From a virus, in IMG/VR virus record IMGVR_UViG_3300005530_000025, positions 1-64,000 of that record: a stretch of 64,000 nt of DNA. The stretch is one strand, 5' to 3'. The position numbers were made by a program, and so were the translations under genes. The notes beneath the pieces were generated by a model, which worked only from the letters and a program-made list of their open reading frames with translations, was not told the origin of the DNA and made no database searches. Positions 1 to 64,000 of the stretch are shown here, piece by piece. The first letter of the stretch is position 1; each line of letters begins with the position of its first letter.

Positions 1-1144
1 CCAGGTCGTTACCCCGGGCGGTCGCCCGCAGCGTCATGGCGGCCAGCAGGGCAGCGCGGGCGGCCCTTGCCACGCCGGCGGTCGCGGCCAGCTGCGGACT
101 GGCACTCAGGTGCGCTGCCGGGTGGGTCAGCGGGACGGCCGTGAGTCCCGGGACCGCGCTGAGATGTGCCGCCGCCTGGGCAGTCCGGCGTGCCGCCGCC
201 AGGAGCGAGCCAGGCGCGCTCAGGTGGGCCGAGGAGAGGATGACGCGGCCCCCGGTAACGGTCAGCCTTCCCGGGGCGCTCAGGGCCGCTGAGGCCCGCT
301 GGGAACGGAACCCGGCGGCCGTCAGGAGGGCGTGCGCGGCAAGCGCGGCAGCAGCCCGCTGGGTGACCCCGGCCGAGGCCCCGAGGGAGGCGGCAGCCTG
401 GAGCGCGGACCTGGCCGAGCGGAGCACGATCGCCGGGGCCGCCAGCACCGGGGCGGCGGCCAGGTGCGCGACTGCCTGGGAGGTAGCGGCAGCCAGCGCG
501 GGACTCGCGGTCAGGTGCGCGCTGACCCGGACCGTGACCAGCGGGCCGGCAGTCAGCGCCGGGGCCGCGGCCAGGGCCACGGTGACCGGGTGAGTGACCA
601 GGGACCCGGCATGCAGGATCGGGCTGGCCGCCAGGCTGGCCGCGCCGGGCCGGTAGGTGCCGGCGGAGGCAGTCAGCTGCGAGCCGGCTGCCAGCACCGC
701 GGCACCGGCCTGGCCGGGCACCAGCAGGACGGCCGCCGCGGACAGGACGGCTGCCTGGGCCGAGGCCGCCGCGCCCAGGACGGGAGCCGCAGCCAGGTGA
801 GCCGAGGAGGGGTGAGTCACCACCGCAGCCGCCGTCAGCTGCGGCGCAGCGCGCAGGGTCACCGGCACCGTGGCGCTGGCAGACAGCACCGGGGCAGCCG
901 AGAGCACGGCCTGAGCGCTCTTGATGACCCGGGCCGAGGCAGTCAGCCGGGGAGCGGCGGCCAGCGCGGTGCCGGTTCCGCCCACGCCCAGGGTCGCGGC
1001 AGCGGACAGGCTGGCGGAGCCGTGCTGGATGAACGAGGCGGCGGCATTCAGCCGGGCCTGGGCGCTGAGGGCAGCCGCGGCGTTGGACGTGCTCGATGCC
1101 GTGTTAAGGAAGACTCCGTAAAAGCCGCGGGAAGCGCTGGCCAC
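1..1144 (-). CDS. Ala-rich 20-residue-repeat virion protein (3' end beyond window)
   Basis: Open frame from a GTG at 1144 to the left edge, so the C terminus is missing. After a short N terminus it is almost entirely a roughly 20-residue repeat of the form G-x-A-x-L-x-A-x-P-x-L-T-A-x-A-x-V. The same repeat makes up the middle of the protein at 29010-31217, so the two are paralogous in this part. It lies just downstream of the beta-helix tail spike gene (6-nt gap), which suggests a fibre or shaft protein of the adsorption apparatus. The regular alternation of small and hydrophobic residues fits a repetitive beta structure (inference). GTG was chosen because the frame has a stop just upstream; the ribosome-binding site is weak. 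Confidence 0.7.
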   Translation of the reverse strand, partial: MASASRGFYGVFLNTASSTSNAAAALSAQARLNAAASFIQHGSASLSAAATLGVGGTGTALAAAPRLTASARVIKSAQAVLSAAPVLSASATVPVTLRAAPQLTAAAVVTHPSSAHLAAAPVLGAAASAQAAVLSAAAVLLVPGQAGAAVLAAGSQLTASAGTYRPGAASLAASPILHAGSLVTHPVTVALAAAPALTAGPLVTVRVSAHLTASPALAAATSQAVAHLAAAPVLAAPAIVLRSARSALQAAASLGASAGVTQRAAAALAAHALLTAAGFRSQRASAALSAPGRLTVTGGRVILSSAHLSAPGSLLAAARRTAQAAAHLSAVPGLTAVPLTHPAAHLSASPQLAATAGVARAARAALLAAMTLRATARGNDL

Positions 1145-1149
1145 CGGGA

Positions 1150-2226
1150 TCAGGTCCCGTATACGTCATAGACGCTGCCGGTGCCCGGCGTGGTGTTCCC
1201 CCCGAAGCTCCCGGTGGCGTTCCCGTAGGTGTTGCACTGGACCCGGCTCTGGGTCGGCCCGGTGGTGCCGATGAAAACGCCGTAACGCTGGTGCGGGCTG
1301 CCATTCCGGTCATAGCTCTGGCACCCGGTCATCGAGATGTCAGTGAGTCCGGTGGCGATGTTGAATCCGTCATAGGTGGGGGATCCCGAGCCCAGCCCGG
1401 CCGAGTCGGACACGCACCCGGCCAGCAGCACCTTGCCGCTCTGGATCGAGAAATTGTGCTGCGTGGAATCCTCTGCCTGGCAGTTCACGAAGGCGGTCCG
1501 GGTGGACTGGATGTTGAAGCCGTTGGCGTGCGAGTTGTCAGACCGGACATTGTTGTAGGTCGTGTCGCCGCCCGCGGCATAGACGCCGTCCGAGCCTGAG
1601 CCCAGGATCTGCACGTCACTAAGGTAGCTGTCCACCAGTCCGCCGCCGTAGATGCCGTAGGTGCCGGCCTTCCCGATCCGCAGCCCGCTGACATGGGTGA
1701 CGCGCACCGCGGTGTCGAAGTACAGCCCGGCGCCCCCGGAGTTCATGATCACCAGGTCCCTGATCTTGTGCACCGGGTCGGAATAGGTGAACGGGGTCTG
1801 GGTCACCTGCCCGTTGCAGTAGATCCCGTGCTCGGTTCCGCTGCCCGACCCGTTCAGCATCAGGTCGTGCACGGTGGTCATCTCGGTGTAGGTCTGGCCG
1901 GTCACGATCAGGGCCATGCCGGAGAACCCGGGCGATGCATTGACCTGGCAGCCGGCCCGGCCGAAGGCACCCCCGAGGTCCACCCAGGACTGGAGCTGGA
2001 TCGGCGCGGTGAGATTGAAGTTATACCCCACCAGCAGGACCGATCCACCGCCGCCGGATGGCTTCGAGGAGCTGGTCTGGCCGGTGGCCGCTACTGCGCT
2101 GATGGCCGCGTTGATCACCGTCTGGTCGGAGGTGCCCGAGCACTGGTAAACATAAGTCCCGTCCGCCGCGGCGCGCTTCAGGCCCGCCGGGCAGTCTGAC
2201 GAGTAGACAACCGCCATCCCGGGCAT
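1150..2226 (-). CDS. Right-handed beta-helix tail spike or fibre (pectate-lyase-like fold)
   Basis: 358 residues. From about residue 100 to 340 it has the short, Gly/Asn/Ser-rich strand-turn repeats of parallel beta-helix proteins (repeated G-V/I-Y, N-V-x-S-D and V-x-N-C-x-A patterns), as in phage tail spikes and depolymerases. The Cys pairs are spaced as in secreted or exposed proteins. No catalytic residues can be assigned by eye. Its ATG overlaps the stop of the upstream gene (ATGA at 2226). It most likely binds or cleaves a host surface polysaccharide; the fold call is firmer than the activity. Confidence 0.7.
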   Translation of the reverse strand: MPGMAVVYSSDCPAGLKRAAADGTYVYQCSGTSDQTVINAAISAVAATGQTSSSKPSGGGGSVLLVGYNFNLTAPIQLQSWVDLGGAFGRAGCQVNASPGFSGMALIVTGQTYTEMTTVHDLMLNGSGSGTEHGIYCNGQVTQTPFTYSDPVHKIRDLVIMNSGGAGLYFDTAVRVTHVSGLRIGKAGTYGIYGGGLVDSYLSDVQILGSGSDGVYAAGGDTTYNNVRSDNSHANGFNIQSTRTAFVNCQAEDSTQHNFSIQSGKVLLAGCVSDSAGLGSGSPTYDGFNIATGLTDISMTGCQSYDRNGSPHQRYGVFIGTTGPTQSRVQCNTYGNATGSFGGNTTPGTGSVYDVYGT

Positions 2227-2489
2227 CAGGAGACCTCCTGCTCCGCGGCAGCAGGCGCGTTCTCATGATCCCGGCCGGTGGTCTCCCGGTACAGGTCGGC
2301 CATGATCTTGCGGGCCATCCTCGCCTCCAGGAGCGCCTCCCGGGCGGCCTTGTTGCTCTCGCGGCGGAACCACCCGATCGCCCGCGCCAGCGGCCGTCGG
2401 GCCAGGAAGGCGACGATGGCGGTGATGACGGCCTCCAGGGGCATCGCTCCGATGTTGCCGCCCACCCAGTCCCAGTAGCGATGCAGCAT
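2226..2489 (-). CDS. Small single-span membrane protein
   Basis: 87 residues from the ATG at 2489, which has a GGGAGGG ribosome-binding site at 2493-2499; an upstream in-frame codon at 2513 lacks one. One hydrophobic segment (about residues 12-30, rich in A, V and I) is followed by a basic amphipathic helix and an acidic tail. It is translationally coupled to the beta-helix gene. The topology would suit a holin-like or membrane-associated role, but no family was recognised. Confidence 0.55.
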   Translation of the reverse strand: MLHRYWDWVGGNIGAMPLEAVITAIVAFLARRPLARAIGWFRRESNKAAREALLEARMARKIMADLYRETTGRDHENAPAAAEQEVS

Positions 2490-2534
2490 CGGACCCTCCC
2501 TGGGCAGCCTCACTCCTTCTGGGGCTGCACAGCA

Positions 2535-2625
2535 GAGAGCCCCCGGGCGGGGGGCTCCGGGGACTCTCCGTGTGCAGGTTCTCGGGGGCAGGACCTGCGA
2601 TTACAGGTTACCCCCGGAGAGTGCT
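2535..2625. other. Structured intergenic element (nested inverted repeats)
   Basis: Between two minus-strand genes lie a GC hairpin (AGCCCCC/GGGGGCT, about 2538-2557) and a nested pair: ACTCTCCG at 2563-2570 pairs with CGGAGAGT at 2615-2622, enclosing GCAGGT (2574-2579) and ACCTGC (2593-2598). The GC hairpin could be a terminator. The nested pair resembles a folded leader RNA for the gene at 2489. Confidence 0.4.
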
Positions 2626-2662
2626 CCTTACCCGGAAACAGAAGCCCGGGCCATTTTGCCCG

Positions 2663-3268
2663 CTATCCGTTGTTGCTGCCCCACTGGCTGTTCCCGGATA
2701 CCCAGTCCGTCTGCACGACAGCCTCCCCTCCGGCGATGCCGGTCGAGGTCAGGTAGGCCGGCACGCCCTTCGTGTTCGACCGGGTGGGGTTGACGAAGGA
2801 CCAGCCGTCGATCACCCACTCGTGTCCGGTGATGTCGCAGTTCGACTCATGCCACATCGCCAGTCCGCTGGCCTGGTAGAGGCACCGCCCGTCCTGTGCC
2901 TGGACATCGACGATCTTGTCACCCGCGAACTCGCTGTTCATGCCCGAGCCGTTAGTGAACGGCTCACAGTCGCTGGTGTTGACGGTGTGGCAGCTAGTCC
3001 CGAAAACGCCCCAGCGCTGGTTGCTGCCGTTATTCGGATCGGTGATGACGGCGTTGCTACTGCCCTCGTCCAGGCACTTGCCGCCGCCCTTGGTGGCGCA
3101 GATCTGGAACTCGCCCAGGCCCGGCCCGATCATTCCGGCCGGGGAGATGACCGCGGGCGCCGCCGGGGCTGCGGTGCTCGCGGACGCGGCCACGGCCGGG
3201 ACCGCGGCAAGAGCGACGACGGCCAGCACGGCCGCCAGGATCCGGGAGAGACTCTTAGCTAGGTTCAT
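2663..3268 (-). CDS. Secreted Cys-containing lectin-like protein
   Basis: 201 residues from the ATG at 3268 (the frame extends further up but overlaps DUF6085). There is a classic signal peptide: a basic start, then an Ala/Val/Leu-rich core of about 18 residues ending in A-A-S-A-S. The mature part has six Cys and N-N-G-S-N-Q-R-W-G-V and G-R-C-L-Y-Q motifs reminiscent of ricin-type beta-trefoil carbohydrate-binding repeats. A TAAGGT lies 7 nt upstream of the ATG, as in the leaderless genes described elsewhere. It could be exported during infection or be a virion decoration; family assignment is tentative. Confidence 0.6.
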   Translation of the reverse strand: MNLAKSLSRILAAVLAVVALAAVPAVAASASTAAPAAPAVISPAGMIGPGLGEFQICATKGGGKCLDEGSSNAVITDPNNGSNQRWGVFGTSCHTVNTSDCEPFTNGSGMNSEFAGDKIVDVQAQDGRCLYQASGLAMWHESNCDITGHEWVIDGWSFVNPTRSNTKGVPAYLTSTGIAGGEAVVQTDWVSGNSQWGSNNG

Positions 3269-3278
3269 AGCTAAAACC

Positions 3279-3623
3279 TTAGTCCGGCAGCAGCTCCAGG
3301 TCCATCTCCCCGTCGGCGCCGATGATGGCCCGGTACCGGCCGGTCTGGCCACCAGGCGGCCCGCCCATGGCCCCGGCCTGCTCATGGATGGTGCACGAGA
3401 ACAGGTCCCCCAGCCGGTCGCGCAGCGGGTGCTTGATCGTCCAGGAATCAGCGCCGAAGACCACGATGTGATCGGTCTCGCGATCGCCCAGGATCTCCCG
3501 GGCGGCGTACTTGCGGGGACATGCCGGAGCCAGGCAGGCGATCGCCCCGCCGGGCGTCAGGTGCAGGGTCTCTCCGCAGCCCATCGGGCAGTAGGCGCCG
3601 ATGATGTCTCGGATCTGGGTCAT
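3279..3623 (-). CDS. DUF6085-like zinc-binding protein
   Basis: 114 residues. The N-terminal C-P-M-G-C and C-L-A-P-A-C pairs make a likely zinc ribbon. It is followed by an I-V-V-F region, H-P-L-R-D-R-L, a conserved C-T-I-H, and a G-x-Y-R-A-I stretch. This layout matches my memory of DUF6085, a small family common in Streptomyces genomes and phages; its function is unknown. The downstream secreted protein starts just past its stop. Confidence 0.65.
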   Translation of the reverse strand: MTQIRDIIGAYCPMGCGETLHLTPGGAIACLAPACPRKYAAREILGDRETDHIVVFGADSWTIKHPLRDRLGDLFSCTIHEQAGAMGGPPGGQTGRYRAIIGADGEMDLELLPD

Positions 3624-3644
3624 GCAGGGATCCTAGCTAACAGG

Positions 3645-3851
3645 CTAGATGTTGTTATCCCAGCCGCGGTTAATCTGGTCCGCCGGCCGCGGGGCCCCGG
3701 TAGCCAGCACATCCCACAGGACTCCGGGATCCTCGCTGTTCTTCAGGGTCACCCGGTCACCCGGTCGCACCCGGGCCTCGATCCAGCAGGTCCGGACAGT
3801 CGTATCCGAGCGCAGGAACGCCTGGGTCAGCAGGCGGGGACTAGCAGCCAC
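3645..3851 (-). CDS. Small conserved actinophage protein
   Basis: 68 residues from a GTG at 3851. It contains G-D-R-V-T-L-K-N-S-E-D-P and V-L-W-D-V, a signature I associate with short hypothetical proteins near actinophage tail genes. There is no membrane segment or Cys cluster. No function is assigned. Confidence 0.5.
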   Translation of the reverse strand: MAASPRLLTQAFLRSDTTVRTCWIEARVRPGDRVTLKNSEDPGVLWDVLATGAPRPADQINRGWDNNI

Positions 3852-3909
3852 GCGGACAGCCTAATCCGGACGCAACTACCTGGCCAAGAATCGGGCAAAT
3901 TATACTAAA

Positions 3910-4809
3910 TTAGTACCAGCGAGCCCACATCCGCGGCCGGGCCGCGACCGAGCCCGCCACGCGAGTCGGGGCATAGCGGCCGTAAGTGCCCCCAGATACA
4001 AGAACTCTGGGCGAACCAGTCATAATATGACGGATCTTGAAGACATCGAGCATCGACTTCAGCTCGGCCTGCTCGTCAGCCAGGGCCTGGCGCCACCGGT
4101 CGGTATAGTCGCGGCGCTCCTGGCGGGCGATCGGCGGCCCCTGGAAGGACGGCTGCTCGGTGTAGGCCCGGATCAGGTGCTTGATGCCCTCGACATAGGT
4201 ATAGCTGGCCAGCAGGCCGCCCCAGAACTCAACCGGGAAGGCCGGGCCGCCGATCCCGTTCAGGGTGTAGTTGCTCCACGGCTGGGCCGCGGTGTTCAGC
4301 TTGCCGAGCGCGATGCCCATCAGCTGGGCGATCCGGCCGCGGGACCAGTGCGCCTGGAAGTAGGACTGGAGATTCGGGCCGCCGCCCGCTGAGTCGAACA
4401 GGTCCGCGAACCGGACCCAGACCTGGTCCTCCAGGAAGTCCTGCATGGCCAGGGACAGCGCGTCATAGTGCGGGTTGGCCGGCCCGATCACCAGCCAGGC
4501 GGAGTAGGCCTGGGCCTGCCCGCTCACCTCGTAGGTCCAGTCCAGCTGAGCCTGGCCGGGGTTGCTGGTGTCGGTGCTGGACGGGGTGACCTGGTAGATC
4601 CCGGCCGACAGCCGCTCGGCGGAGTAGCTGCTGATCACCGTTACGGTGCCGTCGGCATTCTGCATCAGCAGCCGCGCCGACACGGCCTGGCCGTCAGGGT
4701 CGGCCGGCTGGCCGCCGATGTAGACCGTGAAGCCCAGCGGCGGCCGGGAGAACTGGCTGACGTACTGGCGCTCGCGCCAGTCCACCAGGTCCGGGTTGAC
4801 GACGGTCAT
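3910..4809 (-). CDS. Structural protein, probable tail or baseplate component
   Basis: 299 residues. The N-terminal half looks like beta domains (V-Y-I-G-G-Q-P-A, I-Y-Q-V-T-P). The centre is aromatic-rich alpha/beta (L-I-R-A-Y-T-E-Q-P). The C-terminal part has a helix from about residue 235 and an Arg-rich end (A-R-P-R-M-W-A-R-W-Y). It sits between adhesin-type genes in the same orientation and shows no catalytic motif. A virion role is inferred from position. Confidence 0.55.
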   Translation of the reverse strand: MTVVNPDLVDWRERQYVSQFSRPPLGFTVYIGGQPADPDGQAVSARLLMQNADGTVTVISSYSAERLSAGIYQVTPSSTDTSNPGQAQLDWTYEVSGQAQAYSAWLVIGPANPHYDALSLAMQDFLEDQVWVRFADLFDSAGGGPNLQSYFQAHWSRGRIAQLMGIALGKLNTAAQPWSNYTLNGIGGPAFPVEFWGGLLASYTYVEGIKHLIRAYTEQPSFQGPPIARQERRDYTDRWRQALADEQAELKSMLDVFKIRHIMTGSPRVLVSGGTYGRYAPTRVAGSVAARPRMWARWY

Positions 4810-4815
4810 CGGCGC

Positions 4816-5475
4816 CTACAGCACATTGCCCGAGCTGTAGTTCGCGATCATCGCGATCGCCTTGGCGCCCTTCACCTGGATAGCCGTGGAATAGTCGGTG
4901 GTGACATTGATCCGCAGGCCGATCTTGTGCTGGCCGGCGGCGCAGTTCGGCACCACGGCGATCGAGGTGGCGTTCTCCCCGGCCGTGTGCGCCGCGTCCG
5001 AGGAGTTGCCCGAGAACCGGATCTGCTCGGCATAGCCGCCGATCAGCTGCTCTACCCCGTCGAAGATGATCGACTGGAAGGCATTCTGGCTCTGCTTGTT
5101 CGGGTACTGGTAGGTCGCGCTCAGGATGACCGCCAGCGAGCACGGCCGCGGGGTGGTGAAGGTCAGGATGTTGAAGTTCGGGCTGGCCCCCGCGTTCACC
5201 GCGGTATTGACGAACAGGCCGCCGGCGAATACCGGCACCGAGTCCCGCAGGTCCGCCCAGGCCGTCCCGGTCCAGTAGGACAGCTGCTTCAGGTCCGTCA
5301 TGAAGATCATGCGGCCCTTCTGCGCGGTGCCCCAGTTGGGCCGGGACGTGCTCGTGCAGATGAAGGTGCCCGGGCTGGCGTCCAGGATCCCGAAGTTCGA
5401 GACGAAATCGCTCAGCTGGAACGGGTCCGATTCATCATTGAGCTTGAGCCCGAGGAACGTTGAGAAGGTCGCCAA
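4816..5475 (-). CDS. Tail-fibre-like structural protein
   Basis: 219 residues, TTG start at 5475 with GGGAGG upstream. Near residues 45-75 it carries R-P-N-W-G-T-A-Q-K-G-R and L-S-Y-W-T-G-T-A-W, a tryptophan-rich patch often seen in phage fibre proteins. The remainder is beta-rich with few charged residues, including Y-P-N-K-Q-S-Q-N-A-F and V-P-N-C-A-A-G-Q-H. It is five bases from the next structural gene. Probably a receptor-binding or minor tail protein. Confidence 0.55.
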   Translation of the reverse strand: MATFSTFLGLKLNDESDPFQLSDFVSNFGILDASPGTFICTSTSRPNWGTAQKGRMIFMTDLKQLSYWTGTAWADLRDSVPVFAGGLFVNTAVNAGASPNFNILTFTTPRPCSLAVILSATYQYPNKQSQNAFQSIIFDGVEQLIGGYAEQIRFSGNSSDAAHTAGENATSIAVVPNCAAGQHKIGLRINVTTDYSTAIQVKGAKAIAMIANYSSGNVL

Positions 5476-5479
5476 GAGG

Positions 5480-7783
5480 TCAGCCTCCCAGTCCCGTCCC
5501 GGCCTTTACGGAGCCATCCGGGAGGTAGATCGGATTGATGGCATTCGCCGGGTCCAGGGCGGACGGCCCGGACTGGACCGAGCCCTCATGGCCGGGCTGC
5601 GGCGCGTTGTAGTTCAGCGGCACCGCGTAGGCGCTCCAGCCTGAGAACGGCCCGGTTCCGGCCTTGTTCAGCGCGGCCACCCGGAACCGGTAGCCCTGGC
5701 TGTAGGGGGTCGAGCCGTCCGGCTTGTAGATCACCGGGGTGTTGGGGACCAGGCCCTGGGTGAAGACCGCGGTGACCGAGGACGGGTCGGCGCCATACCA
5801 GTACTCCGCCACCAGGGTGTCGCCGGCCTTCACGTTCTGCGAGCTGGCCAGGACCGAGATCCGGTACTGAGCCCAGGGGCCGATCCCGGTCTGGGTGATG
5901 GCGTAGTCGTAGCCCAGCTCCAGGACGGTGCCGTCCGGCTGCATCGGGTCGTTCTCGGTGCCGGTGGTGTTCCGGACGATGACCTGACCGGGCGGGGTGA
6001 CGATGCCGGTCCTGCTGGTAGTCGGCAGCGTGGTGTCGGACGCCGGCGGCGCGGCCCCGGTGCTGGTCGGCGGGGCCGTCAGCGTCAGCGCGGTGCCGAT
6101 CGCGGTCGGGCTCCCTGCCGTCTGCTGCCGGGTCAGGGTCGAGCCGCCTGCCTGGGACACGTAGGCATACCAGCCGGCCGCCCCGGCCTCCGCCGACGGG
6201 CTCGGCACGGTCAGGGTCGAGGTGGCCGCGGTCGTGACCACGGTGCCCTGGGTGCTGGCCACTGTCTCGCCGTTGGCGTTGACGTAGGTCGCGGCAACCT
6301 TGTAGGTGCCGGCTGCCACGGTGCCGCCCGTGTCGGCCTTGGTCGGGGCCGGGGCGGACGGGGCCGCCAGCGCGGCCGTCAGGGCAGTGAAGGTATCGGC
6401 CTGGTAGGCGGGCTCGCCCGCCTGGGCGCCGCCGGAGGGCGCCGGCTGGCCGTCCATCACCGGCTGGCCGCTGGCCGGCACGTACATCGTGCCGCGGTCC
6501 TCGGCCTCCAGCAGGTAGCCATCCACCGGGGTGGTCCCGGACGGCGGGGCCCAGGCCAGGGACACGCCGCGGTTGACCGCGGTCGGCGTGGGGGTACCGG
6601 GAGCGGCCGGGACCGAGGCCGGGATGTTCGAGCCGTAGTAGGTCGCGTCCCCGTAGCTGTAGGTCACCGAGACGTTGTTGCCGGCCGCGAAGTGCGCTGC
6701 CACCTCCGGGCTGATGTAGGCGACGGTCTCCTCGCCGTTCCCGGCCGTGGTCACGGTGTAGTCCGTGCCGAGCACCATCGCCTGGGAGCTGGTGGTGTTG
6801 GTCACCACGATCGAGGAGGGCACGACGCCCTTCTGGCTCAGGTACAGCCGCGATCCCGCGGCGGCCGAGGCGAAGGCGTCAGTCTGGCTGGCCAGCAGGG
6901 TCGGTGCGGCCGGGGCGCCGATGTAGCTCGTGTCGATCTGCCGGGCCGCGTAGGAGGAATCGACCGGCAGCGGGTTGGCATTCACCTGGTTGCCCAGGAT
7001 GTCGGTCAGCGTGGTGTCCTTGTTGCCGGCCGCCACGCCCGACGACGGCGCCCGGTAGCCATTCGGGCTGGAGTACATCGAGGGAACCAGGTTGCTGCCG
7101 CCGCTGTCCTGGGTGTCCAGGCTCCCGGTCAGGCCGGTGTCTGCCGGGGAGTAGTCCTCCGGCAGGCCGCCGCCGTAGACGGCCTCGGTGTCCGGAGCGC
7201 CGCCGGCCCACCCGTAGGTGCCCGGGGCGCTCTCGGTGACCGCGTACTCGCTGCCAGGCGCTCCGGTCTCGGAGCCGGACTGGGTGCCCATTGCCGGGTC
7301 GGTCAGCGACCCGTAGCCCGCGGCCGAGCCCAGGCCGCCCGCCGAGCCGCCCTCGGTGTCGGCATTCGAGGCCTGACCCTGGGTCCCGGCCGGCAGCGGC
7401 CCGGCGCTGCCCTGGAAGCCGCCGAACTCATACGACTCATCGCGCTGCATGCCGTACCGGTAGGTCACCTTCGCGGTGTCCGCATCGGCCGAGTCCGTGG
7501 AGGAGTTGATCCGGGTGACCGAGTAGGTCAGGCCCTCCGGCGCGCTGCCCGAGGGCGTCAGCGTGTAGTCGGTCCCGAGCACCAGCCGCTTGCTGGTAGT
7601 GGTGTCGAAGACCGAGATCACGTCAGCGGTGGGCGAGGGGCCCGCGGTCTCCAGGGCGGGCACCGAGACGATGCCGGCCTTACTCAGCGCCGCCGGGACG
7701 GTGTGGCTGAGCGTGATGGTGTCCACCTGCTCGACGACGCCCTGGGCGGGGACGCCATGGAAGTCGGCCACGCTGCTGGTCAT
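5480..7783 (-). CDS. Modular minor tail protein with fibronectin-III-like domain
   Basis: 767 residues, ATG start. It contains three copies of a beta module with V-x-N-T-T-x(n)-L-G-T-D-Y-x-V-T (about residues 45-105, 300-380 and 590-670). It has a fibronectin-III-like segment near 390-460 (P-G-T-P-T-P-T-A...L-A-W-A-P-P-S-G-T-T-P-V-D-G-Y) and a second Fn3-like end near 670-740. A low-complexity Gly/Ser/Thr/Pro linker fills residues 120-260. Proteins of this kind decorate phage tails and bind surface glycans. Position and domain make-up agree on a minor tail protein; the ligand is unknown. Confidence 0.65.
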   Translation of the reverse strand: MTSSVADFHGVPAQGVVEQVDTITLSHTVPAALSKAGIVSVPALETAGPSPTADVISVFDTTTSKRLVLGTDYTLTPSGSAPEGLTYSVTRINSSTDSADADTAKVTYRYGMQRDESYEFGGFQGSAGPLPAGTQGQASNADTEGGSAGGLGSAAGYGSLTDPAMGTQSGSETGAPGSEYAVTESAPGTYGWAGGAPDTEAVYGGGLPEDYSPADTGLTGSLDTQDSGGSNLVPSMYSSPNGYRAPSSGVAAGNKDTTLTDILGNQVNANPLPVDSSYAARQIDTSYIGAPAAPTLLASQTDAFASAAAGSRLYLSQKGVVPSSIVVTNTTSSQAMVLGTDYTVTTAGNGEETVAYISPEVAAHFAAGNNVSVTYSYGDATYYGSNIPASVPAAPGTPTPTAVNRGVSLAWAPPSGTTPVDGYLLEAEDRGTMYVPASGQPVMDGQPAPSGGAQAGEPAYQADTFTALTAALAAPSAPAPTKADTGGTVAAGTYKVAATYVNANGETVASTQGTVVTTAATSTLTVPSPSAEAGAAGWYAYVSQAGGSTLTRQQTAGSPTAIGTALTLTAPPTSTGAAPPASDTTLPTTSRTGIVTPPGQVIVRNTTGTENDPMQPDGTVLELGYDYAITQTGIGPWAQYRISVLASSQNVKAGDTLVAEYWYGADPSSVTAVFTQGLVPNTPVIYKPDGSTPYSQGYRFRVAALNKAGTGPFSGWSAYAVPLNYNAPQPGHEGSVQSGPSALDPANAINPIYLPDGSVKAGTGLGG

Positions 7784-8202
7784 CCTGCGCTCCGGTCTGT
7801 CTCGTCATCGACGGTCGTCATCGGCCCCAGGCCGCTGGCGTGGTTCTGCCAGGCCTGGCTGTGATCGCGGACCAGGATCCTTCCGGTGGCCGGGTCCACC
7901 GTCAGCCCCTGGGACTCCAGCCGCTCGCGCGCCCGCCGGGCCGCCGCGGTGACCCGGTCCTTGTCGGCATCCGGGTCCCCGCGGTTGACCGTGAGGCCGG
8001 GGGAGGTCTGCACCACGTTGGGCGAGACGGCCTCATCCTCCGGGTCCATCGCGCGCAGCGCCCACGCCAGGTCCCCCGCCGCGGCCAGGTCGAACGCCTC
8101 GGTCACGCCGCGCAGCTCAGTGTGCGGGGCCGAGGGGCCGGCCGTGTCCGAGGTGTCATAGGTCCCCGTCATGGCTGCGGGGTCCCGGGGGAAGTGGCGC
8201 AC
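7780..8202 (-). CDS. Small hypothetical virion-region protein
   Basis: 140 residues from a GTG at 8202, favoured by a GGAGG eight bases upstream that lies in the end of the previous gene; ATG at 8172 is the alternative. It is Ala- and Asp-rich, with a probable helix (A-A-R-R-A-R-E-R-L) followed by G-L-T-V-D-P-A-T-G-R-I-L-V. Its stop overlaps the start of the modular tail gene. Function unknown; possibly an assembly partner of that protein. Confidence 0.55.
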   Translation of the reverse strand: MRHFPRDPAAMTGTYDTSDTAGPSAPHTELRGVTEAFDLAAAGDLAWALRAMDPEDEAVSPNVVQTSPGLTVNRGDPDADKDRVTAAARRARERLESQGLTVDPATGRILVRDHSQAWQNHASGLGPMTTVDDETDRSAG

Positions 8203-8205
8203 GGG

Positions 8206-8724
8206 CTAGACCTCCAGCGTCCAGGGGCCGGTGCCGCGCCGCACGCAGCTCTCGGCCAGGCTGCCATGGCGCGAGCACAGCGGCGGGGCCGCGTCCTTCT
8301 CCTTGGCCCGGACCGGGATCTGCTCACCGCACGGGGCCTCCGGCCGGGTGCCCGGGCCGATGCAGGTCACCACGATCATGTCGTTATCGGAGGCCTCGTC
8401 GATGGTCTCGCGGATGGCCAGCTCGTCGGCCGCCATCCGATCCCGGAAGTTTCCGGCCTGCTTGGCCAGAGCGTCCCGGATGTAGGGGTCATCGTCGCCC
8501 GAGACCACCTTCAGGACGCCCTGCCGGATCGCCCGGACGAAGGCCGGGCTGGACTTCAGCTCGTTGGGGATGGGCTGCACGTCGTCGCCGCTGCGGTCGC
8601 CGCGGCCGGCGAAAGTGACCTGGTAGGTCTCTTTCGGGTCCGAGGCGATCACCGTCGGCCCGTCCATCATGTTCTGGCACATGACAGGGGCCTGGACGCC
8701 GGGGATGGCGATGTCAGCAGTCAT
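8206..8724 (-). CDS. Conserved phage protein with C-terminal Cys/His motif
   Basis: 172 residues, good AGGAGG site before the ATG. The middle holds a long helical stretch (R-D-A-L-A-K-Q-A-G-N-F-R-D-R-M-A). The C-terminal third has V-T-C, A-P-C-G, P-L-C-S-R-H and S-C-V-R-R, a plausible metal site. It leads the adhesin gene group, just after the 112-residue fibre-like gene. Role unknown. Confidence 0.55.
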   Translation of the reverse strand: MTADIAIPGVQAPVMCQNMMDGPTVIASDPKETYQVTFAGRGDRSGDDVQPIPNELKSSPAFVRAIRQGVLKVVSGDDDPYIRDALAKQAGNFRDRMAADELAIRETIDEASDNDMIVVTCIGPGTRPEAPCGEQIPVRAKEKDAAPPLCSRHGSLAESCVRRGTGPWTLEV

Positions 8725-8765
8725 GGTCGGTCCTCCTGATCCTTCTGGGCTCCGAGGTTGCAGTG

Positions 8766-9098
8766 CTAGCCGAGGATGAGGTACCCGACCACCGAGTTGT
8801 CGCTGCCCGAGCTGGAGGAGATCGTGAATCCGCTCCCCGGGTTCGTGGCGGGCACCGACAGGTGGCCGGGCGTGCCGGAGGGCGACATGCGGCTGACCAG
8901 GATCACGCTGTCTGCCGTGACGGCTCCGGCCGGGACATTCACCGTGCCGCTGACCAGGGTCGCGGTCCCGGCGGTGATGCCCGGGATGCCCGCGAGCTGC
9001 TCAGCCTGGGAAGCCAGGGCGTCCGAGATCTGGTTATGGGCTTCGATGTGCCCGGCCTGGCCGGCCGCCACGTTGTCGGGCGGAATCGAGGTCGTCAT
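8766..9098 (-). CDS. Short fibre-type structural protein
   Basis: 110 residues from ATG at 9098, with GGGAGG five bases upstream. The N terminus has G-H-I-E-A-H-N-Q-I-S-D-A-L, a helix seen in small phage tail-associated proteins. The remainder is a compact beta domain of V-x-A-G-x-V-T-A type. It is the first gene of the adhesin block and starts about 60 bases after the last tRNA. Probably a virion component. Confidence 0.5.
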   Translation of the reverse strand: MTTSIPPDNVAAGQAGHIEAHNQISDALASQAEQLAGIPGITAGTATLVSGTVNVPAGAVTADSVILVSRMSPSGTPGHLSVPATNPGSGFTISSSSGSDNSVVGYLILG

Positions 9099-9160
9099 GC
9101 GCACCTCCCTCTATCCCTTCCGTGGGGAGGCGCTGGCTCGATAGCGGTGAACACGCTGGG

Positions 9161-9232
9161 AGGCCCCTCCGGGAGTTGAACCCGGCTGCGCGGCTTTGCA
9201 GGCCGCTGCCTCAGCCGCTCGGCCAAGGGACC
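9161..9232 (-). tRNA. tRNA-Cys(GCA)
   Basis: Complete cloverleaf. Anticodon loop CTGCAAA, acceptor GGTCCCT pairing with AGGGGCC (one G-T), discriminator T as usual for Cys. CCA is not encoded. Confidence 0.92.
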
Positions 9233-9236
9233 CTGG

Positions 9237-9310
9237 TGAGCCTGGACGGACTCGAACCGCCGACCTTCTCCTTAGGGGGGAGTAGCTCTATCCGGCTGAG
9301 CTACAGGCTC
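9237..9310 (-). tRNA. tRNA-Arg(CCT), C33 variant
   Basis: Seven-pair acceptor GAGCCTG. Anticodon loop CCCCTAA, so position 33 is C not T, and the first anticodon-stem pair is A-A. CCA is encoded at 9234-9236. Confidence 0.85.
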
Positions 9311-9314
9311 ATGG

Positions 9315-9388
9315 CGCCTCCGGTCCGACTCGAACGGACGACCTCTTGGTTCGGAACCAAGTGCGCTATCCACCTGCGCTACAGAGGC
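9315..9388 (-). tRNA. tRNA-Arg(CCG)
   Basis: Anticodon stem CTTGG/CCAAG, loop TTCCGAA; acceptor GCCTCTG/CGGAGGC. CCA is encoded at 9312-9314. Confidence 0.93.
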
Positions 9389-9436
9389 TAGACGGCAAAT
9401 GCCGCGTACTTCTCATCTAGGACGCTTGATCATGCG

Positions 9437-9518
9437 TGGCGAGACCAGGATTCGAACCTGGGAAGCACATGGCAGCTGATTTACAGTCAGCCCTCGTTGG
9501 CCACTTGAGTACCTCGCC
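9437..9518 (-). tRNA. tRNA-Tyr(GTA)
   Basis: Anticodon stem GCTGA/TCAGC, loop CTGTAAA, with an extended variable arm as expected for bacterial tRNA-Tyr; acceptor GGCGAGG/TCTCGCC. Confidence 0.92.
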
Positions 9519-9521
9519 TGG

Positions 9522-9592
9522 GGAGGACAGCGGATCCCGAGACCGCATCATCCGGTTCACAACCGGGCGCTCTGCCTTTGAGCTATGCCCTC
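9522..9592 (-). tRNA. tRNA-His(GTG), divergent T arm
   Basis: Loop TTGTGAA, discriminator C as in His tRNAs, encoded CCA at 9519-9521. The T loop is CTCGGGA instead of the usual TTCRANN, so the T arm is atypical. Confidence 0.82.
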
Positions 9593-9594
9593 AG

Positions 9595-9668
9595 TGGTCG
9601 ATGAAGGGATCGAACCTTCGGCCTCCCCGGTGTGAACGGGGCGCTCTCCCAAGCTGAGCTAACCGACC
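9595..9668 (-). tRNA. tRNA-Val(CAC)
   Basis: Anticodon stem CCCCG/CGGGG, loop TTCACAC; acceptor GGTCGGT/ATCGACC. Confidence 0.93.
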
Positions 9669-9676
9669 TTGATAAG

Positions 9677-9735
9677 CTGGCGAGCGGGGATTCGAACCCC
9701 GGGGGCCGTCGCCCTTCCGCTCCGTGCTCTCGCCA
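9677..9735 (-). pseudogene. Compact tRNA-like sequence without D arm
   Basis: A perfect 7-bp acceptor (TGGCGAG/CTCGCCA) and perfect T arm (CGGGG TTCGAAT CCCCG) enclose only about 27 nt, too few for D and anticodon arms. The middle holds GGGC-GACG-GCCC, like a class II variable arm. Either an internally deleted tRNA-Ser/Leu or a minimal tRNA-like RNA. Confidence 0.6.
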
Positions 9736-9739
9736 GTCG

Positions 9740-9812
9740 CACCCTCGACAGGACTCGAACCTGCAACCTGCCGGTCCGTAGCCGGCTGCTCCATCCGTTG
9801 AGCTACGAGGGT
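9740..9812 (-). tRNA. tRNA-Arg(ACG)
   Basis: Stem GCCGG/CCGGC, loop CTACGGA; acceptor ACCCTCG/CGAGGGT, discriminator G. Confidence 0.93.
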
Positions 9813-9893
9813 AGATCCCTGCTCGCGCCTTGGCGGGGCGCCTCCCTCCCGGGCCATCTCCGGTGGTGTCGAGGCGGGCAGGGGTCCGCCTGG

Positions 9894-9965
9894 TGGTCGC
9901 TGCTGGGATTGAACCAGCGGCCCCCTGCTTGTCGGGCAGGCGCTCTCCCGCTGAGCTAAGCGACC
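9894..9965 (-). tRNA. tRNA-Val(GAC), C33 variant
   Basis: Stem CCTGC/GCAGG, loop CCGACAA with C at 33; perfect acceptor GGTCGCT/AGCGACC; CCA is encoded at 9891-9893. Confidence 0.88.
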
Positions 9966-10072
9966 TTGCCGGCAGTATTTCTCATCCCCGTCTCAGGGGA
10001 CAGATACGGCAGGAGCAGCGCGGCTCCGGTGCACGGCCGCGGCTGGTGATACGCCCGGTGACTCCTGCCGGG

Positions 10073-10148
10073 CGGTCCTGACGGGATTCGAACCCGCGAT
10101 CTTCAGCTTGACGGGCTGACGGGGACGACCAAACTCCCCTACAAGACC
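10073..10148 (-). tRNA. tRNA-Asp(GTC), C33 variant
   Basis: Stem TCAGC/GCTGA, loop CCGTCAA with C at 33; discriminator G; acceptor GGTCTTG/CAGGACC. Confidence 0.87.
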
Positions 10149-10244
10149 TCGTGCCGGACCTGTCGTGATCAAGGGGTCCGGTGTTACCTTATTGAATTGC
10201 CAATGACACCTGGCAATATACACGGACACGGAGGATACGGACCA

Positions 10245-10415
10245 ATGCGGAAGATCACCTCGCTACTCGCGGCCGGCGCTATTCTCGGCGCCGGGGCCTC
10301 GGTAGCTGCCCCCGGGGGGACCGTGCTGGCCGTTGCCCGGCCAGCCCCCACCCAGATCCTTGTCGGCCACGTCCTGGACCACTCAGGCGGGCCTGACATC
10401 TTCTATCACGCCTGA
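10245..10415 (+). CDS. Small secreted peptide, opposite strand to the tRNA array
   Basis: 56 residues from the ATG at 10245 with a GGAGG about ten bases upstream. M-R-K start, a hydrophobic core of about 18 Ala/Leu/Gly residues, then a short polar C terminus (about 25 residues after the likely cleavage site). It lies on the plus strand between tRNA-Asp and tRNA-Asn, so it is transcribed against the array. Size and signal peptide suggest an exported peptide; function unknown. Confidence 0.5.
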   Translation: MRKITSLLAAGAILGAGASVAAPGGTVLAVARPAPTQILVGHVLDHSGGPDIFYHA

Positions 10416-10423
10416 CGTGCTGG

Positions 10424-10495
10424 CTCCCGCGGCTGGACTCGAACCAGCGCGCGTCCGGTTAACGGCCGGGTGCTCTGCCACTGAGCTACGCGGGA
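10424..10495 (-). tRNA. tRNA-Asn(GTT), C33 variant
   Basis: Loop CCGTTAA with C at 33; stem CCCGG/CCGGA (first pair C-A); perfect acceptor TCCCGCG/CGCGGGA; CCA is encoded at 10421-10423. Confidence 0.87.
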
Positions 10496-10504
10496 CCGGC
10501 TAGC

Positions 10505-10542
10505 GCGGCCGGCCGTCCCCTGGGGGAGGGGCGGCCGGCCGC
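10505..10542. terminator. Strong GC hairpin within the tRNA array
   Basis: GCGGCCGGCCG pairs with CGGCCGGCCGC and continues into TCCCC/GGGGA with one bulge. It lies between tRNA-Met and tRNA-Asn and could end transcripts or act as a processing signal; no T tract follows on the minus strand. Confidence 0.5.
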
Positions 10543-10558
10543 CCCCATTTCTGGGTGG

Positions 10559-10632
10559 TAGCGGGGGCGGGATTCGAACCCGCGGCCTCCAGATTATGAG
10601 CCTGGCGAGCTACCGAGCTGCTCTACCCCGCA
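10559..10632 (-). tRNA. Initiator-like tRNA-Met(CAT)
   Basis: Very similar to actinobacterial initiator tRNA: the body begins TGCGGGGTAGAGCAGCTCGG and ends CCCCGCTACCA with encoded CCA (10556-10558). Positions 1 and 72 are T and T, so they do not pair, the main identity element for formylation and initiation. The anticodon stem (CCAGG/TCTGG) keeps only part of the usual GGG/CCC pairs. Confidence 0.85.
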
Positions 10633-10660
10633 TCGTGCTCCCAGGATAACCCCGGGATCG

Positions 10661-10732
10661 TAGCCCCAGCCGGTGCTGACCCGGCGCCTCCGGATTGAAA
10701 TTCCGGCCACCTGCCGTTAGTGAGATGGGGCC
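10661..10732 (-). tRNA. tRNA-Glu(TTC), divergent T loop
   Basis: Anticodon stem CCGGA/TCCGG, loop ATTTCAA; acceptor GGCCCCA/TGGGGCT. The T stem GCCGG/CCGGC pairs, but its loop is GTCAGCA instead of TTCRANN. Confidence 0.7.
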
Positions 10733-10745
10733 CTGATGTACTGCG

Positions 10746-10817
10746 CAGCCTCACGGGGAGTCGAACCCCGGCTTGCTGGCTGAGAACCAGCCGTCCTGAC
10801 CATTAGACGATGAGGCC
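10746..10817 (-). tRNA. tRNA-Glu(CTC)
   Basis: Stem GCTGG/CCAGC, loop TTCTCAG; acceptor GGCCTCA/TGAGGCT with G-T at 1-72; discriminator G. Confidence 0.92.
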
Positions 10818-11116
10818 TTAGCGGGAGCCTTCGAGCGCCGTCATGCCGGTGTGGCGGCGCCTGGTACTCAGCTCGCTGCGGCGTTGACTAGTCACCGCAG
10901 CTCGCCGCCGGCAGTCACCTTCCCGGTTCCCGTGTGGCACGTGCAGGGATCGGCTGACCCTTCCACCTGCGTTGCCTGGCCCTCGGTGTCAGCGCTGGGC
11001 CAGGTAGCGGACGCCGTGCTCCGCGCCCTGTCTGGGTGCCGGACTTGACCGATCCGGCAGAGACCTCGCTGCATGCCGCGATGCCACGGAGCCCGTCTGG
11101 AGTGGGCTAGTCTCTG
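10818..11116. other. Spacer in tRNA array, no gene seen
   Basis: About 300 bases without a supported gene. It has several short GC inverted repeats but no intact T arm and no ORF with a plausible ribosome-binding site. Confidence 0.4.
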
Positions 11117-11189
11117 CGCGCCATCCAGGGCTCGAACCCGGGACCGTCTCCTTAGAGGGGAGCTGCTCTGTCCGCTGAGCTAATGGCGC
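11117..11189 (-). tRNA. tRNA-Arg(TCT), C33 variant
   Basis: Loop CCTCTAA with C at 33; stem GCTCC/GGAGA; perfect acceptor GCGCCAT/ATGGCGC. Confidence 0.87.
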
Positions 11190-11195
11190 CTGGGG

Positions 11196-11267
11196 TGGGC
11201 CGCCCGGGGCTCGAACCCGGGACCATCCGATTAAAAGTCGGCCGCTCTGCCGCTGAGCTAGCGGCCC
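11196..11267 (-). tRNA. tRNA-Lys(TTT)
   Basis: Stem GCCGA/TCGGA, loop CTTTTAA; perfect acceptor GGGCCGC/GCGGCCC. Confidence 0.93.
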
Positions 11268-11268
11268 G

Positions 11269-11343
11269 TGGCGAGGGTGGGCCTCGAACCCACGTCCTTC
11301 GGTTTATGAGACCGCTGCTTGCGACCATCTCAGCTACCCCGCC
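11269..11343 (-). tRNA. tRNA-Met(CAT), elongator-type
   Basis: Stem GCGGT/ACCGA, loop CTCATAA; fully paired acceptor GGCGGGG/CCTCGCC, so elongator rather than initiator. A tRNA-Ile with modified CAT cannot be excluded. Confidence 0.88.
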
Positions 11344-11413
11344 GGGTGGCACCGCGGCCCGGTACAGCCGTATCTCCGGGAGTGGCCTGGCCCAGCTACT
11401 CCGCGATGCCAAG

Positions 11414-11487
11414 TGGGCCCAGGAGGAATTGAACCTCCGGCCTCTTCCTTATCAGGGAAGCGCTCTAACCGGCTGAGCTACAGGCCC
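11414..11487 (-). tRNA. tRNA-Ile(GAT)
   Basis: Stem CTTCC/GGAAG, loop CTGATAA; acceptor GGGCCTG/TGGGCCC. Confidence 0.93.
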
Positions 11488-11527
11488 TTGCTTGTGTGAA
11501 CTGTTGCGCCCGGGGAAGACGTGGCGC

Positions 11528-11695
11528 ATGTTCGCATTCATTGCAGCACTGCTGTTCGCCATCGCCACGCTCATCGCGTTCACCGCGCTGAACGGCGTCT
11601 CCGTGACCGGCCTGATCGCGGCCGGCCTGCTGTGCCTGACCCTGCACCTGATCGTGCCGGGTACCTGGGGCCCGTCCTGGATGCGGCGGGCCTGA
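11528..11695 (+). CDS. Small two-span membrane protein, opposite strand to the tRNA array
   Basis: 55 residues from ATG at 11528. Two hydrophobic segments (about residues 2-20 and 27-45) are separated by a short N-G-V-S loop; the C terminus ends W-M-R-R-A. The stop is at 11693-11695, two bases before the 3' end of tRNA-Ser(CGA). No strong ribosome-binding site is seen. Function unknown. Confidence 0.5.
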   Translation: MFAFIAALLFAIATLIAFTALNGVSVTGLIAAGLLCLTLHLIVPGTWGPSWMRRA

Positions 11696-11696
11696 G

Positions 11697-11783
11697 CGGC
11701 GAGGGTGGGATTCGAACCCACGGGGCCGTGAGGCCCGGTCGTTTTCGGGACGACTGCACTAGTCCGGGCTATGCGACCTCGCC
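11697..11783 (-). tRNA. tRNA-Ser(CGA), C33 variant
   Basis: Long variable arm; stem GTCGT/ACGAC, loop CCCGAAA with C at 33; perfect acceptor GGCGAGG/CCTCGCC; discriminator G. Confidence 0.88.
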
Positions 11784-11842
11784 TGGGTAGGGACCGCCGG
11801 GCTCTCGCTGGCCTGGCGAGTCAGGCCGCCTGCGCATCCCCG

Positions 11843-11927
11843 CGGGTGGTGCAGGATTCGAACCTGCGAGGGGTTGCCCCCGACCAGCTTTCCGGGCTGG
11901 CGCCATAAGCCGCTCGGCCAACCACCC
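11843..11927 (-). tRNA. tRNA-Ser(GGA), C33 variant
   Basis: Long variable arm; stem CCAGC/GCTGG, loop CCGGAAA with C at 33; perfect acceptor GGGTGGT/ACCACCC; discriminator G. Confidence 0.88.
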
Positions 11928-12016
11928 ATGCAGGGCTCCCCAGCACCTCCTGCGGGAGCCCGCGGGACCGGGGGAGGCGACGGGATTCGAACCCGCCCGG
12001 GAGCGACCCTGCAAAG
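11928..12016 (-). tRNA. Candidate circularly permuted tRNA (3' half before 5' half)
   Basis: On the minus strand a 3' half (12016-11973: anticodon-stem strand CAGGG, 10-nt variable region, perfect T arm, acceptor CGCCTCC) is followed after 22 nt by a 5' half (11950-11928: acceptor GGAGGTG, anticodon-stem strand CCCTG). Acceptor strands pair 7 of 7, and the anticodon stem 5 of 5 with two further pairs possible. The D region is only 8 nt. The ends abut the flanking tRNA-Ser genes exactly. Confidence 0.5.
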
Positions 12017-12102
12017 AGGAGCGAGCGGGATTCGAACCCGCGAGGGGGCGACCCCTACCGCCTTAGCAGGACGGCGCCTTCAGCCACTCGTGCCACCGCT
12101 CC
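12017..12102 (-). tRNA. tRNA-Ser(GCT)
   Basis: Long variable arm; stem CCGTC/GGCGG, loop CTGCTAA; acceptor GGAGCGG/TCGCTCC. The discriminator reads T instead of the usual G. Confidence 0.88.
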
Positions 12103-12284
12103 GGGGCGCGCCGCGGCTTGCCGTCGCCCGCGCGCACTGCACCTGCGTCACCGCCTAACGGACTTGGCTGGTATCCGGTGCAGCTGCCATAACCGCTCGC
12201 CCCGGCTCTCGCCTGGTACTGACAGGGCAGGCCTGGCCAGGCCGACTGCCCCGGGGCCGCCACGCCTCAACAGACAGCCCTGCG

Positions 12285-12368
12285 TGCCCAAGGGGAGACT
12301 CGAACTCCCACGGCCTCTCGGCCACTGCGGTCTGAGCGCAGCGCGTCTACCAGTTTCACCACCTGGGC
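12285..12368 (-). tRNA. tRNA-Leu(CAG)
   Basis: Long variable arm; stem CTGCG/CGCAG, loop CTCAGAC; acceptor GCCCAGG/CTTGGGC; discriminator A. Confidence 0.93.
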
Positions 12369-12477
12369 ATGCGGACCGTTGCCGAGTTGCCAGACTCTCG
12401 GGTGATCATCTCCGGCTGCCGTCTGGCGGCGGCGCGAGCGATGATGAATCGGGGCCACGGAGCCTACAACCCCTTCG

Positions 12478-12548
12478 AGCGGAGAACGGGGATCGAACCC
12501 GTGCTGCCACCTTGGCAAGGTGGTGTGCTACCTCTACACCACATCCGC
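12478..12548 (-). tRNA. tRNA-Gly(GCC)
   Basis: Stem CCACC/GGTGG, loop TTGCCAA; acceptor GCGGATG/TCTCCGC with one mismatch. Confidence 0.92.
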
Positions 12549-12606
12549 ATGGCCGCCCGGGCCAGGATCAGCCCGGGACTTACACCGCAAGGGGCCGGAG
12601 CCCCAG

Positions 12607-12678
12607 AGCCCAGGGTCGGGATTGAACCGACGACCCCTTCCTTACCGAGGAAGCGCTCTGCCACTGAGCTACCCGGGC
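12607..12678 (-). tRNA. tRNA-Thr(GGT), C33 variant
   Basis: Stem CTTCC/GGAAG, loop TCGGTAA with C at 33; acceptor GCCCGGG/CCTGGGC. Confidence 0.88.
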
Positions 12679-12702
12679 GGGACCGGGGTTCAGCCTCCCC
12701 GG

Positions 12703-12927
12703 CTAGGCGGTGCCGAATCGGTCGAACTCTCCCAGGCGGGCGCCGCCGACGAATGCCTGCCACTCGGCGGGAGTAAACCGGAGGACCGGGCCGCTGCTGT
12801 CCTTGCTGTCGCGGACCCCGATCATGCCGTCTGCGAGGCTGGCCACCTCGACGCAGTTGCCGTTGGCGAGGCTCAGTGAGGACTTGATCCAGTCCGGGGA
12901 TGAGGCGGTGCCGGCGCTTCTTCTCAT
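12703..12927 (-). CDS. DUF397-family protein
   Basis: 74 residues from ATG at 12927. It matches the actinobacterial DUF397 pattern closely: W-I-K-S-S-L-S near the N terminus, G-N-C-V-E-V-A, V-R-D-S-K-D, G-P-V-L-R-F-T-P-A-E-W and a G-E-F-D end. In Streptomyces these proteins are usually encoded next to XRE-type regulators and affect development and antibiotic production. Here it sits alone in the tRNA array between tRNA-Thr(GGT) and tRNA-Gln(TTG), with its own TAAGGT -10-like box 8 nt before the ATG. It may act on host regulation (inference). Confidence 0.85.
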   Translation of the reverse strand: MRRSAGTASSPDWIKSSLSLANGNCVEVASLADGMIGVRDSKDSSGPVLRFTPAEWQAFVGGARLGEFDRFGTA

Positions 12928-12960
12928 GCCGCCCCACCTTAGCTGAGATTCCCGCATTAG

Positions 12961-13032
12961 CTGAGGGAGCGGGCTTCGATCCCGCGTTGCCCGGGCCAAA
13001 ACCGAGTGTCCTGCCAGCTAGACGACCCCTCA
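12961..13032 (-). tRNA. tRNA-Gln(TTG)
   Basis: Stem CTCGG/CCGGG, loop TTTTGGC; acceptor TGAGGGG/TCCCTCA; discriminator G. The T loop ATCGAAG is slightly unusual. Confidence 0.9.
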
Positions 13033-13037
13033 CCGAG

Positions 13038-13112
13038 GGCCCCCGGCCGGACTCGAACCGGCATCTCGACTGCTTACAGGGCAGTCCCTCTCGCCAGTTG
13101 AGGTACGGGGGC
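13038..13112 (-). tRNA. tRNA-Thr(TGT), C33 variant
   Basis: Stem ACTGC/GCAGT, loop CCTGTAA with C at 33; perfect acceptor GCCCCCG/CGGGGGC. Confidence 0.88.
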
Positions 13113-13228
13113 AGGCCCCGGGCGCCTCCGCGGAGCCGGCATCCCGGGGTTGCAGGGCGCTCTGCACGCTGAGCTACCGGGCCGTGTTCCGCGGCCGGGC
13201 GGGACTCGAACCCGCGACCTCCCCGCCG
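13113..13228 (-). tRNA. Candidate permuted tRNA halves, alternatively a degenerate tRNA
   Basis: A 3' half (13228-13192: CGGGG, AGGTC, perfect T arm, acceptor CCGGCCG) is followed after 8 nt by a 5' half (13183-13153: GGCCCGG, canonical GCTC/GAGC D arm, CCCTG). Anticodon stem pairs 5 of 5 (one G-T), acceptor 5 of 7. Alternatively the 5' half folds with downstream CGGGGCC (6 of 7) as a linear tRNA, but then the T loop (CGCGGAG) is abnormal. Confidence 0.4.
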
Positions 13229-13312
13229 TGTCCGAGGCGGGACTTGAACCCGCACGCCCTGAGCGGGCACCAGCACCTCAAGCTGGCGCGTCTGCCGTTC
13301 CGCCACCCGGAC
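13229..13312 (-). tRNA. tRNA-Leu(GAG)
   Basis: Long variable arm; stem CCAGC/GCTGG, loop TTGAGGT; acceptor GTCCGGG/CTCGGAC; discriminator A. Confidence 0.92.
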
Positions 13313-13481
13313 TGGTGGCCCCGGCCGTGCCCCGTAACAGTAGGCGCGGATGGGACCAGTATGCGTCAGCCAGGTCCAGAGCCATGACGGGGGCGGGCTC
13401 GGCGTTCACGTGGTAGCCCCTTAGCCCGCTACGTGTGCAGGTGTCCAGTACTGCTGGTCCATCTGGTCCTCTGGCTGCCAG

Positions 13482-13555
13482 AGCCTCCTCGCGGTATCGA
13501 ACCGCGGGCCTCCGCTTTACGGGAGCGGCGCTCTAACCAGCTGAGCTAAGGAGGC
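13482..13555 (-). tRNA. tRNA-Thr(CGT), C33 variant
   Basis: Stem CCGCT/AGCGG, loop CCCGTAA with C at 33; perfect acceptor GCCTCCT/AGGAGGC. Confidence 0.88.
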
Positions 13556-13658
13556 GTGATCGTGCCGGGCCGCCGCCATAAAGGCGGGCTTCGATACCAG
13601 GCCGGACGGTGGCGAGCCGCCGGCCGGGCACTCGGGAGGGGCCACCTCCACCCAGCTG

Positions 13659-13734
13659 CTGACCACCCTGGACTCGAACCAGGACTATCTCCCGGTCCAG
13701 AGCCGGGCGGGTTTACCAATTCCCCCAGTGGTCA
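13659..13734 (-). tRNA. tRNA-Gln(CTG)
   Basis: Stem CCCGG/CCGGG, loop CTCTGGA; perfect acceptor TGACCAC/GTGGTCA; discriminator G. Confidence 0.93.
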
Positions 13735-13803
13735 TAGTGGCGCGCGTTGCCCAGATCCAGTTAAAGGCTGGCCTGCTCCTACGCGCAATCGCCGGACACC
13801 TTG

Positions 13804-13877
13804 TGGGCGAGGCGGGGATCGAACCCGCACTGAAGCGCTTTTGGGGCGCTGCCTCTGCCGGTTGGAGCTACTCGCCC
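13804..13877 (-). tRNA. tRNA with CAA anticodon (isotype unsure), C33 variant
   Basis: Stem AGCGC/GCGCT, loop CCCAAAA, which gives CAA (Leu). However, the variable region is short (class I), unlike a tRNA-Leu; a mutated Trp- or other class I tRNA is possible. Perfect acceptor GGGCGAG/CTCGCCC. Confidence 0.75.
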
Positions 13878-14011
13878 GCGAGGAGCCGGGACGATCTTCA
13901 GGGGGTACGGCGCATCCTGGTCTCCCAGGTAGCCCTATCCGCCCGGCGCCACCCGGGCGAGCCGCTGACTTGGGTTCTTACCCTGAAGGCCGTCCCGGCC
14001 CCTCACGAAGT

Positions 14012-14039
14012 ACATTACAGCTTTTCCTGCTAATGTCAA
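14012..14039 (-). promoter_or_regulatory. Promoter inside the tRNA array
   Basis: Reading leftward: TTGACA, 16-nt spacer containing TTAGCAGGAAAAGCTG, TAATGT. This is the best -35 match of the shared promoter family. It lies just after tRNA-Lys(CTT) and would restart transcription of the tRNAs from 13877 down. Confidence 0.7.
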
Positions 14040-14040
14040 G

Positions 14041-14116
14041 TACCCCGCCCGGGATTCGAACCCGGGACACGCGGATTAAGAGTCCGCTGCTCTGAACCAG
14101 GCTGAGCTAGCGGGGT
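14041..14116 (-). tRNA. tRNA-Lys(CTT)
   Basis: Stem GCGGA/TCCGC, loop CTCTTAA; perfect acceptor ACCCCGC/GCGGGGT. Confidence 0.92.
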
Positions 14117-14135
14117 AAGGCGGCCGGAGCCGCAG

Positions 14136-14208
<73 letters not shown>

Positions 14209-14317
14209 AGGCGCCACACTGACGCAGTGGCCGCGCGAGCTGGTGCCAGCTCGTAGGCACGAGACCAGGACATGTGCACCCGCCCTGGCTTACCGCCCGG
14301 GAGCGACCCTGGCGGCC

Positions 14318-14450
14318 GACTCGGCTACCCCAACCAGGGGAACGCCCTGGCGGCACCTCGCCGTCGTGCCATCGCGCAGCCCCGGGAGTCGAACCCAGCC
14401 ATCCGGTCAGGACGTGGCCACCACGGCCAGCCGCCTTTATCCAGGGAGCG
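14318..14450 (-). pseudogene. tRNA half-like fragments
   Basis: A 3' half with T arm CTGGG TTCGACT CCCGG and acceptor GGCTGCG (ending about 14375) has no upstream 5' partner. About 45 nt downstream, GGTAGCC (14329-14323) pairs with it 6 of 7. The D and anticodon regions are not convincing, so this is a weak extra case of the 3'-before-5' arrangement or simple decay. Confidence 0.35.
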
Positions 14451-14510
14451 TCACCCGGCCGGCCAGGCCGCCATTGCCCTGGATGCCAGGCCCGTCGATC
14501 GCCGGGCCGA

Positions 14511-14602
14511 GTGGGGCACCGGGAATCGAACCCGGTCATCCAGGCTGAACGCGCCATCGCGCGCCAGGTCCCCGGCCGATCTGCCATTAAGGGTATGCCC
14601 CG
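14511..14602 (-). tRNA. tRNA-like gene, class II length, isotype unclear
   Basis: Acceptor CGGGGCA/TGCCCCA with a C-A mismatch at 1-72, and a perfect T arm CCGGG TTCGATT CCCGG. 92 nt long with an internal CGCGC/GCGCG hairpin that could be a variable arm. No anticodon arm fits cleanly. Confidence 0.4.
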
Positions 14603-14652
14603 CACGCAGGGTGCCCCCTGCGCTCCAGCAGGCCGCTGCGCAGACGGCCTCG

Positions 14653-14727
14653 TGGTCACTCTCCGGGTCGAACGGAGGACCTCCCGGGTTTCAACCGGGC
14701 GCTCTTGCCAGCCTGAGCTAAGCGACC
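14653..14727 (-). tRNA. tRNA-Phe(GAA)
   Basis: Stem CCCGG/CCGGG, loop TTGAAAC; acceptor GGTCGCT/AGTGACC; discriminator A. Confidence 0.93.
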
Positions 14728-14873
14728 TTGATAGAGGCGGTGTCCTGCCAGTTGGACGACCAGGTACCAGCTAGTACTCGCCGGCTCCAGGGCTCCAGCT
14801 CCGGGTAGTACTCCCCTCGGCTGTCCTCCCGGACATAATCCTGGCCGGGATTCGGACCCGGATTTCCGCCATG
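14728..14873 (-). tRNA. Candidate circularly permuted tRNA, 71-nt intervening sequence
   Basis: 3' half at 14873-14838 (GGCGG, short variable region, T arm CCGGG TCCGAAT CCCGG, acceptor CCAGGAT). After 71 nt comes the 5' half at 14766-14728 (acceptor TACCTGG, D arm GTCC/GGAC, CCGCC). Anticodon stem pairs 5 of 5 and acceptor 5 of 7. The 3' half starts one base after the end of tRNA-Pro(CGG); the 5' half ends at the first base of tRNA-Phe. Confidence 0.5.
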
Positions 14874-14948
14874 TCGGGGTGGCCGGACTCGAACCGGCGA
14901 CCTCATCGTCCCGAACGATGCGCGCTAGCCATGCTGCGCTACACCCCG
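14874..14948 (-). tRNA. tRNA-Pro(CGG)
   Basis: Stem CATCG/CGATG, loop TTCGGGA; perfect acceptor CGGGGTG/CACCCCG; discriminator A. Confidence 0.93.
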
Positions 14949-15135
14949 TTGCGCCGGTATTTCCCCGGGCGGTCTGATTGCGCAGCCGCTACCGGTTCAC
15001 TCCCAATCGGCTAGACCGCCCCGGGCGCGGGCGGTCGGTCCCGTGCCGCGCGTACGTCGCGGTCGGGTGCCTGCACGAAACTGCCCCGCCGGGGTTTTCG
15101 CTGCCTCGTGCTATGGCCACGCCGGTCACTGCATC

Positions 15136-15191
15136 CCTGGCGATACGGAATCGAACCGCGAGGTTCCCCTTGTGAGGGTCCTGGTCGCCAA
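15136..15191 (-). pseudogene. Compact D-armless tRNA-like sequence
   Basis: Acceptor TTGGCGA/TCGCCAG pairs 7 of 7 and the T loop is TTCGATT, but only 24 nt lie between acceptor and T arm, enough for one hairpin (CCC TCACAAG GGG). Same plan as 9677-9735. Confidence 0.5.
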
Positions 15192-15222
15192 GCCCTACCC
15201 AGGGCCGTGTGCCGGAAGTCTG

Positions 15223-15293
15223 AGGGGCGCTCTTGCCGTTGAGCTACCCAGCCGGTTAAGGCCGGGCCGGGACTCGAACCCGGATCTCCCCGG
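15223..15293 (-). tRNA. Candidate circularly permuted tRNA, 6-nt intervening sequence
   Basis: 3' half at 15293-15260 (CGGGG, AGAT, T arm CCGGG TTCGAGT CCCGG, acceptor CCCGGCC), then TTAACC, then 5' half from 15253 (acceptor GGCTGGG, GCTC/GAGC D arm, CCCCT). Acceptor pairs 7 of 7 with one G-T; anticodon stem 4 of 5. Confidence 0.5.
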
Positions 15294-15370
15294 TGGCCTG
15301 CTCTGCCCGTTGAGCTACCGCACAGGAGCGACCTGAGCGGGCGGGATTCGAACCCGCATACCTGGCCTCG
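15294..15370 (-). tRNA. Candidate circularly permuted tRNA, 9-nt intervening sequence
   Basis: 3' half at 15370-15334 (AGGCC, T arm GCGGG TTCGAAT CCCGC, acceptor CCGCTCA), 9 nt, then 5' half at 15324-15294 (acceptor TGTGCGG, GCTC/GAGC D arm, GGCCA). Acceptor pairs 6 of 7, anticodon stem 4 of 5. It abuts tRNA-Pro(GGG) upstream and the next permuted pair downstream. Confidence 0.5.
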
Positions 15371-15444
15371 TCTGGATAGCAGGATTCGAACCTGCGGCCT
15401 CGTGCTCCCCGAGCACGCGCGCTGCCAAGCTGCGCCATATCCAG
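15371..15444 (-). tRNA. tRNA-Pro(GGG), C33 variant
   Basis: Stem CGTGC/GCACG, loop TCGGGGA with C at 33; perfect acceptor CTGGATA/TATCCAG. Confidence 0.87.
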
Positions 15445-15898
15445 ATGATGCGTGCCCTGGCGCCACCCCGGGAAGTCTGGGGACCGCTCCGGGTGTGGTG
15501 CCTGGGCTTCTGTCCCCGACCGGGCTATCCCAGTCCCGGTCAGGTTTCCTGGCGCCGCATCGCGCCTCGTCCTGGATGGTGCCGCCACTTCGGGCCGCAG
15601 TGCATCGCCCTGGTCGAGCTGCTCCGTGGACTTGACCACCAGGGCTGGCTCGTGCTCTGCGACCCTCCGCCAGGCCGGCCAAGGCCCGGTGCTCCCTGCC
15701 CCGCCCGGGGGGAGCACCCCTGGCTGGGTACCATGCCCCCAGGGACGCAGCCCGGGTGAGCAGGGACTAGCTCCGGGAGATCTCCCGAAGTGGCGGCACC
15801 ATCGTCAACGTCGCGCTCCCGGCCCGGTTAAGGACCAGGACTTTCCCCCGGTGGGCCCCTGGGGGTCGGGAGGCCGGCCCACGGCCTCACGCGACTGG
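15445..15898. other. Spacer in tRNA array, no certain gene
   Basis: 450 bases without a tRNA. A 104-codon plus-strand frame (15445-15759) has a mildly protein-like stretch (I-A-L-V-E-L-L-R-G-L) but no ribosome-binding site and starts at the edge of tRNA-Pro. I do not call it a gene. Confidence 0.4.
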
Positions 15899-15973
15899 TC
15901 GGGGTGGCGGGATTCGGACCCGCGGCCTCCCGCTCCCAAAGCGGGCGCTCTTGCCTGGCTGAGCTACACCCTG
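15899..15973 (-). tRNA. tRNA-Pro(TGG)
   Basis: Stem CCCGC/GCGGG, loop TTTGGGA; acceptor CAGGGTG/CACCCCG with one mismatch; T loop TCCGAAT. Confidence 0.9.
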
Positions 15974-16213
15974 TCAGGCCCCCCGGGGGGCCGGGTTGCC
16001 GCCCGGCCAGCTCCCTGAGTCGCCCTGGAGCCAGTCTCACGCACCGTGGCATCCGGGCGCGCTGGCTCCTGTCTCTGAAGTGGAGTGAGGGCGTTCCTGG
16101 CAGCTTGCTTCCGCGCAGGCGAGTGTGATTGCTCTCGGGGGTATTTATCCCCGTCTCCCATTGATCCGGCCGTGATCGCGGCCGGGGCGGTGATCAGCCG
16201 CCGCTCCCTCACG

Positions 16214-16286
16214 TGGACCATCCGGGAGTCGAACCCGGCGCCTCTCCCTTGCGAGGGGAGCGCTCTACCAGCTGAGCTAACGGCCC
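16214..16286 (-). tRNA. tRNA-Ala(CGC)
   Basis: Stem CTCCC/GGGAG, loop CTCGCAA; acceptor GGGCCGT/ATGGTCC with two G-T pairs; discriminator A. Confidence 0.9.
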
Positions 16287-16450
16287 TTGCGCGGGTGACC
16301 GGTCCCGCAGGCGTATCGCGTCTGGCATCCGGCTGGCAAGCCGGCCAGTGTCCGCCACTACCTGCGGCCGTGAGGGGGCAACCCTGCCTATGCCTGATCC
16401 CTCATTTATCTCGCTGCCGTCCCGGTGCCACCCGGGCCGGCGCGAGCCTG

Positions 16451-16524
16451 TGGAGCCTGCGGGAGTCGAACCCGCGACCTCTTGTCTGCCGAGCAAGTGC
16501 TCTACCGAGCTGAGCTAAGGCCCC
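16451..16524 (-). tRNA. tRNA-Ala(GGC), C33 variant
   Basis: Stem CTTGC/ACAAG (last pair C-A), loop TCGGCAG with C at 33; acceptor GGGGCCT/AGGCTCC. Confidence 0.85.
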
Positions 16525-16796
16525 GCGGCACCGATGTGCTGCCGCCACCCTGGCCGAGGCCAGGGCCGCCACCCCTGCGGTGCGATGCGATCCCGGCGGT
16601 CAGGCCGGGACGGCGGCGGCACGGTGCTTGCCACTGGCGCGGCCTGAGCCGCGCACTCGGCATCTTCGGGCGGCCGGGCCTCGGGTGGACGATTGGCATT
16701 CGTCCGGCCGGGCCGCCTCATGTTCACCGCTATTGAGCTGTCAATTTACGAGCCGGTTGCCCCGCCGCGGCTCTCGCCTTGGCCTGGGTGGCTGCG
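16525..16796. other. Spacer in tRNA array, no gene seen
   Basis: About 270 bases without a T arm or credible ORF; GC-rich short inverted repeats only. Confidence 0.4.
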
Positions 16797-16869
16797 CAGG
16801 GACCGTAGGAATTGAACCCACATTTCGCTCGGGTTGGAGCCGAGCCGCCTACCCTCTGGCTGATCCCCT
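16797..16869 (-). tRNA. tRNA-Trp(CCA)
   Basis: Stem GCTCGG/CCGAGC, loop CTCCAAC; acceptor AGGGGAT/GGTCCCT with one mismatch; discriminator G as for Trp. Confidence 0.92.
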
Positions 16870-17170
16870 CGGTGTTCAGTTGTCCCGGATATGACCGGAG
16901 CCGCCGGCAGGTCTCCCTGCGGGCGGCTCCTGGGTCCAGGTCCGGGTGGTCCTTACCCAGGGTGCCGCTGCTTCCCCTGCTCAGGCAGGCAGAAGACGAT
17001 GGCGTCATGCGCCATCGGCCAGGCTGCCAGCCTGGGTGAGGTATTGCTGCGGTACGTCATGGCTCCATGGTAGCTGCCCGGCGGGACGCGGGGCAAGGGT
17101 TTTATGAACTTTTCTTGCTAATGGCGCTGACCTGGGCCGGGATCCTCGCTAAGTGCCCCGGCCCGGTCTC
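16870..17170. other. Leader region of the tRNA array with promoter-like element
   Basis: No gene seen. At 17107-17131 the minus strand has ATTAGCAAGAAAAGTTC followed by ATAAAA, a weaker member of the shared promoter family that points into the array, so it is the likely start of the tRNA transcript. Confidence 0.5.
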
Positions 17171-17413
17171 TCAGACCGCCTGCGGGCCTGCCTGCCGCTC
17201 GTAGAACCGCTCGGGATCCTGGCCCAGCAGCGCCAGCACCTGGCTCTCCCGGTACCGGCGGTGGCCGCCCAGCGTCCGGATGGCAGTAAGCCGCCCGGAC
17301 TTCGCCCACCGGGTCACCGTCTTGGGGTCCACCCGGAACATCGAGGCGACCTCCTTGGGGGTGAGGAGCTTCTCGTCCCGGGCGGCCTCGGCCGCGGGCG
17401 ACAGCTGGTTCAT
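17171..17413 (-). CDS. BldC-like MerR-type DNA-binding protein
   Basis: 80 residues from ATG at 17413 with AGAAGGG upstream. The core L-L-T-P-K-E-V-A-S-M-F-R-V-D-P-K-T-V-T-R-W and L-G-G-H-R-R-Y is the winged helix-turn-helix of BldC, the Streptomyces regulator that delays entry into development. Length is near that of BldC itself. It stands alone upstream of the tRNA array and downstream of the putative origin. A phage copy could compete for host BldC operators or regulate phage promoters (inference). Confidence 0.85.
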   Translation of the reverse strand: MNQLSPAAEAARDEKLLTPKEVASMFRVDPKTVTRWAKSGRLTAIRTLGGHRRYRESQVLALLGQDPERFYERQAGPQAV

Positions 17414-17710
17414 GGGTGCACTGCCCTTCTCTGAACTGGAATGGACGAGTGCGGGCGGGGTGGCAATGATATGACCCTCCCGGTCCAGCCCAGAGGGTCA
17501 TTGCCCAGGGTGGCCGGGAAAGCCTGATCTTGTCCCCGTCTCGCTCTCCTGAGCGGGGCAGGAGAGCATGAGCCTGCCGGGTCAGGAGCTTCATCTGGTG
17601 CTGTTGATGTCCGGAGAGTCCGGTGAGCCAACAATATGGCAAGGAACCCTGTATCTCAACCTGGGACGGGCCGGGCATCGATCAGAAGACGCCCGGCACC
17701 CGGGCAAGGT
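17414..17710. other. Intergenic region with two small hairpins
   Basis: No gene supported. Contains GACCCTC/GAGGGTC (17473-17499) and TCTCCTG/CAGGAGA (17545-17565), either of which could be a terminator for the leftward gene at 17711. Confidence 0.4.
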
Positions 17711-17998
17711 TTACGTACCGGGCGGCGGACGGAAGCGACCGGGTCCGCGGATCTCTGGACGGGCAGGCGGCCCGGGCGGGACCGGGACAGGGTCATCGAT
17801 GTTCATCCAGCCGGGAACATCCCCTCCGGGGTAGTCCCCGGGGTAGTCCGGAAGCTGGCGGATCTCGACGCCCAGGACCCCGTCCGGGGTCTCGAACACC
17901 CTCGGCACCACGTACTCGGCCGAGACGCGGCCATCGGCATAGGTGAACCTGGCCACCGCGGTCCGGGGAACTGAGCCTAGATCGTACCTGCGTCCCAC
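17711..17998 (-). CDS. Hypothetical protein
   Basis: 95 residues, GTG start at 17998 with GGAGG nine bases upstream. Residues 10-50 form a beta-type domain (A-R-F-T-Y-A-D-G-R-V-S-A-E-Y); the C-terminal third is Pro/Gly-rich and ends R-P-P-P-G-T. It borders the GTGCAC-repeat region. Function unknown. Confidence 0.5.
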   Translation of the reverse strand: MGRRYDLGSVPRTAVARFTYADGRVSAEYVVPRVFETPDGVLGVEIRQLPDYPGDYPGGDVPGWMNIDDPVPVPPGPPARPEIRGPGRFRPPPGT

Positions 17999-18049
17999 CG
18001 GGGACTCCCTCCTGGAGTGATTGCAGCTCAGAAAACGGGTATATCGGGC

Positions 18050-18520
18050 CTGCCGTGCACATCAGGCCGGTCCCGTGCACATCGACGTGCACATTTTGTG
18101 CAGATCAGGTTTTCGAATACTGGCCTCTGATCAGGGATGTGTGCACATGTGCACATCGGAACGCGATTTTCGGGGTTTTTGCTCAGCGCCATGATCATCT
18201 TCCGGGAGGGGCCTCAGCCGGCCGCCCGCGTAGGGATCACACGTAGTAGTCATCTGATTACATGATCTTGGCTCGCGTGAGCAAACTCGCCAAAAACAGC
18301 GATTCGAACTGCACATGTGCACACATCCCAGGTCAGCGGCCTGTATTCGAAAACCGGATGTGCACACAAATGTGCACGGCGATGTGCACGCTCCTCGACA
18401 TGTGCACGGATCGGCCGCGAGGCACCCCCTAGTAACCTGTATACATTAGTTCATAAGTTCTTTAATTATTATTATAGACTCAAAAAGATTTTAATAGTTA
18501 GAAGTTAGTAGTTATAGGCC
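18050..18520. other. Candidate replication origin: GTGCAC repeats, inverted repeat, AT-rich tract
   Basis: Ten perfect GTGCAC palindromes lie between 18055 and 18407. Two arms of about 80 bp (18108-18188 and 18277-18355) are imperfect inverted repeats sharing GGTTTTCGAATAC, GGGATGTGTGCACATGTGCA and TTTGCTCA. They are followed by a roughly 85-bp tract (18431-18517) that is strikingly AT-rich for this genome. Repeats for initiator binding plus an AT-rich unwinding element is the classic origin layout; an operator or partition site is the alternative. Confidence 0.55.
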
Positions 18521-18610
18521 TTAACCGGGAATACCACGCACAACCGGACTAAGGGCCAAGTTACCCTCCAGTAACATGCACGCCGCCCTCCGGGCAGCCA
18601 TACTCCTCGC

Positions 18611-18970
18611 ATGGGCAGCACCCGATTCACCTTCCGGATGAACCCGGAGGCGTTCGAGGCACTGGACCCGCTGGCCGCCCAGGCGCTGGAAGGCGATCAG
18701 GTCCCGGTCCGGTGGGGAGCCGGGAACCAGGTGTCCGGGGCGCTGATCGAGCGGGTCGAGGTGTCGGCAGGCGAGTGCCTGGTGACCATGCTGATCGACG
18801 AGGAGCTGCCCGGGCCGGACGAGATGCTGGTGCCCTGCTGCGCCGAGGGAGCCTGCTGCTGCCCGGGGCGCGGTCCCTGCCGGTGCTCGCACCTCAGCCG
18901 ATCTTGCTCTCCAGTGCCCGCTGCCGCACCCGGGCAGCCCTTTCCTGATCCACGTCCCGGGCCTGCCTGA
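18611..18970 (+). CDS. Hypothetical protein with Cys-rich C terminus
   Basis: 119 residues. An ordinary alpha/beta N-terminal part (M-N-P-E-A-F-E-A-L-D) is followed by a Cys cluster (C-C-A-E-G-A-C-C-C-P-G and P-C-R-C-S-H) that may bind metal. The last 77 bases overlap the convergent gene at 18894. No ribosome-binding site is obvious. Function unknown. Confidence 0.45.
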   Translation: MGSTRFTFRMNPEAFEALDPLAAQALEGDQVPVRWGAGNQVSGALIERVEVSAGECLVTMLIDEELPGPDEMLVPCCAEGACCCPGRGPCRCSHLSRSCSPVPAAAPGQPFPDPRPGPA

Positions 18971-19550
18971 TCTGCTGGAGCGCCTCCCGGACCCGGGCCC
19001 GGATCAGGTCCTCCTGAAGCGGCCACGACGGGATGAAGTCAGCCCAGCCGCGCAGCGCCGCCCCGTCCACCGTCCGGTAGGTGCGCTCGACCAGCAGGAT
19101 GGTGATCCCGAACATCGTGATCTCGCCCGCCCCGGTGAGCATGCGCATCTCAACCCAGTAGCCGATGTCCAGGCCGTCGCCGGGCTGCCAGCTGGCCTCC
19201 AGGGCAACCCAGGTGCTCACCTGGTCCCGCATGTCGTGGGTGATCCCCATGCCCGGAGCATAGGCCGCGGGCGCCTGCTCTGCCCGCCTGGGCCGGGATT
19301 GCATACTACTGACCGGTAAGAACGAGACCCGCTCGATCTCGATCAGGCCGTCGCTCTCCCGCGACAGCAGCGCGTCCATGAAGCCCGCCGGGAACGCCCC
19401 GGCCGTGATGACCAGGATCACCTTCCCGCGCAGGCCGTTCAGGTGCCGGGGCTCCCAGATCCGGGTAGTGAACCGGGAGTCGATCCCCTCGCGCATGCAG
19501 TAGCGCTCGTGGTCCCGCCAGGTCGGGCAGGCGACAGGAGGGCCGGTCAC
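18894..19550 (-). CDS. Conserved hypothetical protein
   Basis: 218 residues, GTG start overlapping the upstream stop (GTGA). Central part beta-rich (K-V-I-L-V-I-T-A-G-A-F-P-A-G-F-M; I-T-M-F-G-I-T-I-L-L-V-E-R-T-Y-R), C-terminal 50 residues a charged helix, likely coiled coil. Not recognised. Coupled to the vWA gene group. Confidence 0.55.
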   Translation of the reverse strand: MTGPPVACPTWRDHERYCMREGIDSRFTTRIWEPRHLNGLRGKVILVITAGAFPAGFMDALLSRESDGLIEIERVSFLPVSSMQSRPRRAEQAPAAYAPGMGITHDMRDQVSTWVALEASWQPGDGLDIGYWVEMRMLTGAGEITMFGITILLVERTYRTVDGAALRGWADFIPSWPLQEDLIRARVREALQQIRQARDVDQERAARVRQRALESKIG

Positions 19551-19648
19551 AGCTTCTCCGCGGCGCGCTCCAGCCGGGCGAGGAGAGCCTCTACATCCGG
19601 ATCGCCCCAGAACTGCTCAGCGGAGATGCCAGGCTGATCATCGGTCAC
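19547..19648 (-). CDS. 33-residue acidic peptide gene
   Basis: GTG start at 19648 chosen for the GAAGGAG site seven bases upstream. The peptide is acidic then helical (A-L-L-A-R-L-E-R-A-A-E-K-L). Its stop overlaps the next start. A longer frame up to 19729 lacks a good site. Function unknown. Confidence 0.4.
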   Translation of the reverse strand: MTDDQPGISAEQFWGDPDVEALLARLERAAEKL

Positions 19649-19792
19649 CACAGGGCTCCTTCGGGAGGAGATGGTCAGTTCCGGGGGAGTCCAGAGCGAC
19701 ATGATCTTGCCACGCCGCCTGCATGGCAAGGAAAATACCAGGAGCCCCGCGGCCTTGTGTCGCAGGCTGCGGGGCTCTTACCGGCCAGTAGC

Positions 19793-20074
19793 TCAGCGGG
19801 CGGGCGGATGCCAGTGGTGCAGGCTCTCGGAGTGCCTTCCGTCGGCCAGGGCCTGCATGTAGGCCTGCTCGACATGCTCGGGCATCGGGTCCGGGTGCAT
19901 CAGCCGGATCCCGTCGGAGCTGTTCCACCGGTAATGCTCCAGTGAGGCCCAGTCCCGCTCGGCCAGCCGCTCATCCAGCCAGCGGCGCTCAGCTCGCCGG
20001 TCCCAGCGGCCGGCCAGCCACCATGCGATGGCGAAGCCGGCCGCCAGGGACCCGACGATGATCAGCCTGGTCAC
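19793..20074 (-). CDS. Membrane-anchored hypothetical protein
   Basis: 93 residues, GTG start overlapping the vWA gene's stop. An N-terminal membrane anchor (I-I-V-G-S-L-A-A-G-F-A-I-A-W-W-L) is followed by an Arg/Trp-rich cytoplasmic part (R-W-D-R-R-A-E-R-R-W-L-D-E-R-L). Coupled to the vWA protein, so they may act together. Confidence 0.55.
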   Translation of the reverse strand: MTRLIIVGSLAAGFAIAWWLAGRWDRRAERRWLDERLAERDWASLEHYRWNSSDGIRLMHPDPMPEHVEQAYMQALADGRHSESLHHWHPPAR

Positions 20075-21099
20075 TTCAGGATCAGCGCCGTGGTCCCGCC
20101 GATCATCTTGCGGTTCACCGAGGTGGACTGGATGAAGATCCTCGTGCCCGGCTGCGTGGTCGGGGAGACCTTCGCGTCGAACTCGGGCAGGCCCAGGAGC
20201 TGGCGCGCGGCCGGGCCGGTGTAGACCGCCCCGTCGGAGCTGGTCTGCACCATCACGTCCTTGTAGTTCTGGATCGTGACCGGCTTGGTCAGCTGGTAGA
20301 AGACTGAGCCCTTGCGGTACGGGCGGCCGGTGACCAGCGCGGCGAACTCGTTGACCGGCATGTCGTAGGGCACGTCGGCCAGGTCGTAGCGGATGTGCGG
20401 CAGCGGGTCCAGCGCCGCCGCCGCGGCCTGGGGCGTGACCTGGGCCACGGTGAAGATGCTCCGGCTGCCGCGCACGCCGCGGGTCCGGGCCTCCATGAAA
20501 TCCTGGGAGACCTGGCGGATCTTGGTGCCGACCTCGCGGAAGCCGTGCTCGCTAGTCGTGTCCCACTTGTCGATGTTCCCGGCCGGGAAGCCGCACTTCT
20601 TGGCGTAGGTGACGCCCATCGAGTCGGGAACGAAGGCGGCCACCGTCCAGTGATCCGGCAGGCCGGTAATGCGCCGCTCCAGGTCCAGGGCGCAGAACCG
20701 GCGCGAGGTGTTCTCCTGGCCGTCGGTGATGACGAAGACCACGAAGGAATGCTCGCCGTAGCGCTCGGGCGTCTCGGCCAGCTCGTCGATCGCCTGGTGG
20801 GCCGCGTCGATGAGCGGGGTCATGGCCACGGGCCGGTACCGGCCGGAGATCGACGGCCGGCGGAGTGCGTCCATGTCGTAGAACAGGCAGCGGACGCCGT
20901 CGCTGGAGTCGAAGGTGTAGACCGTGATCCGGGTCTCCTGGCTCATCTCCTCGGACCGGACGGCCATGTCGGCCACGAAGTTGTCCACCACCTGGACGAC
21001 GGCGCGCTGGTGGCGCCGCATCGAGGAGGACTGGTCCACGACCAGCACGAAGTGGTTGATGCGGTTGGCCGGCTCGGCGGCCTGATCTCGCCCGTACAT
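20071..21099 (-). CDS. vWA-domain protein
   Basis: 342 residues, GGGAGGG before the ATG. Residues 17-220 are a von Willebrand factor A domain: F-V-L-V-V-D-Q-S-S-S-M gives the D-x-S-x-S metal site, T-P-L-I-D-A the second metal ligand, and V-F-V-I-T-D-G-Q-E-N the third. The C-terminal 120 residues are beta-rich and unassigned. vWA proteins mediate metal-dependent protein binding; in phages they occur in head or tellurite/AAA-type modules. It has its own transcription unit, bounded by the hairpin at 21170. Confidence 0.75.
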   Translation of the reverse strand: MYGRDQAAEPANRINHFVLVVDQSSSMRRHQRAVVQVVDNFVADMAVRSEEMSQETRITVYTFDSSDGVRCLFYDMDALRRPSISGRYRPVAMTPLIDAAHQAIDELAETPERYGEHSFVVFVITDGQENTSRRFCALDLERRITGLPDHWTVAAFVPDSMGVTYAKKCGFPAGNIDKWDTTSEHGFREVGTKIRQVSQDFMEARTRGVRGSRSIFTVAQVTPQAAAAALDPLPHIRYDLADVPYDMPVNEFAALVTGRPYRKGSVFYQLTKPVTIQNYKDVMVQTSSDGAVYTGPAARQLLGLPEFDAKVSPTTQPGTRIFIQSTSVNRKMIGGTTALILK

Positions 21100-21169
21100 G
21101 GACCCTCCCGGGAGTCTGGGTTATCAAGATAAATTGTATCGAGAGGGTCTGACATTCCCGGGCATGACA

Positions 21170-21207
21170 GAGGGCCCGCAGCCAACCCCGGAAGGCCGCG
21201 GGCCCTC
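21170..21207. terminator. Hairpin terminator between vWA and wHTH genes
   Basis: Perfect 10-bp stem GAGGGCCCGC/GCGGGCCCTC with an 18-nt loop, just after the stop of the 72-residue gene at 21223. Likely ends the leftward head transcript. Confidence 0.65.
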
Positions 21208-21222
21208 GCACCCCTTCTGTGC

Positions 21223-21441
21223 TCAGGTTGCGCGCAGCTCGTAGCGATCGGTCCCCCCGTTGCCCGTGTGCTGGACGCAGGAGATCCGGTTCCGGCGCAG
21301 CAGGCCATGAAACGCCACCTGAGCCTGGCTGCGGCTGAGCCCGGTCCCGGACGCCGCCTCGCGCAGCCGGAAGGGACCCGTTCCGCGCTGGCGCATCCAG
21401 GTGAGCAGCCGGTCCTCGCTGGTCGGGTCTTCAGGAGCCAC
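21223..21441 (-). CDS. Small winged-helix DNA-binding protein
   Basis: 72 residues, GTG start with GCGGAGG upstream. E-D-R-L-L-T-W-M-R-Q-R-G, then L-R-E-A-A-S-G-T-G-L-S-R-S-Q-A-Q-V-A-F-H-G-L-L and a short wing (G-T-D-R-Y-E-L) fit a single wHTH domain. It follows the capsid gene after a terminator and precedes another, so it is separately expressed. Likely transcription regulator. Confidence 0.6.
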   Translation of the reverse strand: MAPEDPTSEDRLLTWMRQRGTGPFRLREAASGTGLSRSQAQVAFHGLLRRNRISCVQHTGNGGTDRYELRAT

Positions 21442-21495
21442 GACAGGAACCTCCGCTTACGGAAGGGCCGGGTTTTTATGCGGCACGGGAAAGCC

Positions 21496-21527
21496 GAACA
21501 CGCCCCCACCGGAGCGAGAGCGTGTTC
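21496..21527. terminator. Hairpin after the capsid gene
   Basis: Perfect 8-bp stem GAACACGC/GCGTGTTC with a 16-nt loop, about 20 bases past the capsid stop on the minus strand. Fits a partial terminator for a highly expressed gene. Confidence 0.6.
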
Positions 21528-21548
21528 GAAAACTGCTTCTGACCTGCG

Positions 21549-22577
21549 TCAACTCTTCGTGATCGACGCCAAGCCCCTCGGATTCAGGATGTTCATGGCC
21601 ACCATCTCGTCGAAGACCCAGCCCTTCCAGAATGCCTCGACGTTGTGGTTCTCCTCGACATCCAGGGAGTACAGGATGGGGAAGACGCCCAGGAAGTTGG
21701 GCTCGGGGGCCAGGAAGATCTTCGCCTGCGGGACGATGATCGAGCGCTGGATCTGGAACTCACCGAAGCTGGTGATGGTCTCGCCCGCAACCACCCGGTC
21801 CTTGAAGGCCCAGCCGGTCTGGTTGATGTCCCACCGGAACATGTCCCGGTAGTCGAACGGGTTGATCAGGATCCGCGCCGACGGCAGCTCGTGCAGGTCG
21901 GTCATCGCCACGGCCGAGTACAGCGAGCCCGGGGTCAGGTAGCCCGACGCCTCGGTGATGTTGTGGTTGGGGGTGACCACGTGGTCGGGCCGGGTGGCGT
22001 AGTCGGTGATCGCCGCCTGGAGGAGCACCAGCAGCCGGGCGTCCTCCTGCTTCAGGATCGCCTGCTTGGTCTCGTCCTGGGCCTGCTCGACCGCGTTGAT
22101 CCGCAGGTAGAACAGGTCCTCCTTGCGGATGGCCGGCCGGCTCGCGATCCGGAAGAACCGCACCGGGATGCGCTTGCCCTCGAACGGGGTCACGCGGACC
22201 TCGCCCTCGGTGCCGCTCAGGATGTAGGCCTGGCCCAGGTCGTCCCACACGTCGTACTCGACTGGCGTGCCCGGCGTGACCGGGTCCTCGACCAGCACGT
22301 TCCGGACGATGCCCTGGTAGCGCAGCTTCAGCTGGATGGGGCCGACCATCCCGACGCCGAGACGGCGGAAGCCGTGCATCTCGTCGGAGAGGATGAGCGC
22401 CATCTTGCGGACCTTGGCCTCGCGCGTGAGCCCTACGCCGTTCGTCCGAGACCGGCGGGCCTCGATCTGGGCGACGTAGTCATCGCTCTTGCGGGAGGCC
22501 ACTCGCGGACGCAGGCCGCCGCCTTGCGGCGCCAGCGCCAGCTGCCCGCCAGCCGAAACGGTGGCCAGCTCGTTCAT
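21549..22577 (-). CDS. Major capsid protein candidate (HK97-like)
   Basis: 342 residues with a strong AGGAAAGGAA site. Mixed alpha/beta sequence without membrane or enzyme motifs, few Cys, and a well-ordered C-terminal half (I-F-L-A-P-E-P-N-F-L-G-V-F-P-I-L-Y; V-E-A-F-W-K-G-W-V-F-D-E-M-V-A). Position right after the protease-scaffold and decoration genes, its own ribosome-binding site and a downstream hairpin all fit the major head protein. The length is normal for a mature HK97-fold subunit. The fold was not tested. Confidence 0.7.
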   Translation of the reverse strand: MNELATVSAGGQLALAPQGGGLRPRVASRKSDDYVAQIEARRSRTNGVGLTREAKVRKMALILSDEMHGFRRLGVGMVGPIQLKLRYQGIVRNVLVEDPVTPGTPVEYDVWDDLGQAYILSGTEGEVRVTPFEGKRIPVRFFRIASRPAIRKEDLFYLRINAVEQAQDETKQAILKQEDARLLVLLQAAITDYATRPDHVVTPNHNITEASGYLTPGSLYSAVAMTDLHELPSARILINPFDYRDMFRWDINQTGWAFKDRVVAGETITSFGEFQIQRSIIVPQAKIFLAPEPNFLGVFPILYSLDVEENHNVEAFWKGWVFDEMVAMNILNPRGLASITKS

Positions 22578-22634
22578 CTGGGTTCCTTTCCTGCGTCCGT
22601 CTGAGGACTCTTGACTACGCCCGGGCGGGCGGCG

Positions 22635-23252
22635 TCAGACCTTGAGCGCGGTCAGCTCGGCCGCGGTGAAGGCCGGCAGGCCGCCGATGGTGATCTTGGT
22701 GGCGCTGTTGACCTTCAGCAGCCGGGCGACCGGCGACGAGACCGTGGTGCCGGACGAGTAAGGCACGAGCATCCCCTGGTTGGACCCCGCGGTGGACACG
22801 CCCACCAGCGCCGAGCCCGAGCCGTCGGAAGGATCGGTCCAGGTCGCGGTGGCGTCGAAGGCGGGCGCCAGGATCTCGAACTCGGCATCCGGGGTCAGCA
22901 CCCACACCGCGAAGGCATTGATGCCGGCGTACAGCAGCTCGTCGATGCCGTCTCCGCCCACGTAGAGGGCGCCCAGGCCGTAGATCGGGACAGTGGCAGC
23001 GGTCACGTCCGACCCGGCATTGCCCGTGTGAGCAGAGCCGGTCATCGTCTTGCCGCCCATCTGGACGCTGTTGGCCCCCGCCAGGGTCACCAGGTCGCCA
23101 CCCGAGCGGATGAAGCCCATGCCCGGCCAGATCGGCACGGCACGAGTCCAGGCCGGGTCGAGGAAGCAGGGCTTGGGAGTGGCCTGCGTCCAGGCGTACA
23201 GCGGCCGGATCGTCCGCTTGACGTAGTCATTGCTCAGGTACGTGCGGATCAC
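22635..23252 (-). CDS. Head decoration protein candidate
   Basis: 205 residues, GTG start with GGAGAAG upstream. Gly/Ala/Thr/Val-rich beta protein (A-T-W-T-D-P-S-D-G-S-G; V-N-S-A-T-K-I-T-I) with a distinct aromatic N-terminal arm. Located between scaffold and capsid genes, where HK97-type phages encode decoration or stabilising proteins. Assignment from position and composition. Confidence 0.55.
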   Translation of the reverse strand: MIRTYLSNDYVKRTIRPLYAWTQATPKPCFLDPAWTRAVPIWPGMGFIRSGGDLVTLAGANSVQMGGKTMTGSAHTGNAGSDVTAATVPIYGLGALYVGGDGIDELLYAGINAFAVWVLTPDAEFEILAPAFDATATWTDPSDGSGSALVGVSTAGSNQGMLVPYSSGTTVSSPVARLLKVNSATKITIGGLPAFTAAELTALKV

Positions 23253-23363
23253 GGCGTCTTCTCCGTCTCTCGTTCCGGACCGGGCTGCTGACCGGCCCCC
23301 CTGCTACTCCTTCTGGGGGCCAGAGGGCCGGAAGGCTTCATCGGGTCGTATTCGTGTTCGGGG

Positions 23364-24278
23364 TCAGTCGATGAACAGGTCTGAGTCATCGGCGCCCGCG
23401 CTCGCGGCCGAGGCCGCGGAGGCGTAGTGAGCGGCGCCGACAGACGCGAGGGAAGGGGCCGAGCGGGTGGCGCCCTGGCGGGCCATCGGGCGCGCCGCGG
23501 GCTGCGCCGGGCGGACCCGGGACAGCACCCCGATCTCGTGCTCGATCATCGGGCCGGACATCGAGGCGTCCCGCTCGATCGCCGCGGCGACCGCCAGCTC
23601 GTCGCCCTGGGCGAGGCCGGCCTGGACGCGCAGCCTGGCCAGCCGGATCGAGCCGAAGGTCCGGGCCGCGGAGGCATCCCGGGGCGTGATCTTCGAGGCC
23701 GCCCTCTGGCCGGGGCCCTGACCGGACTCCAGCAGCCAGGGGAACGCCGCCCCGTTGTCGCCCTGGCCGCCGATGCCGGGCCCGTGGGCCTTCAGCGGGT
23801 CCGGGTCGATCCGCACGTCAGTCTCGATGCGGCGCTGGCTCAGCGGCACCCCGCCGTCCTGGCTGGGGTTGGTGCCCTGGACCGGGGCCGTCACGTCGAT
23901 CAGGTCGGTGGCGGGCGGGGTCTGCATCTCCACGCCCGGGGTAATCGCCGTGGTGGTCTGCTCGGCCGGGACATGCGTGGTCGAGCCCGGCGTGGTGCCC
24001 GGCCGCGACGGGTCATCCATCGTCTCCGGGGCCAGAGTCTCCTCGGTGGTCTGCGTCGGCGGGGCCTCCGGCGGGTCCGGCACCGGGCTGGCCGGGTTGA
24101 GCACGTCCGCGTGCCGCTGCATCACCCGGGTCCGGATGGCTGCCAGGTGCTGCCCGGCGCCCGCTGCATTGGCCAGGAAGCCCATCTGCTCGCGGAGGAC
24201 ATCGTTCTCAGCGGTCAGCTCCGCGATGCGGCGCGCCTGAGCCTGGGCCAGCGCCGAGGCGGTCTTGCTTCCTGCCAT
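23364..24278 (-). CDS. Possible internal scaffold product of the fusion gene
   Basis: In-frame ATG at 24278 (residue 1013) preceded by GGAGAGGG eight bases upstream, at the exact boundary where the acidic linker ends and the helical scaffold-like region begins. This would give a 304-residue protein, as lambda Nu3 is made from within gene C. Inferred from the start site and domain boundary only. Confidence 0.4.
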   Translation of the reverse strand: MAGSKTASALAQAQARRIAELTAENDVLREQMGFLANAAGAGQHLAAIRTRVMQRHADVLNPASPVPDPPEAPPTQTTEETLAPETMDDPSRPGTTPGSTTHVPAEQTTTAITPGVEMQTPPATDLIDVTAPVQGTNPSQDGGVPLSQRRIETDVRIDPDPLKAHGPGIGGQGDNGAAFPWLLESGQGPGQRAASKITPRDASAARTFGSIRLARLRVQAGLAQGDELAVAAAIERDASMSGPMIEHEIGVLSRVRPAQPAARPMARQGATRSAPSLASVGAAHYASAASAASAGADDSDLFID

Positions 24279-27200
24279 GTCGTCGTCCCTCTCCGGGTCG
24301 TCGTCCTGTTCCTTCTGGGGGCCGCCAGCAGGTTCGAGCGATCCCTGGCGGCAGGCGGGACACGGCACGCCCGGCTGAGCGGCCACGTCGGGGGCGAAAG
24401 TCTGGCCGCAGGCGGGGCAGGCCAGCTGGCCGGCGGGAGCAGGAGCGAGCTGGTCCTCGGTGCCCTCGTTCTCCAGTTCCTGGCCCTCGCCCTGCTCCTC
24501 CCGGGCGGCCTCGGCATCCTCCGCGCCCTGCTCCTGCTCTTCCTCGCCAGCGGCCTGCTCCTCCTGGCCGGGCACCTGCGCGGCCGGCTGGCCCGGCCCG
24601 CCCTGGCCGACAGGCACGCCGTCGGGGGTGAGCTGGTCAGGGTGCTGGAGCTGCCCGGCGGCGTCCGGGTCGGAGCCCATCGCCTGGTCCGGGCCGGTCA
24701 TGACCTCTCCGGACTGGTCGAGCTGGTCACGGACCTGCTGGGCCCTCCCGGTGTCAGGGTCGCGGAACAGGCTCGGCGGCACGGTGAACCCGCAGACCGG
24801 GCAGCGATCGCCGGACCACACGTCGTGCTCGCCGCAGACCGGGCACTCCTCCATCCGCAAGGTGTCCACCTGGGGCGGCACGCGCTCCTCGCCGTAGGCG
24901 ACCGAGCGGCGGCCGTGATAATGCATGTTCTCCTCGGGGATGCCCCCGGGGTGCTGCTGCTGGTGGTGCTGCTTCCAGCGCTCCTGGCCGCGGGTGAAGG
25001 TCTGCACCCGGCCCTTGCTGGCCCCGGCGCCGCCGCCGCCCAGGCCCGCCGAGTCCTCGGCCTGGTTCATCCGCTGCTGGCGAAGCCAGGTAGCGGCCTG
25101 GACCTCGTGCGGCTTGACCTCGCGGCCGTAGTGCTCCGAGAGGGTTCTCGCTGCATCCCGGTACATGTGCGACACGTGGTCGTAGTGCTGCTGCTGGCTG
25201 GCGGGGAACTTCCCGCCCTCCTCCTTGCTCAGCCGCCGGCCCGCGGCCACCGACAGCGCGTGCCGGTCCACGACTACCTGGTGATTGCCGCTGGCCTTGT
25301 CCTCGGGGGTGTCATCGCCGTGCTCGATCAGCTTGGCGAATGCCCGGGTCTTGGGGCCCTTGAGCACCTCGCTGTGGTGCTTGCCGGCCAGCATCTGGAT
25401 GGCGGGCTTCTGCTGGCTGCCCATCGCGCCGGACCCGGGTCCCGGCGGCTCGCCCTGAGCCGCCCGGGAGGCGTTGAACATGTTGATCGGCCATGCGGTC
25501 TGCGGGCTGTAGGCGCTCAGCAGGCCCGCTCCCAGGGCATGATTGCCGCCCGCGATGGCCCCGGCCACATGATGGGCGTCGGAATACCAGCGCCTGCCCA
25601 GCGACCGCTCGTCATCAGTGGTCTGGTGATAGGCCGTCACGATGTTGCCGGCGTTCATCGGGTGGTCCCGGAAGAACGGGTGGTCCCCGCCCTGCTTCTT
25701 GCGGGACGGCCTGGCGGCCGGGGCATCCTCGCCCTCGGCAGCTGCCGTCCTGGCCCACTCACCCTGATCCTCCAGCTCGGGCGCATAAGCGAATGCCCCT
25801 GGCCCGGGCGGGTGCTGCCTCAGGGCTGCGTCCCGGTGCATCAGCTCATGCGGCAGCAGCGCGGTCTTCTGCGGGGCGAACTGGCCGGTGGCGATCAGCA
25901 TCGAGTTCTGACCGCGGGTCTCGGTAGTCATGGCATGGCGGGCCGGCCCGTGGAACATCCGCGAGTGAGCCAGCCAGGCAGCCTCCTCGCCGTGGCGGTC
26001 AAAGGACCGTCCGGTAGCCGCGTGCCCGAAGGCATCGTGCACTGCCCGGAACTTGTCATTGGTGTCGTCGTCAAAGAACCCGTGCGGACCAGTAGCGGCC
26101 GTGCTGAGGACCTGAAGGCGCCCGTTCTTGTTCAGGTCGTGCGCCATCTCCAGGTGATTGGCGTACGGGTCATGATCAACTGACTGAACCTTGACCCTCA
26201 TCGCGTGAGTCAGGTGGTGGTACTGGTCATGCACCTGGCGGGCCATGTCCGCGAACGCGGCATGGGCTCCGGGATCGTTCATCGGCAGCGAGTGATAGGC
26301 CTGGGCCAGCTTCCGGATCCGGTCCGGGTTTGTCTCGATATGGCCGTATCCCTCAGCATGCGGGTCCTCCAGGCCATGCCGGGAGGAATAGGCACGAGCG
26401 CCCTCCACCATGCTCCGCACCGGGTGCACCGCAGGATCTCCCCGCCGGTTCAGGCGGTTATCGTCGATGTCCAGGCTCGCGGCAGCTGTATGACGGTGCT
26501 GGAGCGTCCGGCCGCAGGAGACGTGATGGCAGCCAGTCAGGTGATACAGATTGTCGGCGTCGGCCGCTGACTGACTGAACTCAGCCGAGGCCGTGCTCCG
26601 CAGGGAGGCCGCCTTCCGCCGCGCGCTAGCTCCCCTGCCAGGCATCTTCAGGCCGCGGGCGTCCACGTCGCCCAGGACATAGGCGGTCGGGTCGGCCGGG
26701 TCCTCGACCAGCAGGCTGTTCTCGAAGAACGACAGGCCGGCGCAGATCTCGTGGATCAGCTTCTCCTCGACCCGGCCGGTCACCGGGTTGGTCTTGCGGA
26801 TCTTCTTGCCCTTCAGCGCGGGCAGGTGCGCGCAGTACTCGGCCGGGTTGGTGGCCTTGTTGCCGCAGGCCGAGCACTTCGACCACTCGACATCGACGCC
26901 CATGGAGGTCCGGTTGACCCTGCCTGCCAGGAGCGCCGCGGCCAGCCGGGGGAAGCGCAGCGCGTCGATCTCCATCAGGCCCTCAGCCCAGGTGTCCGGG
27001 CTGCTGTCGGGGTTGCGGTCCCGGTGCAGGGCGACCGCCACGATCACGCCGCGGGCACGGCGGTGGTTGGCGTTGTGATGGTTGACGAAGACCGGCTTGC
27101 CGAGGAAGGTCTGGTAGCCCTTCTCGATCTCGATATCCGGGAAAGTGTCGTGATTGTCATTGGTCCGGGAGGAGATCATCCTCGACCGGACGTAGATGAA

Positions 27201-27314
27201 GCCGGGCCGCGGCTCATAGTCGAAGGCCACCCGGTGCGCTGACTTGCGCAGGCCCTGGTCCCGCTGTCCCGACCATGCCTCCAGGACTTCGAGCCTGGCG
27301 TACTTCCGCAGCAT
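23364..27314 (-). CDS. Giant prohead protease-scaffold fusion with inserted domains
   Basis: 1316 residues, GGAGGG before the ATG. Residues 1-220: protease-like domain with F-V-N-H-H-N (His 79/80) and R-T-S-M-G-V (Ser 137), plus a Cys cluster (C147, C150, C161). About 280-530: a His-rich domain with V-H-D-A-F-G-H-A-A-T-G. About 560-780: a helical domain with A-Y-S-P-Q-T-A-W and V-V-V-D-R-H-A-L that I think resembles helix-hairpin-helix glycosylase-type proteins. Then two zinc ribbons, an acidic Gln/Glu linker, and from residue 1013 a helical scaffold-like region ending D-D-S-D-L-F-I-D. It precedes the decoration and capsid genes. The protease call is moderate; the middle domains are not established. 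Confidence 0.65.
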   Translation of the reverse strand: MLRKYARLEVLEAWSGQRDQGLRKSAHRVAFDYEPRPGFIYVRSRMISSRTNDNHDTFPDIEIEKGYQTFLGKPVFVNHHNANHRRARGVIVAVALHRDRNPDSSPDTWAEGLMEIDALRFPRLAAALLAGRVNRTSMGVDVEWSKCSACGNKATNPAEYCAHLPALKGKKIRKTNPVTGRVEEKLIHEICAGLSFFENSLLVEDPADPTAYVLGDVDARGLKMPGRGASARRKAASLRSTASAEFSQSAADADNLYHLTGCHHVSCGRTLQHRHTAAASLDIDDNRLNRRGDPAVHPVRSMVEGARAYSSRHGLEDPHAEGYGHIETNPDRIRKLAQAYHSLPMNDPGAHAAFADMARQVHDQYHHLTHAMRVKVQSVDHDPYANHLEMAHDLNKNGRLQVLSTAATGPHGFFDDDTNDKFRAVHDAFGHAATGRSFDRHGEEAAWLAHSRMFHGPARHAMTTETRGQNSMLIATGQFAPQKTALLPHELMHRDAALRQHPPGPGAFAYAPELEDQGEWARTAAAEGEDAPAARPSRKKQGGDHPFFRDHPMNAGNIVTAYHQTTDDERSLGRRWYSDAHHVAGAIAGGNHALGAGLLSAYSPQTAWPINMFNASRAAQGEPPGPGSGAMGSQQKPAIQMLAGKHHSEVLKGPKTRAFAKLIEHGDDTPEDKASGNHQVVVDRHALSVAAGRRLSKEEGGKFPASQQQHYDHVSHMYRDAARTLSEHYGREVKPHEVQAATWLRQQRMNQAEDSAGLGGGGAGASKGRVQTFTRGQERWKQHHQQQHPGGIPEENMHYHGRRSVAYGEERVPPQVDTLRMEECPVCGEHDVWSGDRCPVCGFTVPPSLFRDPDTGRAQQVRDQLDQSGEVMTGPDQAMGSDPDAAGQLQHPDQLTPDGVPVGQGGPGQPAAQVPGQEEQAAGEEEQEQGAEDAEAAREEQGEGQELENEGTEDQLAPAPAGQLACPACGQTFAPDVAAQPGVPCPACRQGSLEPAGGPQKEQDDDPERDDDMAGSKTASALAQAQARRIAELTAENDVLREQMGFLANAAGAGQHLAAIRTRVMQRHADVLNPASPVPDPPEAPPTQTTEETLAPETMDDPSRPGTTPGSTTHVPAEQTTTAITPGVEMQTPPATDLIDVTAPVQGTNPSQDGGVPLSQRRIETDVRIDPDPLKAHGPGIGGQGDNGAAFPWLLESGQGPGQRAASKITPRDASAARTFGSIRLARLRVQAGLAQGDELAVAAAIERDASMSGPMIEHEIGVLSRVRPAQPAARPMARQGATRSAPSLASVGAAHYASAASAASAGADDSDLFID

Positions 27315-27379
27315 TGAGCCCTCCGTCGTCTCCTGCCCCTTCCGGGGCGGAGCGAGGAGGGCTCAGATGCCCAGGGGGG

Positions 27380-27943
27380 CTACTCGCCGGGGTCGAGGCG
27401 GGGCAGGCTCTCCAGCCAGGGACCCAGGTCATCCTCGATCGCGCCGCGGACACGGCGGACCAGAGTGGGCGGCTCCTCCGGAAGGGGCTCCGGGATCAGC
27501 GGATCCGGCAGCCCGGAAGGCCGGGCGATCATCGTCTCCCCGGTGACGGCGGGCCGGGCTGCGGTATCCCAGGGCGGGTGCCCCTCCGGGCTTGCCGTAA
27601 CAGGCTCAGGATCATCCAGCCGCCCCGGGGGCGCCGGGGGAGGCAGGGTCTGCGGGTACGTGCGGACAGGCAGCGGGACAGGGACAGGAAGCTTCCGGTG
27701 AGCCCCGGCGGGCCGCCGCGGGCGGCCGGCGGCCACGGAGCCAGGGACCAGGCCCCGGGCGGACCGGATGGTCGCCACCCAGTCGTCGGCGTCACGATCC
27801 TCCCGGCTCTGGCGCTCGGCATGGACCAGCCGCCAGCGGGCCAGGCCGAAGCGGCCGGGCTCCGGGGTCAGGAGCAGGGACTCGGGCGGCCATGCCAGGT
27901 ACAGGGCGAAGGCCGCCACGAGCGCCAGCGCGGCATCTCGCAT
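27380..27943 (-). CDS. Membrane-anchored Pro-rich protein
   Basis: 187 residues from the second ATG (27943), which has AGGAGAGG at correct spacing. An N-terminal hydrophobic helix (A-L-A-L-V-A-A-F-A-L-Y-L-A-W-P-P) is followed by an Arg/Trp region and a Pro-rich tail. It is between the protease fusion and the 184-residue gene. Function unknown. Confidence 0.5.
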   Translation of the reverse strand: MRDAALALVAAFALYLAWPPESLLLTPEPGRFGLARWRLVHAERQSREDRDADDWVATIRSARGLVPGSVAAGRPRRPAGAHRKLPVPVPLPVRTYPQTLPPPAPPGRLDDPEPVTASPEGHPPWDTAARPAVTGETMIARPSGLPDPLIPEPLPEEPPTLVRRVRGAIEDDLGPWLESLPRLDPGE

Positions 27944-27955
27944 GATCATCCTCTC

Positions 27956-28510
27956 CTACTTGCTCCGGCAGGTGGGACCAATGCGCAGCTCGCGGGACAG
28001 GTCGTTCTCCAGCGGCAGCCCGCACTTGGTGCAGAACGCGAAGCCGTACTTCTTCTCGAACTCGATGCTGTCGGCCGGGGTCATCTCATCTTCCGCGCGC
28101 AGGAATCCCAGGGCGGCGGGGAAGGCCGTCCAGGCACCTGCCATGGAAGTGCGCGGGTTGATCTCGGACGGGCTGAACACCTTGGCCCGCAGGCCCTGGT
28201 TCCCGTACACCGACTGGTAGACCTTGAAGACCCGGCCGCGGTTGTAGTACATGCCGGGCTCGCTGACCCGGGTGCCGGGCCGGAAGCCGGGGCGGGCGGG
28301 AGTCGTCGCAGCCGGCGCTGCCGAGACGGGCGTTTCACGTGAAACAAGAAGCGGGTTCGCCAGCGGAGGGCAGCGGTCCAGGTAGCGCTTCATCCCGTCC
28401 ATCTGAGCATCGCTCAGGCGGCGCGTGCCGTCCAGCTGGCTCAGGTCTATCTTGTGCCGCCTGGTGGCGGCCAGCTCCCGCAGCTTCCTGATCTTGTCGG
28501 TGTAGTTCAT
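27956..28510 (-). CDS. Conserved phage protein with C-terminal zinc ribbon
   Basis: 184 residues. Basic N-terminal helix (D-K-I-R-K-L-R-E-L-A), linker, a beta domain (G-M-Y-Y-N-R-G-R-V-F-K-V-Y-Q-S) and C-T-K-C-G-L-P-L...G-P-T-C at the end. The C-terminal motif recalls ribbons found in actinophage nucleic-acid-associated proteins. It is the first gene after the promoter at 28546. Function unknown. Confidence 0.55.
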   Translation of the reverse strand: MNYTDKIRKLRELAATRRHKIDLSQLDGTRRLSDAQMDGMKRYLDRCPPLANPLLVSRETPVSAAPAATTPARPGFRPGTRVSEPGMYYNRGRVFKVYQSVYGNQGLRAKVFSPSEINPRTSMAGAWTAFPAALGFLRAEDEMTPADSIEFEKKYGFAFCTKCGLPLENDLSRELRIGPTCRSK

Positions 28511-28545
28511 CTCGCCCCGGTCTCTGCTCGTGGTCTGCTGAGATC

Positions 28546-28574
28546 ACAATAGCAAGAAAACCTGTAATGGGCAA
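28546..28574 (-). promoter_or_regulatory. Promoter of the protease/capsid transcript
   Basis: Leftward TTGCCC, 17-nt spacer ATTACAGGTTTTCTTGC, TATTGT; 36 bases before the ATG at 28510. The spacer element is in the CAG...TTCTTGC orientation. Confidence 0.7.
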
Positions 28575-28886
28575 CTAGCGCCCGATGACGATCCCGGTCG
28601 CGTCGATCAGCAGGTCCCGCGAGGTAGGCGGGATCAGCCGGTCGTCGATGTTGTCCATGACCTTCCTGCCGCAGCCGTGACAGTAGTTCTCGCGGCCCGG
28701 CTGGTCCTTCTCGTGATCCCAGGGGAAGTCCAGCTTGACCAGGAGCCCGTCCGGGTCTCCGTTCCCCTCCGGCTGGCCCTCATTGGACTCGATCTCCGCC
28801 TCGAACATCGGACGCCATCCGTGCAGGTAATGCTCCGGCGACAGGGCCCGGGCGATCCTCTCCGACACTTCCGCTGCAAGCGCCAT
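28575..28886 (-). CDS. Hypothetical protein with C-H-G-C motif
   Basis: 103 residues. N-terminal helix (E-V-S-E-R-I-A-R-A-L-S-P-E-H-Y), an acidic middle, then Y-C-H-G-C-G-R-K-V near residue 68. A degenerate promoter of the shared family lies upstream (TAAGTC at 28925-28930). Function unknown. Confidence 0.55.
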   Translation of the reverse strand: MALAAEVSERIARALSPEHYLHGWRPMFEAEIESNEGQPEGNGDPDGLLVKLDFPWDHEKDQPGRENYCHGCGRKVMDNIDDRLIPPTSRDLLIDATGIVIGR

Positions 28887-29009
28887 GCTTCCCTCCCGTC
28901 ACCCACAGTAGGTGAGTTTGCACGGACTTACCATGTTCCTTGCCAAAACGAATCCGGATAGGAGCACGGCACAGAAGGAGAGCAGGGACCGCGGCCGGGG
29001 AGGTGATCA

Positions 29010-31217
29010 TTGACCACGATCACTAACGGCCTGGAGGGCCTGGCCGACGGCACCGTTATCACCACCGCCAACTCCGGCGGCGCCTCCGGGGATGCACTCG
29101 GCATCGTGACCGGCTCCGGCGGCGGCATTACTCCTACTGCCAGGTCCGCCGCGGCCTTCCATGGCGCCGTCGGCGCAGACCTGACCGTGGGAGCCTCAGT
29201 AGGCAATTCCCTGGTCGGCTGGGACTCCTCCAGCTTCGGCGGCGTGCAGTCCGCGCTGTGGACCCGCGCCTACCTGATGTTCCCGGGGTCGCTGCCGGGC
29301 ACCACCCGAATCCACCGGATCGCAGACGGGTCAGGATCGTTCAACGGAAGCGTGGAGATCCTGGGCGCGACGGGCGTGCTCCGGACCCTGAACTCCTCCG
29401 GCACCAACCAGGGGGACGGCTCCGTCCCGCTGAGCCCGAATACCTGGTACCGGCTGGAGTGCCGGTTCGTCGGCAGCGCCAGTACCGGCGTGATCGAGTG
29501 GTTCCTCTACCCGGGGGACTCGGCCACTGCCCTGGACACCCGGACGTTCACCGGCATCAACACCCGCGGCACGATCGGCCAGGCGACCTGGGGCAACCCG
29601 TCATCTCAGACCGGCATAACGATCTACGGCGACGACTTCGGGATCAGCACCACCGGATATCTCGGGGCGGCCATCCAGGTGCAGTCCGGGAGCGCCGGGC
29701 TCCAGTCGTCCTACACCCTGGTCGCTAGTGCCATCCGCGGGGTGACCGCCGCGACGGCGCTGTCGTCAGTCCCGTCCCTGGCGGTGTCGGCCGTGCTTGC
29801 CCGCCGGGGCATCGCCAGCCTGGCCGCGCTCCCGGTCATGGGCGCCACGTCGGTGGTCTCCCGTCCGGGCACCGCTCATCTGGCCGCCGTCCCGGTGCTG
29901 ACCACGGCGGCAGCGGTGACCGAGAAGGCGGCGGATTCCCTCACCGCGAGCATGCAGCTCACCGCCTCCGGGACGGTAGCGCGACCGGGAAGCGCACACC
30001 TGCTGGCCGCCGCGGCGCTGACTGCTGCCGGCCGCGCCACCATGATTGCCTCCGCGCACCTGGCGGCTGGCACGGCGCTCTCTGCTGCTGGCACGCCAGG
30101 GCGGGCCGGGGTGGCGCACCTGGCGGCCGTGCCAGTGCTGAGTGCCGCGGGCGTGCCAGCGCGCCAGGGAGCGGCGCACTTCAGCGCCAGCCCGGCGATG
30201 ACAGCTCCTGGCACGCTGGCACGCCCTGGCGCAGCCAGCCTGGCAGCCTCACCGTCCCTGGCCGCGGCAGCGCTGGTCACCGAGCGCGCGAGCGCGACCC
30301 TGAGTGCCCCGGGGTCGCTGTCAGCGCTGGCGGTCATCGCACGAGCCGCGCATGCCTCCCTGAGTGCCCCGGCGTCCCTCACGGCCGCGGGCAGGGCCAT
30401 CCAGCTGGCTGCTGTCAGCCTGGCAGCAAGCCCGGCGCTGACGGCATCCGGAACGGCCGGCTCCTCGACCTCGGTGACGATGTCGGCCGCGATGGCGCTG
30501 ACCGTATCGGCCGGGGTCGCGCGGGCGGGCCATGCGTCCCTGGCGGCAGAGCCGTCCCTGGCGGCTGGCGCGGCGGTCACCGAGCGCGCCAGCGCCGGCC
30601 TCCAGGTGGCGGCGCAGCTCCGGGCCGCCGCCCTCCTGGCGCGGCCGGGAGTGGCGCACCTCAGCGCCGTGCCGGCGCTGACCGCCGGAGCGCACCGGGA
30701 GCAGCTCGCCGGGGCCCCGCTCGGCGCGAGCATGGTGCTGACAGCCAGCGGGGAGCGATCCCCGGGGCTCAGCTCGATCCTGTCCGCCCGGCCCGTGCTC
30801 GCGGTAACGGGAACGGTGGTTAACCTGGCCCGGGCAGGACTGGCCGCATCGGCCGTGCTCGGCACGGTCCCGGCCATCGGCGTGCCAGGAGCGGCCGTCC
30901 TGAGCGCTGCGGTGCTGATGACCGTCAGCGGCCGGATCGCGCAGATCCGGCAGGGCAGTGCCGCCCTGGCCGCCTCGGCCCGCCTGGCCGCGGGGGCATC
31001 GGTGGCCATCGGCCGCCTTGAGGAGCTGTGGGAGTCCTACGTCTCGGCCGACCAGGCAGCCACCGCGGCCGAGCGGCAGTGGAACGAGATCATCCTCGCG
31101 GGCGGCCGGTCGCAGTACGCCGGCTACTGGTACACCCGCTCCTACGAGCTGCGGATGACCGCGAGCGAGGCCTACGACACATGGCTGGCCTTCTACCAGC
31201 CCCGGGTCAGTAGGTGA
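29010..31217 (+). CDS. LamG-like domain plus Ala-rich 20-residue repeats, fibre protein
   Basis: 735 residues, TTG start with GGGGAGGTGATCA before it. Residues 1-225 look like a concanavalin-type jelly roll (L-S-P-N-T-W-Y-R-L-E-C-R-F; G-I-T-I-Y-G-D-D-F-G-I-S). Residues about 235-670 are some 20 copies of a 20-residue repeat with consensus R-x-G-x-A-x-L-x-A-x-P-x-L-T-A-x-A-x-V-A. The end is a helical cap (L-E-E-L-W-E-S-Y-V-S-A-D-Q-A). It shares the repeat with the gene at 1-1144 but lies on the opposite strand, inside the leftward head region. Probably a virion fibre. Confidence 0.7.
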   Translation: MTTITNGLEGLADGTVITTANSGGASGDALGIVTGSGGGITPTARSAAAFHGAVGADLTVGASVGNSLVGWDSSSFGGVQSALWTRAYLMFPGSLPGTTRIHRIADGSGSFNGSVEILGATGVLRTLNSSGTNQGDGSVPLSPNTWYRLECRFVGSASTGVIEWFLYPGDSATALDTRTFTGINTRGTIGQATWGNPSSQTGITIYGDDFGISTTGYLGAAIQVQSGSAGLQSSYTLVASAIRGVTAATALSSVPSLAVSAVLARRGIASLAALPVMGATSVVSRPGTAHLAAVPVLTTAAAVTEKAADSLTASMQLTASGTVARPGSAHLLAAAALTAAGRATMIASAHLAAGTALSAAGTPGRAGVAHLAAVPVLSAAGVPARQGAAHFSASPAMTAPGTLARPGAASLAASPSLAAAALVTERASATLSAPGSLSALAVIARAAHASLSAPASLTAAGRAIQLAAVSLAASPALTASGTAGSSTSVTMSAAMALTVSAGVARAGHASLAAEPSLAAGAAVTERASAGLQVAAQLRAAALLARPGVAHLSAVPALTAGAHREQLAGAPLGASMVLTASGERSPGLSSILSARPVLAVTGTVVNLARAGLAASAVLGTVPAIGVPGAAVLSAAVLMTVSGRIAQIRQGSAALAASARLAAGASVAIGRLEELWESYVSADQAATAAERQWNEIILAGGRSQYAGYWYTRSYELRMTASEAYDTWLAFYQPRVSR

Positions 31218-31596
31218 TCCGGATCCCGTACTTGAGCCCGAGCCGGATCAGCTCCGGGCTCGGCGGGGGAAGCGGCTGCGGGCAGCCGAGGGAGTGCACG
31301 ACGGCCCGGGAGTTCTCGACCCGCTCCACGCCGAGGCGTGAGGTCGTCTTCGGGTCCGGCGGGATGGAGCCGATCAGCGCGTACCAGGAGCACTGGCTGG
31401 CTTCCAGCTGGGTCACGACGGACTCGATCCGGCTGCGCTCGCTGAGCTGGCGGATGCTGAGAATGCCGGCCACCACCGAGACTGCCACCAGCAGGACTCC
31501 CTGCGCGATGACTATCCACCACAGCAGGTGCTTGCTGGTCCCGAGGAACTTGGCCAGGTCGGGATCAAGATCGTGAACGGGCTTCGGCTCGGTCAT
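31207..31596 (-). CDS. Single-span membrane protein
   Basis: 129 residues. One membrane helix at about 25-47 (L-L-W-W-I-V-I-A-Q-G-V-L-L-V-A-V), followed by an outside part with two Cys. Overlaps the next upstream gene (ATGA) and converges with the fibre gene. Belongs to a run of three small membrane proteins that could form the lysis or membrane-associated set. Confidence 0.55.
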   Translation of the reverse strand: MTEPKPVHDLDPDLAKFLGTSKHLLWWIVIAQGVLLVAVSVVAGILSIRQLSERSRIESVVTQLEASQCSWYALIGSIPPDPKTTSRLGVERVENSRAVVHSLGCPQPLPPPSPELIRLGLKYGIRITY

Positions 31597-31988
31597 TGGG
31601 ATCCGATCCTGCTGTCCAGCTTGCTGAACGACTCGCGCATCTCGGCCGCCAGCTTCTCGATGGCGGGGTGACCGCTGGCCATGTCCATCAGGGCCGCGTT
31701 CTTGGCGTGCAGCTCAGCGATCTGGGCGGTCGCCTGCCGGAGCTGCTCATCCTTGGCGTCTCTCTCTGCTTCCACGGCGCGGGCGCGGGCCTCCCAGGAC
31801 TCGGCCACGTTCTTGTAGTTGGAGAGCACCTGGGCGTTCTTGCCGACCCGGAGCGCGGCCCAGGTCCCGATGCCGCCAGCCAGGGCGAGGAGCACGGCAA
31901 TAAGCCCGCCGAGCGTGGACAGCAGGGCGGACGAACTCGGCCCCGATGCGGCCACCTGGGCCGCGATGTCGGGGGGCACGATCATCAT
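31593..31988 (-). CDS. Membrane protein with coiled coil (spanin-like layout)
   Basis: 131 residues. Membrane helix at about 22-45 (L-L-S-T-L-G-G-L-I-A-V-L-L-A-L), then about 70 residues of Ala/Glu/Lys-rich heptads (A-R-A-V-E-A-E-R-D-A-K-D-E-Q-L). One helix plus coiled coil is typical of Rz-type spanins and of tail-chaperone membrane proteins; the choice between them is open. Confidence 0.55.
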   Translation of the reverse strand: MMIVPPDIAAQVAASGPSSSALLSTLGGLIAVLLALAGGIGTWAALRVGKNAQVLSNYKNVAESWEARARAVEAERDAKDEQLRQATAQIAELHAKNAALMDMASGHPAIEKLAAEMRESFSKLDSRIGSQ

Positions 31989-31996
31989 CCGAGTGG

Positions 31997-32293
31997 TTAC
32001 TCACTTCCGGTTGACGCCGGCAGGTCCTCAGCCGAGCTGGCGTAGATGATCCGGATCTGTTCGAGCACGAAGCTCATCTGCTCGCGCTGGCTTTGCATGG
32101 ACCGGGCGACCAGGATGAAAACGAGTCCCTGGAAGGCGCAGAACAGGCCCGTGAACAGCACCATGAAGGCGAGCCGGCTCTCGCTGCTGATGGCATACAG
32201 CCGGAGCGCGAAGAAGGCGATGAAGACCCCCACGAACGAGATCGTGCCGGCTACGTAGAGGATCAGCCCGATCAGCATCCCGACCCGGTTCAA
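31997..32293 (-). CDS. Two-span membrane protein, holin candidate
   Basis: 98 residues from the TTG at 32293. Two strong membrane helices (about 8-32 and 41-65) with a short polar loop, then an amphipathic tail ending E-D-L-P-A-S-T-G-S-E. The frame stays open upstream to an ATC at 32347 that has a GGAGG ten bases before it, adding a plausible N terminus (Q-Q-R-Q-K-L-P-H-D-T-N-R-A), so the true start may be a rare ATC. Holin role is inferred from topology. Confidence 0.55.
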   Translation of the reverse strand: MNRVGMLIGLILYVAGTISFVGVFIAFFALRLYAISSESRLAFMVLFTGLFCAFQGLVFILVARSMQSQREQMSFVLEQIRIIYASSAEDLPASTGSE

Positions 32294-32354
32294 TGCCCGG
32301 TTAGTGTCGTGGGGCAGCTTCTGACGCTGCTGCGGGATGGCGTCGATGGCGGGG

Positions 32355-33029
32355 TTACCTCCGGGACAGGTCCAGGCACTTTTCCTGGGCGGCGGAGGCC
32401 AGCGGCGCGAGAGTGCAGCTGGCCGGAAGCGGATCCTGCAAGCCAGCGATGATCATCAGGGGCGGCAGGGCGGGCAGGGACGCCGACACCGACAGGCGCA
32501 CCGGGATGCGCAGCGGGATGCTGATGCTGATCCGGACGGGCGGCGGGAGAGGCAGGCGGGTCGGCGTGGGCACCGGGCTGGGCTCAGGCGTGGGATCCGG
32601 GCTGGGACTCGGGCCCGGCGAACTGCCGGGCGGGCTGCTGTGGCCGCCACCACCGCCACCACCGCCGGGCCCGGATCCTCCCGTGCTGCCGCCCGTCCCG
32701 CCGGCTGACCGGGAGATCCCCGGCCCGCCCGTGCCTGTGGGGGCAGGAGCGGACGAGCCGGGGAGAGGACGCGCGCCGCCCGGGGGGAGTGACGGCCGCG
32801 CCGTGACTGGAGGCTGATGGACAGGAACCAGGGTGAGCGGGGTCGGGTGCAGCCGGGGCAGCACCAGCGGGAACATCGCCAGGACCATCAGGATCAGCGA
32901 CAGCAGGACGATCCCGGCTGCCGATGACCAGCCCGCTCCCGCGAGCACCCGGAGCCTCTCGGAGCGCGTCAGCGCCAGCGGGCTGATCCACTTGTGCCGC
33001 GGCACGCCCGGCCACCTACCCCTGGCCAC
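32355..33029 (-). CDS. Membrane protein with long Pro/Gly linker
   Basis: 224 residues from GTG at 33029 (AGGAGG six bases upstream, inside the previous gene's end). Membrane helix near residues 35-58 (I-V-L-L-S-L-I-L-M-V-L-A-M-F), then about 110 residues dominated by Pro, Gly and Ser including a run of eight Gly, then a small C-terminal domain with two Cys. Cell-envelope-spanning architecture. Function unknown. Confidence 0.5.
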   Translation of the reverse strand: MARGRWPGVPRHKWISPLALTRSERLRVLAGAGWSSAAGIVLLSLILMVLAMFPLVLPRLHPTPLTLVPVHQPPVTARPSLPPGGARPLPGSSAPAPTGTGGPGISRSAGGTGGSTGGSGPGGGGGGGGHSSPPGSSPGPSPSPDPTPEPSPVPTPTRLPLPPPVRISISIPLRIPVRLSVSASLPALPPLMIIAGLQDPLPASCTLAPLASAAQEKCLDLSRR

Positions 33030-33255
33030 CGGCAGCCTCCTGCCAGCGGCGCAGGGCCTCCGGGACGGTACCAGTGTCCACCCAGGCGCCATGCCCGGGC
33101 CAGGCCACGGCCGGCACCGGGGCGCCGAGCACCAACCCGATCTCGTCCAGGATCTCCTGGCTGTCATCCATGGCCACGGCCAGGAAGCAGCCGCGCCCGG
33201 AGAACGGGTCCTCCAGCATCAGCTGGGGCCGGGTTACCAGGTCAAAGCGGTGCAC
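33016..33255 (-). CDS. Small hypothetical protein
   Basis: 79 residues, GTG start with GGGAG upstream. A compact alpha/beta sequence (F-L-A-V-A-M-D-D-S-Q-E-I-L-D-E-I-G-L-V-L-G-A-P-V-P). Follows the giant SWIM/GNAT gene by ten bases. Not recognised. Confidence 0.5.
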   Translation of the reverse strand: MHRFDLVTRPQLMLEDPFSGRGCFLAVAMDDSQEILDEIGLVLGAPVPAVAWPGHGAWVDTGTVPEALRRWQEAAGGQG

Positions 33256-33265
33256 GAGGGCTCCC

Positions 33266-36200
33266 TCAGGCCGAGATCACGTCATCTTCGAAGTCGTCGA
33301 GAGACAGCCCGCGGCGGCCCAGGTCCTCGTCCTGGTCCTCATAGTGGGTGCCCTCCAGGCGCAGCAGGCCCAGGTTCCGGGCCCGCGTGCCCCTGCCCTC
33401 GCCGATCAGCTCGGCTGCCTCTGCCTCGGGCAGCACGTCAGCGGTCTTGGCCAGGTAAGCGCGGGCGGCGGCGGCGATGTCTCCCCCGGCCGCTCCGGAG
33501 GCCTGGCCGGGAGTGCCGCCGGAGAACTGGCGCGCCGCGGCGGAGCGCTGGAACGCGGCAACGATGTCATCGAGGTCGCCCTGGGGCTCGCCGGCCGGGA
33601 CAGAGACCTCGCCGGAGTCGGTGCCGCCACCAGACCACTGCTGATTGCCCACGGTCTGGATGGAGGGATCCTCTGGTGATAGCGCGTCATCCATCGAACC
33701 CATTCCCGGTTCCTGGGTCGCAAGCTGGGTTCCCTCCGCCGGGTCGCCCTGGACGGCGTAGGCCGCGTGCACGCTGGCGCCATCGTTCATCCCGCAGGCC
33801 GGGCAGCTCCCGTCAGGCTGGCCGCCGTAGGGGTGCGGCACATCCTGGGCATCTCCCGCGGTGCCGTCGATCCCGGCGTCCTGGCGCTGCTCCTCGCCCT
33901 CGGTGCCGATGGTGGCGGGCAGGGCGGGCTCGGGCTCATCGTGATTGCTGGGCAGGCCCGTGCACCCCGCCGGGCATCCCTGCGCGTGCACCACCGGGTC
34001 CCGGAAGACCGGCTCGCAGTCGGGGCCGGGCGCGGACTGGCCGCTGGCATCGCAGCGGTAGCACTCGTGCCCGGTGAGGTGCTCGCCGGTCCCGCCGCAG
34101 CAGGGGCAGCCGCCAGCTGACGCGACAAACCCAGGGGAGCTGGCGGCGTCAGACCAGCGGTCGCGGCCATAGCGGCGCTCGTGATCAGTCTCGTGGTAGG
34201 GATGCGGGGCATAGCCGGGCGGCGCCGGGTCGCCCATCGCCATGCCGCGCTCCACGTCCTCGTGATCACGGGCGTGCCGCTCGTGGTAGGCGTCCAGGCC
34301 AGGCTCGTCCTCGTAGCCGTGCTGCTCCATCAGGTGGCGGCGGAACTCCTCGGCGTCATCGGCCGGGCTGAGGCTCTCCTCCATCCGGATGCCCTGCGGG
34401 TCGCCGGGATCCATGCCGGTCAGCGAGCTGCTGGTGGCGTCCCGGTCGCTGAAGCCGAAAGTGCCCTGCTCATCCTGGCTCGCGATCGAGGGGACCTGGA
34501 GGCCGGGCGGCATCGGGTCCGGGGCGCCGGGCACGAGTACCTTGTGGGCTGCATTCGACAGCGGCATCTGGATGAAGCTGCCCTCGTCGATTGATCCCCA
34601 GTTGTCCGGGTCCGGGCCGGCCAGCGGCCCGTAGCTGCCCGGATCCTTGTCCGGGTCAGGGGCCTCGGTCGCGCCGTAGGGCTTGGCCGGCGGGTGCGCG
34701 GTGACGTTCTCGCTGCCCCAGGGGCCGTTGGCCTGATCGGCATTGATGATGAGGCTGGCCAGGCGGGCGAGCGCCAGCACCTCATCCGGGTCTTCCCCGG
34801 CGGCCAGCAGGGCGGCCACGGCGTGCTTCGCGGGCGGCTCGGCAGTCATCTCCGCATGCGTCCACATCTCGTGGTGGTCGTCGAAGGGGTAAGCCATCGG
34901 GTTCCACCGGATGGGAGTGTGCGCGCCCCGGCCGCCGGATCCGGCCCGGTTCTCCTCCGCGTCCATCGCCGTGCGCATCGGGTCGAAGTAGTTCTTCCAG
35001 CCCCTGTCCGGGTGCACATGGTGGGTATTGACCTCGGGGTGCGGCTCCTCGTACCTGGCCCACCAGGAGTTGCCCTTGTCAGTCCGGACGCCGTGGTCGA
35101 TGAACCCGCTGGCCTGGCGGGCCTTCGAGTACAGGCGGTCCATCATGGCCGAGGCGATGCCCTTGCCCTGCTGACTGCTGTGCAGCATGTGCACGGCGTA
35201 GGCCCGGCCGTCATCGCTCTGCGAGTAATGCAGGCTGCCGACGTGCTCGCCCCCCAGGTGCGCCTTGATGACATGGCTGGCCTGGGATGCGGGATGCGTG
35301 GACCAGTGCGGGTCGTGGTCGGGGTTCGGGCCGTCGGTGATCTCCAGGCCGGCCGGGCGGGCATGGGTCAGCGAGCGGGCAGTGACGCCGCCGGGCGGGC
35401 AGGGTCCGTCATGCCGGTACAGGCAGTCCTGGCCGGACAGCGCGGACAGGTGCGGCCGGGCGGGCACGAACGAGTGCAGCGGCTCGTGGCCGAAGAACTC
35501 GTCCCGCGGCTCCCCGGTGACCTCGTGCTCCATGCCCGGCTTGTCGTATCCGCCGAACAGGTCATCGACCTCGCGCGGCCGGAACAGCGCCGGGTAGCGC
35601 TCCTCGTGCGGCAGGCCGCGCGGGGTGTGGTGCTGGTGGCTCATCTCATCGCCGTAGCGCTGGTGCTCGGCCTCGTGGAACTCCTGCATCTCGCCATGGC
35701 CGGCCGCCGCCAGCCGGTTGGCGTCCAGGCCGTGGTGGTGCTCCAGGTGCGCGCGCACCTCGTGGTCCTCGGGCTCGCTGGCATACGGCAGCCTGTGCGC
35801 CGTCCTGCGGCTGGCGGCCGGGGCCAGCCAGGTCTCCGCCCAGCCGCCCGCGCCCCACGGGGGCATTGACTTGACCACGACCTGGCGCGGCGGCATGCCC
35901 TCGGGCCGCGGGTCCTCGCGGACCCCCTCCCCCGTGCGCGTGCGCGAGAGGGCCTCCAGCTGGAGCGCCATGACATGGCTGCACGGCCGGCCCGCGTAGC
36001 GGGTGCCCAGGGACTTGTCCTGGTGGAAGCTGGCCCACGGGCAGCCGCACGCCCAGTGGTGCATGGACTGCGGGTGACCGGGCCGCCGCTGGATGCCGGA
36101 CTCGTACACGTCGTGATCGCCGCCGACCTCACCGATCACCAGCCCCGGGGAGGCATGGGTGATCCGGACCCGGCCGGCCTTGCGGATCCGCTGGGCCTTG

Positions 36201-38074
36201 CGCCGGACATCGGCCCAGCTGGCGGTGAACTCGAACCGGAAGGCGGGGCTGGCAGAGGCGGCGCCGAGCGCGGCCACGTGCACCTCGATCGTCTTGCCGG
36301 TATCGTTCCCGGTGCCGCCGTCCTCGCCCTCTTCCTGCCCTGGCGGGGCGGACGGGGCTGGCGGGGGCGGCGGCGGCCAGACATTCCCGTGCTGGTCATG
36401 GGTGCCCTGGGTATAGGCCGGGCCGCCGGCGTTGATGTGAGCGCCCGCCAGCGGCCACTCCTGCGGGTCGGTGTCCTCCGGATCCTGCTGCTCGCCGGCG
36501 GAGTCGTCCAGGGCGTCATCAGTGTCCGGCCCGGTGTCCATCGGAGCACCAGGGCTGACCTGCGGATTCTTGCTATCGGGTGCTGAATTGTCCTGGCTGC
36601 TGACCTGGTCGCTGTCCGGCGGGCCGGGCGGCTTCGAGCTGAGCCGGTGCAGCCTGGTCCACTCGCTCCACTGCTCCGGGCCGAGCACGCTGGCCCGGCC
36701 GGAGGCGGCCAGGTCCTCCGCGGTCGCCGGCGAGTCCGGGCGCGTCTCGGGGCCGGGGGTGAAGGGCATCGTCCCGCCGTGGGAGTGGTTCGCCATCCCG
36801 GCCTCGTGCAGAGCCTCGTGCCAGTGGCTGGGGCGGTTGCCCTGGCCCAGGATCCGGTCGATCCCCGGCTGGCCGTAGCCATGCTTATCGCGCAGGTGAT
36901 CGGCCCAGTCGTCCTCGGTCACCGCGGTGCGCAGCATGGCCTCGCGGGCCTGGCGGCCGGCTCGCTCCAGCTCTGCGCTCTCCGGCTCGTCGATGACCGG
37001 CTGCTGGTTGGTGAACTCGGTGGAGGGCACGAAGTCACCCCAGCTGGCCCCGTTGCCGGTGTCGAAGTCATGCAGGTCAGAGCGTTCCTCGCCGGTCCAG
37101 GGCACCCGGCTCGCGGTAAAGGCCCCGATCTCCAGGCCGGGCCCGCCGCCGGCGGACATCCCCTCGGGGTACATGCCGACGGTGGCGCCGTTGGCCTTCT
37201 CCTTGTCCACCCCGGGCAGCGGCTCATTCCACCGGCTGTCGCCCTCGCCCTCGGCGGACTGGTCGTCATAGCCGTCCGGGTCGCCTGCCCGCGGGATGGT
37301 GCCGTGCTGCGGGGCGTCCCCGGCATCGTCGATCTGAGTCCCGTTGATCGTGGTCGCGTGATGACGCGCGCCGATCAGTGCCGATGCCTCCTCGATCTCG
37401 GCCAGCCGGGCGAGCGGCGGAGGGAGCATCCAGGCAGGCGGCGGGGCCTCCTCCTGGGGGCCCAGGTTCTCGTGCACCCAGTCCTGCTGGGCTGGCTCTG
37501 CCCAGTACAGCCCCAGATCACCCTCGCCTCCGCTGTAATCGGAGTCCCGCGGGTCATCCGGCCGCCCGTAGGTGTCCGCGGCGGTACGGGACCCGACCGT
37601 GCGGATATACAGGCCGGGGTCGGGCCGCTCGTGCAGGATCTGGCCCATCTCCGGGTAGTCGTCGCTGGCCAGGTGCGCGAAGGACTGATCCTGGGTGGCG
37701 GCGATTCCGGTCAGGTACTCCTCGGCCGGCATCCCGGCCTGTGCCTCGGGCATGGCGCGCCAGGCGGCCCGGGCCTCGTCCTCGGTAACGTACCGGGCGG
37801 TCACCCCGGCGGGCAGGTTCGAGCCCGGCGAGCCGCCGCGGAAGGCATCGGGCAGCGGCCTCAGCTGGCTCTCGGTGTAGATGCCCTGGCCCATGCCGCT
37901 GTCGAGCACGACCTGGTACTCGGTCAGCCCCGGGGCGAAGGCGCCGGAGACGAACAGGACCCGGCCGGGCAGGCCGTCGATCGTCATGACCCGCTGCTGT
38001 GCAGCGAAGCCCGTGCCCAGTGCGGCCTGCCGCCCCGTCCGCCGGGTGGCATGCCTCTCGATGCGCCGCGCCAT
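33266..38074 (-). CDS. Giant multidomain head-region protein with SWIM finger and GNAT-like segment
   Basis: 1602 residues from ATG at 38074 (GGAGGGAGGAGG upstream). Features in order: an N-terminal SH3-like part (V-M-T-I-D-G-L-P-G-R-V-L-F-V); a long acidic low-complexity region; a SWIM finger near 690-730 (W-A-C-G-C-P-W...R-P-C-S-H-V-M-A); several His-rich repeats (L-E-H-H-H-G-L, L-R-D-K-H-G-Y, L-M-E-Q-H-G-Y); a GNAT-like acetyltransferase core near 960-1020 (V-G-S-L-H-Y...Q-Q-G-K-G-I-A-S-A-M-M); then zinc pairs (C-P-C-C-G-G-T-G, C-Y-R-C-D) and a helical C terminus. It lies between portal and protease, the usual place for capsid-interior or MuF-type proteins. Activity is not established. Confidence 0.6.
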   Translation of the reverse strand: MARRIERHATRRTGRQAALGTGFAAQQRVMTIDGLPGRVLFVSGAFAPGLTEYQVVLDSGMGQGIYTESQLRPLPDAFRGGSPGSNLPAGVTARYVTEDEARAAWRAMPEAQAGMPAEEYLTGIAATQDQSFAHLASDDYPEMGQILHERPDPGLYIRTVGSRTAADTYGRPDDPRDSDYSGGEGDLGLYWAEPAQQDWVHENLGPQEEAPPPAWMLPPPLARLAEIEEASALIGARHHATTINGTQIDDAGDAPQHGTIPRAGDPDGYDDQSAEGEGDSRWNEPLPGVDKEKANGATVGMYPEGMSAGGGPGLEIGAFTASRVPWTGEERSDLHDFDTGNGASWGDFVPSTEFTNQQPVIDEPESAELERAGRQAREAMLRTAVTEDDWADHLRDKHGYGQPGIDRILGQGNRPSHWHEALHEAGMANHSHGGTMPFTPGPETRPDSPATAEDLAASGRASVLGPEQWSEWTRLHRLSSKPPGPPDSDQVSSQDNSAPDSKNPQVSPGAPMDTGPDTDDALDDSAGEQQDPEDTDPQEWPLAGAHINAGGPAYTQGTHDQHGNVWPPPPPPAPSAPPGQEEGEDGGTGNDTGKTIEVHVAALGAASASPAFRFEFTASWADVRRKAQRIRKAGRVRITHASPGLVIGEVGGDHDVYESGIQRRPGHPQSMHHWACGCPWASFHQDKSLGTRYAGRPCSHVMALQLEALSRTRTGEGVREDPRPEGMPPRQVVVKSMPPWGAGGWAETWLAPAASRRTAHRLPYASEPEDHEVRAHLEHHHGLDANRLAAAGHGEMQEFHEAEHQRYGDEMSHQHHTPRGLPHEERYPALFRPREVDDLFGGYDKPGMEHEVTGEPRDEFFGHEPLHSFVPARPHLSALSGQDCLYRHDGPCPPGGVTARSLTHARPAGLEITDGPNPDHDPHWSTHPASQASHVIKAHLGGEHVGSLHYSQSDDGRAYAVHMLHSSQQGKGIASAMMDRLYSKARQASGFIDHGVRTDKGNSWWARYEEPHPEVNTHHVHPDRGWKNYFDPMRTAMDAEENRAGSGGRGAHTPIRWNPMAYPFDDHHEMWTHAEMTAEPPAKHAVAALLAAGEDPDEVLALARLASLIINADQANGPWGSENVTAHPPAKPYGATEAPDPDKDPGSYGPLAGPDPDNWGSIDEGSFIQMPLSNAAHKVLVPGAPDPMPPGLQVPSIASQDEQGTFGFSDRDATSSSLTGMDPGDPQGIRMEESLSPADDAEEFRRHLMEQHGYEDEPGLDAYHERHARDHEDVERGMAMGDPAPPGYAPHPYHETDHERRYGRDRWSDAASSPGFVASAGGCPCCGGTGEHLTGHECYRCDASGQSAPGPDCEPVFRDPVVHAQGCPAGCTGLPSNHDEPEPALPATIGTEGEEQRQDAGIDGTAGDAQDVPHPYGGQPDGSCPACGMNDGASVHAAYAVQGDPAEGTQLATQEPGMGSMDDALSPEDPSIQTVGNQQWSGGGTDSGEVSVPAGEPQGDLDDIVAAFQRSAAARQFSGGTPGQASGAAGGDIAAAARAYLAKTADVLPEAEAAELIGEGRGTRARNLGLLRLEGTHYEDQDEDLGRRGLSLDDFEDDVISA

Positions 38075-38160
38075 GTCGCCTCCTCCCTCCTTCCGTGGCG
38101 GGTGCGGCAGGCGCCGGGAATGGCATAAAGACGGCAATCCTGACGGGCCTGGCGAAGCGG

Positions 38161-38190
38161 TTGCACAGATACAGAGTTTCTTGCTAATGT
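38161..38190 (+). promoter_or_regulatory. Promoter for rightward island, leaderless start
   Basis: TTGCAC, 18-nt spacer ending TTTCTTGC, TAATGT; the GTG at 38197 is six bases after the -10, so the transcript should begin at or next to the start codon. Confidence 0.7.
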
Positions 38191-38196
38191 AGACCC

Positions 38197-38604
38197 GTGA
38201 GCGCAATGGTCATCAGGATCTGGCTGAATGTCCGCGAGGACGCCCGCGAGACGGGCTACCGGCCAGGTGACCAGGCTGCCTCGGTCACGGATTTCACCTG
38301 GGGATTCATCGGCGGCGACCGGCATGACTCACGCGAGCTGCGCTACATCCTGCCCGGCCCGGCGAGCATCCCGCTGGATGACCCGGACCTGCCGACGATG
38401 ATCGCCGGTCCCGTGTGGGCTTCCCTGCGCGGCTTCCCGGTGTACTCCTGGCAGCGTGACTGGATCCGCGAGGTCCGGCTGGCGCGCAGGCCCGGTAAGG
38501 GCGACCTGATCCGGCTGGAGGTGCCGGGTCCGTTCGAGTACTGGGGTCCCGTGTGGCTGGCAAGCACTGGCCTGGGATGGAAACGAGTCGAGGAGCCGGC
38601 ATGA
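38197..38604 (+). CDS. Hypothetical protein, leaderless
   Basis: 135 residues, GTG at 38197 directly after the promoter; an ATG at 38206 is the alternative. Beta-rich with repeated aromatic patches (F-T-W-G-F-I-G-G; V-Y-S-W-Q-R-D-W-I; F-E-Y-W-G-P-V-W-L). First gene of a rightward run of eight coupled genes. Not recognised. Confidence 0.6.
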   Translation: MSAMVIRIWLNVREDARETGYRPGDQAASVTDFTWGFIGGDRHDSRELRYILPGPASIPLDDPDLPTMIAGPVWASLRGFPVYSWQRDWIREVRLARRPGKGDLIRLEVPGPFEYWGPVWLASTGLGWKRVEEPA

Positions 38605-38807
38605 TCATGAGAGTCCTCCGGTCGGTCTTCCCCCTGGTGCTCTGGCTGGTAGCCCTGGCCTGCGGCGCAATCGTGGTCTCCGGGGCATGCGTGGTGCTCA
38701 GGGCCAGCCCGCTGCTCCTCCTCATCGCCCTCGGACTGTGGTCGGCGGCCTGGACCTGGCTGTGCTGGCTGGCGCGGCGCGAGACCCGGAGGGTGGGACC
38801 GCGGTGA
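38601..38807 (+). CDS. Small two-span membrane protein
   Basis: 68 residues, ATG overlapping the previous stop. Two hydrophobic helices (V-L-W-L-V-A-L-A-C-G-A-I-V-V and L-L-L-L-I-A-L-G-L-W-S-A-A-W), basic C terminus. Holin-like topology; role unknown. Confidence 0.5.
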   Translation: MIMRVLRSVFPLVLWLVALACGAIVVSGACVVLRASPLLLLIALGLWSAAWTWLCWLARRETRRVGPR

Positions 38808-38956
38808 GGATCTCGCACGTGCCTCTCTACTGGATCGCCGCGATGGCGGGCCTGGCCCTGCGGCAGGGAGCCATGGCCTTCATCCGGGTGCTTATCATCC
38901 TGCGCGCGGCGATCTTCCTGGCCGCGCTGCTGGAGCTGATGGAGGGGACAGGATGA
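38804..38956 (+). CDS. Small membrane peptide
   Basis: 50 residues, GTG overlapping the previous stop (GTGA). One or two hydrophobic stretches (F-I-R-V-L-I-I-L-R-A-A-I-F-L-A-A-L-L). Its stop overlaps the next start. The longer frame to 38687 runs inside the previous gene and is not used. Confidence 0.45.
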   Translation: MRISHVPLYWIAAMAGLALRQGAMAFIRVLIILRAAIFLAALLELMEGTG

Positions 38957-39306
38957 AGGACAGGATCTACCTGGTCTGCGATGAGTACAGCGTGCGCAGG
39001 ATGACCAAGCGAGAGCCGAGACTGACCCACGGCGAGACTGCCGTCATGGTCGATGTCGAGGCCGATCCCGGCGCCCTCCAGGCGCCCACCGTTGCCCAGA
39101 GGATGCATGTCACTGACTGGCGTAACGGCCTGGATCTCGGCGGTGTCACCATCCGGCAGTCCTTCATCACCATCGGCGCGGCTGCCGCGGTCCGGGACGA
39201 GATCCTGACCCGGATGGCCGCCGCCCTGGAGGCCGCCGGGTTCGAGGTGATCCCGCCTGCGGAGCTGGTGCCGGCCCTGACTGCCGGGGACGGAGAGACA
39301 GGATGA
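38953..39306 (+). CDS. Hypothetical protein
   Basis: 117 residues. N-terminal beta part with D-R-I-Y-L-V-C-D-E-Y and T-V-A-Q-R-M; C-terminal helix (V-R-D-E-I-L-T-R-M-A-A-A-L-E-A-A-G-F-E-V). Coupled both sides by ATGA overlaps. Not recognised. Confidence 0.55.
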   Translation: MKDRIYLVCDEYSVRRMTKREPRLTHGETAVMVDVEADPGALQAPTVAQRMHVTDWRNGLDLGGVTIRQSFITIGAAAAVRDEILTRMAAALEAAGFEVIPPAELVPALTAGDGETG

Positions 39307-39695
39307 CCACGCTGACCACCGATTCCGTCGCGAGGTTCTTCCGCGATGCCGCCCGGGCTATCGAGATGCAGGGCTGGACCCGGCATGGTCATGACGGATG
39401 CGAGGGACTGAGCCTGGCATCCGCACTGTGCCAGGTCATCCATCCGGGCGACCACCGGGCCGAGTGCCCCCCGGACTGCGAGGAGGCGGCCGACCGGCTG
39501 CTGGGCTGGATGCTGCTGACCGGGGTAACGCACCTGCCCGGCGGTCGCAGCGTCCGGGCCTTTAACGTCCTGGCAGCCTGGAACGATAACCGGCGCCGTG
39601 ACCGGGAGCAGGTAGTGAGCCTGCTGCTGGGCGCGGCGGCCACCCTGGAGGAGCTGCCCTGGCGGCTGTCCGAGTTCCTGGAGAGCCTCCGGTGA
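39303..39695 (+). CDS. DUF6197-like protein
   Basis: 130 residues. I-E-M-Q-G-W-T near the start, a small central domain, and A-A-W-N-D-N followed by a V-V-S-L-L-L-G-A-A helix. This order recalls DUF6197, a small actinobacterial family with E-x-x-G-W-x-Q and W-N-D motifs. Function of the family is unknown. Coupled in the rightward run. Confidence 0.5.
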   Translation: MTTLTTDSVARFFRDAARAIEMQGWTRHGHDGCEGLSLASALCQVIHPGDHRAECPPDCEEAADRLLGWMLLTGVTHLPGGRSVRAFNVLAAWNDNRRRDREQVVSLLLGAAATLEELPWRLSEFLESLR

Positions 39696-40048
39696 GCCCG
39701 GTCTTCGGCCGCCGCCCGGATAACCCGCAGCCCTTCTCGAAGATGATCGTGGCAGCCAGCCGCACCGTGATCACCAGGGACGAGCGGCGGCAGCTGGAGT
39801 ACACGCTGCGCGGCGCTGAGCGGACCGTGGCCAGGATGGTGAACCTGCTGGAGACCGGACGGGCAGTCCGGCGGGGTGACATGGCCACCCGGCTGGATGT
39901 CCTCAGCGGGGACCTGGGGCGCTGCTACACCGCGCTGCTGACTGCTGAGCTGGCCGACCGGCAGGCCCGGGAGGAGCAGGAGCGCAAGGCGGAGGAGGCC
40001 GCGATGGACCGGCTCCGGCGCGAGTGGAACGGAGATGACCCGTCATGA
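39692..40048 (+). CDS. Helical hypothetical protein
   Basis: 118 residues, GTG start. Mostly charged helix with a likely coiled coil at the C terminus (R-Q-A-R-E-E-Q-E-R-K-A-E-E-A-A-M-D-R-L-R-R-E). No Cys or membrane segment. Function unknown. Confidence 0.5.
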   Translation: MSPVFGRRPDNPQPFSKMIVAASRTVITRDERRQLEYTLRGAERTVARMVNLLETGRAVRRGDMATRLDVLSGDLGRCYTALLTAELADRQAREEQERKAEEAAMDRLRREWNGDDPS

Positions 40049-40446
40049 TCACGGAGCTGATTCTGGCCAGCATGATCATCATCGGCGGCATGACCGCGGC
40101 GATCATCGCCGCCCACCGGCAGCAGTCCCGGCGGATCCTCGCGCCCCGGGCGATCGAGGCACCGCGCCGGAAGGAGCTGCCGGCCCCGGCCAGGCCGATG
40201 GCACCGCGGCCGGTGTTCGTGCTGCCGGACCTGGATGACGAGCCGGACCCGGACGGGGAAGACCCGGCGGAGGACGGCGAGCCGTGCGAGCGCCCGGACT
40301 GCGACCGGAGCCTGCCGGCTCCCCCGCAGGAGCCCTGGGAGGTCCGGGTGACCGGCGAGACCCGGCGGTTCTGCTCAGGAGACTGCGCGAACGCCTGGGT
40401 GGAGGAAGACAGGGCCAGGCGGGTCAGCAGCGGGCGCCGCCGGTAA
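40045..40446 (+). CDS. Membrane-anchored zinc-motif protein
   Basis: 133 residues. N-terminal membrane helix (L-I-L-A-S-M-I-I-I-G-G-M-T-A-A-I-I-A-A), Pro-rich acidic linker, then C-E-R-P-D-C and F-C-S-G-D-C-A-N-A-W, the latter resembling a MYM/TRASH-type C-S-x-x-C-x-x-A-W zinc motif. Last gene before the collagen-like one. Confidence 0.55.
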   Translation: MITELILASMIIIGGMTAAIIAAHRQQSRRILAPRAIEAPRRKELPAPARPMAPRPVFVLPDLDDEPDPDGEDPAEDGEPCERPDCDRSLPAPPQEPWEVRVTGETRRFCSGDCANAWVEEDRARRVSSGRRR

Positions 40447-40545
40447 GCATCCCGGCTGCCTCCTATAGCAAGCAAGGTGGCTATCCGGGCGATAGGGTGC
40501 GCGGGAATCCCCGCTCACCTCACTCCGACGATCCTGGGAGGGATC

Positions 40546-41376
40546 TTGCGTATCTCATTCCTGACGCGGCGCATCGCCGTCGTCTCCGCCGTCATCGCGC
40601 TGGCGGGCGGCACGGCCGCGGGCGCCCTGGCTGCGTCCGGCAGCTCCTCGGCTGCCAGCAGCCCGGCAGCAGCAGCCGCCGCGTCCGGCCAGATCGTCGG
40701 CTGCGTCAAGACCTCCGGCGGCGCGCCGCGGACGATGCAGAACGTCTACACGGGCGTGGCCAACTTCAGGGGCTGCCCGGCGGGCACCTTCCAGGCCGGG
40801 CCGTGGAACGTCCGGGGCCCGAGGGGCGCTACCGGAGCGAAGGGCGCGACCGGGGCCGCCGGCCCCCAGGGCCCGGCCGGGCCTGCCGGGCAGGACGCCC
40901 AGGCGCTTCCCTACGGCATCGGCCAGGTCCTCGTGGACCGCGGGACCGGCGCCACGGCGTGGGCGACCTACTCGACCACCCTGGGCTCGCCCGCGGGTGA
41001 CACCGAGTCCGGCACCTTCCGGTTCACCTGCAAGAACGTCACCGACGGCTGCAACCTGTCCGTCCAGGCCCGCGCCACGGCCAGCGGGTACCAGGTGTAC
41101 CCGCGAGTGCTGATCATCAAGGCCGACAACTCCGGCACGGGCGAGATCCGGAGCACCTGCGAGTACGCCGACGGCTCGGATAATGACGGCGCGTCCACGG
41201 CAGTCGGCACCTCGGCCACCCCGGTGCCGCTGGGCGTCGGCGGCACATTCGACTGCGGCGGCTCCCAGTCCGGCACCCCGGCCAGCGGAGTCACGGACAT
41301 CAACGTGCCCGGGTCGGCCGGGCAGGGGCTGCATTATGATGTGTTCACCACGCTGGTCTTCGCGAAGGCCGGCTAG
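40546..41376 (+). CDS. Secreted collagen-like protein
   Basis: 276 residues, TTG at 40546 with GGGAGG six bases upstream. Signal peptide (F-L-T-R-R-I-A-V-V-S-A-V-I-A-L-A), Ala/Ser linker, a small Cys-containing domain, a collagen-type stretch of nine G-x-y triplets (G-P-R-G-A-T-G-A-K-G-A-T), and a 150-residue beta C-terminal domain with four Cys. Short collagen stalks with globular heads are common in phage fibres and in exported proteins. It is followed by a strong terminator. Confidence 0.65.
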   Translation: MRISFLTRRIAVVSAVIALAGGTAAGALAASGSSSAASSPAAAAAASGQIVGCVKTSGGAPRTMQNVYTGVANFRGCPAGTFQAGPWNVRGPRGATGAKGATGAAGPQGPAGPAGQDAQALPYGIGQVLVDRGTGATAWATYSTTLGSPAGDTESGTFRFTCKNVTDGCNLSVQARATASGYQVYPRVLIIKADNSGTGEIRSTCEYADGSDNDGASTAVGTSATPVPLGVGGTFDCGGSQSGTPASGVTDINVPGSAGQGLHYDVFTTLVFAKAG

Positions 41377-41434
41377 CCTGGCCTGGTCTCAGGCGCCCGG
41401 TGGCTGATCGGCCACTGCGCTACATATGCAGGAG

Positions 41435-41460
41435 CGGCCCGCCCCCGAGGGGACGGGCCG
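41435..41460 (+). terminator. Rho-independent terminator of the rightward island
   Basis: CGGCCCG pairs with CGGGCCG, inner C/G runs extend the stem, and TTTCT follows directly, 60 bases after the collagen-like gene's stop. Confidence 0.75.
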
Positions 41461-41477
41461 TTTCTGTGCCGGCAGCC

Positions 41478-41696
41478 TCAGCCGGCCCTGACTGCGGGCG
41501 GGTAGGCCACGGCCAGGTAAGCGCGGTAGGCGGCGTCAGCAGCCTCCTGGGCCTCGTAGGCCCGGCCGTAGAGCTGGCCCGCGGTGCCATCGGTACGGGC
41601 GACCGCGCGGATCAGGCTCCACTGCCGCCACAGGTCCCCGGCGGTGACCGCCAGCTGCTGGTATGCCTGCCAGAGGGCGTCAGGGTCAGCGGCCAC
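41478..41696 (-). CDS. Small helical protein resembling the fibre cap
   Basis: 72 residues, GTG start, no clear ribosome-binding site. It has the order L-W-x-A-Y, R-Q-W, Y-x-R-A-Y-E, A-Y-R-A-Y-L, which parallels the C-terminal cap of the protein at 29010 (L-W-E-S-Y, R-Q-W, Y-T-R-S-Y-E, A-Y-D-T-W-L). This suggests a shared small domain used alone here. Function unknown. Confidence 0.5.
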   Translation of the reverse strand: MAADPDALWQAYQQLAVTAGDLWRQWSLIRAVARTDGTAGQLYGRAYEAQEAADAAYRAYLAVAYPPAVRAG

Positions 41697-41819
41697 GACG
41701 GCGCTTCGAGCCCCGCCCGCGGCGGACCGGGGGCTTGGTCACCCCGCGGGACCGGCCGCGCCCGGGAGCGGGGCCGGGCGGTGGCTCCGGGATGCTCCGG
41801 CTGAACCATCCGGCTGGCA

Positions 41820-44105
41820 TCAGGTCATCACCTCATCGCGATCGTAATTGAGCAGATCGGTGCTCTCTGCCGTGACCCCGAGATGGCGGCGGATGCCGAC
41901 GTGCGCAGGATCCTGATAGGCGCGCAGCTGCGGGCCGGATACCCAGTCGCCGCGCTCCTCCCTGGCCTGCCGCTCGGTCTCGGGCCCGTGCGCCACCATC
42001 ACGAAGCCCTCGATCACGTTCTCCCCCTGATCCTGAGCGGCGCGCTCCAGGCGGGCCGCGCGCTGGCCGTCCTGGGCGGCCTCGTTCACGGCCCGGGCCA
42101 TCGCGGCCTCGCTGCGCACCCGGGCCGCGCGCCGGTACAGCGAGCCCTGGCGGGTCATCAGGGACGGGCGGCGGGCGGCGGCCACCGGCATGCCGTCGCG
42201 CTCCTCGTCGCTCTCGGGCGGGCGCTGGGCCATGTCCTCGATCTCCTCGTCACCCTCCGGCCCCTCAGACGGCGCGGCCGGGTCGATCTCCTCGTTCTCG
42301 TCCCCGGGCACCATGTCCTCCGGGGTAGGCGCAAGGTCGGGCAGGGTCGGCGGGGTGATGCCCATGCGGTCGATCATGACCTGCTCCTGGGCGATCGCCG
42401 GCGGCACTCCCTCCTGCTGGGCGAACGCGGCGAAGTCGGCCTTCAGGTCCTCCGGGATCGGCAGGCCCTCCTTCATCAGCTCGATGTAGGCCTGGCGGCG
42501 GGTGCGGGCCTGGGCCACGATGTCGGCCACGGCCTCGTCCTGGGACTTCTCCCGCTCCTCGTCCAGGTCGATGCCCAGGCCGCGGGTGCGGGTGCGCTGG
42601 CTGATCGGGATGCCGGATGCGCGCAGCGCCTCGGTGAACTGCCGCTGGGTGTCCTCGTCCCGGAAGTTGAGCACCGCGAAGTCGAGGTCGGGGACCAGGA
42701 GCGCGGGCTGCTCGGTGATGCGCCGCTCGCCGGTCTCCTCGTCGATCTCCAGGACCTCCTCCATCTTCACGAACCGGCGGCCGTTGCGCTCCTCGTAGTC
42801 GTAGTGCTCCTGGGCCTCGGCCACGATCAGGGCGCGCTGGGTGAAGTGCCGCTTCAGGTACTTCTGGTAGCGGGTCATCAGCTGCTCGACCAGCTGCTTG
42901 TTCAGCGCGTCAGCCGCGTAGGTCTGGCCCTCCTGGGCGCCCATCAGGAACGTCCGGGACAGGCCGAACACCTGGAGCACCCTGTCCTCGATCCGCTCGA
43001 AGTCGGGGGTCAGGTCGGGCATGTTCTCCCGGCCGAAGACAGGCTGGATGTCCACCGCGAAGTTGTGGATCAGGGCCCGGAAGTCGCCGGCCAGGGCAGC
43101 ATCGAGCGCCAGCTCGAAGTTCTCCAGGTCATCGTCGGTGGGGATCCACGGGACCGAGGTGCCCAGGTCGGTGGCGGAGGCACCGAGCTTGCACAGGATG
43201 AGCGGGGTGTAGAGCCGGTCCGCGATGGAGTCCAGTGCGGTGTTGAGCATCTCCTGCTGGAGCATGGAGCGCATCGCCCGGGTGAGCAGCGGCAGCCCGC
43301 GGAGGCTGAAGGTGTCGCCCTTGAAGCGCAGCTGCTTGAGCAGGATGTTGCTGACGGGCATGTAGGCGTTCTCGGCCGTGTAGGCGGCCAGCTCGGGGTA
43401 CTCCTGGACCAGCTTCTGGTACTCCCAGACGGGCTGGCGGGTGGTGAGGATCTGCCGGATCGTCCAGGGCAGCCGGATGAAGTACCGCGGGTCCTTCAGG
43501 AACGGGGACCGCTCGACCTTGATGTCATCGGGGTTGAGCAGCTCCTCGTCATCCCAGATGCCCAGGTCCTCGTTGAAGGTGGCAAACGGCCACGCCTCCC
43601 CGGCCGTGTAGTACTCCCGGCCGATGTCGATCATGAACTCCTCGTAGTCCAGGCCGTCCTCGTCGAAGAACAGCCCGGAGTAGAACTCCTCCAGCCGGGT
43701 GTCCTTGCATGCCAGGTGCGCGCCCACCACGGGGAACTTCGAGAAGATGTCCACGCACGAGCCCACGATGGGGTCTGTCTGGTAGAGCAGCCGGCAGAAC
43801 GCCCGGACCTTGGCCAGCTCCTCGTTCTCGGAGAAGTCGTAGGGCAGGTTGTTCTGGCGCCAGTAGAACAGCGGGTCACGCGGGCGGCCGGTGGCGAACT
43901 GGATGTCAGAGAAGCCGCCGCCCGCGCCGCCGTAGCCCGAGCCCGCAGTGCGCGAGATCCGGGCCACCCGGGCATTCACCCGGCGGTTCTTGCGAGCCTC
44001 CGCCACCTCAGGCGACATCTGCTCATCACGCAGCCCGCGGGCGCCGAAGGCCAGCCCCCGGGACAGCTCGGACTGGCCGGGAGCTGGCTTGTAGGTGACC
44101 CTCAT
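41820..44105 (-). CDS. Portal protein
   Basis: 761 residues from ATG at 44105, overlapping the previous stop (ATGA) with GGAGGGG upstream; an earlier in-frame start lies within the previous gene. Large alpha/beta protein with Y-Q-T-D-P-I-V-G-S-C-V-D-I-F, a long helical stem and K-Y-L-K-R-H-F-T, then an extended acidic C-terminal tail (D-E-E-I-E-D-M-A) that may sit in the head. It heads the structural block, and composition and order match portals of large actinophages. The terminase is not in the window. Confidence 0.75.
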   Translation of the reverse strand: MRVTYKPAPGQSELSRGLAFGARGLRDEQMSPEVAEARKNRRVNARVARISRTAGSGYGGAGGGFSDIQFATGRPRDPLFYWRQNNLPYDFSENEELAKVRAFCRLLYQTDPIVGSCVDIFSKFPVVGAHLACKDTRLEEFYSGLFFDEDGLDYEEFMIDIGREYYTAGEAWPFATFNEDLGIWDDEELLNPDDIKVERSPFLKDPRYFIRLPWTIRQILTTRQPVWEYQKLVQEYPELAAYTAENAYMPVSNILLKQLRFKGDTFSLRGLPLLTRAMRSMLQQEMLNTALDSIADRLYTPLILCKLGASATDLGTSVPWIPTDDDLENFELALDAALAGDFRALIHNFAVDIQPVFGRENMPDLTPDFERIEDRVLQVFGLSRTFLMGAQEGQTYAADALNKQLVEQLMTRYQKYLKRHFTQRALIVAEAQEHYDYEERNGRRFVKMEEVLEIDEETGERRITEQPALLVPDLDFAVLNFRDEDTQRQFTEALRASGIPISQRTRTRGLGIDLDEEREKSQDEAVADIVAQARTRRQAYIELMKEGLPIPEDLKADFAAFAQQEGVPPAIAQEQVMIDRMGITPPTLPDLAPTPEDMVPGDENEEIDPAAPSEGPEGDEEIEDMAQRPPESDEERDGMPVAAARRPSLMTRQGSLYRRAARVRSEAAMARAVNEAAQDGQRAARLERAAQDQGENVIEGFVMVAHGPETERQAREERGDWVSGPQLRAYQDPAHVGIRRHLGVTAESTDLLNYDRDEVMT

Positions 44106-44341
44106 GACCCCTCCGGTCCGCGCAGCATCCCGGCCCACTTGCGCAGGCGGCAGGGATCAGCCCCGGTAGTGCGGCCGGCCAGCCCGCCGACGGCATCCAG
44201 GTGGTCGGCCAGCTCGTCCAGCAGGTTCGGGTCGATCGCCTCGGCCGCCCGCAGCAGCCGGTCATGCCGGCGGGCCCGGGCGGAGGCGGACCGGACCTCC
44301 TGGCGGGCCGGCTCCTCGCGCGCCCTAGCCGCCTGGTGCAC
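44102..44341 (-). CDS. Small helical protein upstream of portal
   Basis: 79 residues from GTG at 44341, which has GGAGGAGG five bases upstream; the longer frame to 44377 lacks one. Basic N terminus then helices (L-L-R-A-A-E-A-I-D-P-N-L-L-D-E-L-A-D-H-L). Overlaps both neighbours. Function unknown. Confidence 0.5.
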   Translation of the reverse strand: MHQAARAREEPARQEVRSASARARRHDRLLRAAEAIDPNLLDELADHLDAVGGLAGRTTGADPCRLRKWAGMLRGPEGS

Positions 44342-44597
44342 GGTCCTCCTCCCGGGCGGGCACGCCCGGCTGCGCATCGCGGCGCTCCGGCAGCCACCGG
44401 TCAGGATCCTGGAGGATCGCGATGGTAGCCCGGTTCGCCTTGTGTTCCGGGACCACCCGGATGGCCGCCTTCAGGAACTCCTGGACCGGGCCCAGGTGCT
44501 CCTCGCCGGACTCGCCCATGTCCCAGGGCCCGAACACCTCGGTGACCGGGCCGCCGTTCTCGGTCCAGGTCAGCTCGACCACGACCTGCCCGCTCAC
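44325..44597 (-). CDS. Small hypothetical protein
   Basis: 90 residues, GTG overlapping the upstream stop. Begins V-V-V-E-L-T-W-T-E-N-G-G-P-V, similar in plan to the protein at 47391 (V-E-V...). Contains G-P-W-D-M-G and a helical segment. Not recognised. Confidence 0.5.
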   Translation of the reverse strand: MSGQVVVELTWTENGGPVTEVFGPWDMGESGEEHLGPVQEFLKAAIRVVPEHKANRATIAILQDPDRWLPERRDAQPGVPAREEDRAPGG

Positions 44598-45250
44598 AGG
44601 CTGCCCCCCGGCAGGACCGGGCGGCCGGCCCAGGCGGCCTCGCGCTGCGCCGCGGTCAGCACGTGGCGGACGGCCGCCCGGTTCGAGCGGATGGCGGCCA
44701 GCACGGCCGGGTCGCAGCCGGACAGCCGGGCGGCCACATGCCGGGCGAAGGTGTCCTCGTCCATCAGCTCACCGTCGGTCAGCGACCGGTAGGACCCCTT
44801 TTTCCTGCTCTTGCCCTTCGGGGGCGGGGGCGGTGCGTCATCACCCTCGTCGTCGTCCTCAGGAGACCCTGAGCCATCCTCGTCCGGCGGGGCGTCATCA
44901 TCACCCGCGAAGGGGTTCCCGCCGTCCTCGTCGTCCTCCGGGGCGCCGCCGGGGCCCATCATGGACGGGTCGCCGTCAGGCGGCAGGGCATCCGGGGGCA
45001 GGACCCCGCCGTCAGGGCCGATGTCGGAGGGAGCACCCGGCCCGGCCGGGGCCTGGGGCGAGCCCGGGAAGGCCGGCTGGACCCGGACGATGTAGTTCTG
45101 GCCGCAGAAGTCGCACCCGATCGTGCCGTCGGAGCGGCCGATCACCTGGCCTGATCCGCAGAACGGGCAGTGACTGGTGATCAGCGGGTCGCCCGGGTCA
45201 TGCGCCAGCCGGGTGCCGAGCCCCGGCGGGGCCGCGGGGTACAGGTCCAT
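44594..45250 (-). CDS. Zinc-ribbon protein with acidic linker, portal operon
   Basis: 218 residues, GGGAGG before ATG. Residues 28-55 form a zinc ribbon (C-P-F-C-G-S-G...C-D-F-C-G-Q-N). About 80 residues of Asp/Glu/Gly/Pro follow, then a helical C-terminal domain (D-E-D-T-F-A-R-H-V-A-A-R-L-S-G). First gene of the head block. Possibly a nucleic-acid or portal-associated protein. Confidence 0.6.
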   Translation of the reverse strand: MDLYPAAPPGLGTRLAHDPGDPLITSHCPFCGSGQVIGRSDGTIGCDFCGQNYIVRVQPAFPGSPQAPAGPGAPSDIGPDGGVLPPDALPPDGDPSMMGPGGAPEDDEDGGNPFAGDDDAPPDEDGSGSPEDDDEGDDAPPPPPKGKSRKKGSYRSLTDGELMDEDTFARHVAARLSGCDPAVLAAIRSNRAAVRHVLTAAQREAAWAGRPVLPGGSL

Positions 45251-45291
45251 GCTTGCCTCCCTAACCCTTCCGTGGCCCGGCCGCGGGCCCG

Positions 45292-45320
45292 TGGAATGCT
45301 GCGGCCTTTCTTGCTAAGGT
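45292..45320 (+). promoter_or_regulatory. Promoter, leaderless start at 45327
   Basis: TAAGGT at 45315-45320 preceded by CTTTCTTGC; the -35 (TGGAAT) is weak. ATG six bases after the -10. Confidence 0.6.
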
Positions 45321-45326
45321 GGAAGA

Positions 45327-45560
45327 ATGGACCTCATCTTCGAGCGCTACGGGCAGAAGATGTACGCCCGCACCTGGGGCGGCGAGCTGGCCTTCGGGGA
45401 GAACAGCGGCCTGCATGAGTGGCGGGAGGGCCAGCGCATCGACTACACAGGCGGCGACCGCCAGCACTCCGGCAACGGCAGGATGTGGATGACCGGCGGC
45501 CGGGGCGAGCCGGCCAGGCTGGGATTCGCGGCAGCGGTATCACCGCTGCGGATGAACTGA
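45327..45560 (+). CDS. Small protein, leaderless
   Basis: 77 residues, ATG six bases after the -10 box. Compact beta/alpha sequence with F-E-R-Y-G-Q-K-M-Y-A-R-T-W-G-G and G-D-R-Q-H-S-G-N-G-R-M. First of four rightward genes. Not recognised. Confidence 0.6.
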   Translation: MDLIFERYGQKMYARTWGGELAFGENSGLHEWREGQRIDYTGGDRQHSGNGRMWMTGGRGEPARLGFAAAVSPLRMN

Positions 45561-45570
45561 GGAGCGCGTG

Positions 45571-46116
45571 ATGTCGGTACGGATGCCGGAGCCCCGGAGC
45601 GAGAGAAGGCTGCTGATGACGGCCGGGCACTACGGGGCATGGCTCATCGCCGGGCTCATCCCGGTAACTATCGCCACGAGCAACAAGGGGATCTATGACG
45701 GCCCGGCGGGCATAGCCGGCACGATCCTGGTCACGCTCCTGCTCGGCAGCTGGCTGGCCGGCACCGCTCAGCACACCAGGAGCCTGTGCGGGCGCTGCGC
45801 GGCCAGCACGCCCCTGGACCCCCAGGCTGCCGTCCGCCGCTGGCGCCCGGTCCTGAAGATCATGCACTCGCGCCGGGCAGCATGCCTGTCTGTCACGGTC
45901 GCGGGCCTGCTGATCGGCTCTGCCTTCCTGCCCGGCGGCCAGACCGCTTCCCCGGCGATCATCATGGCCTGCTCCGGAATCGCCGGGGCCACCTGGCTCC
46001 AGATCGCCAGCACCAGGCATCAGCGGCTCCAGCCCTGGTGCCCGTGGTGTCACTGGGATGACGGCGGAGACGAGGAAGTCACGCCGGAGGTGCCCGACCC
46101 GGCCATGTCGCTGTGA
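45571..46116 (+). CDS. Membrane protein with C-x-x-C motifs
   Basis: 181 residues from ATG at 45571 (GAGGAG upstream). Four hydrophobic segments in two hairpins, separated by a soluble loop with C-G-R-C; the end has C-P-W-C-H-W-D-D-G-G-D. Cys pairs on the same side could bind zinc. Coupled to the next gene. Function unknown. Confidence 0.55.
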   Translation: MSVRMPEPRSERRLLMTAGHYGAWLIAGLIPVTIATSNKGIYDGPAGIAGTILVTLLLGSWLAGTAQHTRSLCGRCAASTPLDPQAAVRRWRPVLKIMHSRRAACLSVTVAGLLIGSAFLPGGQTASPAIIMACSGIAGATWLQIASTRHQRLQPWCPWCHWDDGGDEEVTPEVPDPAMSL

Positions 46117-46400
46117 GCGAGCTGGCAGGCCGGGTCCGGCAGGCCCTGGGCAGCATGGGCACCGCCGAGGTGGACGGCCGGGCGTACCAGGTCACGAGCA
46201 TGCGCATCGAGAACGGCGAGATCGTCATCACGGCAGTCCGTCACGGCCTGGCGCCGGAGGTGCGGGACGAGGCCATCACCATCACCGGCCCGGACGGGAT
46301 GCAGCTGTGCCACGGCGGGTCGGTCAGCATCCCGCCGGTTCCCCCGTCCCACTGCGCCGAGCTGGACCTGCGACTGAGTGTCGATCTGGTGGATCCGTGA
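46113..46400 (+). CDS. Small beta protein, tandem paralog A
   Basis: 95 residues, GTG overlapping the upstream stop. V-T-S-M-R-I-E-N-G-E-I-V-I-T-A-V-R, G-P-D-G-M and a G-G-S-V-S-I-P-P turn align with the following gene, so the two arose by tandem duplication. Likely a small structural or binding protein; function unknown. Confidence 0.6.
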   Translation: MSELAGRVRQALGSMGTAEVDGRAYQVTSMRIENGEIVITAVRHGLAPEVRDEAITITGPDGMQLCHGGSVSIPPVPPSHCAELDLRLSVDLVDP

Positions 46401-46654
46401 GCCTGGGCCACCTGATCGCGGGGGGACTGCGGTTCGAGGTGACCTCAGTCAGGCTGCGGGACGGCCGGATCGTGATCGAGACCGCCCGCAGGGGACCGGT
46501 CGAGTCGATGTCAGGCGTCCCGGTGACCCTGTTCGGCGCCGACGGGCAGGGGATCTTCCAGGGCGGCGAGCTGGTCATCCCGGGTGCTCCCGAGGGGAGC
46601 CAGTGCATCGTCCGGGCCGGCGTGCGGATCGAGACGATCCGGCCCGAGGACTAG
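46397..46654 (+). CDS. Small beta protein, tandem paralog B
   Basis: 85 residues, GTG at 46397 overlapping the previous stop. Same order as the neighbour: V-T-S-V-R-L-R-D-G-R-I-V-I-E-T-A-R, G-A-D-G-Q, G-G-E-L-V-I-P-G. Ends the rightward run, converging on 46683. Confidence 0.6.
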   Translation: MSLGHLIAGGLRFEVTSVRLRDGRIVIETARRGPVESMSGVPVTLFGADGQGIFQGGELVIPGAPEGSQCIVRAGVRIETIRPED

Positions 46655-46682
46655 GCCGCCTCCTGAAACCGCAGGGTATCGC

Positions 46683-46802
46683 TCACTTGCTCCTCCGCCC
46701 CGCCAGCAGCACCAGCAGGATGACCACCAGGACCACGAGCTGGCCCGCCTGGATGAGCCAGATCGAGCCCAGCTCCGACTGCACCGACTCCGCCAGTATC
46801 AC
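46683..46802 (-). CDS. 39-residue single-span membrane peptide
   Basis: GTG at 46802 overlapping the upstream stop (GTGA). Short amphipathic N terminus then one helix (L-V-V-L-V-V-I-L-L-V-L-L-A-G) and R-R-S-K. Last gene of a leftward run of ten. Function unknown. Confidence 0.5.
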   Translation of the reverse strand: MILAESVQSELGSIWLIQAGQLVVLVVILLVLLAGRRSK

Positions 46803-47077
46803 CTGCCCGCGGCCGGCGGGGTGCCGAAGATGCCCGGGTGCTCGCGGACCAGCAGGGTGATCATCACGGGGCTGCCCTCGCGCCAGGAGTGCGACCCGTA
46901 AGCCGGCACCAGCCACTGGGCCGGGCTGGTGACCTCCCAGGCAGTGCCGTCCACGATCAGCAGGCTGCCGATGGCGGGCACGGACGGCAGCGGCAGGTCC
47001 CGCGCGGCGGTCTCGTCCTCGTTCACCGCCAGGGTCGCACGGTAAGGACACTGAGACGGGTAGTCAGGCATGATCAT
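46799..47077 (-). CDS. Hypothetical protein
   Basis: 92 residues from ATG at 47077, overlapping the previous stop. Contains C-P-Y-R-A-T-L-A-V, P-A-I-G-S-L-L-I-V-D-G-T-A-W-E-V, then V-M-I-T-L-L-V-R-E. Beta-rich; its plan resembles the gene at 47391. Not recognised. Confidence 0.55.
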   Translation of the reverse strand: MIMPDYPSQCPYRATLAVNEDETAARDLPLPSVPAIGSLLIVDGTAWEVTSPAQWLVPAYGSHSWREGSPVMITLLVREHPGIFGTPPAAGR

Positions 47078-47391
47078 CTCCGGAAGGTCTTGCGGAAGGC
47101 CCGCAGGCGCAGGCGCCGGGTGAGGCGGGCGGGCTGCCACCAGGCCCGGCGGCAGGCCCGCGAGCAGAACCGGGCGGACGGTCCGAGGGAGAGCGCCGGG
47201 CCGGAGGCGATCCCGGGCCGGCCGCGGGCATCCATGTAGCCGCCGGATATCAGCCGGGCCTGCATGGCCCGGAGCGCGGGCATGTCGTCGCGGCACTTCC
47301 GGCAGTGCCGGGGGCACCGGCAGGACTGGTCGTGCAGGCCCGGCATGCTCCCGGAGAAGCCGCGGGCCCAGATGGTCGGGTGCTGAGCCAT
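47074..47391 (-). CDS. Cys-rich zinc protein, paralog of 53163-53444
   Basis: 105 residues. Central C-R-C-P-R-H-C-R-K-C-R-D-D and later F-C-S-R-A-C-R-R-A-W-W, with a basic C terminus. The gene at 53163 has the same order (C-P-C-P-R-H-C-G-N-C-L-T-D then Y-C-C-D-H-C-K). A small treble-clef-like zinc protein is likely; it may bind nucleic acid. Confidence 0.6.
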   Translation of the reverse strand: MAQHPTIWARGFSGSMPGLHDQSCRCPRHCRKCRDDMPALRAMQARLISGGYMDARGRPGIASGPALSLGPSARFCSRACRRAWWQPARLTRRLRLRAFRKTFRR

Positions 47392-47669
47392 CAGATGCTC
47401 TCCAGCCTGACCTCGACGACAACCTGCGATCGGCGGGTGAAGTGCTCCTCGCCATTGCGCGGGCGGCCGTACAGCAGCCAGGTGACCGACTGGACCGGCT
47501 GGATGACGCCCAGGCCGGCGGTGGTGCCGGTGACCTCGTCGTCCGCCTGGCTGTGTGCCGGGTGGAACAGCCGGTCACCCGGCCGGGGCAGCGGGCCCTC
47601 ATGCGGGTCGATGCGGGCGATCAGGGTGTCACCCTCGCCGGTGATGTGCTGGCGGACCTCGACGATCAT
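47391..47669 (-). CDS. Hypothetical protein
   Basis: 92 residues. V-E-V-R-Q-H-I-T-G-E-G-D-T-L-I-A-R-I, G-D-R-L-F-H-P, then V-V-V-E-V-R-L-E-S-I. Looks like a small beta barrel. Coupled both sides. Not recognised. Confidence 0.55.
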   Translation of the reverse strand: MIVEVRQHITGEGDTLIARIDPHEGPLPRPGDRLFHPAHSQADDEVTGTTAGLGVIQPVQSVTWLLYGRPRNGEEHFTRRSQVVVEVRLESI

Positions 47670-48058
47670 GTCTTCTCCTCAGTGGTATCGATAGCGGAGC
47701 GGACCAGGTGCCGGAGCTGGCGGGCGATGCCCTCGCGGCACTCCGGCCGGATCAGGTGATCCACCGCGACGGTGACCCAGGCCTCGTCACGGAACAGCGC
47801 GGCAAGCTGGACGGCTCCGCGAAGGGCGAACCTGGCGTGCCCGTTGCCCAGGCGCAGCCGCGGGACCATCGCGTCATACAGCGAGGCGGACCGGGTAACC
47901 CTGGACGGGTACGGGAGCCCGCCGGGCCAGCCGTCGGCCCACCTGGAACGGGCCCACTGAGGAGCTGACTCCGGGGCCGGGACATCGCCTGCCGGGTCGG
48001 GGGTGATGGCCGTGCCCTGGCCATATGGCGTGGTGTCGTCCGGGATCCAGGTCGTCAT
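47666..48058 (-). CDS. Hypothetical protein
   Basis: 130 residues. Pro-rich N terminus (residues 5-35), then W-A-D-G-W-P-G-G-L-P-Y and a helical C-terminal half (F-A-L-R-G-A-V-Q-L-A-A-L-F-R-D-E-A-W). Not recognised. Confidence 0.55.
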   Translation of the reverse strand: MTTWIPDDTTPYGQGTAITPDPAGDVPAPESAPQWARSRWADGWPGGLPYPSRVTRSASLYDAMVPRLRLGNGHARFALRGAVQLAALFRDEAWVTVAVDHLIRPECREGIARQLRHLVRSAIDTTEEKT

Positions 48059-48059
48059 C

Positions 48060-48203
48060 TCAGTGCCCGATCACGTGCGCGACGGACGGGGTGAAGCGGG
48101 ACGGAGCGGTGCAGTCGTGAGCGCAGGGCAGCGACACTCCGACGGCGGAGCCGAGCACCAGTCCGGTGATGACAGCCAGGGCCAGCTGGCGGATGAAGAT
48201 CAT
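48060..48203 (-). CDS. Short membrane or secreted protein
   Basis: 47 residues from ATG at 48203 with GGGAGG upstream. Hydrophobic N terminus (L-A-L-A-V-I-T-G-L-V-L-G-S-A-V-G-V) followed by C-A-H-D-C and T-P-S-V-A-H-V-I-G-H. Could be an exported peptide or an anchored Cys/His protein. Confidence 0.5.
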   Translation of the reverse strand: MIFIRQLALAVITGLVLGSAVGVSLPCAHDCTAPSRFTPSVAHVIGH

Positions 48204-48382
48204 TACTGCCTCCCCCGGCGCCCGTTCCGGCGGCCGATGTGGATCTGCCCGCACTGCTTGCACCTGAAGGGCCGCGGATTGCCCTGAACCTTGAATGTCC
48301 GGCGCCACTGGCGGATCCGGGCCTGCGCGGCCTCCTCGGAGGGGAAAGCCTCCTTGCGAGCGCAGTTGGTGAACGGGTCCAT
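48203..48382 (-). CDS. 59-residue zinc-ribbon protein
   Basis: ATG at 48382, stop TAA overlapping the next ATG (TAATG). Contains C-A-R near the start and R-C-K-Q-C-G-Q-I-H-I-G at residues 41-50, with basic flanks. Small enough to be easily missed. Likely nucleic-acid or metal binding. Confidence 0.55.
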   Translation of the reverse strand: MDPFTNCARKEAFPSEEAAQARIRQWRRTFKVQGNPRPFRCKQCGQIHIGRRNGRRGRQ

Positions 48383-48385
48383 CGC

Positions 48386-48577
48386 TCAGGTCTCACGATC
48401 GGCCAGGTAGACGGAACCGCTGGCGCCATCGTGCAGGCGGCTGGCGATGGTCCCGATCTTCGCCGCGTCCGCCTTCGTCATGCCGTCCTGGAGCGCCAGG
48501 GCCTGCACCCGCCGGGCGAGCGCCCGGGCCTCGCTGGCGGCCTGCCTCAGGGCGTGCCGGGTGTCCTCGGTGATCAC
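48386..48577 (-). CDS. Small helical protein
   Basis: 63 residues, GTG overlapping the previous stop. Two helices (A-L-R-Q-A-A-S-E-A-R-A-L-A-R-R and A-D-A-A-K-I-G-T-I-A-S-R-L). Function unknown. Confidence 0.5.
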   Translation of the reverse strand: MITEDTRHALRQAASEARALARRVQALALQDGMTKADAAKIGTIASRLHDGASGSVYLADRET

Positions 48578-48786
48578 TCGTCGTCCTCCGCCCCGACCTC
48601 ATTCGCGCCCCAGGAGCACACATCGTTCACGAAGTCCTCGGCCAGGTCGATGATCTTCTGGGCGCGAGCGCTCCCGGAAAGGCCCTCCAGCTCGGAGGCA
48701 GGGACCTCGATGACCTCGTCATAGCCGTCGATGGTCCAGCTGGGCTCGATGGTCACCCGGACCCTGACGGTCCCTTCCTCAGCCAT
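48574..48786 (-). CDS. Small acidic hypothetical protein
   Basis: 70 residues from ATG at 48786 with GGGGAGG upstream. V-R-V-R-V-T-I-E-P-S-W-T-I-D-G-Y-D-E-V-I, then a helix and an acidic end. Not recognised. Confidence 0.5.
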   Translation of the reverse strand: MAEEGTVRVRVTIEPSWTIDGYDEVIEVPASELEGLSGSARAQKIIDLAEDFVNDVCSWGANEVGAEDDE

Positions 48787-48803
48787 TTCCTGACCTCCCC
48801 GGA

Positions 48804-49040
48804 TCATGGCGCGGCCCACATCAGCCCGGAGGCAGCCCGCGGGTCGTCGCGGATAAGGGTCATGACCTGCTTCGAGGTCAGGCCCTCGTGCATCGCGCCC
48901 TCCCACATCAGCTGCGGGCTGACCGCGCCGAGCAGGACCTGAGCGCAGCTGTCGAGCAGGCCGGCCATCAGCTCGGCGTCAGTGCAGCGGCTGGCCCCGG
49001 TCTTGCGGCCGGACCTCAGTGCCTCGCTGTAGGCGCTCAC
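48804..49040 (-). CDS. Small helical hypothetical protein
   Basis: 78 residues, GTG overlapping the upstream stop. Mostly helical (D-A-E-L-M-A-G-L-L-D-S-C-A-Q-V-L-L-G-A-V). Not recognised. Confidence 0.5.
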   Translation of the reverse strand: MSAYSEALRSGRKTGASRCTDAELMAGLLDSCAQVLLGAVSPQLMWEGAMHEGLTSKQVMTLIRDDPRAASGLMWAAP

Positions 49041-49393
49041 GCCGGCACCTCCGTCAGGGCGAAGACCTTGTAGGTGCGGAAGTCGCGGTGCAGCTCGGCA
49101 TCCCGCAGGTCCGCCATCTCGCGGGCGGTCTCCGCCGTGAACAGGGCGCCCCGGTGGTCGCGGGCGAAGGTGTAGCCGTCACGGGTGTCCACGACCACGT
49201 GCGTCGGGACGGCCGAGGGCATCCAGGTCCTCGCGTAGGCCCCCATGTCCTTCGAGCCCGAGGCGTAGAAGTCCTCCAGGAACCGGCCGGTCATGACCGA
49301 GGCCGCTCTGGTCTCCAGCTGGCCGAAGCCGGGGTGCAGCTCCAGCAGGGCGGTAAACGCCACCGAGCGGTCGAGCGGGTTGCGCTGGGTCAT
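49037..49393 (-). CDS. Hypothetical protein, first gene of leftward run
   Basis: 118 residues. Contains H-P-G-F-G-Q-L-E-T-R-A-A-S-V, T-H-V-V-V-D-T-R-D-G-Y-T-F-A-R-D-H-R. Directly follows the promoter at 49430 and its conserved leader (GTGCAAGGAACGCGACGA). Not recognised. Confidence 0.6.
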   Translation of the reverse strand: MTQRNPLDRSVAFTALLELHPGFGQLETRAASVMTGRFLEDFYASGSKDMGAYARTWMPSAVPTHVVVDTRDGYTFARDHRGALFTAETAREMADLRDAELHRDFRTYKVFALTEVPA

Positions 49394-49429
49394 CTGGTCC
49401 TCCGCTTCGTCGCGTTCCTTGCACGACCC

Positions 49430-49458
49430 ACATTACAGGGTTTCTTGCTAAGAATCAA
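49430..49458 (-). promoter_or_regulatory. Promoter with conserved leader
   Basis: Leftward TTGATT, 17-nt spacer CTTAGCAAGAAACCCTG, TAATGT, then a GTGCAAGGAACGCGACGA leader and GGAGG before the ATG at 49393. Confidence 0.75.
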
Positions 49459-49547
49459 CCAGCTGACTGCCGTCGCATCCTGAGTAAATCCCCGGCAGGG
49501 CAAGATGGTCGGGGAGAACGCAGGCCCTACCCCGGCAGGAGGCCAGC

Positions 49548-50132
49548 ATGGCCGGATACCCCCATGGCGACCTGGCGCATCACTGCGGCCCCGGGTGCGC
49601 TGAGTACGAGGACTGGCTCCGGCGGGCCGGCCAGGGCAGCGCGCACCCGGGCAGCCGCCGCCTGGGCCGCTACCAGCGGGCCGGCGGCATCCGGGTGAGC
49701 GAGTACGAGGACCACGCCTGCGGGCCGGGCTGCCCGCTGTATGACGCGAAGATGATGGCCGAGCTGATGACCCCGGCTCCGTGGCCCGGCGACCCGATAC
49801 CGGGCCAGCCGCACGGCAAGCCCGGGCACGGCTGCGACCCGGGGTGCCCCGACTACGACGCCACCGCGGCGATGGTGGAGGCCTACCAGGAGGCGCGGCA
49901 GTTCGCGGGCCTGCCCCCGGCCTGGGCCGGAGAGCAGCTGACCCCGCACGGCAGGGCCGGTCACATGTGCGGGCTGGCCTGCCCGGAGGCTGACCTGATG
50001 GGCGACCTGGGCGAGGCCATGACCGCCGGGCGCGCCAGGGCAGCCCGTCCCGGGTCATCTCCGGGAGCATCCGGGCGGTGGCGGCAGTGGCTGCGGCACG
50101 CCACGGGCGGACGGCGGCATCAGGACGGCTGA
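49548..50132 (+). CDS. Protein with four C-x-x-x-C repeats
   Basis: 194 residues. Four near copies of a ten-residue metal-site-like motif: H-H-C-G-P-G-C-A-E-Y (about 11), H-A-C-G-P-G-C-P-L-Y (55), H-G-C-D-P-G-C-P-D-Y (95) and H-M-C-G-L-A-C-P-E-A (138), joined by Pro/Gly linkers. Each supplies His and two Cys. A regularly spaced metal-binding or disulphide protein; no family recognised. Confidence 0.6.
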   Translation: MAGYPHGDLAHHCGPGCAEYEDWLRRAGQGSAHPGSRRLGRYQRAGGIRVSEYEDHACGPGCPLYDAKMMAELMTPAPWPGDPIPGQPHGKPGHGCDPGCPDYDATAAMVEAYQEARQFAGLPPAWAGEQLTPHGRAGHMCGLACPEADLMGDLGEAMTAGRARAARPGSSPGASGRWRQWLRHATGGRRHQDG

Positions 50133-50223
50133 CTCATCGTGCCGTCCGCAGCGCAGGCACAGCCGCCATTCTTTTGCCATCCGCGGAGCCTTTCTGCGGA
50201 CGTAGACGGGTGGGGTGTGGTGC

Positions 50224-50264
50224 TGCCCTGGCCCGCGGCGGATTGCTGTACGCGGGCCAGGGCA
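50224..50264. terminator. Bidirectional terminator between converging genes
   Basis: Perfect 14-bp stem TGCCCTGGCCCGCG/CGCGGGCCAGGGCA with a 13-nt loop, between genes converging at 50132 and 50277. Confidence 0.75.
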
Positions 50265-50276
50265 GGCTGGTGCGGG

Positions 50277-50702
50277 CTAGTCCTTCATTGCGGCGCGCCT
50301 GGACCAGGCCATGACGAGGTGCGCCCAGTCGGGGTAGTGCTCGATGGCCGGGAGGGTGTGAAAAACGTTCTCGCGCGGGCCGACGATGACAAGGTGCTTG
50401 CCGAGGCCGAGGGCGAGCCCGAACTCGACATGGCGGCCGCCCTTGCCGCCCCCGCCGGGCGACGTGAATGAGATGACCGTGTCCGCGGCCTCCAGGTCGT
50501 GCAGGTCGGCCTCTGCGTACTGGCTGCACTCGGCTGGCTCGGCATTCAGCTTCTCGCCGACGACGGACTCCAGGAGGTTGCCGCCGTGCTGGTCGATCCA
50601 CCGTGAGGTGATGGTGTAGCCGAGGGCCTGGAGGACGTCGCGGACGCCCTGCATCTCTTCGTGGCGGCTGTAGCGGGCTGCCAGGTAGATCTGGGTGGTC
50701 AT
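50277..50702 (-). CDS. Nucleoside 2-deoxyribosyltransferase-like protein
   Basis: 141 residues. I-Y-L-A-A-R-Y-S-R at the start, A-E-A-D-L-H-D-L-E-A-A-D-T-V-I in the middle and G-G-R-H-V-E-F-G-L-A-L-G-L-G-K-H-L-V-I-V-G match the deoxyribosyltransferase superfamily, with the catalytic-type Glu in H-V-E-F-G. Such phage enzymes may rework nucleotides; some relatives act in defence. Strong AGGAAGG site. Confidence 0.75.
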   Translation of the reverse strand: MTTQIYLAARYSRHEEMQGVRDVLQALGYTITSRWIDQHGGNLLESVVGEKLNAEPAECSQYAEADLHDLEAADTVISFTSPGGGGKGGRHVEFGLALGLGKHLVIVGPRENVFHTLPAIEHYPDWAHLVMAWSRRAAMKD

Positions 50703-50835
50703 GTGGTGCCTTCCTGTGTCGCTGCGGTTGGTGCTGCCGCCCCGGCGAAGCTGGGACCGGGGCAGCAGGCTCTAGGGGGTGGCGGCGTTGTCTGGCGCGT
50801 AGCGGTGTGCGCCCTGGCACCGGCAGGGGCACGGC

Positions 50836-51534
50836 TCACGGGCGGCCAGGGCAGGTCACCAGCTCCCGGCTCAGGGTGACCAGCCCGGTGCGGGCGACCG
50901 AGCGCCAGCTGAAGCCGCAGCAGCGCGTGAAGGTATCGCTGCCCTCCGGGTCATCCTCCGGGAGCACCATCAGGTGCACGACCAGGTCCCCGGGGCTGTC
51001 CGGCGAGCCCCGGCTCACCAGGCGGTAGGCGGTCCGCAGCGTGCCCGGCGAGCAGTGCCCGTAGTCCTGCCGCCTGCTTCTGCCGTGCGCGGGCTCCAGG
51101 ATCCGGTAGCGCACCGTGTCCCCGTACCGCCCGCCATCCTCCACGCGCTCGACCTGAACGCGGCGGCCGTGCACGCTCCCGCCCTTCTTCCCCTCCCAGA
51201 CCTGGCCGGGCAGGACCGGCGTCAGGTAGTCCGGGGCAGGCCGGGGCGCGGAACTGGTGACGGCCGCCGTCCCGGCCGGCAGCCCGGCCAGGCCCCGGCC
51301 GCGGGGCGTGCATGCGTAGGTGACCACCGAGCGCCCGGCGCTGCCCTGGCGGGTGCCCTTCACCGCCAGCCCGGCCGAGACCAGGCGGGCCGCCGCGGTG
51401 GTCATCTGCGAGCCGGTGATGCGGAAGTCCCGCAGCCGCAGCTCGGTGCTCAGCTCCTCGCGGGACCGGGACTCGCTGCTGGCGGCCAGCAGGTACAGCA
51501 GCGCGTTCTCCTGGGGCGTCAGGTACCGGGTCAT
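50836..51534 (-). CDS. Winged-helix protein with unknown C-terminal domain
   Basis: 232 residues from ATG at 51534. Residues 1-75: winged helix (L-T-P-Q-E-N-A-L-L-Y-L-L-A-A-S...R-I-T-G-S-Q-M-T-T-A-A-A-R-L). Residues 95-200: beta domain with G-Q-V-W-E-G-K-K-G-G, V-E-R-V-E-D-G-G-R-Y and L-R-T-A-Y. At its stop, the +1 frame continues with a Cys-rich tail (see findings). Likely DNA-binding. Confidence 0.55.
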   Translation of the reverse strand: MTRYLTPQENALLYLLAASSESRSREELSTELRLRDFRITGSQMTTAAARLVSAGLAVKGTRQGSAGRSVVTYACTPRGRGLAGLPAGTAAVTSSAPRPAPDYLTPVLPGQVWEGKKGGSVHGRRVQVERVEDGGRYGDTVRYRILEPAHGRSRRQDYGHCSPGTLRTAYRLVSRGSPDSPGDLVVHLMVLPEDDPEGSDTFTRCCGFSWRSVARTGLVTLSRELVTCPGRP

Positions 51535-51653
51535 GGCGCTGTCCCGGGGCTGACCTGCGCGGGCGGGGCATGGTGCGCCGGGCTCTCCGCTGATCCGATA
51601 GCCGCTCCCAGGGCAGCACCGATGATGATGGCCAGGATCAGCGAGCGGATCAT
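51531..51653 (-). CDS. 40-residue membrane or secreted peptide
   Basis: ATG at 51653 overlapping the previous stop; stop overlaps the next ATG. N-terminal hydrophobic helix (L-I-L-A-I-I-I-G-A-A-L-G-A-A-I-G), then a His/Pro tail. Translational coupling on both sides supports it as a real gene. Confidence 0.5.
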   Translation of the reverse strand: MIRSLILAIIIGAALGAAIGSAESPAHHAPPAQVSPGTAP

Positions 51654-52201
51654 GGCGCCCTCCAGTAGCCGTAGACGCAGCGGGTGCCATCGCGGCACGG
51701 GTCGTAGGTGTCGTGCACCGTGCCGTCAATCACCGCGGTGATGTGCTTTGTCACCGAGACGATCAGGCGGCCGTCAGGCAGCTCGCCCGGGGTGAGGTGG
51801 ACCCGGCAGCCCGTGCCGATGCCCATCACGGGGGTCCAGGCAAGGCCCAGCCCGGCCAGGTAGGCGCGAGTGGTCCTCTTCTCGATCCCGGTGCGGGCAG
51901 CGGACGGACGATGCCCGCGGAGATGCTCATGCTGGCGGCAGAAGGCGTTCAGCTCGTCATAGACCTCGCGGTAGGGGCGGCCGGTCACGATGGCCACGGC
52001 CCGGGTGACGCAGTCGCCGGTATCGCCCCGGAAGCCAGCCGCCGCGCGCCCTCCGTCGTCGGTCACCAGCGGCAGCGCGCCACGGCCGGCAGCGGTCACC
52101 GGGCCGGCCTTCAGGTCCGCCACGTACGCCGGCCCGCGCAGCGCCTCCGGCACCTCGGTGCCTGCCAGCAGCAGCGAGTCCATCCACCTGGTCCTGGTCA
52201 T
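51650..52201 (-). CDS. Papain-like cysteine peptidase candidate
   Basis: 183 residues. G-D-C-V-T-R-A-V-A-I-V-T-G-R near residue 61 gives a candidate nucleophilic Cys at a helix start, K-H-I-T-A-V-I-D-G at 152 a candidate His, and D-T-Y-D-P a candidate Asp. This Cys...His...Asp order and the G-D-C-x-x-R-A motif resemble C39/C70-type phage peptidases. Activity untested; possibly an anti-host or ubiquitin-like cleaving function (inference). Confidence 0.6.
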   Translation of the reverse strand: MTRTRWMDSLLLAGTEVPEALRGPAYVADLKAGPVTAAGRGALPLVTDDGGRAAAGFRGDTGDCVTRAVAIVTGRPYREVYDELNAFCRQHEHLRGHRPSAARTGIEKRTTRAYLAGLGLAWTPVMGIGTGCRVHLTPGELPDGRLIVSVTKHITAVIDGTVHDTYDPCRDGTRCVYGYWRAP

Positions 52202-52204
52202 TGC

Positions 52205-52435
52205 TTACTCCTCCTCCGTTCCCGCGGACACGAAGGCCTGCACGGCCCTGTCTGCCTCGCGGACGGTGGCATAGGCACGGTTAGCAGACGGGTGCCGGAC
52301 GCGGCTGTGCGTGCCTCCTGCGGCCAGGTAGAGGCCGCTGCCGGGACCACTCCAGGCCAGCTTCAGCGAGGTATCCGGCAGGGCCCACTCCTGCGCGCCG
52401 AATGCCAGCGGGGTGCGCTGCGCCCTCGCGGCCAT
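52205..52435 (-). CDS. Hypothetical protein
   Basis: 76 residues. L-P-D-T-S-L-K-L-A-W-S-G-P-G-S-G-L-Y-L-A-A-G-G-T-H-S, then A-Y-A-T-V-R-E-A-D-R-A-V-Q-A-F. Small alpha/beta unit. Not recognised. Confidence 0.55.
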   Translation of the reverse strand: MAARAQRTPLAFGAQEWALPDTSLKLAWSGPGSGLYLAAGGTHSRVRHPSANRAYATVREADRAVQAFVSAGTEEE

Positions 52436-52857
52436 CAGCGTGCCCCGAGGACCTGAAGGCCGGCCCGGGTGATCTCGTAGCCGTGCTCGCGGGAGCCGGC
52501 CGCCAGGCCCATCCGCAGCAGCTCGTCAGCGAGTGCCAGGGCGGGCTCGCTCAGCGGTCCGTGCGGGGAGGACATGATCACCCGCAGCGTGACTGCCTGG
52601 ACGTGGTTCAGCTCCGGCGCCAGGCGCGTCACCCGGATGAGCCTGTCCGGGTGCACCGTGATGCCCCAGGCGGCCTTATAGGCGCGCTCGGATGTGTCGG
52701 CCGAGGCACTCAGCCAGGTCTCGCCTCTCGTCACCACGGGGTGGCTGTAGGGCTCAACCCGGGTGATGCGATGCACCTTGCCCAGGAACTCGTAGTCATC
52801 GCCCGGGCGCACCTCCGACCCGGGCACCTCGACAGTGATCACTTCAGGCATCGTCAT
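52435..52857 (-). CDS. Hypothetical protein with C-terminal winged-helix-like region
   Basis: 140 residues. N-terminal beta part (V-R-P-G-D-D-Y-E-F-L-G-K-V-H-R-I) reads like an SH3-type barrel; C-terminal helices (L-A-D-E-L-L-R-M-G-L-A-A-G) end in Y-E-I-T-R-A-G-L, a wing-like hairpin. Possible nucleic-acid binding. Confidence 0.5.
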   Translation of the reverse strand: MTMPEVITVEVPGSEVRPGDDYEFLGKVHRITRVEPYSHPVVTRGETWLSASADTSERAYKAAWGITVHPDRLIRVTRLAPELNHVQAVTLRVIMSSPHGPLSEPALALADELLRMGLAAGSREHGYEITRAGLQVLGAR

Positions 52858-53170
52858 CCTCCAGGGACAGCTCGTAGCGGAACTTCGAGAAGGTGTGCGT
52901 GCCGGGGCAGTCTGCGTGGCCGGCCGGGCCCGAGGTGTCGCAGCCCTTCAGCTCGGACTGCACCAGCGGGCAGTTATCGCCCCGGCGCGCCCAGGCGGTC
53001 AGCACGTAGTAGCGCTCCGGGTCAGGCTGCGTGCAGGACGAGGCCACGGTCAGGGCCTCCAGTCCGCCCTCCGCGGCGATCGCGGCCAGGTACTCCTCAC
53101 GGGTGATCGTCTCCCAGCGGCCGGGCCAGCCGGAGGCGTCAGTGACGCGGCCGGGTGCAGTGTCAGGCAC
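52844..53170 (-). CDS. Hypothetical protein with Cys residues
   Basis: 108 residues, GTG start. R-W-E-T-I-T-R-E-E-Y-L-A-A-I-A-A-E-G-G-L, then Y-Y-V-L-T-A-W-A-R-R-G-D-N-C and D-C-P-G-T-H-T-F-S-K-F-R-Y-E-L. Overlaps the neighbours on both sides. Not recognised. Confidence 0.55.
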   Translation of the reverse strand: MPDTAPGRVTDASGWPGRWETITREEYLAAIAAEGGLEALTVASSCTQPDPERYYVLTAWARRGDNCPLVQSELKGCDTSGPAGHADCPGTHTFSKFRYELSLEDDDA

Positions 53171-53444
53171 CGGGGGCCTCCCTCGTGGCTGCGGCCAGGG
53201 CAGCGTCCATGCGGCGGCTGCCGGCCCGGAAGCGCTTGGCCTGGCCCTTGCAGTGGTCGCAGCAGTAGCGCGCCCTCAGCGGCAGCACGGAGCCGTGCAG
53301 CCTCCCGAGGAGCGCCAGGCGCCGCTGGTCCCCGCGGACCTGGTCCAGGTCGGTGAGGCAGTTGCCGCAGTGCCGCGGGCACGGGCAGCCGGCGGCGTGG
53401 TAGCCCACGGACGGGTCGTCGTACAGCCAGGCGGTCTCAGCCAT
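53163..53444 (-). CDS. Cys-rich zinc protein, paralog of 47074-47391
   Basis: 93 residues. A-G-C-P-C-P-R-H-C-G-N-C-L-T-D and, 40 residues on, R-Y-C-C-D-H-C-K-G-Q-A-K-R-F. Same cysteine order as the paralog. Coupled with the PP-loop enzyme upstream. Confidence 0.6.
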   Translation of the reverse strand: MAETAWLYDDPSVGYHAAGCPCPRHCGNCLTDLDQVRGDQRRLALLGRLHGSVLPLRARYCCDHCKGQAKRFRAGSRRMDAALAAATREAPGA

Positions 53445-54261
53445 TCCAGTTCGCCGCCTGCACCGCGATGCCGGCGGCCGTGGCAGCCTGCGCCTTCGCG
53501 ATGATCTGCCGCATCGAGCGGCCGTTCTGGAAGGTGTGGCCCATCCGCTCCTCCAGCTCGGCGCGGATCTGGGCGCCGCGGGGGTTGAGCTGGGCGGCGC
53601 GCACCAGGGCCTTCTCGCCAGCCAGAACGCAGAACATGCAGGACAGGCGCGGCATCCCCTCGTCGTAGATGTGGTGGTAGCGGATGCGGCTGACGCAGAT
53701 GTCGTCCCACACCTCGCGCTCGGTCATCTCGTGGATGGGCAGCCAGGTGTCCACGTGGCGGCGGCCGTTGGTGGCCCGCTTGTCGTGGCTGAAGACCTTC
53801 AGCAGGGCCCGCTTCGGGCTCTCGGAGGCGCGCATGCCCATGCAGTTCAGGATGCGGACCGGGCGGGTCATGCCCAGGGCGCGGACCTCAGCGGACAGCA
53901 TGGTCATCACGGTGGCGATCGGGTCGCGCTTCAGGTCCGAGGTGCAGTAGCGGTTCTTGGCGTCCGGCCACATCCCGCGGCGCTCGATGTGCTCCAGCAG
54001 GCCGACGGGCTCGCCCTTGCTCTCGCCCTTGCGGACCTTGATGAACCGCAGGCCGTAGTGCTCAGCGTGGTAGCGCGCGATCTCCTCGGTGCCGGGCCAC
54101 TCATCGGCCTCGCCCAGGTCCGCGAACACGCACACGAGCCTGGAGCGCTCGACCCCGGCCGCGTCGGCCAGGCGCACGACCCGGCGCAGCATGGTCTGGG
54201 AGTCCTTGCCCCCGGAGATGTTGCACAGAATCCGGTCGTACCAGGTGATCGGCTGGTCCAC
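53437..54261 (-). CDS. PP-loop ATP-pyrophosphatase, PAPS-reductase-like
   Basis: 274 residues from GTG at 54261, downstream of the promoter at 54296 (the frame's earlier starts lie upstream of the promoter). N-I-S-G-G-K-D-S-Q-T-M-L gives the S-G-G-K-D-S PP-loop, with V-C-V-F-A-D-L-G-E, R-Y-C-T-S-D-L-K-R, W-L-P-I-H-E-M-T-E-R-E-V-W and a C-M-F-C pair. This combination marks the adenosine-phosphosulfate reductase/DndC superfamily. In a phage it may support sulfur-containing DNA or RNA modification (inference). Confidence 0.8.
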   Translation of the reverse strand: MDQPITWYDRILCNISGGKDSQTMLRRVVRLADAAGVERSRLVCVFADLGEADEWPGTEEIARYHAEHYGLRFIKVRKGESKGEPVGLLEHIERRGMWPDAKNRYCTSDLKRDPIATVMTMLSAEVRALGMTRPVRILNCMGMRASESPKRALLKVFSHDKRATNGRRHVDTWLPIHEMTEREVWDDICVSRIRYHHIYDEGMPRLSCMFCVLAGEKALVRAAQLNPRGAQIRAELEERMGHTFQNGRSMRQIIAKAQAATAAGIAVQAANWNG

Positions 54262-54295
54262 GGTGCCTCCTCGTCGTCCGTCCCTTGCAGATTCC

Positions 54296-54324
54296 ACATT
54301 ACAGGATTTCTTGCTATTGTTCAA
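54296..54324 (-). promoter_or_regulatory. Promoter of the PP-loop gene run
   Basis: Leftward TTGAAC, 17-nt spacer AATAGCAAGAAATCCTG, TAATGT, then leader CTGCAAGGGACGGACGACGA and GGAGG before GTG at 54261. Confidence 0.75.
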
Positions 54325-54370
54325 CCGGACGCACAGGCACGGGCAAGAGAGCGCGTCATGACGCACCGGC

Positions 54371-54399
54371 TTGCTCGTTAGCAAGAAAACTCGTAACCT
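54371..54399 (+). promoter_or_regulatory. Promoter of the rightward early run
   Basis: TTGCTC, 17-nt spacer GTTAGCAAGAAAACTCG, TAACCT; divergent from the promoter at 54296, with 46 bases between the two -35 boxes. ATG at 54421. Confidence 0.7.
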
Positions 54400-54420
54400 A
54401 GACGTGACGCGAGGAGACGC

Positions 54421-55086
54421 ATGGACGAGAGCACCGAGCAGGCCATCGCGACGGTCGTGGCGAGCGGGAACAGCGACAGCGAGTCCATCCGGCTGGCCCT
54501 GCTGGCCCGCGGTCACATCGTCAGGCACGAGGCACTGTGCGCCATGCTGCTCACGATGGGCGAGCAGCACCACCTGATCTGGTGGCACCTGGGAGCCTGG
54601 GTGCCGGCGAACGAGCCGTCAGGCACGGCCCAGAAGCTGGACGAGACCATCTCCGGCCTGCTGGAGCACGCGGCCCCGGCGCTGCTGACCGCGCACCAGG
54701 TGCAGCAGATCCTGACGGCCCGCGGCGAGCGGCAGAGCATCAGCGCCATCACCATGTCCGCCAGCCGGCTGGCTCACGAGGGCAGGGCCACCGCGGGGTC
54801 AGCCGGGCTGCGTGGTCACCTGGCCTGGGGATGGCGCGGCGAGACCAGCTCCGAGAAGGGCTGCCGGAAGATCCTGGAGATCATGGCGCCCCTGAAGACC
54901 GGGGCCAGCGGCCGGGACCTGCGGAATCAGCTACAGCAGGACGGCATGAACGTGACCCGCGAGACCGTGCAGTGCTGGCTGAGCACGCTGATCCGGGAGA
55001 AGGCCCTGGAGGCCGCTAAGTACGGCTACGTCATCACCGACGCCGGCCGGATCCGGATCGGGCTGGACCCGGAGGGCACATCATGA
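54421..55086 (+). CDS. Multi-winged-helix DNA-binding protein
   Basis: 221 residues, ribosome-binding site GAGGAG. Three helix-turn-helix-like segments in a row (about 5-65, 85-130 and 145-215; e.g. L-T-A-H-Q-V-Q-Q-I-L-T-A-R-G and V-T-R-E-T-V-Q-C-W-L-S-T-L-I-R-E). Tandem winged helices suggest a transcription regulator. First gene after the promoter at 54371, opposite the PP-loop gene, so it may control this divergent pair. Confidence 0.6.
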   Translation: MDESTEQAIATVVASGNSDSESIRLALLARGHIVRHEALCAMLLTMGEQHHLIWWHLGAWVPANEPSGTAQKLDETISGLLEHAAPALLTAHQVQQILTARGERQSISAITMSASRLAHEGRATAGSAGLRGHLAWGWRGETSSEKGCRKILEIMAPLKTGASGRDLRNQLQQDGMNVTRETVQCWLSTLIREKALEAAKYGYVITDAGRIRIGLDPEGTS

Positions 55087-55280
55087 TGACCATCATCATG
55101 ATCATGATCGCCTGCGGCTCGTTCCTGATCATGGCCGGCATCCGGATCTGGGTGCAGGGACGCGCCGGGGTGCGGGCCGGCCCGTTCCTCAGCAAGCGGT
55201 CCGCGCAGCGCTACGCCAGCCGGCGGGGCCCGGCCGCGATCGATCCGGCCACAGGGCCAGGAACGAGAGTGACCAGGTGA
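55083..55280 (+). CDS. Small membrane protein
   Basis: 65 residues. N-terminal helix (I-I-M-I-M-I-A-C-G-S-F-L-I-M-A-G-I), then a basic tail (K-R-S-A-Q-R-Y-A-S-R-R). Overlaps both neighbours. Not recognised. Confidence 0.5.
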   Translation: MMTIIMIMIACGSFLIMAGIRIWVQGRAGVRAGPFLSKRSAQRYASRRGPAAIDPATGPGTRVTR

Positions 55281-55561
55281 GCGCAGCTGAGATAGCCGAG
55301 GTGGCCGCGGTCGCAGTCGCGTCATACGTGGCCGGCCAGTGGCTGCCCCGGCCGCGCGTTCGGAGGCGGGGCCTGAGGGCGAGGCCGCTGAGACTGAACT
55401 GCAAGGGCTGCGGCCATCACCGGTCCTACCACGTGAGGGGCACGGGACCCTGCAACTACACGGCCTCGGGCCCGGGCCCGTGCAGCTGCCTGGCCTACGC
55501 CGGGCCCGTGCCGCTGGACGTGCCCGAGTACTACGACCCGAGGGAGATAACCGGAGGGTGA
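55277..55561 (+). CDS. Zinc-ribbon protein with membrane-like N terminus
   Basis: 94 residues, GTG start. Ala/Val-rich N-terminal segment, then L-N-C-K-G-C-G-H-H-R-S-Y-H and P-C-N-Y-T-A-S-G-P-G-P-C-S-C, a four-Cys/His site. Followed by a small hairpin CCCCTG-AGA-CAGGGG at about 55665. Function unknown. Confidence 0.55.
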   Translation: MSAAEIAEVAAVAVASYVAGQWLPRPRVRRRGLRARPLRLNCKGCGHHRSYHVRGTGPCNYTASGPGPCSCLAYAGPVPLDVPEYYDPREITGG

Positions 55562-55726
55562 CCCCTCTCGCGAGCGGTCCCCCCGGCCGGCGCAGGACGA
55601 CACCAGATGCAGGTCAGGCAGAGGGTGCCCTAAACGGAGGATGATCTTGAAAGGCCGCCCCTGAGACAGGGGGTCAGGCGCGTTAGACGGCAGTCGCGAG
55701 CTGACATGAGGGAAGGAAACGGGCAA

Positions 55727-56467
55727 ATGGGACAGAATCTCGGTCCAGGAGATCAGGAGCAGGGCCCGGCAGCACCGGGAGCCCGGCAGAAGATGATCCG
55801 TGACCTGGTTCCCGGCGACCGGGTGCACCTGTACGGCGCAGTGGTCCAGGTCACCGCGCCCTGGTACCCGGAGGCGAGGGCTGTTCCGGGGTGGGGCAGG
55901 CTGCCCGTGATCTGGGACGGCGAGCGGTGCGCCCCGCCGGAGGAGGGCGCGCGCCTGGCTGAGGTAGACCACGACCCTGAGCGGTGCACTGACGGCAAGT
56001 GCCCGGCCTGCCTGGAGCTGGCGGGGTACGGGCCTGAGAGCGCAGCAGGGGCGAGCACCGTATCAGGCTGGTACCAGTGGCTGCGCACCCTGGAGGGGAC
56101 CCGGCAGCGCATCGACCAGCAGCTGTCGGTCACCATCAGCGCCGCGCAGGCCGCCATTGCCGCGCTGGAGCGGGAGCTGGTCCGCCGCCAGGTAGACGAT
56201 GAGCTGCACCGCATGCAGGAATCCTGGTCGGCCGCCCGGGAGCGCGGCGGGCAGCCCGCGAGGAACCGGTGGGAGTTCATGGGGCTCACTGCGGATGAGC
56301 ACGGGGCCTGGAAGGCCACCGGGGCCGTCCCGGATCGCCTGGTCCATGCGGCTCACCGCAGGGCTATCGAGGCGGACCACGTCCGGCACGACTACCGGGC
56401 GATGGCCACGACCGCCTACCCGGGCTGCGATGAGTGCTCAGCCGGGCGGGAGAGAGCGCGGTCATGA
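55727..56467 (+). CDS. Coiled-coil hypothetical protein with Cys motif
   Basis: 246 residues from ATG at 55727 (GGAAGGAA upstream; ATG at 55706 is the alternative). L-V-P-G-D-R-V-H-L-Y-G-A-V-V-Q-V-T near residue 25 reads like an SH3-type barrel; C-T-D-G-K-C-P-A-C near 85; then a long helix (A-A-I-A-A-L-E-R-E-L-V-R-R-Q-V) and a final C-D-E-C. Not recognised. Confidence 0.5.
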   Translation: MGQNLGPGDQEQGPAAPGARQKMIRDLVPGDRVHLYGAVVQVTAPWYPEARAVPGWGRLPVIWDGERCAPPEEGARLAEVDHDPERCTDGKCPACLELAGYGPESAAGASTVSGWYQWLRTLEGTRQRIDQQLSVTISAAQAAIAALERELVRRQVDDELHRMQESWSAARERGGQPARNRWEFMGLTADEHGAWKATGAVPDRLVHAAHRRAIEADHVRHDYRAMATTAYPGCDECSAGRERARS

Positions 56468-56862
56468 GCGAGCACGAGCCGGAGCCCCGGGTCACCCCGG
56501 AGGGCTTCATCACCCTCAGCAGCCAGCCACCGCGGTACCGCAGCCGGATCTGGTGGCCGCTGCTGATGATCGAGGTGGCCATCGGACGGGGGCGCAGGCG
56601 TGCAGCGCAGCGCCGGCACCCGGAGGACTTCGCGCTCCCGGCGGTCGTGCTGGCGACTGATGAGACGCAGATGATGATCAGCTCACCGGAGGCACTGGAG
56701 GCCGTGCGGGGAATCCTGGCCGCCGGCCGGAGGGGCATGCCGGCGCTGAGCCCGGGGGATTCCCTGGCCATCGACGGCGGGCGGATCACCCACGTCATCC
56801 TGCGGCAGGAGCTGGACGACATGTGGGGCGGGGCTCACCCGCCGCGGAAGGACCCGGAATGA
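56464..56862 (+). CDS. Hypothetical protein
   Basis: 132 residues, ATG overlapping the previous stop. F-I-T-L-S-S-Q-P-P-R-Y-R-S-R-I-W-W-P-L, basic linker, then F-A-L-P-A-V-V-L-A-T-D-E-T-Q-M-M-I and I-D-G-G-R-I-T-H-V-I-L. Not recognised. Confidence 0.5.
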   Translation: MSEHEPEPRVTPEGFITLSSQPPRYRSRIWWPLLMIEVAIGRGRRRAAQRRHPEDFALPAVVLATDETQMMISSPEALEAVRGILAAGRRGMPALSPGDSLAIDGGRITHVILRQELDDMWGGAHPPRKDPE

Positions 56863-57404
56863 GCAGCATCGACGAGACCTTCAGGCAGGCCCCGGGGAAG
56901 TACCCGGACGTGCCCCGGGCTGAGGCACGGCACCCGGTGAGCTACCGCCAGCCGGAGATCATGGCCATCACCAGCTTCAGCGGCGACCTGCGCTTCCTGA
57001 GCAACTTCCACCACTGCCCGGAGGGAGTCGAGGGGCCCGAGGATCACCTGATCTACGCCACGTCTGAGCACGCATTCCAGGCTGCCAAGAGCAACGACCT
57101 GCGGGACCGCATGAGCATCCAGGGACTGCCAGGGCCGGGCACGGCCAAGCGGGCCGGCCAGCTCCTGACCCTGCGTGAGGACTGGGAGGACGTGAAGCGG
57201 CGGCTGATGCTGGAGATCGTCCTGAGCAAGTTCTGGCGCGATGAGGACCTGGCCCGGCGGCTGTGCGCCACCGGCACGCGCGAGCTGGTCGAGGGCAATT
57301 CCTGGGGTGACACCGAGTGGGGCATGGTGGCACGGGACGGGGCCTGGCACGGCCGCAACATCCTGGGCCGGATCCTGATGGCCGTGCGGATGGTGATCGC
57401 ATGA
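56859..57404 (+). CDS. NADAR-family N-glycosidase-like protein (YbiA fold)
   Basis: 181 residues from ATG at 56859. Matches the NADAR plan: R-F-L-S-N-F-H-H-C, Y-A-T-S-E-H-A-F-Q-A-A-K, P-G-P-G-T-A-K-R-A-G-Q, W-E-D-V-K-R-R-L-M-L-E-I-V-L-S-K-F, T-R-E-L-V-E-G-N-S-W-G-D-T-E-W-G and N-I-L-G-R-I-L-M-A-V-R. Family members act on ADP-ribose-type conjugates or riboflavin intermediates, and some reverse DNA ADP-ribosylation. In a phage an anti-defence role is plausible (inference). Confidence 0.85.
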   Translation: MSSIDETFRQAPGKYPDVPRAEARHPVSYRQPEIMAITSFSGDLRFLSNFHHCPEGVEGPEDHLIYATSEHAFQAAKSNDLRDRMSIQGLPGPGTAKRAGQLLTLREDWEDVKRRLMLEIVLSKFWRDEDLARRLCATGTRELVEGNSWGDTEWGMVARDGAWHGRNILGRILMAVRMVIA

Positions 57405-57646
57405 GCGACCAGGCAGGGGACTACTGCGTACCCCGGGCCGAGCGCGCCCGGCTGGCTGCGCCTGAAGTCAGCGACACGCGCCTGGACCAGCTGGCCGCTG
57501 AGCTGCTCAGCATGGTCCGCCAGCCCGCACTCGCTCGCGGCCAGGAGATCACCCGGGAGCGCTGGGAGACCATGATCCTCGGCAAGCTGGCCGAGATCTT
57601 CCGGCTCGGGATGGACGCGCAGGCAGAGAAGGACCAGGCGCCGTGA
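57401..57646 (+). CDS. Small helical hypothetical protein
   Basis: 81 residues, coupled to the NADAR gene by ATGA. P-R-A-E-R-A-R-L-A-A-P-E-V then helices (L-D-Q-L-A-A-E-L-L-S-M-V and W-E-T-M-I-L-G-K-L-A-E-I-F). Possibly a partner of NADAR. Not recognised. Confidence 0.5.
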   Translation: MSDQAGDYCVPRAERARLAAPEVSDTRLDQLAAELLSMVRQPALARGQEITRERWETMILGKLAEIFRLGMDAQAEKDQAP

Positions 57647-57906
57647 GAGTCATCAGCGGGAAGCACAAGGGCGCCACGGCGCGGCTGCACCAGTTCGCCA
57701 ACGACTGGATCACCGGGGATATCGGACCTGAGCAGTCGGTCATCTTCAAGCCGCACCAGGTAGAGCTGGATGATGACGAGTACCAGCGCATGTACGAGAG
57801 CTACCTCCGGTTCTGCCAGGACGGCCGGGCTGCCGGCCAGTTCTGGAAGCACTGGGAGCTGCGCTCCGGCGGGCGGCTGGTGCCGAGACCCGGGCGGACG
57901 GGATGA
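57643..57906 (+). CDS. Small hypothetical protein
   Basis: 87 residues, GTG start. V-I-S-G-K-H-K-G-A-T-A-R-L-H-Q-F-A-N-D-W reads like a KOW-type turn, then L-D-D-D-E-Y-Q-R-M-Y-E-S-Y-L-R-F. Might bind nucleic acid. Not recognised. Confidence 0.5.
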   Translation: MRVISGKHKGATARLHQFANDWITGDIGPEQSVIFKPHQVELDDDEYQRMYESYLRFCQDGRAAGQFWKHWELRSGGRLVPRPGRTG

Positions 57907-58175
57907 CATTCGAGCTGACGGCCGACGAGCAGCGGCTGGCGCAGCGCAGGCGGGCCCGGCGCATCATGCTGGTGCTGCTGGCTGCGCCGCGCTCGCTGAG
58001 CGACTTCGAGGTCATCCGGGCAGCCGACATGATCGGCTCGGCCTGGGACGTGCTCACCCGCATGACCGAGCTGAATCTCACCGAGAAGAACCGGGGCCGG
58101 GACAGGCGCATGTTCTACCGGCTGACCCCGCGCGGCAGGCGCGTCTGCCTGGCCGCGTGCCACCTGGACAGCTAA
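57903..58175 (+). CDS. Winged-helix regulator-like protein
   Basis: 90 residues. Basic start, then I-M-L-V-L-L-A-A-P-R-S-L-S-D-F-E-V-I-R-A, a recognition-like helix and a Y-R-L-T-P-R-G-R-R-V wing, as in PadR/MarR-type proteins. Its stop is followed by a 24-bp gap. Likely transcription factor. Confidence 0.55.
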   Translation: MTFELTADEQRLAQRRRARRIMLVLLAAPRSLSDFEVIRAADMIGSAWDVLTRMTELNLTEKNRGRDRRMFYRLTPRGRRVCLAACHLDS

Positions 58176-58199
58176 GCCGATCAGCAGGGAGCGCAGGAC

Positions 58200-58550
58200 A
58201 TGAAAACGATCATCACCGGCATCGTGGCGGTGCTGGTCATCGGGTACACGGGCTGGATCAACTACGGCACGCACCGCACGATGACCTTCACCGTGGCCTC
58301 GAAGGACGACCAGTCCACCGGCAGCGGTCACCAGTACATGATCTTCACCACCCGGCACCAGGCGCTGAAGGACACCGACAGCTTCTGGAACGGCAAGCAC
58401 GACAGCAGCCAGGTCTGGCAGGACCTGGAGGTCGGGAGCACCTACCGCTGCCCGGTGGCCGGCGTACGGCGCGAGTGGGCGTGGACCGCCTACCCCGACA
58501 TCCTGGACGGGTGCAAGATCATCGCGTTCCGCCCGAAGGCGAGCCGGTGA
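58200..58550 (+). CDS. Membrane-anchored DUF1523-like protein
   Basis: 116 residues. One N-terminal helix (I-I-T-G-I-V-A-V-L-V-I-G-Y), then F-T-V-A-S-K-D-D-Q, Y-M-I-F-T-T-R-H-Q, D-T-D-S-F-W-N-G-K and G-S-T-Y-R-C-P-V-A-G-V-R-R-E-W. This order (a F-T-V strand, a D-S-F-W-N-G helix and Y-x-C-x-V-x-G-x-R) resembles DUF1523 phage proteins. Function unknown. Confidence 0.5.
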   Translation: MKTIITGIVAVLVIGYTGWINYGTHRTMTFTVASKDDQSTGSGHQYMIFTTRHQALKDTDSFWNGKHDSSQVWQDLEVGSTYRCPVAGVRREWAWTAYPDILDGCKIIAFRPKASR

Positions 58551-58897
58551 CGCCCTGGGATCCCGAGCGCGGCCTGCATCCTGAGCGGGCGCGTGAGCGC
58601 CGCCAGGGCTTCCTGGAGGCCCGGCTGGCATCATCGGCCGGCACGTGGCTGCGGGACGCGCGCAGGACCGCTCAGGCCCGCGGGATGCGGGCCACCGGGC
58701 TCAGCCTGACCTCGGCCGCGTTCGCGATCCTGGCCATGCTCAGCTGGGTGCTGGCCGGGCCCTGGCACCTGCCGCTGGCCCAGTCGGGCTCCCTCGCTCT
58801 CCTGTGCGGAATCTACGGGGCGTGCGCGATCATCGCCTGGTGCCTGCACCTGCACTTCAACATGCCCAGGCAGCGGAGGCGCCGTCGTGGACGTTAA
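58547..58897 (+). CDS. Two-span membrane protein
   Basis: 116 residues, GTG overlapping the previous stop. Basic N-terminal half, two hydrophobic helices (S-A-A-F-A-I-L-A-M-L-S-W-V-L and L-C-G-I-Y-G-A-C-A-I-I-A-W), and an Arg-rich end. Not recognised. Confidence 0.5.
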   Translation: MTPWDPERGLHPERARERRQGFLEARLASSAGTWLRDARRTAQARGMRATGLSLTSAAFAILAMLSWVLAGPWHLPLAQSGSLALLCGIYGACAIIAWCLHLHFNMPRQRRRRRGR

Positions 58898-59153
58898 GTG
58901 GAGGAACAGCACGCCCCTCATCAGGTTCACCGTGGGCGTGAAGCTGATCACGGGGGAGGAGATCGTCAGCAGGACGCTCTACGAGGACGCCCCAGAGCGG
59001 GCCATGAACCTGCTGAAGCGGACAGCCGAGGAACGCGGCGGCCCCCTGGACGGGTACGCGCCGACTACGCACACGATGCTCATGACGGAGGACGACCAGA
59101 TCGTCTGCATCGAGCGGAGCAAGATCCTCTACATGTTCACGAGGCCGGCGTGA
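58887..59153 (+). CDS. Small conserved phage protein
   Basis: 88 residues, GTG start. V-K-L-I-T-G-E-E-I-V-S-R-T-L, then H-T-M-L-M-T-E-D-D-Q-I-V-C-I-E-R-S-K-I. The L-I-T-G-E-E-I motif resembles an SH3/Sm-like beta fold used in small RNA-binding phage proteins. Function unknown. Confidence 0.5.
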   Translation: MDVKWRNSTPLIRFTVGVKLITGEEIVSRTLYEDAPERAMNLLKRTAEERGGPLDGYAPTTHTMLMTEDDQIVCIERSKILYMFTRPA

Positions 59154-59596
59154 ACCAGCACGAGGCTGAGACCGTGACCCGCCGGGTGCTCGGCATCCAC
59201 CTGCCCGGGGGATGGGAGCCGGTGTGGTGCCCGGCCGGGGACGGCTGGTGGCACGCCTGCCGGGACAGGGCTGGCACGGACCCGCGCCACGACAAGCTGG
59301 CGCGCCAGGCGGCACGCCGGATGGCACGCGCCAGGGCAGCTGGCGCGCCGCCTGAGGAGGGGCTCATCATCGGGCCGGTCCTGGGCGTCACGCCCATGTC
59401 CGAGGGAGAGGGAGCGCAGCTAGACCGGCTGGCACGGGGCGAGAGCGTGCCGGAGCACCCGTCGGCGTGCGCCAGCCAGCCGGCGTGCGGCCACGCCCAG
59501 GTCTGGCACAGGCATGCCGGGCGCGCCAGGCCGTGCGAGGTACCCGGGTGCACGTGCCTGGACTACGTGAGCCAGGCCGTGCCAGTGCGAAGCTAG
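59150..59596 (+). CDS. Hypothetical protein with C-terminal Cys/His site
   Basis: 148 residues, GTG overlapping the previous stop. H-L-P-G-G-W-E-P-V-W-C-P, an Ala/Arg-rich middle, and A-C-G-H-A-Q-V-W-H-R-H...C-E-V-P-G-C-T-C-L-D-Y at the end, a likely zinc site. Last gene before the next promoter. Not recognised. Confidence 0.55.
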   Translation: MNQHEAETVTRRVLGIHLPGGWEPVWCPAGDGWWHACRDRAGTDPRHDKLARQAARRMARARAAGAPPEEGLIIGPVLGVTPMSEGEGAQLDRLARGESVPEHPSACASQPACGHAQVWHRHAGRARPCEVPGCTCLDYVSQAVPVRS

Positions 59597-59625
59597 TAGC
59601 GCGTTACAGCTTTTCTTGCTAAGGT
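59597..59625 (+). promoter_or_regulatory. Promoter, leaderless start at 59632
   Basis: 17-nt spacer GTTACAGCTTTTCTTGC then TAAGGT; the -35 (TAGCGC) is weak. ATG six bases after the -10. Confidence 0.65.
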
Positions 59626-59631
59626 ATCCCT

Positions 59632-59931
59632 ATGCCTGCTGACACCGCGCTAAGCCAGCCCTACCGGGGCCGCGTTATGCCCGCAACGGACCTGAATCCC
59701 GGCCAGCACATCCTGGTCAACGGCACGTACCTGGGTGATGCTGACGGGTTCATGGTGCACGAGCAGGTCCGGGTCGCCATCCTGAGGGGGCCCGAGGCCT
59801 GCACCGAGCCCGGCGGCCCGCTGGAGGGCGCCCCGCGCATCCGCTTCTGGTGCCAGCGCGAGGACACCGGCCGGGAAGGCTGGATGCTGTACGGCCCGGG
59901 CGGTGCAGTGCGGCTGGATGAGCGCGCATGA
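59632..59931 (+). CDS. Small protein, leaderless
   Basis: 99 residues. L-N-P-G-Q-H-I-L-V-N-G-T-Y-L-G-D-A-D-G-F, then R-I-R-F-W-C-Q-R-E-D-T-G-R-E-G-W. Beta-rich. The next in-frame ATG at 59677 would give a shorter product. Coupled to the zinc protein downstream. Confidence 0.55.
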   Translation: MPADTALSQPYRGRVMPATDLNPGQHILVNGTYLGDADGFMVHEQVRVAILRGPEACTEPGGPLEGAPRIRFWCQREDTGREGWMLYGPGGAVRLDERA

Positions 59932-60257
59932 GCCGCCGCGTCATCCTGCCGGGAGCCCATGACCAGGAGCTGCTGGACGGCCTGCTGCGGCTGCTGCTGT
60001 CCCCGGTCCTGCCGGGGGCGCCGGCGAACGCCACTGCGGCGGACATCGACGAGTACCTGGCCGGCGAGCCGCACCAGTGCGCCCTGTGCGGCGCCACGGC
60101 GCGCGAGGTCTTCGCGGCCGGAGCCAGCTCGCTGATGCCCCGGGCCTGCTGGCTGGACACCTGCCAGCGCTGCGGGTCGCGGGTGCGCCGGCTGTTCGCC
60201 TACTGGCCGGGTGACGAGACAGTGATCGCCCGGGCCCGGAAGCTGGGCCTGCTGTGA
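59928..60257 (+). CDS. Zinc-finger hypothetical protein
   Basis: 109 residues. Helical N-terminal part (E-L-L-D-G-L-L-R-L-L-L), then C-A-L-C-G-A-T-A-R-E-V-F and C-W-L-D-T-C-Q-R-C-G-S-R, a four-Cys zinc site. Directly upstream of the methyltransferase. Function unknown. Confidence 0.55.
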   Translation: MSRRVILPGAHDQELLDGLLRLLLSPVLPGAPANATAADIDEYLAGEPHQCALCGATAREVFAAGASSLMPRACWLDTCQRCGSRVRRLFAYWPGDETVIARARKLGLL

Positions 60258-61414
60258 GAGAGCGAGGCGGCATGTGGGACGTGGTAGACCTGTTCAGCGG
60301 CGCCGGGGGCATGAGCTACGGCTTCCATGCCCATCCGGACTTCCGGGTGGTCGGCGCGGCAGACGCCCAGATCGGCAAGCCCAGCTCGGGCGAGGGCGGA
60401 CTGGGCTGCAATGTCAGCTACGAGCTGAATATGGGCGTGCGCCCGGTCGAGGCCAACCTAGGCACCGCCGACCCGGCCGAGGTAGTCGAGGCCATGCACC
60501 TGCCCGGCAGGGTGACCGTGCTGGCGGCCTGCCCACCGTGCACCGGATTCACCCGCACGGTCCCGGGCAATCACCTGCGCGATGACCGGCGCAACACGCT
60601 GGTCGGCCGGGTTGCGGACTATGCCCGCATCCTGGAGCCCGAGATCATCATGCTGGAGAACGCCCGCGAGCTGTTCCGGGGAAACTTCTCCGGCCACCTG
60701 AACGACCTGACCGCCCGCCTGGCCGGCCTGGGCTACTGGTCGCGCTCGGCCGCGATCATGCTGAGCCGGCACGGCCTGCCGCAGCGCCGCGAGCGGACCA
60801 TCATGATCGCCGTCCGGGATAACGGGGAGGGACCGCCGCCGGCCGGGCTGAAGCAGCTCTGGGACGGGCTGACGATTGACGCCGGGGCGGTGACCGTGCG
60901 GCGCGCCCTGAGCAGCCTGCGGGACCTGGCGGGTGATCCCCTGGACGTGGCCCCGGCTATGACGCCGGAGGTGACTAAGCGCCTGGCCGCGGTGCCGCAT
61001 GACGGCGGCAGCTGGGCCAGCCTGCCCGCTGACCTGATGACCCCCCGGATGCGGCGCCAGGCCGCGCTCCTGCGCTGGGGCAGCCACCCCGACATCTACG
61101 GCCGCATGTGGTGGGACCGGCCCGCGCCCACCATCAAGCGCGAGTGCAGCCACGTCGGCAACGGCCGCTACGCCCACCCCGAGCAGGACCGGCTGTGCAC
61201 GGTGCGCGAGATGGCCGTGCTCAACGGCTTCCCGCGGGACTACCAGCTCGCGGGCTCCGTGTCGAACATGTACCGGCACATCGGGGACGCGGTACCGCCT
61301 CTGATCAGCTACCAGCTGGCGGCTGCCTGCCGGTGGATGCTGACGAGCGAGCGGCCGGGAGCGAAGGACCTGATCCTGCCCGGATGCCACCTGGAGCCGG
61401 CTGACATCCTGTAG
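60254..61414 (+). CDS. DNA cytosine-C5 methyltransferase
   Basis: 386 residues, GTG start. All key motifs are present: F-S-G-A-G-G-M-S (I), A-A-C-P-P-C-T-G-F (IV, catalytic Cys in P-P-C), L-E-N-A-R-E-L (VI), L-P-Q-R-R-E-R (VIII), R-P-A-P-T-I-K-R (IX) and V-P-P-L-I-S (X). The target recognition region is about residues 190-300. No restriction enzyme lies beside it, so it probably protects phage DNA from host restriction. Confidence 0.9.
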   Translation: MRERGGMWDVVDLFSGAGGMSYGFHAHPDFRVVGAADAQIGKPSSGEGGLGCNVSYELNMGVRPVEANLGTADPAEVVEAMHLPGRVTVLAACPPCTGFTRTVPGNHLRDDRRNTLVGRVADYARILEPEIIMLENARELFRGNFSGHLNDLTARLAGLGYWSRSAAIMLSRHGLPQRRERTIMIAVRDNGEGPPPAGLKQLWDGLTIDAGAVTVRRALSSLRDLAGDPLDVAPAMTPEVTKRLAAVPHDGGSWASLPADLMTPRMRRQAALLRWGSHPDIYGRMWWDRPAPTIKRECSHVGNGRYAHPEQDRLCTVREMAVLNGFPRDYQLAGSVSNMYRHIGDAVPPLISYQLAAACRWMLTSERPGAKDLILPGCHLEPADIL

Positions 61415-61443
61415 TTGCTCATTACAGCTTTCCTTGCTAAGAT
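61415..61443 (+). promoter_or_regulatory. Promoter with conserved leader
   Basis: TTGCTC, 17-nt spacer ATTACAGCTTTCCTTGC, TAAGAT, then TCTTGCAAGGGAGCGACGACGA and AGGAGG before ATG at 61480. Confidence 0.75.
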
Positions 61444-61479
61444 AGGTCTTGCAAGGGAGCGACGACGAGGAGGACGGAC

Positions 61480-61647
61480 ATGGACCACCGCCAGCTGGTT
61501 ACCGGAGACGAGAAGGACTACCTGGACAGCAAGAGCAAGGGCTACTTCGCCCACCGCGCCGGCGTTCGCCGCCAGGTCCGCCGGACCCTGAACCGCCGGG
61601 TCCGCCACGGCGTCCGCGCCGCCATCCGCGCCGGCCGGGAGGTCTGA
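61480..61647 (+). CDS. 55-residue basic protein
   Basis: ATG at 61480 with AGGAGG at good spacing. Starts D-H-R-Q-L-V-T-G-D-E-K, then a strongly basic C-terminal half (R-R-Q-V-R-R-T-L-N-R-R-V-R-H-G-V-R). Probably binds nucleic acid or ribosomes. It heads an early operon. Confidence 0.55.
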   Translation: MDHRQLVTGDEKDYLDSKSKGYFAHRAGVRRQVRRTLNRRVRHGVRAAIRAGREV

Positions 61648-61650
61648 GCC

Positions 61651-61962
61651 GTGTTCGGGAGCAACCACCGCCAGGCAGTCCGCGTGAAGTACCCCTCCGG
61701 CCGGGTCGAGCGCCATGTCATCGAGCTGCTCCCCTACCACGTGAACGGCTGGGTGCGCACTCGCTGCCTGAATCACGGCCGCCAGCAGCCAGATGCCCTG
61801 AGCGCCGACACTGAGCAGGGCCGCGACAAGACCGCCCGCGCTGCCGCCGTGGACTGCGGCCGGATCATGCAGCTCCCCTTCGGCCACACCATCGTCCGCG
61901 AGCTGGAGCCCATGCTCCGCGAGCAGGACGGCCAGTGGGTCCCCGCCGGGCAGGCCTCGTGA
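61651..61962 (+). CDS. Hypothetical protein
   Basis: 103 residues, GTG start. V-K-Y-P-S-G-R-V-E-R-H-V-I-E, V-N-G-W-V-R-T-R-C-L-N-H-G-R-Q, then I-V-R-E-L-E-P-M-L. Small alpha/beta protein. Not recognised. Confidence 0.55.
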   Translation: MFGSNHRQAVRVKYPSGRVERHVIELLPYHVNGWVRTRCLNHGRQQPDALSADTEQGRDKTARAAAVDCGRIMQLPFGHTIVRELEPMLREQDGQWVPAGQAS

Positions 61963-62219
61963 CGGGCGCACTGCACATCATCCGCCCGCAGCTGGTGCGC
62001 GAGTACGAGCGGCGGCTGAACGCCAGCCGGCTCCAGGCGCTGGAGGACTTCGGCGCCGAGCCGCTGGAGGCCCTGGAGCACCATCGCGAGCAGCTGGGCG
62101 TGCCCTGGGACAGATTCGGCACGCTGACGCCGGGCGGCCGGGCCTACGTGCGCGGCACCCAGCTCGCCCTGGATGAGCTGATCGAGGCAGCGAGGATGGA
62201 GGAGGCAAGCAGTGGCTGA
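61959..62219 (+). CDS. Helical hypothetical protein
   Basis: 86 residues, GTG overlapping the previous stop. Mostly helix (L-V-R-E-Y-E-R-R-L-N-A-S-R-L-Q-A-L-E-D-F-G-A). Function unknown. Confidence 0.5.
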   Translation: MTGALHIIRPQLVREYERRLNASRLQALEDFGAEPLEALEHHREQLGVPWDRFGTLTPGGRAYVRGTQLALDELIEAARMEEASSG

Positions 62220-62472
62220 CGACATCAGGGGCGGCCTGGAGGTCGCCCGCCAGCCGGGCCAGCATGGATGGTCGGTCATCCATGTCCAGAGCGGCCTGCG
62301 CATCGAGCAGCCCCTGCGGCTCCAGCGCCAGGCCCGCGCCGTCCGGGCATCCCTGCTGGCCACTGGCATCGACTTCAGCCGCCCCAGGACAACCCTGCGC
62401 CAGGCTGCCGCCCGGCGGGCCATCAAGGCCGCGTTCCGGGATGCGGCGAGCAAGTTCCCGATCGACCGATGA
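62212..62472 (+). CDS. Basic hypothetical protein
   Basis: 86 residues, GTG start. W-S-V-I-H-V-Q-S-G-L-R-I-E-Q, then an Arg/Ala-rich helix (R-Q-A-A-A-R-R-A-I-K-A-A-F-R-D-A). Possible nucleic-acid binding. Not recognised. Confidence 0.5.
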   Translation: MADDIRGGLEVARQPGQHGWSVIHVQSGLRIEQPLRLQRQARAVRASLLATGIDFSRPRTTLRQAAARRAIKAAFRDAASKFPIDR

Positions 62473-62483
62473 GGAGCACAGGC

Positions 62484-62867
62484 ATGCCCGCTACTGACAA
62501 GACCAACAGGCAGATCACTATCGAGATGATCGCGGAGGTCTACCAGATCACCCTGACTGACCGGATGCGCTTCCTGCTGGACACGTCCCCGGACCTGCTG
62601 GACCCCCTGGACGTGCAGCGGAGGTACCTCCTGCGGATGGCCCTGGTGCGCATCAGCTGCCCGGCCTGCAAGGGCATCATCTGCCAGGTCTCAGCCCAGA
62701 CCGGGGAGTACGACACCGAGGGCTGCAAGCACGTCAGCGATGACTCCTATGCGTGCCCGTTCTGCCATGCTGGCCTGACCTGGGTCCTGGACGCCCTGAC
62801 CGGCCAGCAGTTCTTCGACATCCGCGACCTGAGCACCTACCGCGACCCCTCGGCCGCCAGGTCCTGA
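62484..62867 (+). CDS. Zinc-ribbon hypothetical protein
   Basis: 127 residues from ATG at 62484 with GAGGAG upstream. N-terminal helices, then I-S-C-P-A-C-K-G-I-I-C-Q-V and Y-A-C-P-F-C-H-A-G-L, two C-x-x-C pairs of a zinc ribbon. Followed by a strong terminator. Function unknown. Confidence 0.6.
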   Translation: MPATDKTNRQITIEMIAEVYQITLTDRMRFLLDTSPDLLDPLDVQRRYLLRMALVRISCPACKGIICQVSAQTGEYDTEGCKHVSDDSYACPFCHAGLTWVLDALTGQQFFDIRDLSTYRDPSAARS

Positions 62868-62871
62868 CCCT

Positions 62872-62906
62872 GGCGGGCGGCAGCTTCCCGGAGGCTGCCG
62901 CCCGCC
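62872..62906 (+). terminator. Terminator hairpin
   Basis: Perfect 13-bp stem GGCGGGCGGCAGC/GCTGCCGCCCGCC with a 9-nt loop followed by CTGTCCTG, just after the stop at 62867. Confidence 0.7.
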
Positions 62907-62928
62907 CTGTCCTGCCCCGGGAGGGGAC

Positions 62929-63597
62929 ATGCCACACCAGCCCGCTCAGACGCGGCGGTATCTCCAGGTGAGCCGCAAGGCCGGCGAGCACCAGTGGGAG
63001 TTCCTGGAGATCACCGACAGAGCCGACGGCACGGAGCACACCGAGATCATCCTGGCCGTGCCGCTCAACACCCAGGGCACCGTCCGGATGGACTTCCTGG
63101 ATGTGCTGGGGCGCGTCTACCAGGCCGGCCGCGAGGACCGCGCCCTGGACATCCCGCCCGAGGAGTCCAGCGTCCCTGAGGGGCTCCGCAAGACGATGAT
63201 CCGGCCGGGCACCGAGGCATACCTCGGCGGCCTGGATGAGGCCATACGGATGCACCCGGCGCTCCAGGAGCCCGGAGCAGAGGAGTTCTTCGGGGCTCCG
63301 GACTGGGGCCTCCAGCATGCGCACCAGGCGCCCTGCGGCAAGCGCTTCAGCCACCTGCACGACGGCGGCGCGGAACCGCACGAGCACGAGCACGAAGCGG
63401 GGTGCGACCGGTGCCCGCCGGAAGGGCCGCGGGCCGAGTATGCCGGCGGCAGCAATGCTGTCCTGGACCGGTACCCGAGTCAGCCCGTGGTCACGGAGAA
63501 TCATCACCTGCACTTCCAGCCTGACCAGAGCCTGATCTTCGTGCACGACCACCCCGACGGCGGCACGCCGCACGCGCACCCCTGGCCGGCGTCATGA
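62929..63597 (+). CDS. His-rich hypothetical protein
   Basis: 222 residues, GGGAGGGG before ATG. N-terminal beta part (Y-L-Q-V-S-R-K-A-G-E-H-Q-W-E-F-L), then a His-rich C-terminal half (P-H-E-H-E-H-E-A-G-C-D-R-C; N-H-H-L-H-F; V-H-D-H-P-D-G-G-T-P-H-A-H) that probably binds metal. Not recognised. Confidence 0.55.
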   Translation: MPHQPAQTRRYLQVSRKAGEHQWEFLEITDRADGTEHTEIILAVPLNTQGTVRMDFLDVLGRVYQAGREDRALDIPPEESSVPEGLRKTMIRPGTEAYLGGLDEAIRMHPALQEPGAEEFFGAPDWGLQHAHQAPCGKRFSHLHDGGAEPHEHEHEAGCDRCPPEGPRAEYAGGSNAVLDRYPSQPVVTENHHLHFQPDQSLIFVHDHPDGGTPHAHPWPAS

Positions 63598-63887
63598 GCA
63601 CCCGGGTGATCGAGAGCAGCAACGGCACGCCCCTGAGGCTGCGCGTCCGCGGCGGCCAGCTGACGGACCTGGAGTTCACCGGGGAGCCCGGCCGCACCCG
63701 GATCCAGGCCGAGCTGGAGGGCGATGACGAGGCCCTGGCGGCTGTCCGGGTGGCCGCGCAGGCCGATACCTGGACCCTGCTGCTGCCGCACGGCAGGGAT
63801 CCGCTCAGGGTCGTGATCAGGGTGCCGGAGGGCACCCTGATCGAGGCCGAGACCGAGATGGCCATCACCGGCCGGGTTGCACATTAG
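63594..63887 (+). CDS. Small hypothetical protein
   Basis: 97 residues, ATG overlapping the previous stop. T-P-L-R-L-R-V-R-G-G-Q-L-T-D-L-E-F-T, then L-R-V-V-I-R-V-P-E-G-T-L-I-E-A. Beta-rich. Not recognised. Confidence 0.5.
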   Translation: MSTRVIESSNGTPLRLRVRGGQLTDLEFTGEPGRTRIQAELEGDDEALAAVRVAAQADTWTLLLPHGRDPLRVVIRVPEGTLIEAETEMAITGRVAH

Positions 63888-63905
63888 CAAGAAACCCTGT
63901 AATGT
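63877..63905 (+). promoter_or_regulatory. Promoter with conserved leader at right edge
   Basis: TTGCAC, 17-nt spacer ATTAGCAAGAAACCCTG, TAATGT, then TCTTGCAAGGGACGACGACA and GGGAGG before ATG at 63943. Confidence 0.78.
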
Positions 63906-63942
63906 TGGTCTTGCAAGGGACGACGACACAGGGAGGCACCCG

Positions 63943-64000
63943 ATGGCAGCTCCGATCCTGGACACCAGCAAGGACGCATGGCGCGAGTGCGACCCCCGCA
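63943..64000 (+). CDS. Start of a gene cut by the window edge
   Basis: ATG with GGGAGG seven bases upstream; the first 19 codons read M-A-A-P-I-L-D-T-S-K-D-A-W-R-E-C. It is the first gene after a strong promoter. No family can be assigned from this fragment. Confidence 0.55.
   Translation, partial: MAAPILDTSKDAWRECDPR

Follow-up and report, generated by a model that had tools for sequence, protein, structure and literature searches.

A modular SWIM-finger protein encoded between portal and protease genes: a candidate capsid-borne carrier of exchangeable enzyme domains

The gene and its genomic setting

The window, a stretch of 64 kb of viral DNA with a G+C content of about 70% and 37 tRNA genes, has matches to the PHROGs families of the portal, of a protease-containing protein, of the major head protein and of the tail sheath. 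Because of these matches, the source, a soil phage, is classified as contractile-tailed and as a distant relative of Myrna and of the Bxz1-like phages. An earlier note, made from the letters alone, had placed a large ORF between the portal and protease genes, and this is where the gene of the 1602-residue SWIM protein lies, on the minus strand (Table 1). The ATG start codon at position 38074 is preceded by GGAGGGAGGAGG, a strong ribosome-binding sequence. A TTG start, which would give a protein of 1646 residues, is disfavoured: the alignment with L010, the closest homolog (66% identical), begins at the ATG. The ORF is intact, and a second, longer contig (L002, 98,612 bases) matches it with 0 differences over 4806 nucleotides.

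Table 1. Head-region genes of the window and parts of the SWIM protein, with their positions
Feature	Position	Strand	Basis
Portal protein; gene upstream of the SWIM gene	41820..44138	minus	phrog_2833, E=2e-137
Modular SWIM chassis protein of the head region, 1602 aa	33266..38074	minus	ORF call and homologs
N-terminal anchor, Tudor/SH3-like barrel, residues 1-118	37721..38074	minus	family HMM; AF2 of homolog L027
His module 1, residues 379-443, with RTA (382-384) at its start	36746..36940	minus	module HMM
SWIM anchor, basic, residues 604-720 (C676, C678, C698, H700)	35915..36265	minus	alignment, HMM, AF2 of homolog L027
His module 2, residues 762-826, with RTA at 757 just ahead	35597..35791	minus	module HMM
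Cargo slot, about residues 857-1080	34835..35506	minus	comparison with relatives; GNAT in the window
Cys/His knuckle (884-892) and GNAT, residues 877-1065 (QQGKGIA 968-974, Tyr 1008)	34880..35446	minus	Pfam, AF2, Foldseek
His module 3, residues 1233-1299	34178..34378	minus	module HMM
Cys pairs, residues 1323-1427	33794..34108	minus	sequence inspection
C-terminal anchor with GTHYE, residues 1485-1591	33302..33622	minus	family HMM, similarity to homologs
1316-aa protein with head maturation protease domain and [RK]TA motifs; gene downstream of the SWIM gene	23364..27314	minus	PHROGs
Major head protein; gene after the protease gene	21549..22577	minus	PHROGs

Five ORFs of the plus strand, opposite to the direction of the head genes, occupy the interval between the portal and SWIM genes (38953-41376), and one of these (40477-41376) is tail-fibre-like. 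In Myrna and Alice, the portal-SWIM interval contains ThyX and an RNA ligase. The tRNA genes form an array on the minus strand (9157-16868); the tRNA at 11116-11189 has the anticodon CTA, is amber suppressor-like and is called tRNA-Pyl by ARAGORN. The window also encodes a phosphoadenosine phosphosulfate reductase-like protein (53437-54588; phrog_424, E 5e-34) and, just downstream of the major head protein, a protein of phrog_26613 (20071-21099) which has the same length as the latter (342 aa).

Homologs of the SWIM protein were found by tblastn in 210 phage records, mostly of mycobacteriophages (including Myrna and Bxz1-like phages), with Gordonia and Rhodococcus phages; the strong similarity seen at this level is concentrated in the SWIM domain and the C-terminus. 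A search of IMG/VR with an alignment of the SWIM part returned 47 loci, for a family put at about 45 viral loci. In each of the 39 loci with a portal gene, the order on one strand is the same: the portal gene, then the SWIM gene and, where the locus reaches them, the protease and major capsid protein (MCP) genes. The named homologs are Myrna gp96, Alice gp89, Finch gp16 and RedWattleHog gp12, and these four phages also have the portal-SWIM order with protease and MCP genes downstream.

Conserved anchors and variable modules of the SWIM protein

HMMs define a common plan for the family: an N-terminal anchor, a variable part, the SWIM domain, a second variable part and a C-terminal anchor with the motif GTHY. 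The N-terminal anchor is not recognisable in a close subgroup (L013, L014 and L016-L022), and it was not found in other ORFs of the loci L013, L014, L016-L018 and L020-L022. In one locus (L061, 7458-11734), the SWIM protein is encoded by two overlapping ORFs, the first with the N-terminal anchor and a GNAT domain, the second with another GNAT and the SWIM domain; the L064 protein is split in the same way. These splits could stem from a frameshift in sequencing or from programmed frameshifting.

The SWIM-type finger proposed in the earlier note is confirmed by the alignment of 32 members: the Cys and His columns of the signature C676-G-C678...C698-S-H700 are invariant, together with D622, K626, R629, G634, V650, G652, D653, Y657, W680, R696 and A703, and CxC...CxH is found in each homolog that has a complete SWIM domain. 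The Pfam family PF04434 does not match the window protein; its curated cut-off (19.6 bits) is passed by the homologs RedWattleHog gp12 (21.7 bits) and L034 (23.3 bits). In the AF2 model of the compact homolog L027, the N-terminal barrel and the SWIM region are the sole parts resolved. The SWIM domain is mostly confident in this model, and human ZSWIM8 appears in the top rows of its Foldseek search, as a weak match (E 0.07). One segment of L027 had looked like an ADP-ribosyltransferase on visual inspection; with a pLDDT below 50 in the AF2 model, it was dropped. The structural matches of the N-terminus (Tudor/SH3) include the RNA polymerase-binding modules of UvrD/PcrA, CarD and NusG; this fold is so widespread that the matches do not point to a partner, and this idea was set aside.

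The short repeated His motifs turn out to be three copies of a single module with one pattern, H-L-x3-H-G...H-x3-H...H, which is present in 0 to about six copies per homolog according to the HMM. The additional pairs announced by the earlier note are there as well, as Cys pairs in acidic linkers (CPCC at 1323, CYRC at 1338, CPAGC at 1367 and CPAC at 1424). The net charge of the protein is -130 overall and +7 in the SWIM part, and the linkers are acidic.

The GNAT domain comes after a Cys/His knuckle (CLYRHDGPC), which also accompanies the GNAT of L010, L029, L011 and L028. The acyl-CoA loop recognised by the earlier note, QQGKGIA, has the form Q/R-x-x-G-x-G/A. Pfam Acetyltransf_1 (PF00583) matches residues 927-991 with 21.1 bits, for a cut-off of 20.7, when the whole protein is searched, and with 25.3 bits (E 2e-5) when the domain is searched alone. 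AF2, run on residues 878-1064 together with five homologs, gives the strand-helix order of GNATs, with a core pLDDT of about 80-93; the mean pLDDT of the best model is moderate (73) and that of the remaining four models is 54-60. The top Foldseek/VIA-align matches are all GNATs (Z up to 9.3), among which are Ard1, RimI, aminoglycoside acetyltransferases, YjdJ and At1g77540 with CoA (Z 9.2, rmsd 2.5 over 87 residues). Structure prediction, which the earlier note had put forward as a check, thus gives a GNAT topology; the outcome that the note had named as refuting, no GNAT fold in residues 940-1040, did not occur. The six GNAT homologs have in common G-x-G-x-x-S-A-x-M-D and I-x-H-G-x-R-T-x-x-G-x-x-W-W-x-x-Y, and the P-loop glycines, Tyr 1008 and H-G-x-R-T are unchanged down to 33% identity. 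Since the SWIM and GNAT features are conserved in independent viruses, they are no accident.

Relative to L010, dN/dS is 0.21 in the SWIM domain, 0.22 in the C-terminus and 0.46 in the GNAT, which indicates that the window protein is constrained and that its cargo changes faster. The value of 1.36 for the short His module 2, with only 58 codons, is left out of this reading.

The GNAT domain alone has zero matches in 50,697 phage records, and its relatives known here are therefore IMG/VR contigs. When bacterial genomes were scanned with the alignment of the GNAT, only two ordinary cellular GNATs came up, and a prophage source was not found. Members of the same GNAT family occur without SWIM in L066-L080, in proteins of about 500-1965 aa from GC-rich viruses, many of which begin with MTDIS..SFFRQ; the protein of L078 also has a 2H phosphoesterase domain, and that of L071 several GNAT copies. 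In L048 (6055-8190), a GNAT of this family has its own ORF directly upstream of a short SWIM protein of 404 aa.

The comparison with relatives defines a slot whose content varies. It is occupied by a GNAT, after SWIM, in the window, L010 and L029, by a GDSL/SGNH hydrolase in L022 (E 5e-18) and by a His module in L014, L015 and L021; it is empty in L013, L016, L017 and L018, which have 1-13 aa between the joined flanks. Elsewhere in the family, the GNAT is ahead of SWIM (L011, L024, L028, L060 and L064, with two copies in L028), and other cargoes are Arr-type ADP-ribosyltransferases (L024, L025 and L030), NUDIX domains (L032 and L064) and LysM (seven members). The enzymes are exchanged at the level of the family, the window member itself having one recognised enzyme domain. 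In this comparison the GNAT behaves as an exchangeable cassette and SWIM as the conserved part. Many family members have no GNAT, and for this reason the domain would not be essential to a carrier.

The [RK]TA motif and the possible function of the protein

In 34 homologs, 68 occurrences of RTA were counted, compared with 15 expected from composition and 4 to 19 for each of its five permutations, an excess that is inflated by the repeated counting of homologous positions. With the conserved anchors set aside, [RK]TA ranks first all the same (31 vs 5 to 20). In Finch, the large internal-head candidates gp12, gp13, gp16 and gp17 have 23 [RK]TA in 3083 aa, compared with 6 in 11,139 aa of tail and replication proteins (p=6e-11); this comparison does not have the flaw of repeated homology, and its gene groups were picked after the motif was seen. 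The SWIM and protease proteins of the window have 8 in 2964 residues, compared with 4 in 12,184 (p=5e-4). One RTA of the window protein (757-759) is at the point where most close homologs diverge (755-761), and another, at 1034, is behind the GNAT core.

The motif was not found in five MCPs nor in the minor capsid proteins, and its use as the cleavage site of the MCP is ruled out (absent from 5 of 5). In other phages, prohead proteases also cut the MCP, so [RK]TA may not be a cleavage site at all. It may serve in maturation cleavage or in loading, each of which would explain the pattern, and it offers a rule for either that is open to direct testing. Finch gp12, encoded upstream of the portal (L004, 4438-6837), has nine [RK]TA, mostly KTA, spread over its 799 residues; it is possibly another internal head protein and a substrate of the same protease.

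We consider it fairly probable that the SWIM protein sits inside the head of a Myrna/Bxz1-like actinophage, where it works as a capsid-loaded, modular carrier of "polyvalent" effectors. The support comes from the family, the synteny, the GNAT fold, the domain swapping and the motif enrichment, from which we infer the steps that go from virion location to activity. The three anchors (the Tudor/SH3-like barrel, the basic SWIM and the GTHY domain) would hold the polypeptide in the prohead, on the packaged DNA, or both, since SWIM is basic and the remainder acidic. The exchangeable cassettes, in the window a putative GNAT acyltransferase, would be borne on the acidic flexible linkers. The protein would be loaded into the prohead alongside the portal and the protease; the maturation protease would then cut it, perhaps at [RK]TA, which would free the cargo modules from one another before they are ejected together with the DNA. 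Early in infection, the GNAT would modify host proteins (or small molecules); what suggests protein targets is the structural matches to RimI and Ard1 together with the precedent of polyvalent proteins.

The earlier note had imagined an effector that brings an acetyltransferase to the host. The GNAT fold and the SWIM finger hold (AF2, structural matches, alignment); as for delivery, the gene position, the domain swapping and the enzymes of the relatives (ADP-ribosyltransferase, NUDIX, GDSL hydrolase) agree with an effector packaged in the head, which supports that part of the idea partially. Virion proteomics for the SWIM protein or its relatives, including those of cluster C phages, was not found in the searchable literature; in the cryo-EM paper on Myrna, the mass spectrometry described concerns bands of Rosebush alone. 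We regard as less probable a more specific version, in which the family would form a dedicated capsid-loading chassis of large actinophages with defined slots and the protease would cut [RK]TA and free the enzymes inside the head prior to injection, a polyprotein cargo of another type than MuF and the internal proteins of T4.

The protein could instead be an internal scaffold or core for head assembly, whose enzymes would remain undelivered and act during morphogenesis, within infected cells, on components of the phage or the host. The conserved anchors, a gene that adjoins those of the portal, protease and MCP, the acidic and apparently disordered linkers, and the existence of members with an empty slot would all suit such a role. 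However, a scaffold leaves the swapping of ADP-ribosyltransferase, NUDIX, GDSL and GNAT domains unexplained, and domains of this kind have been reported from proteins of other phages that are thought to be injected (PMC5512222). We therefore consider the scaffold unlikely.

That the GNAT is a decayed, non-catalytic remnant, kept as a folded spacer or a binding part, appears quite improbable. It evolves faster than SWIM, its Pfam scores are weak, and L025/L026 have a shorter, remnant-like GNAT match; but its dN/dS is well below 1, and the invariant glycines, tyrosine and H-G-x-R-T described above argue against decay. It is very improbable that the protein is a cell-wall or entry factor in which the LysM of cluster C phages attaches to peptidoglycan as the DNA enters or at lysis, the other domains being accessory: 7 of 32 homologs have LysM and certain database records are labelled "LysM-like endolysin", but LysM is confined to a variable segment and occurs neither in the window nor in its close relatives, Pfam finds no lysin catalytic domain, and the gene is among head genes rather than tail or lysis genes.

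If the capsid-loaded carrier is correct, it gives a function to one of the largest unassigned genes of actinophages, labelled hypothetical or LysM-like in about 210 records of cultured phages (mainly mycobacteriophages). It would also mean that these phages inject enzymes at infection, and would offer a fixed chassis on which enzymes are naturally swapped.

Comparison with known systems

Capsid-packaged multidomain effectors are already known as a kind. A search of the literature for SWIM together with phages returned nothing usable, and the slotted SWIM chassis appears to be undescribed in searchable papers, a scope that most subscription journals fall outside.

The polyvalent proteins described by Iyer et al. 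in 2017 (PMC5512222) occur in phages and conjugative elements and combine ADP-ribosyltransferases, GNATs, 2H and other enzymes. They resemble the SWIM family in being giant and multidomain, in their enzyme classes and in their portal/terminase head-gene context, whereas the SWIM anchor, the Tudor-like N-terminus, the GTHY C-terminus and the His module were not found in the text of that paper. SWIM is mentioned there once, for SWI2/SNF2 ATPases, and for mycobacteriophages the GNAT section names the solo GNAT Alice gp113, not the SWIM gene. Reports of the ADP-ribosyltransferase and NUDIX classes exist for polyvalent proteins packaged in virions or for head-fused proteins (PMC5512222, PMC9503650), and the head-linked NAD-related enzymes (PMC9503650) match the SWIM family in enzyme classes and gene context.

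MuF-domain fusion effectors are likewise head proteins of the portal-terminase phages with exchangeable enzyme domains; in the SWIM family, however, the enzymes are between anchors and not solely at the C-terminus. No MuF domain was matched by Pfam in the window protein and 32 homologs, a search that a very diverged domain could escape.

The internal proteins of T4, which include the ADP-ribosyltransferase Alt, and the ejection proteins of SPN3US and phiKZ are internal, processed by the prohead protease and ejected with the DNA. They are comparable to the SWIM protein in its proposed working only, as no sequence relation was seen. The prohead protease of SPN3US cuts internal head proteins at the short motif AXE (PMC10052503), to be compared with the candidate [RK]TA.

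The direct homologs Myrna gp96, Alice gp89, Finch gp16 and RedWattleHog gp12, labelled hypothetical or LysM-like, have the same three anchors and the same gene position as the window protein; they differ from it in having no GNAT and, in the case of Alice, in having LysM.
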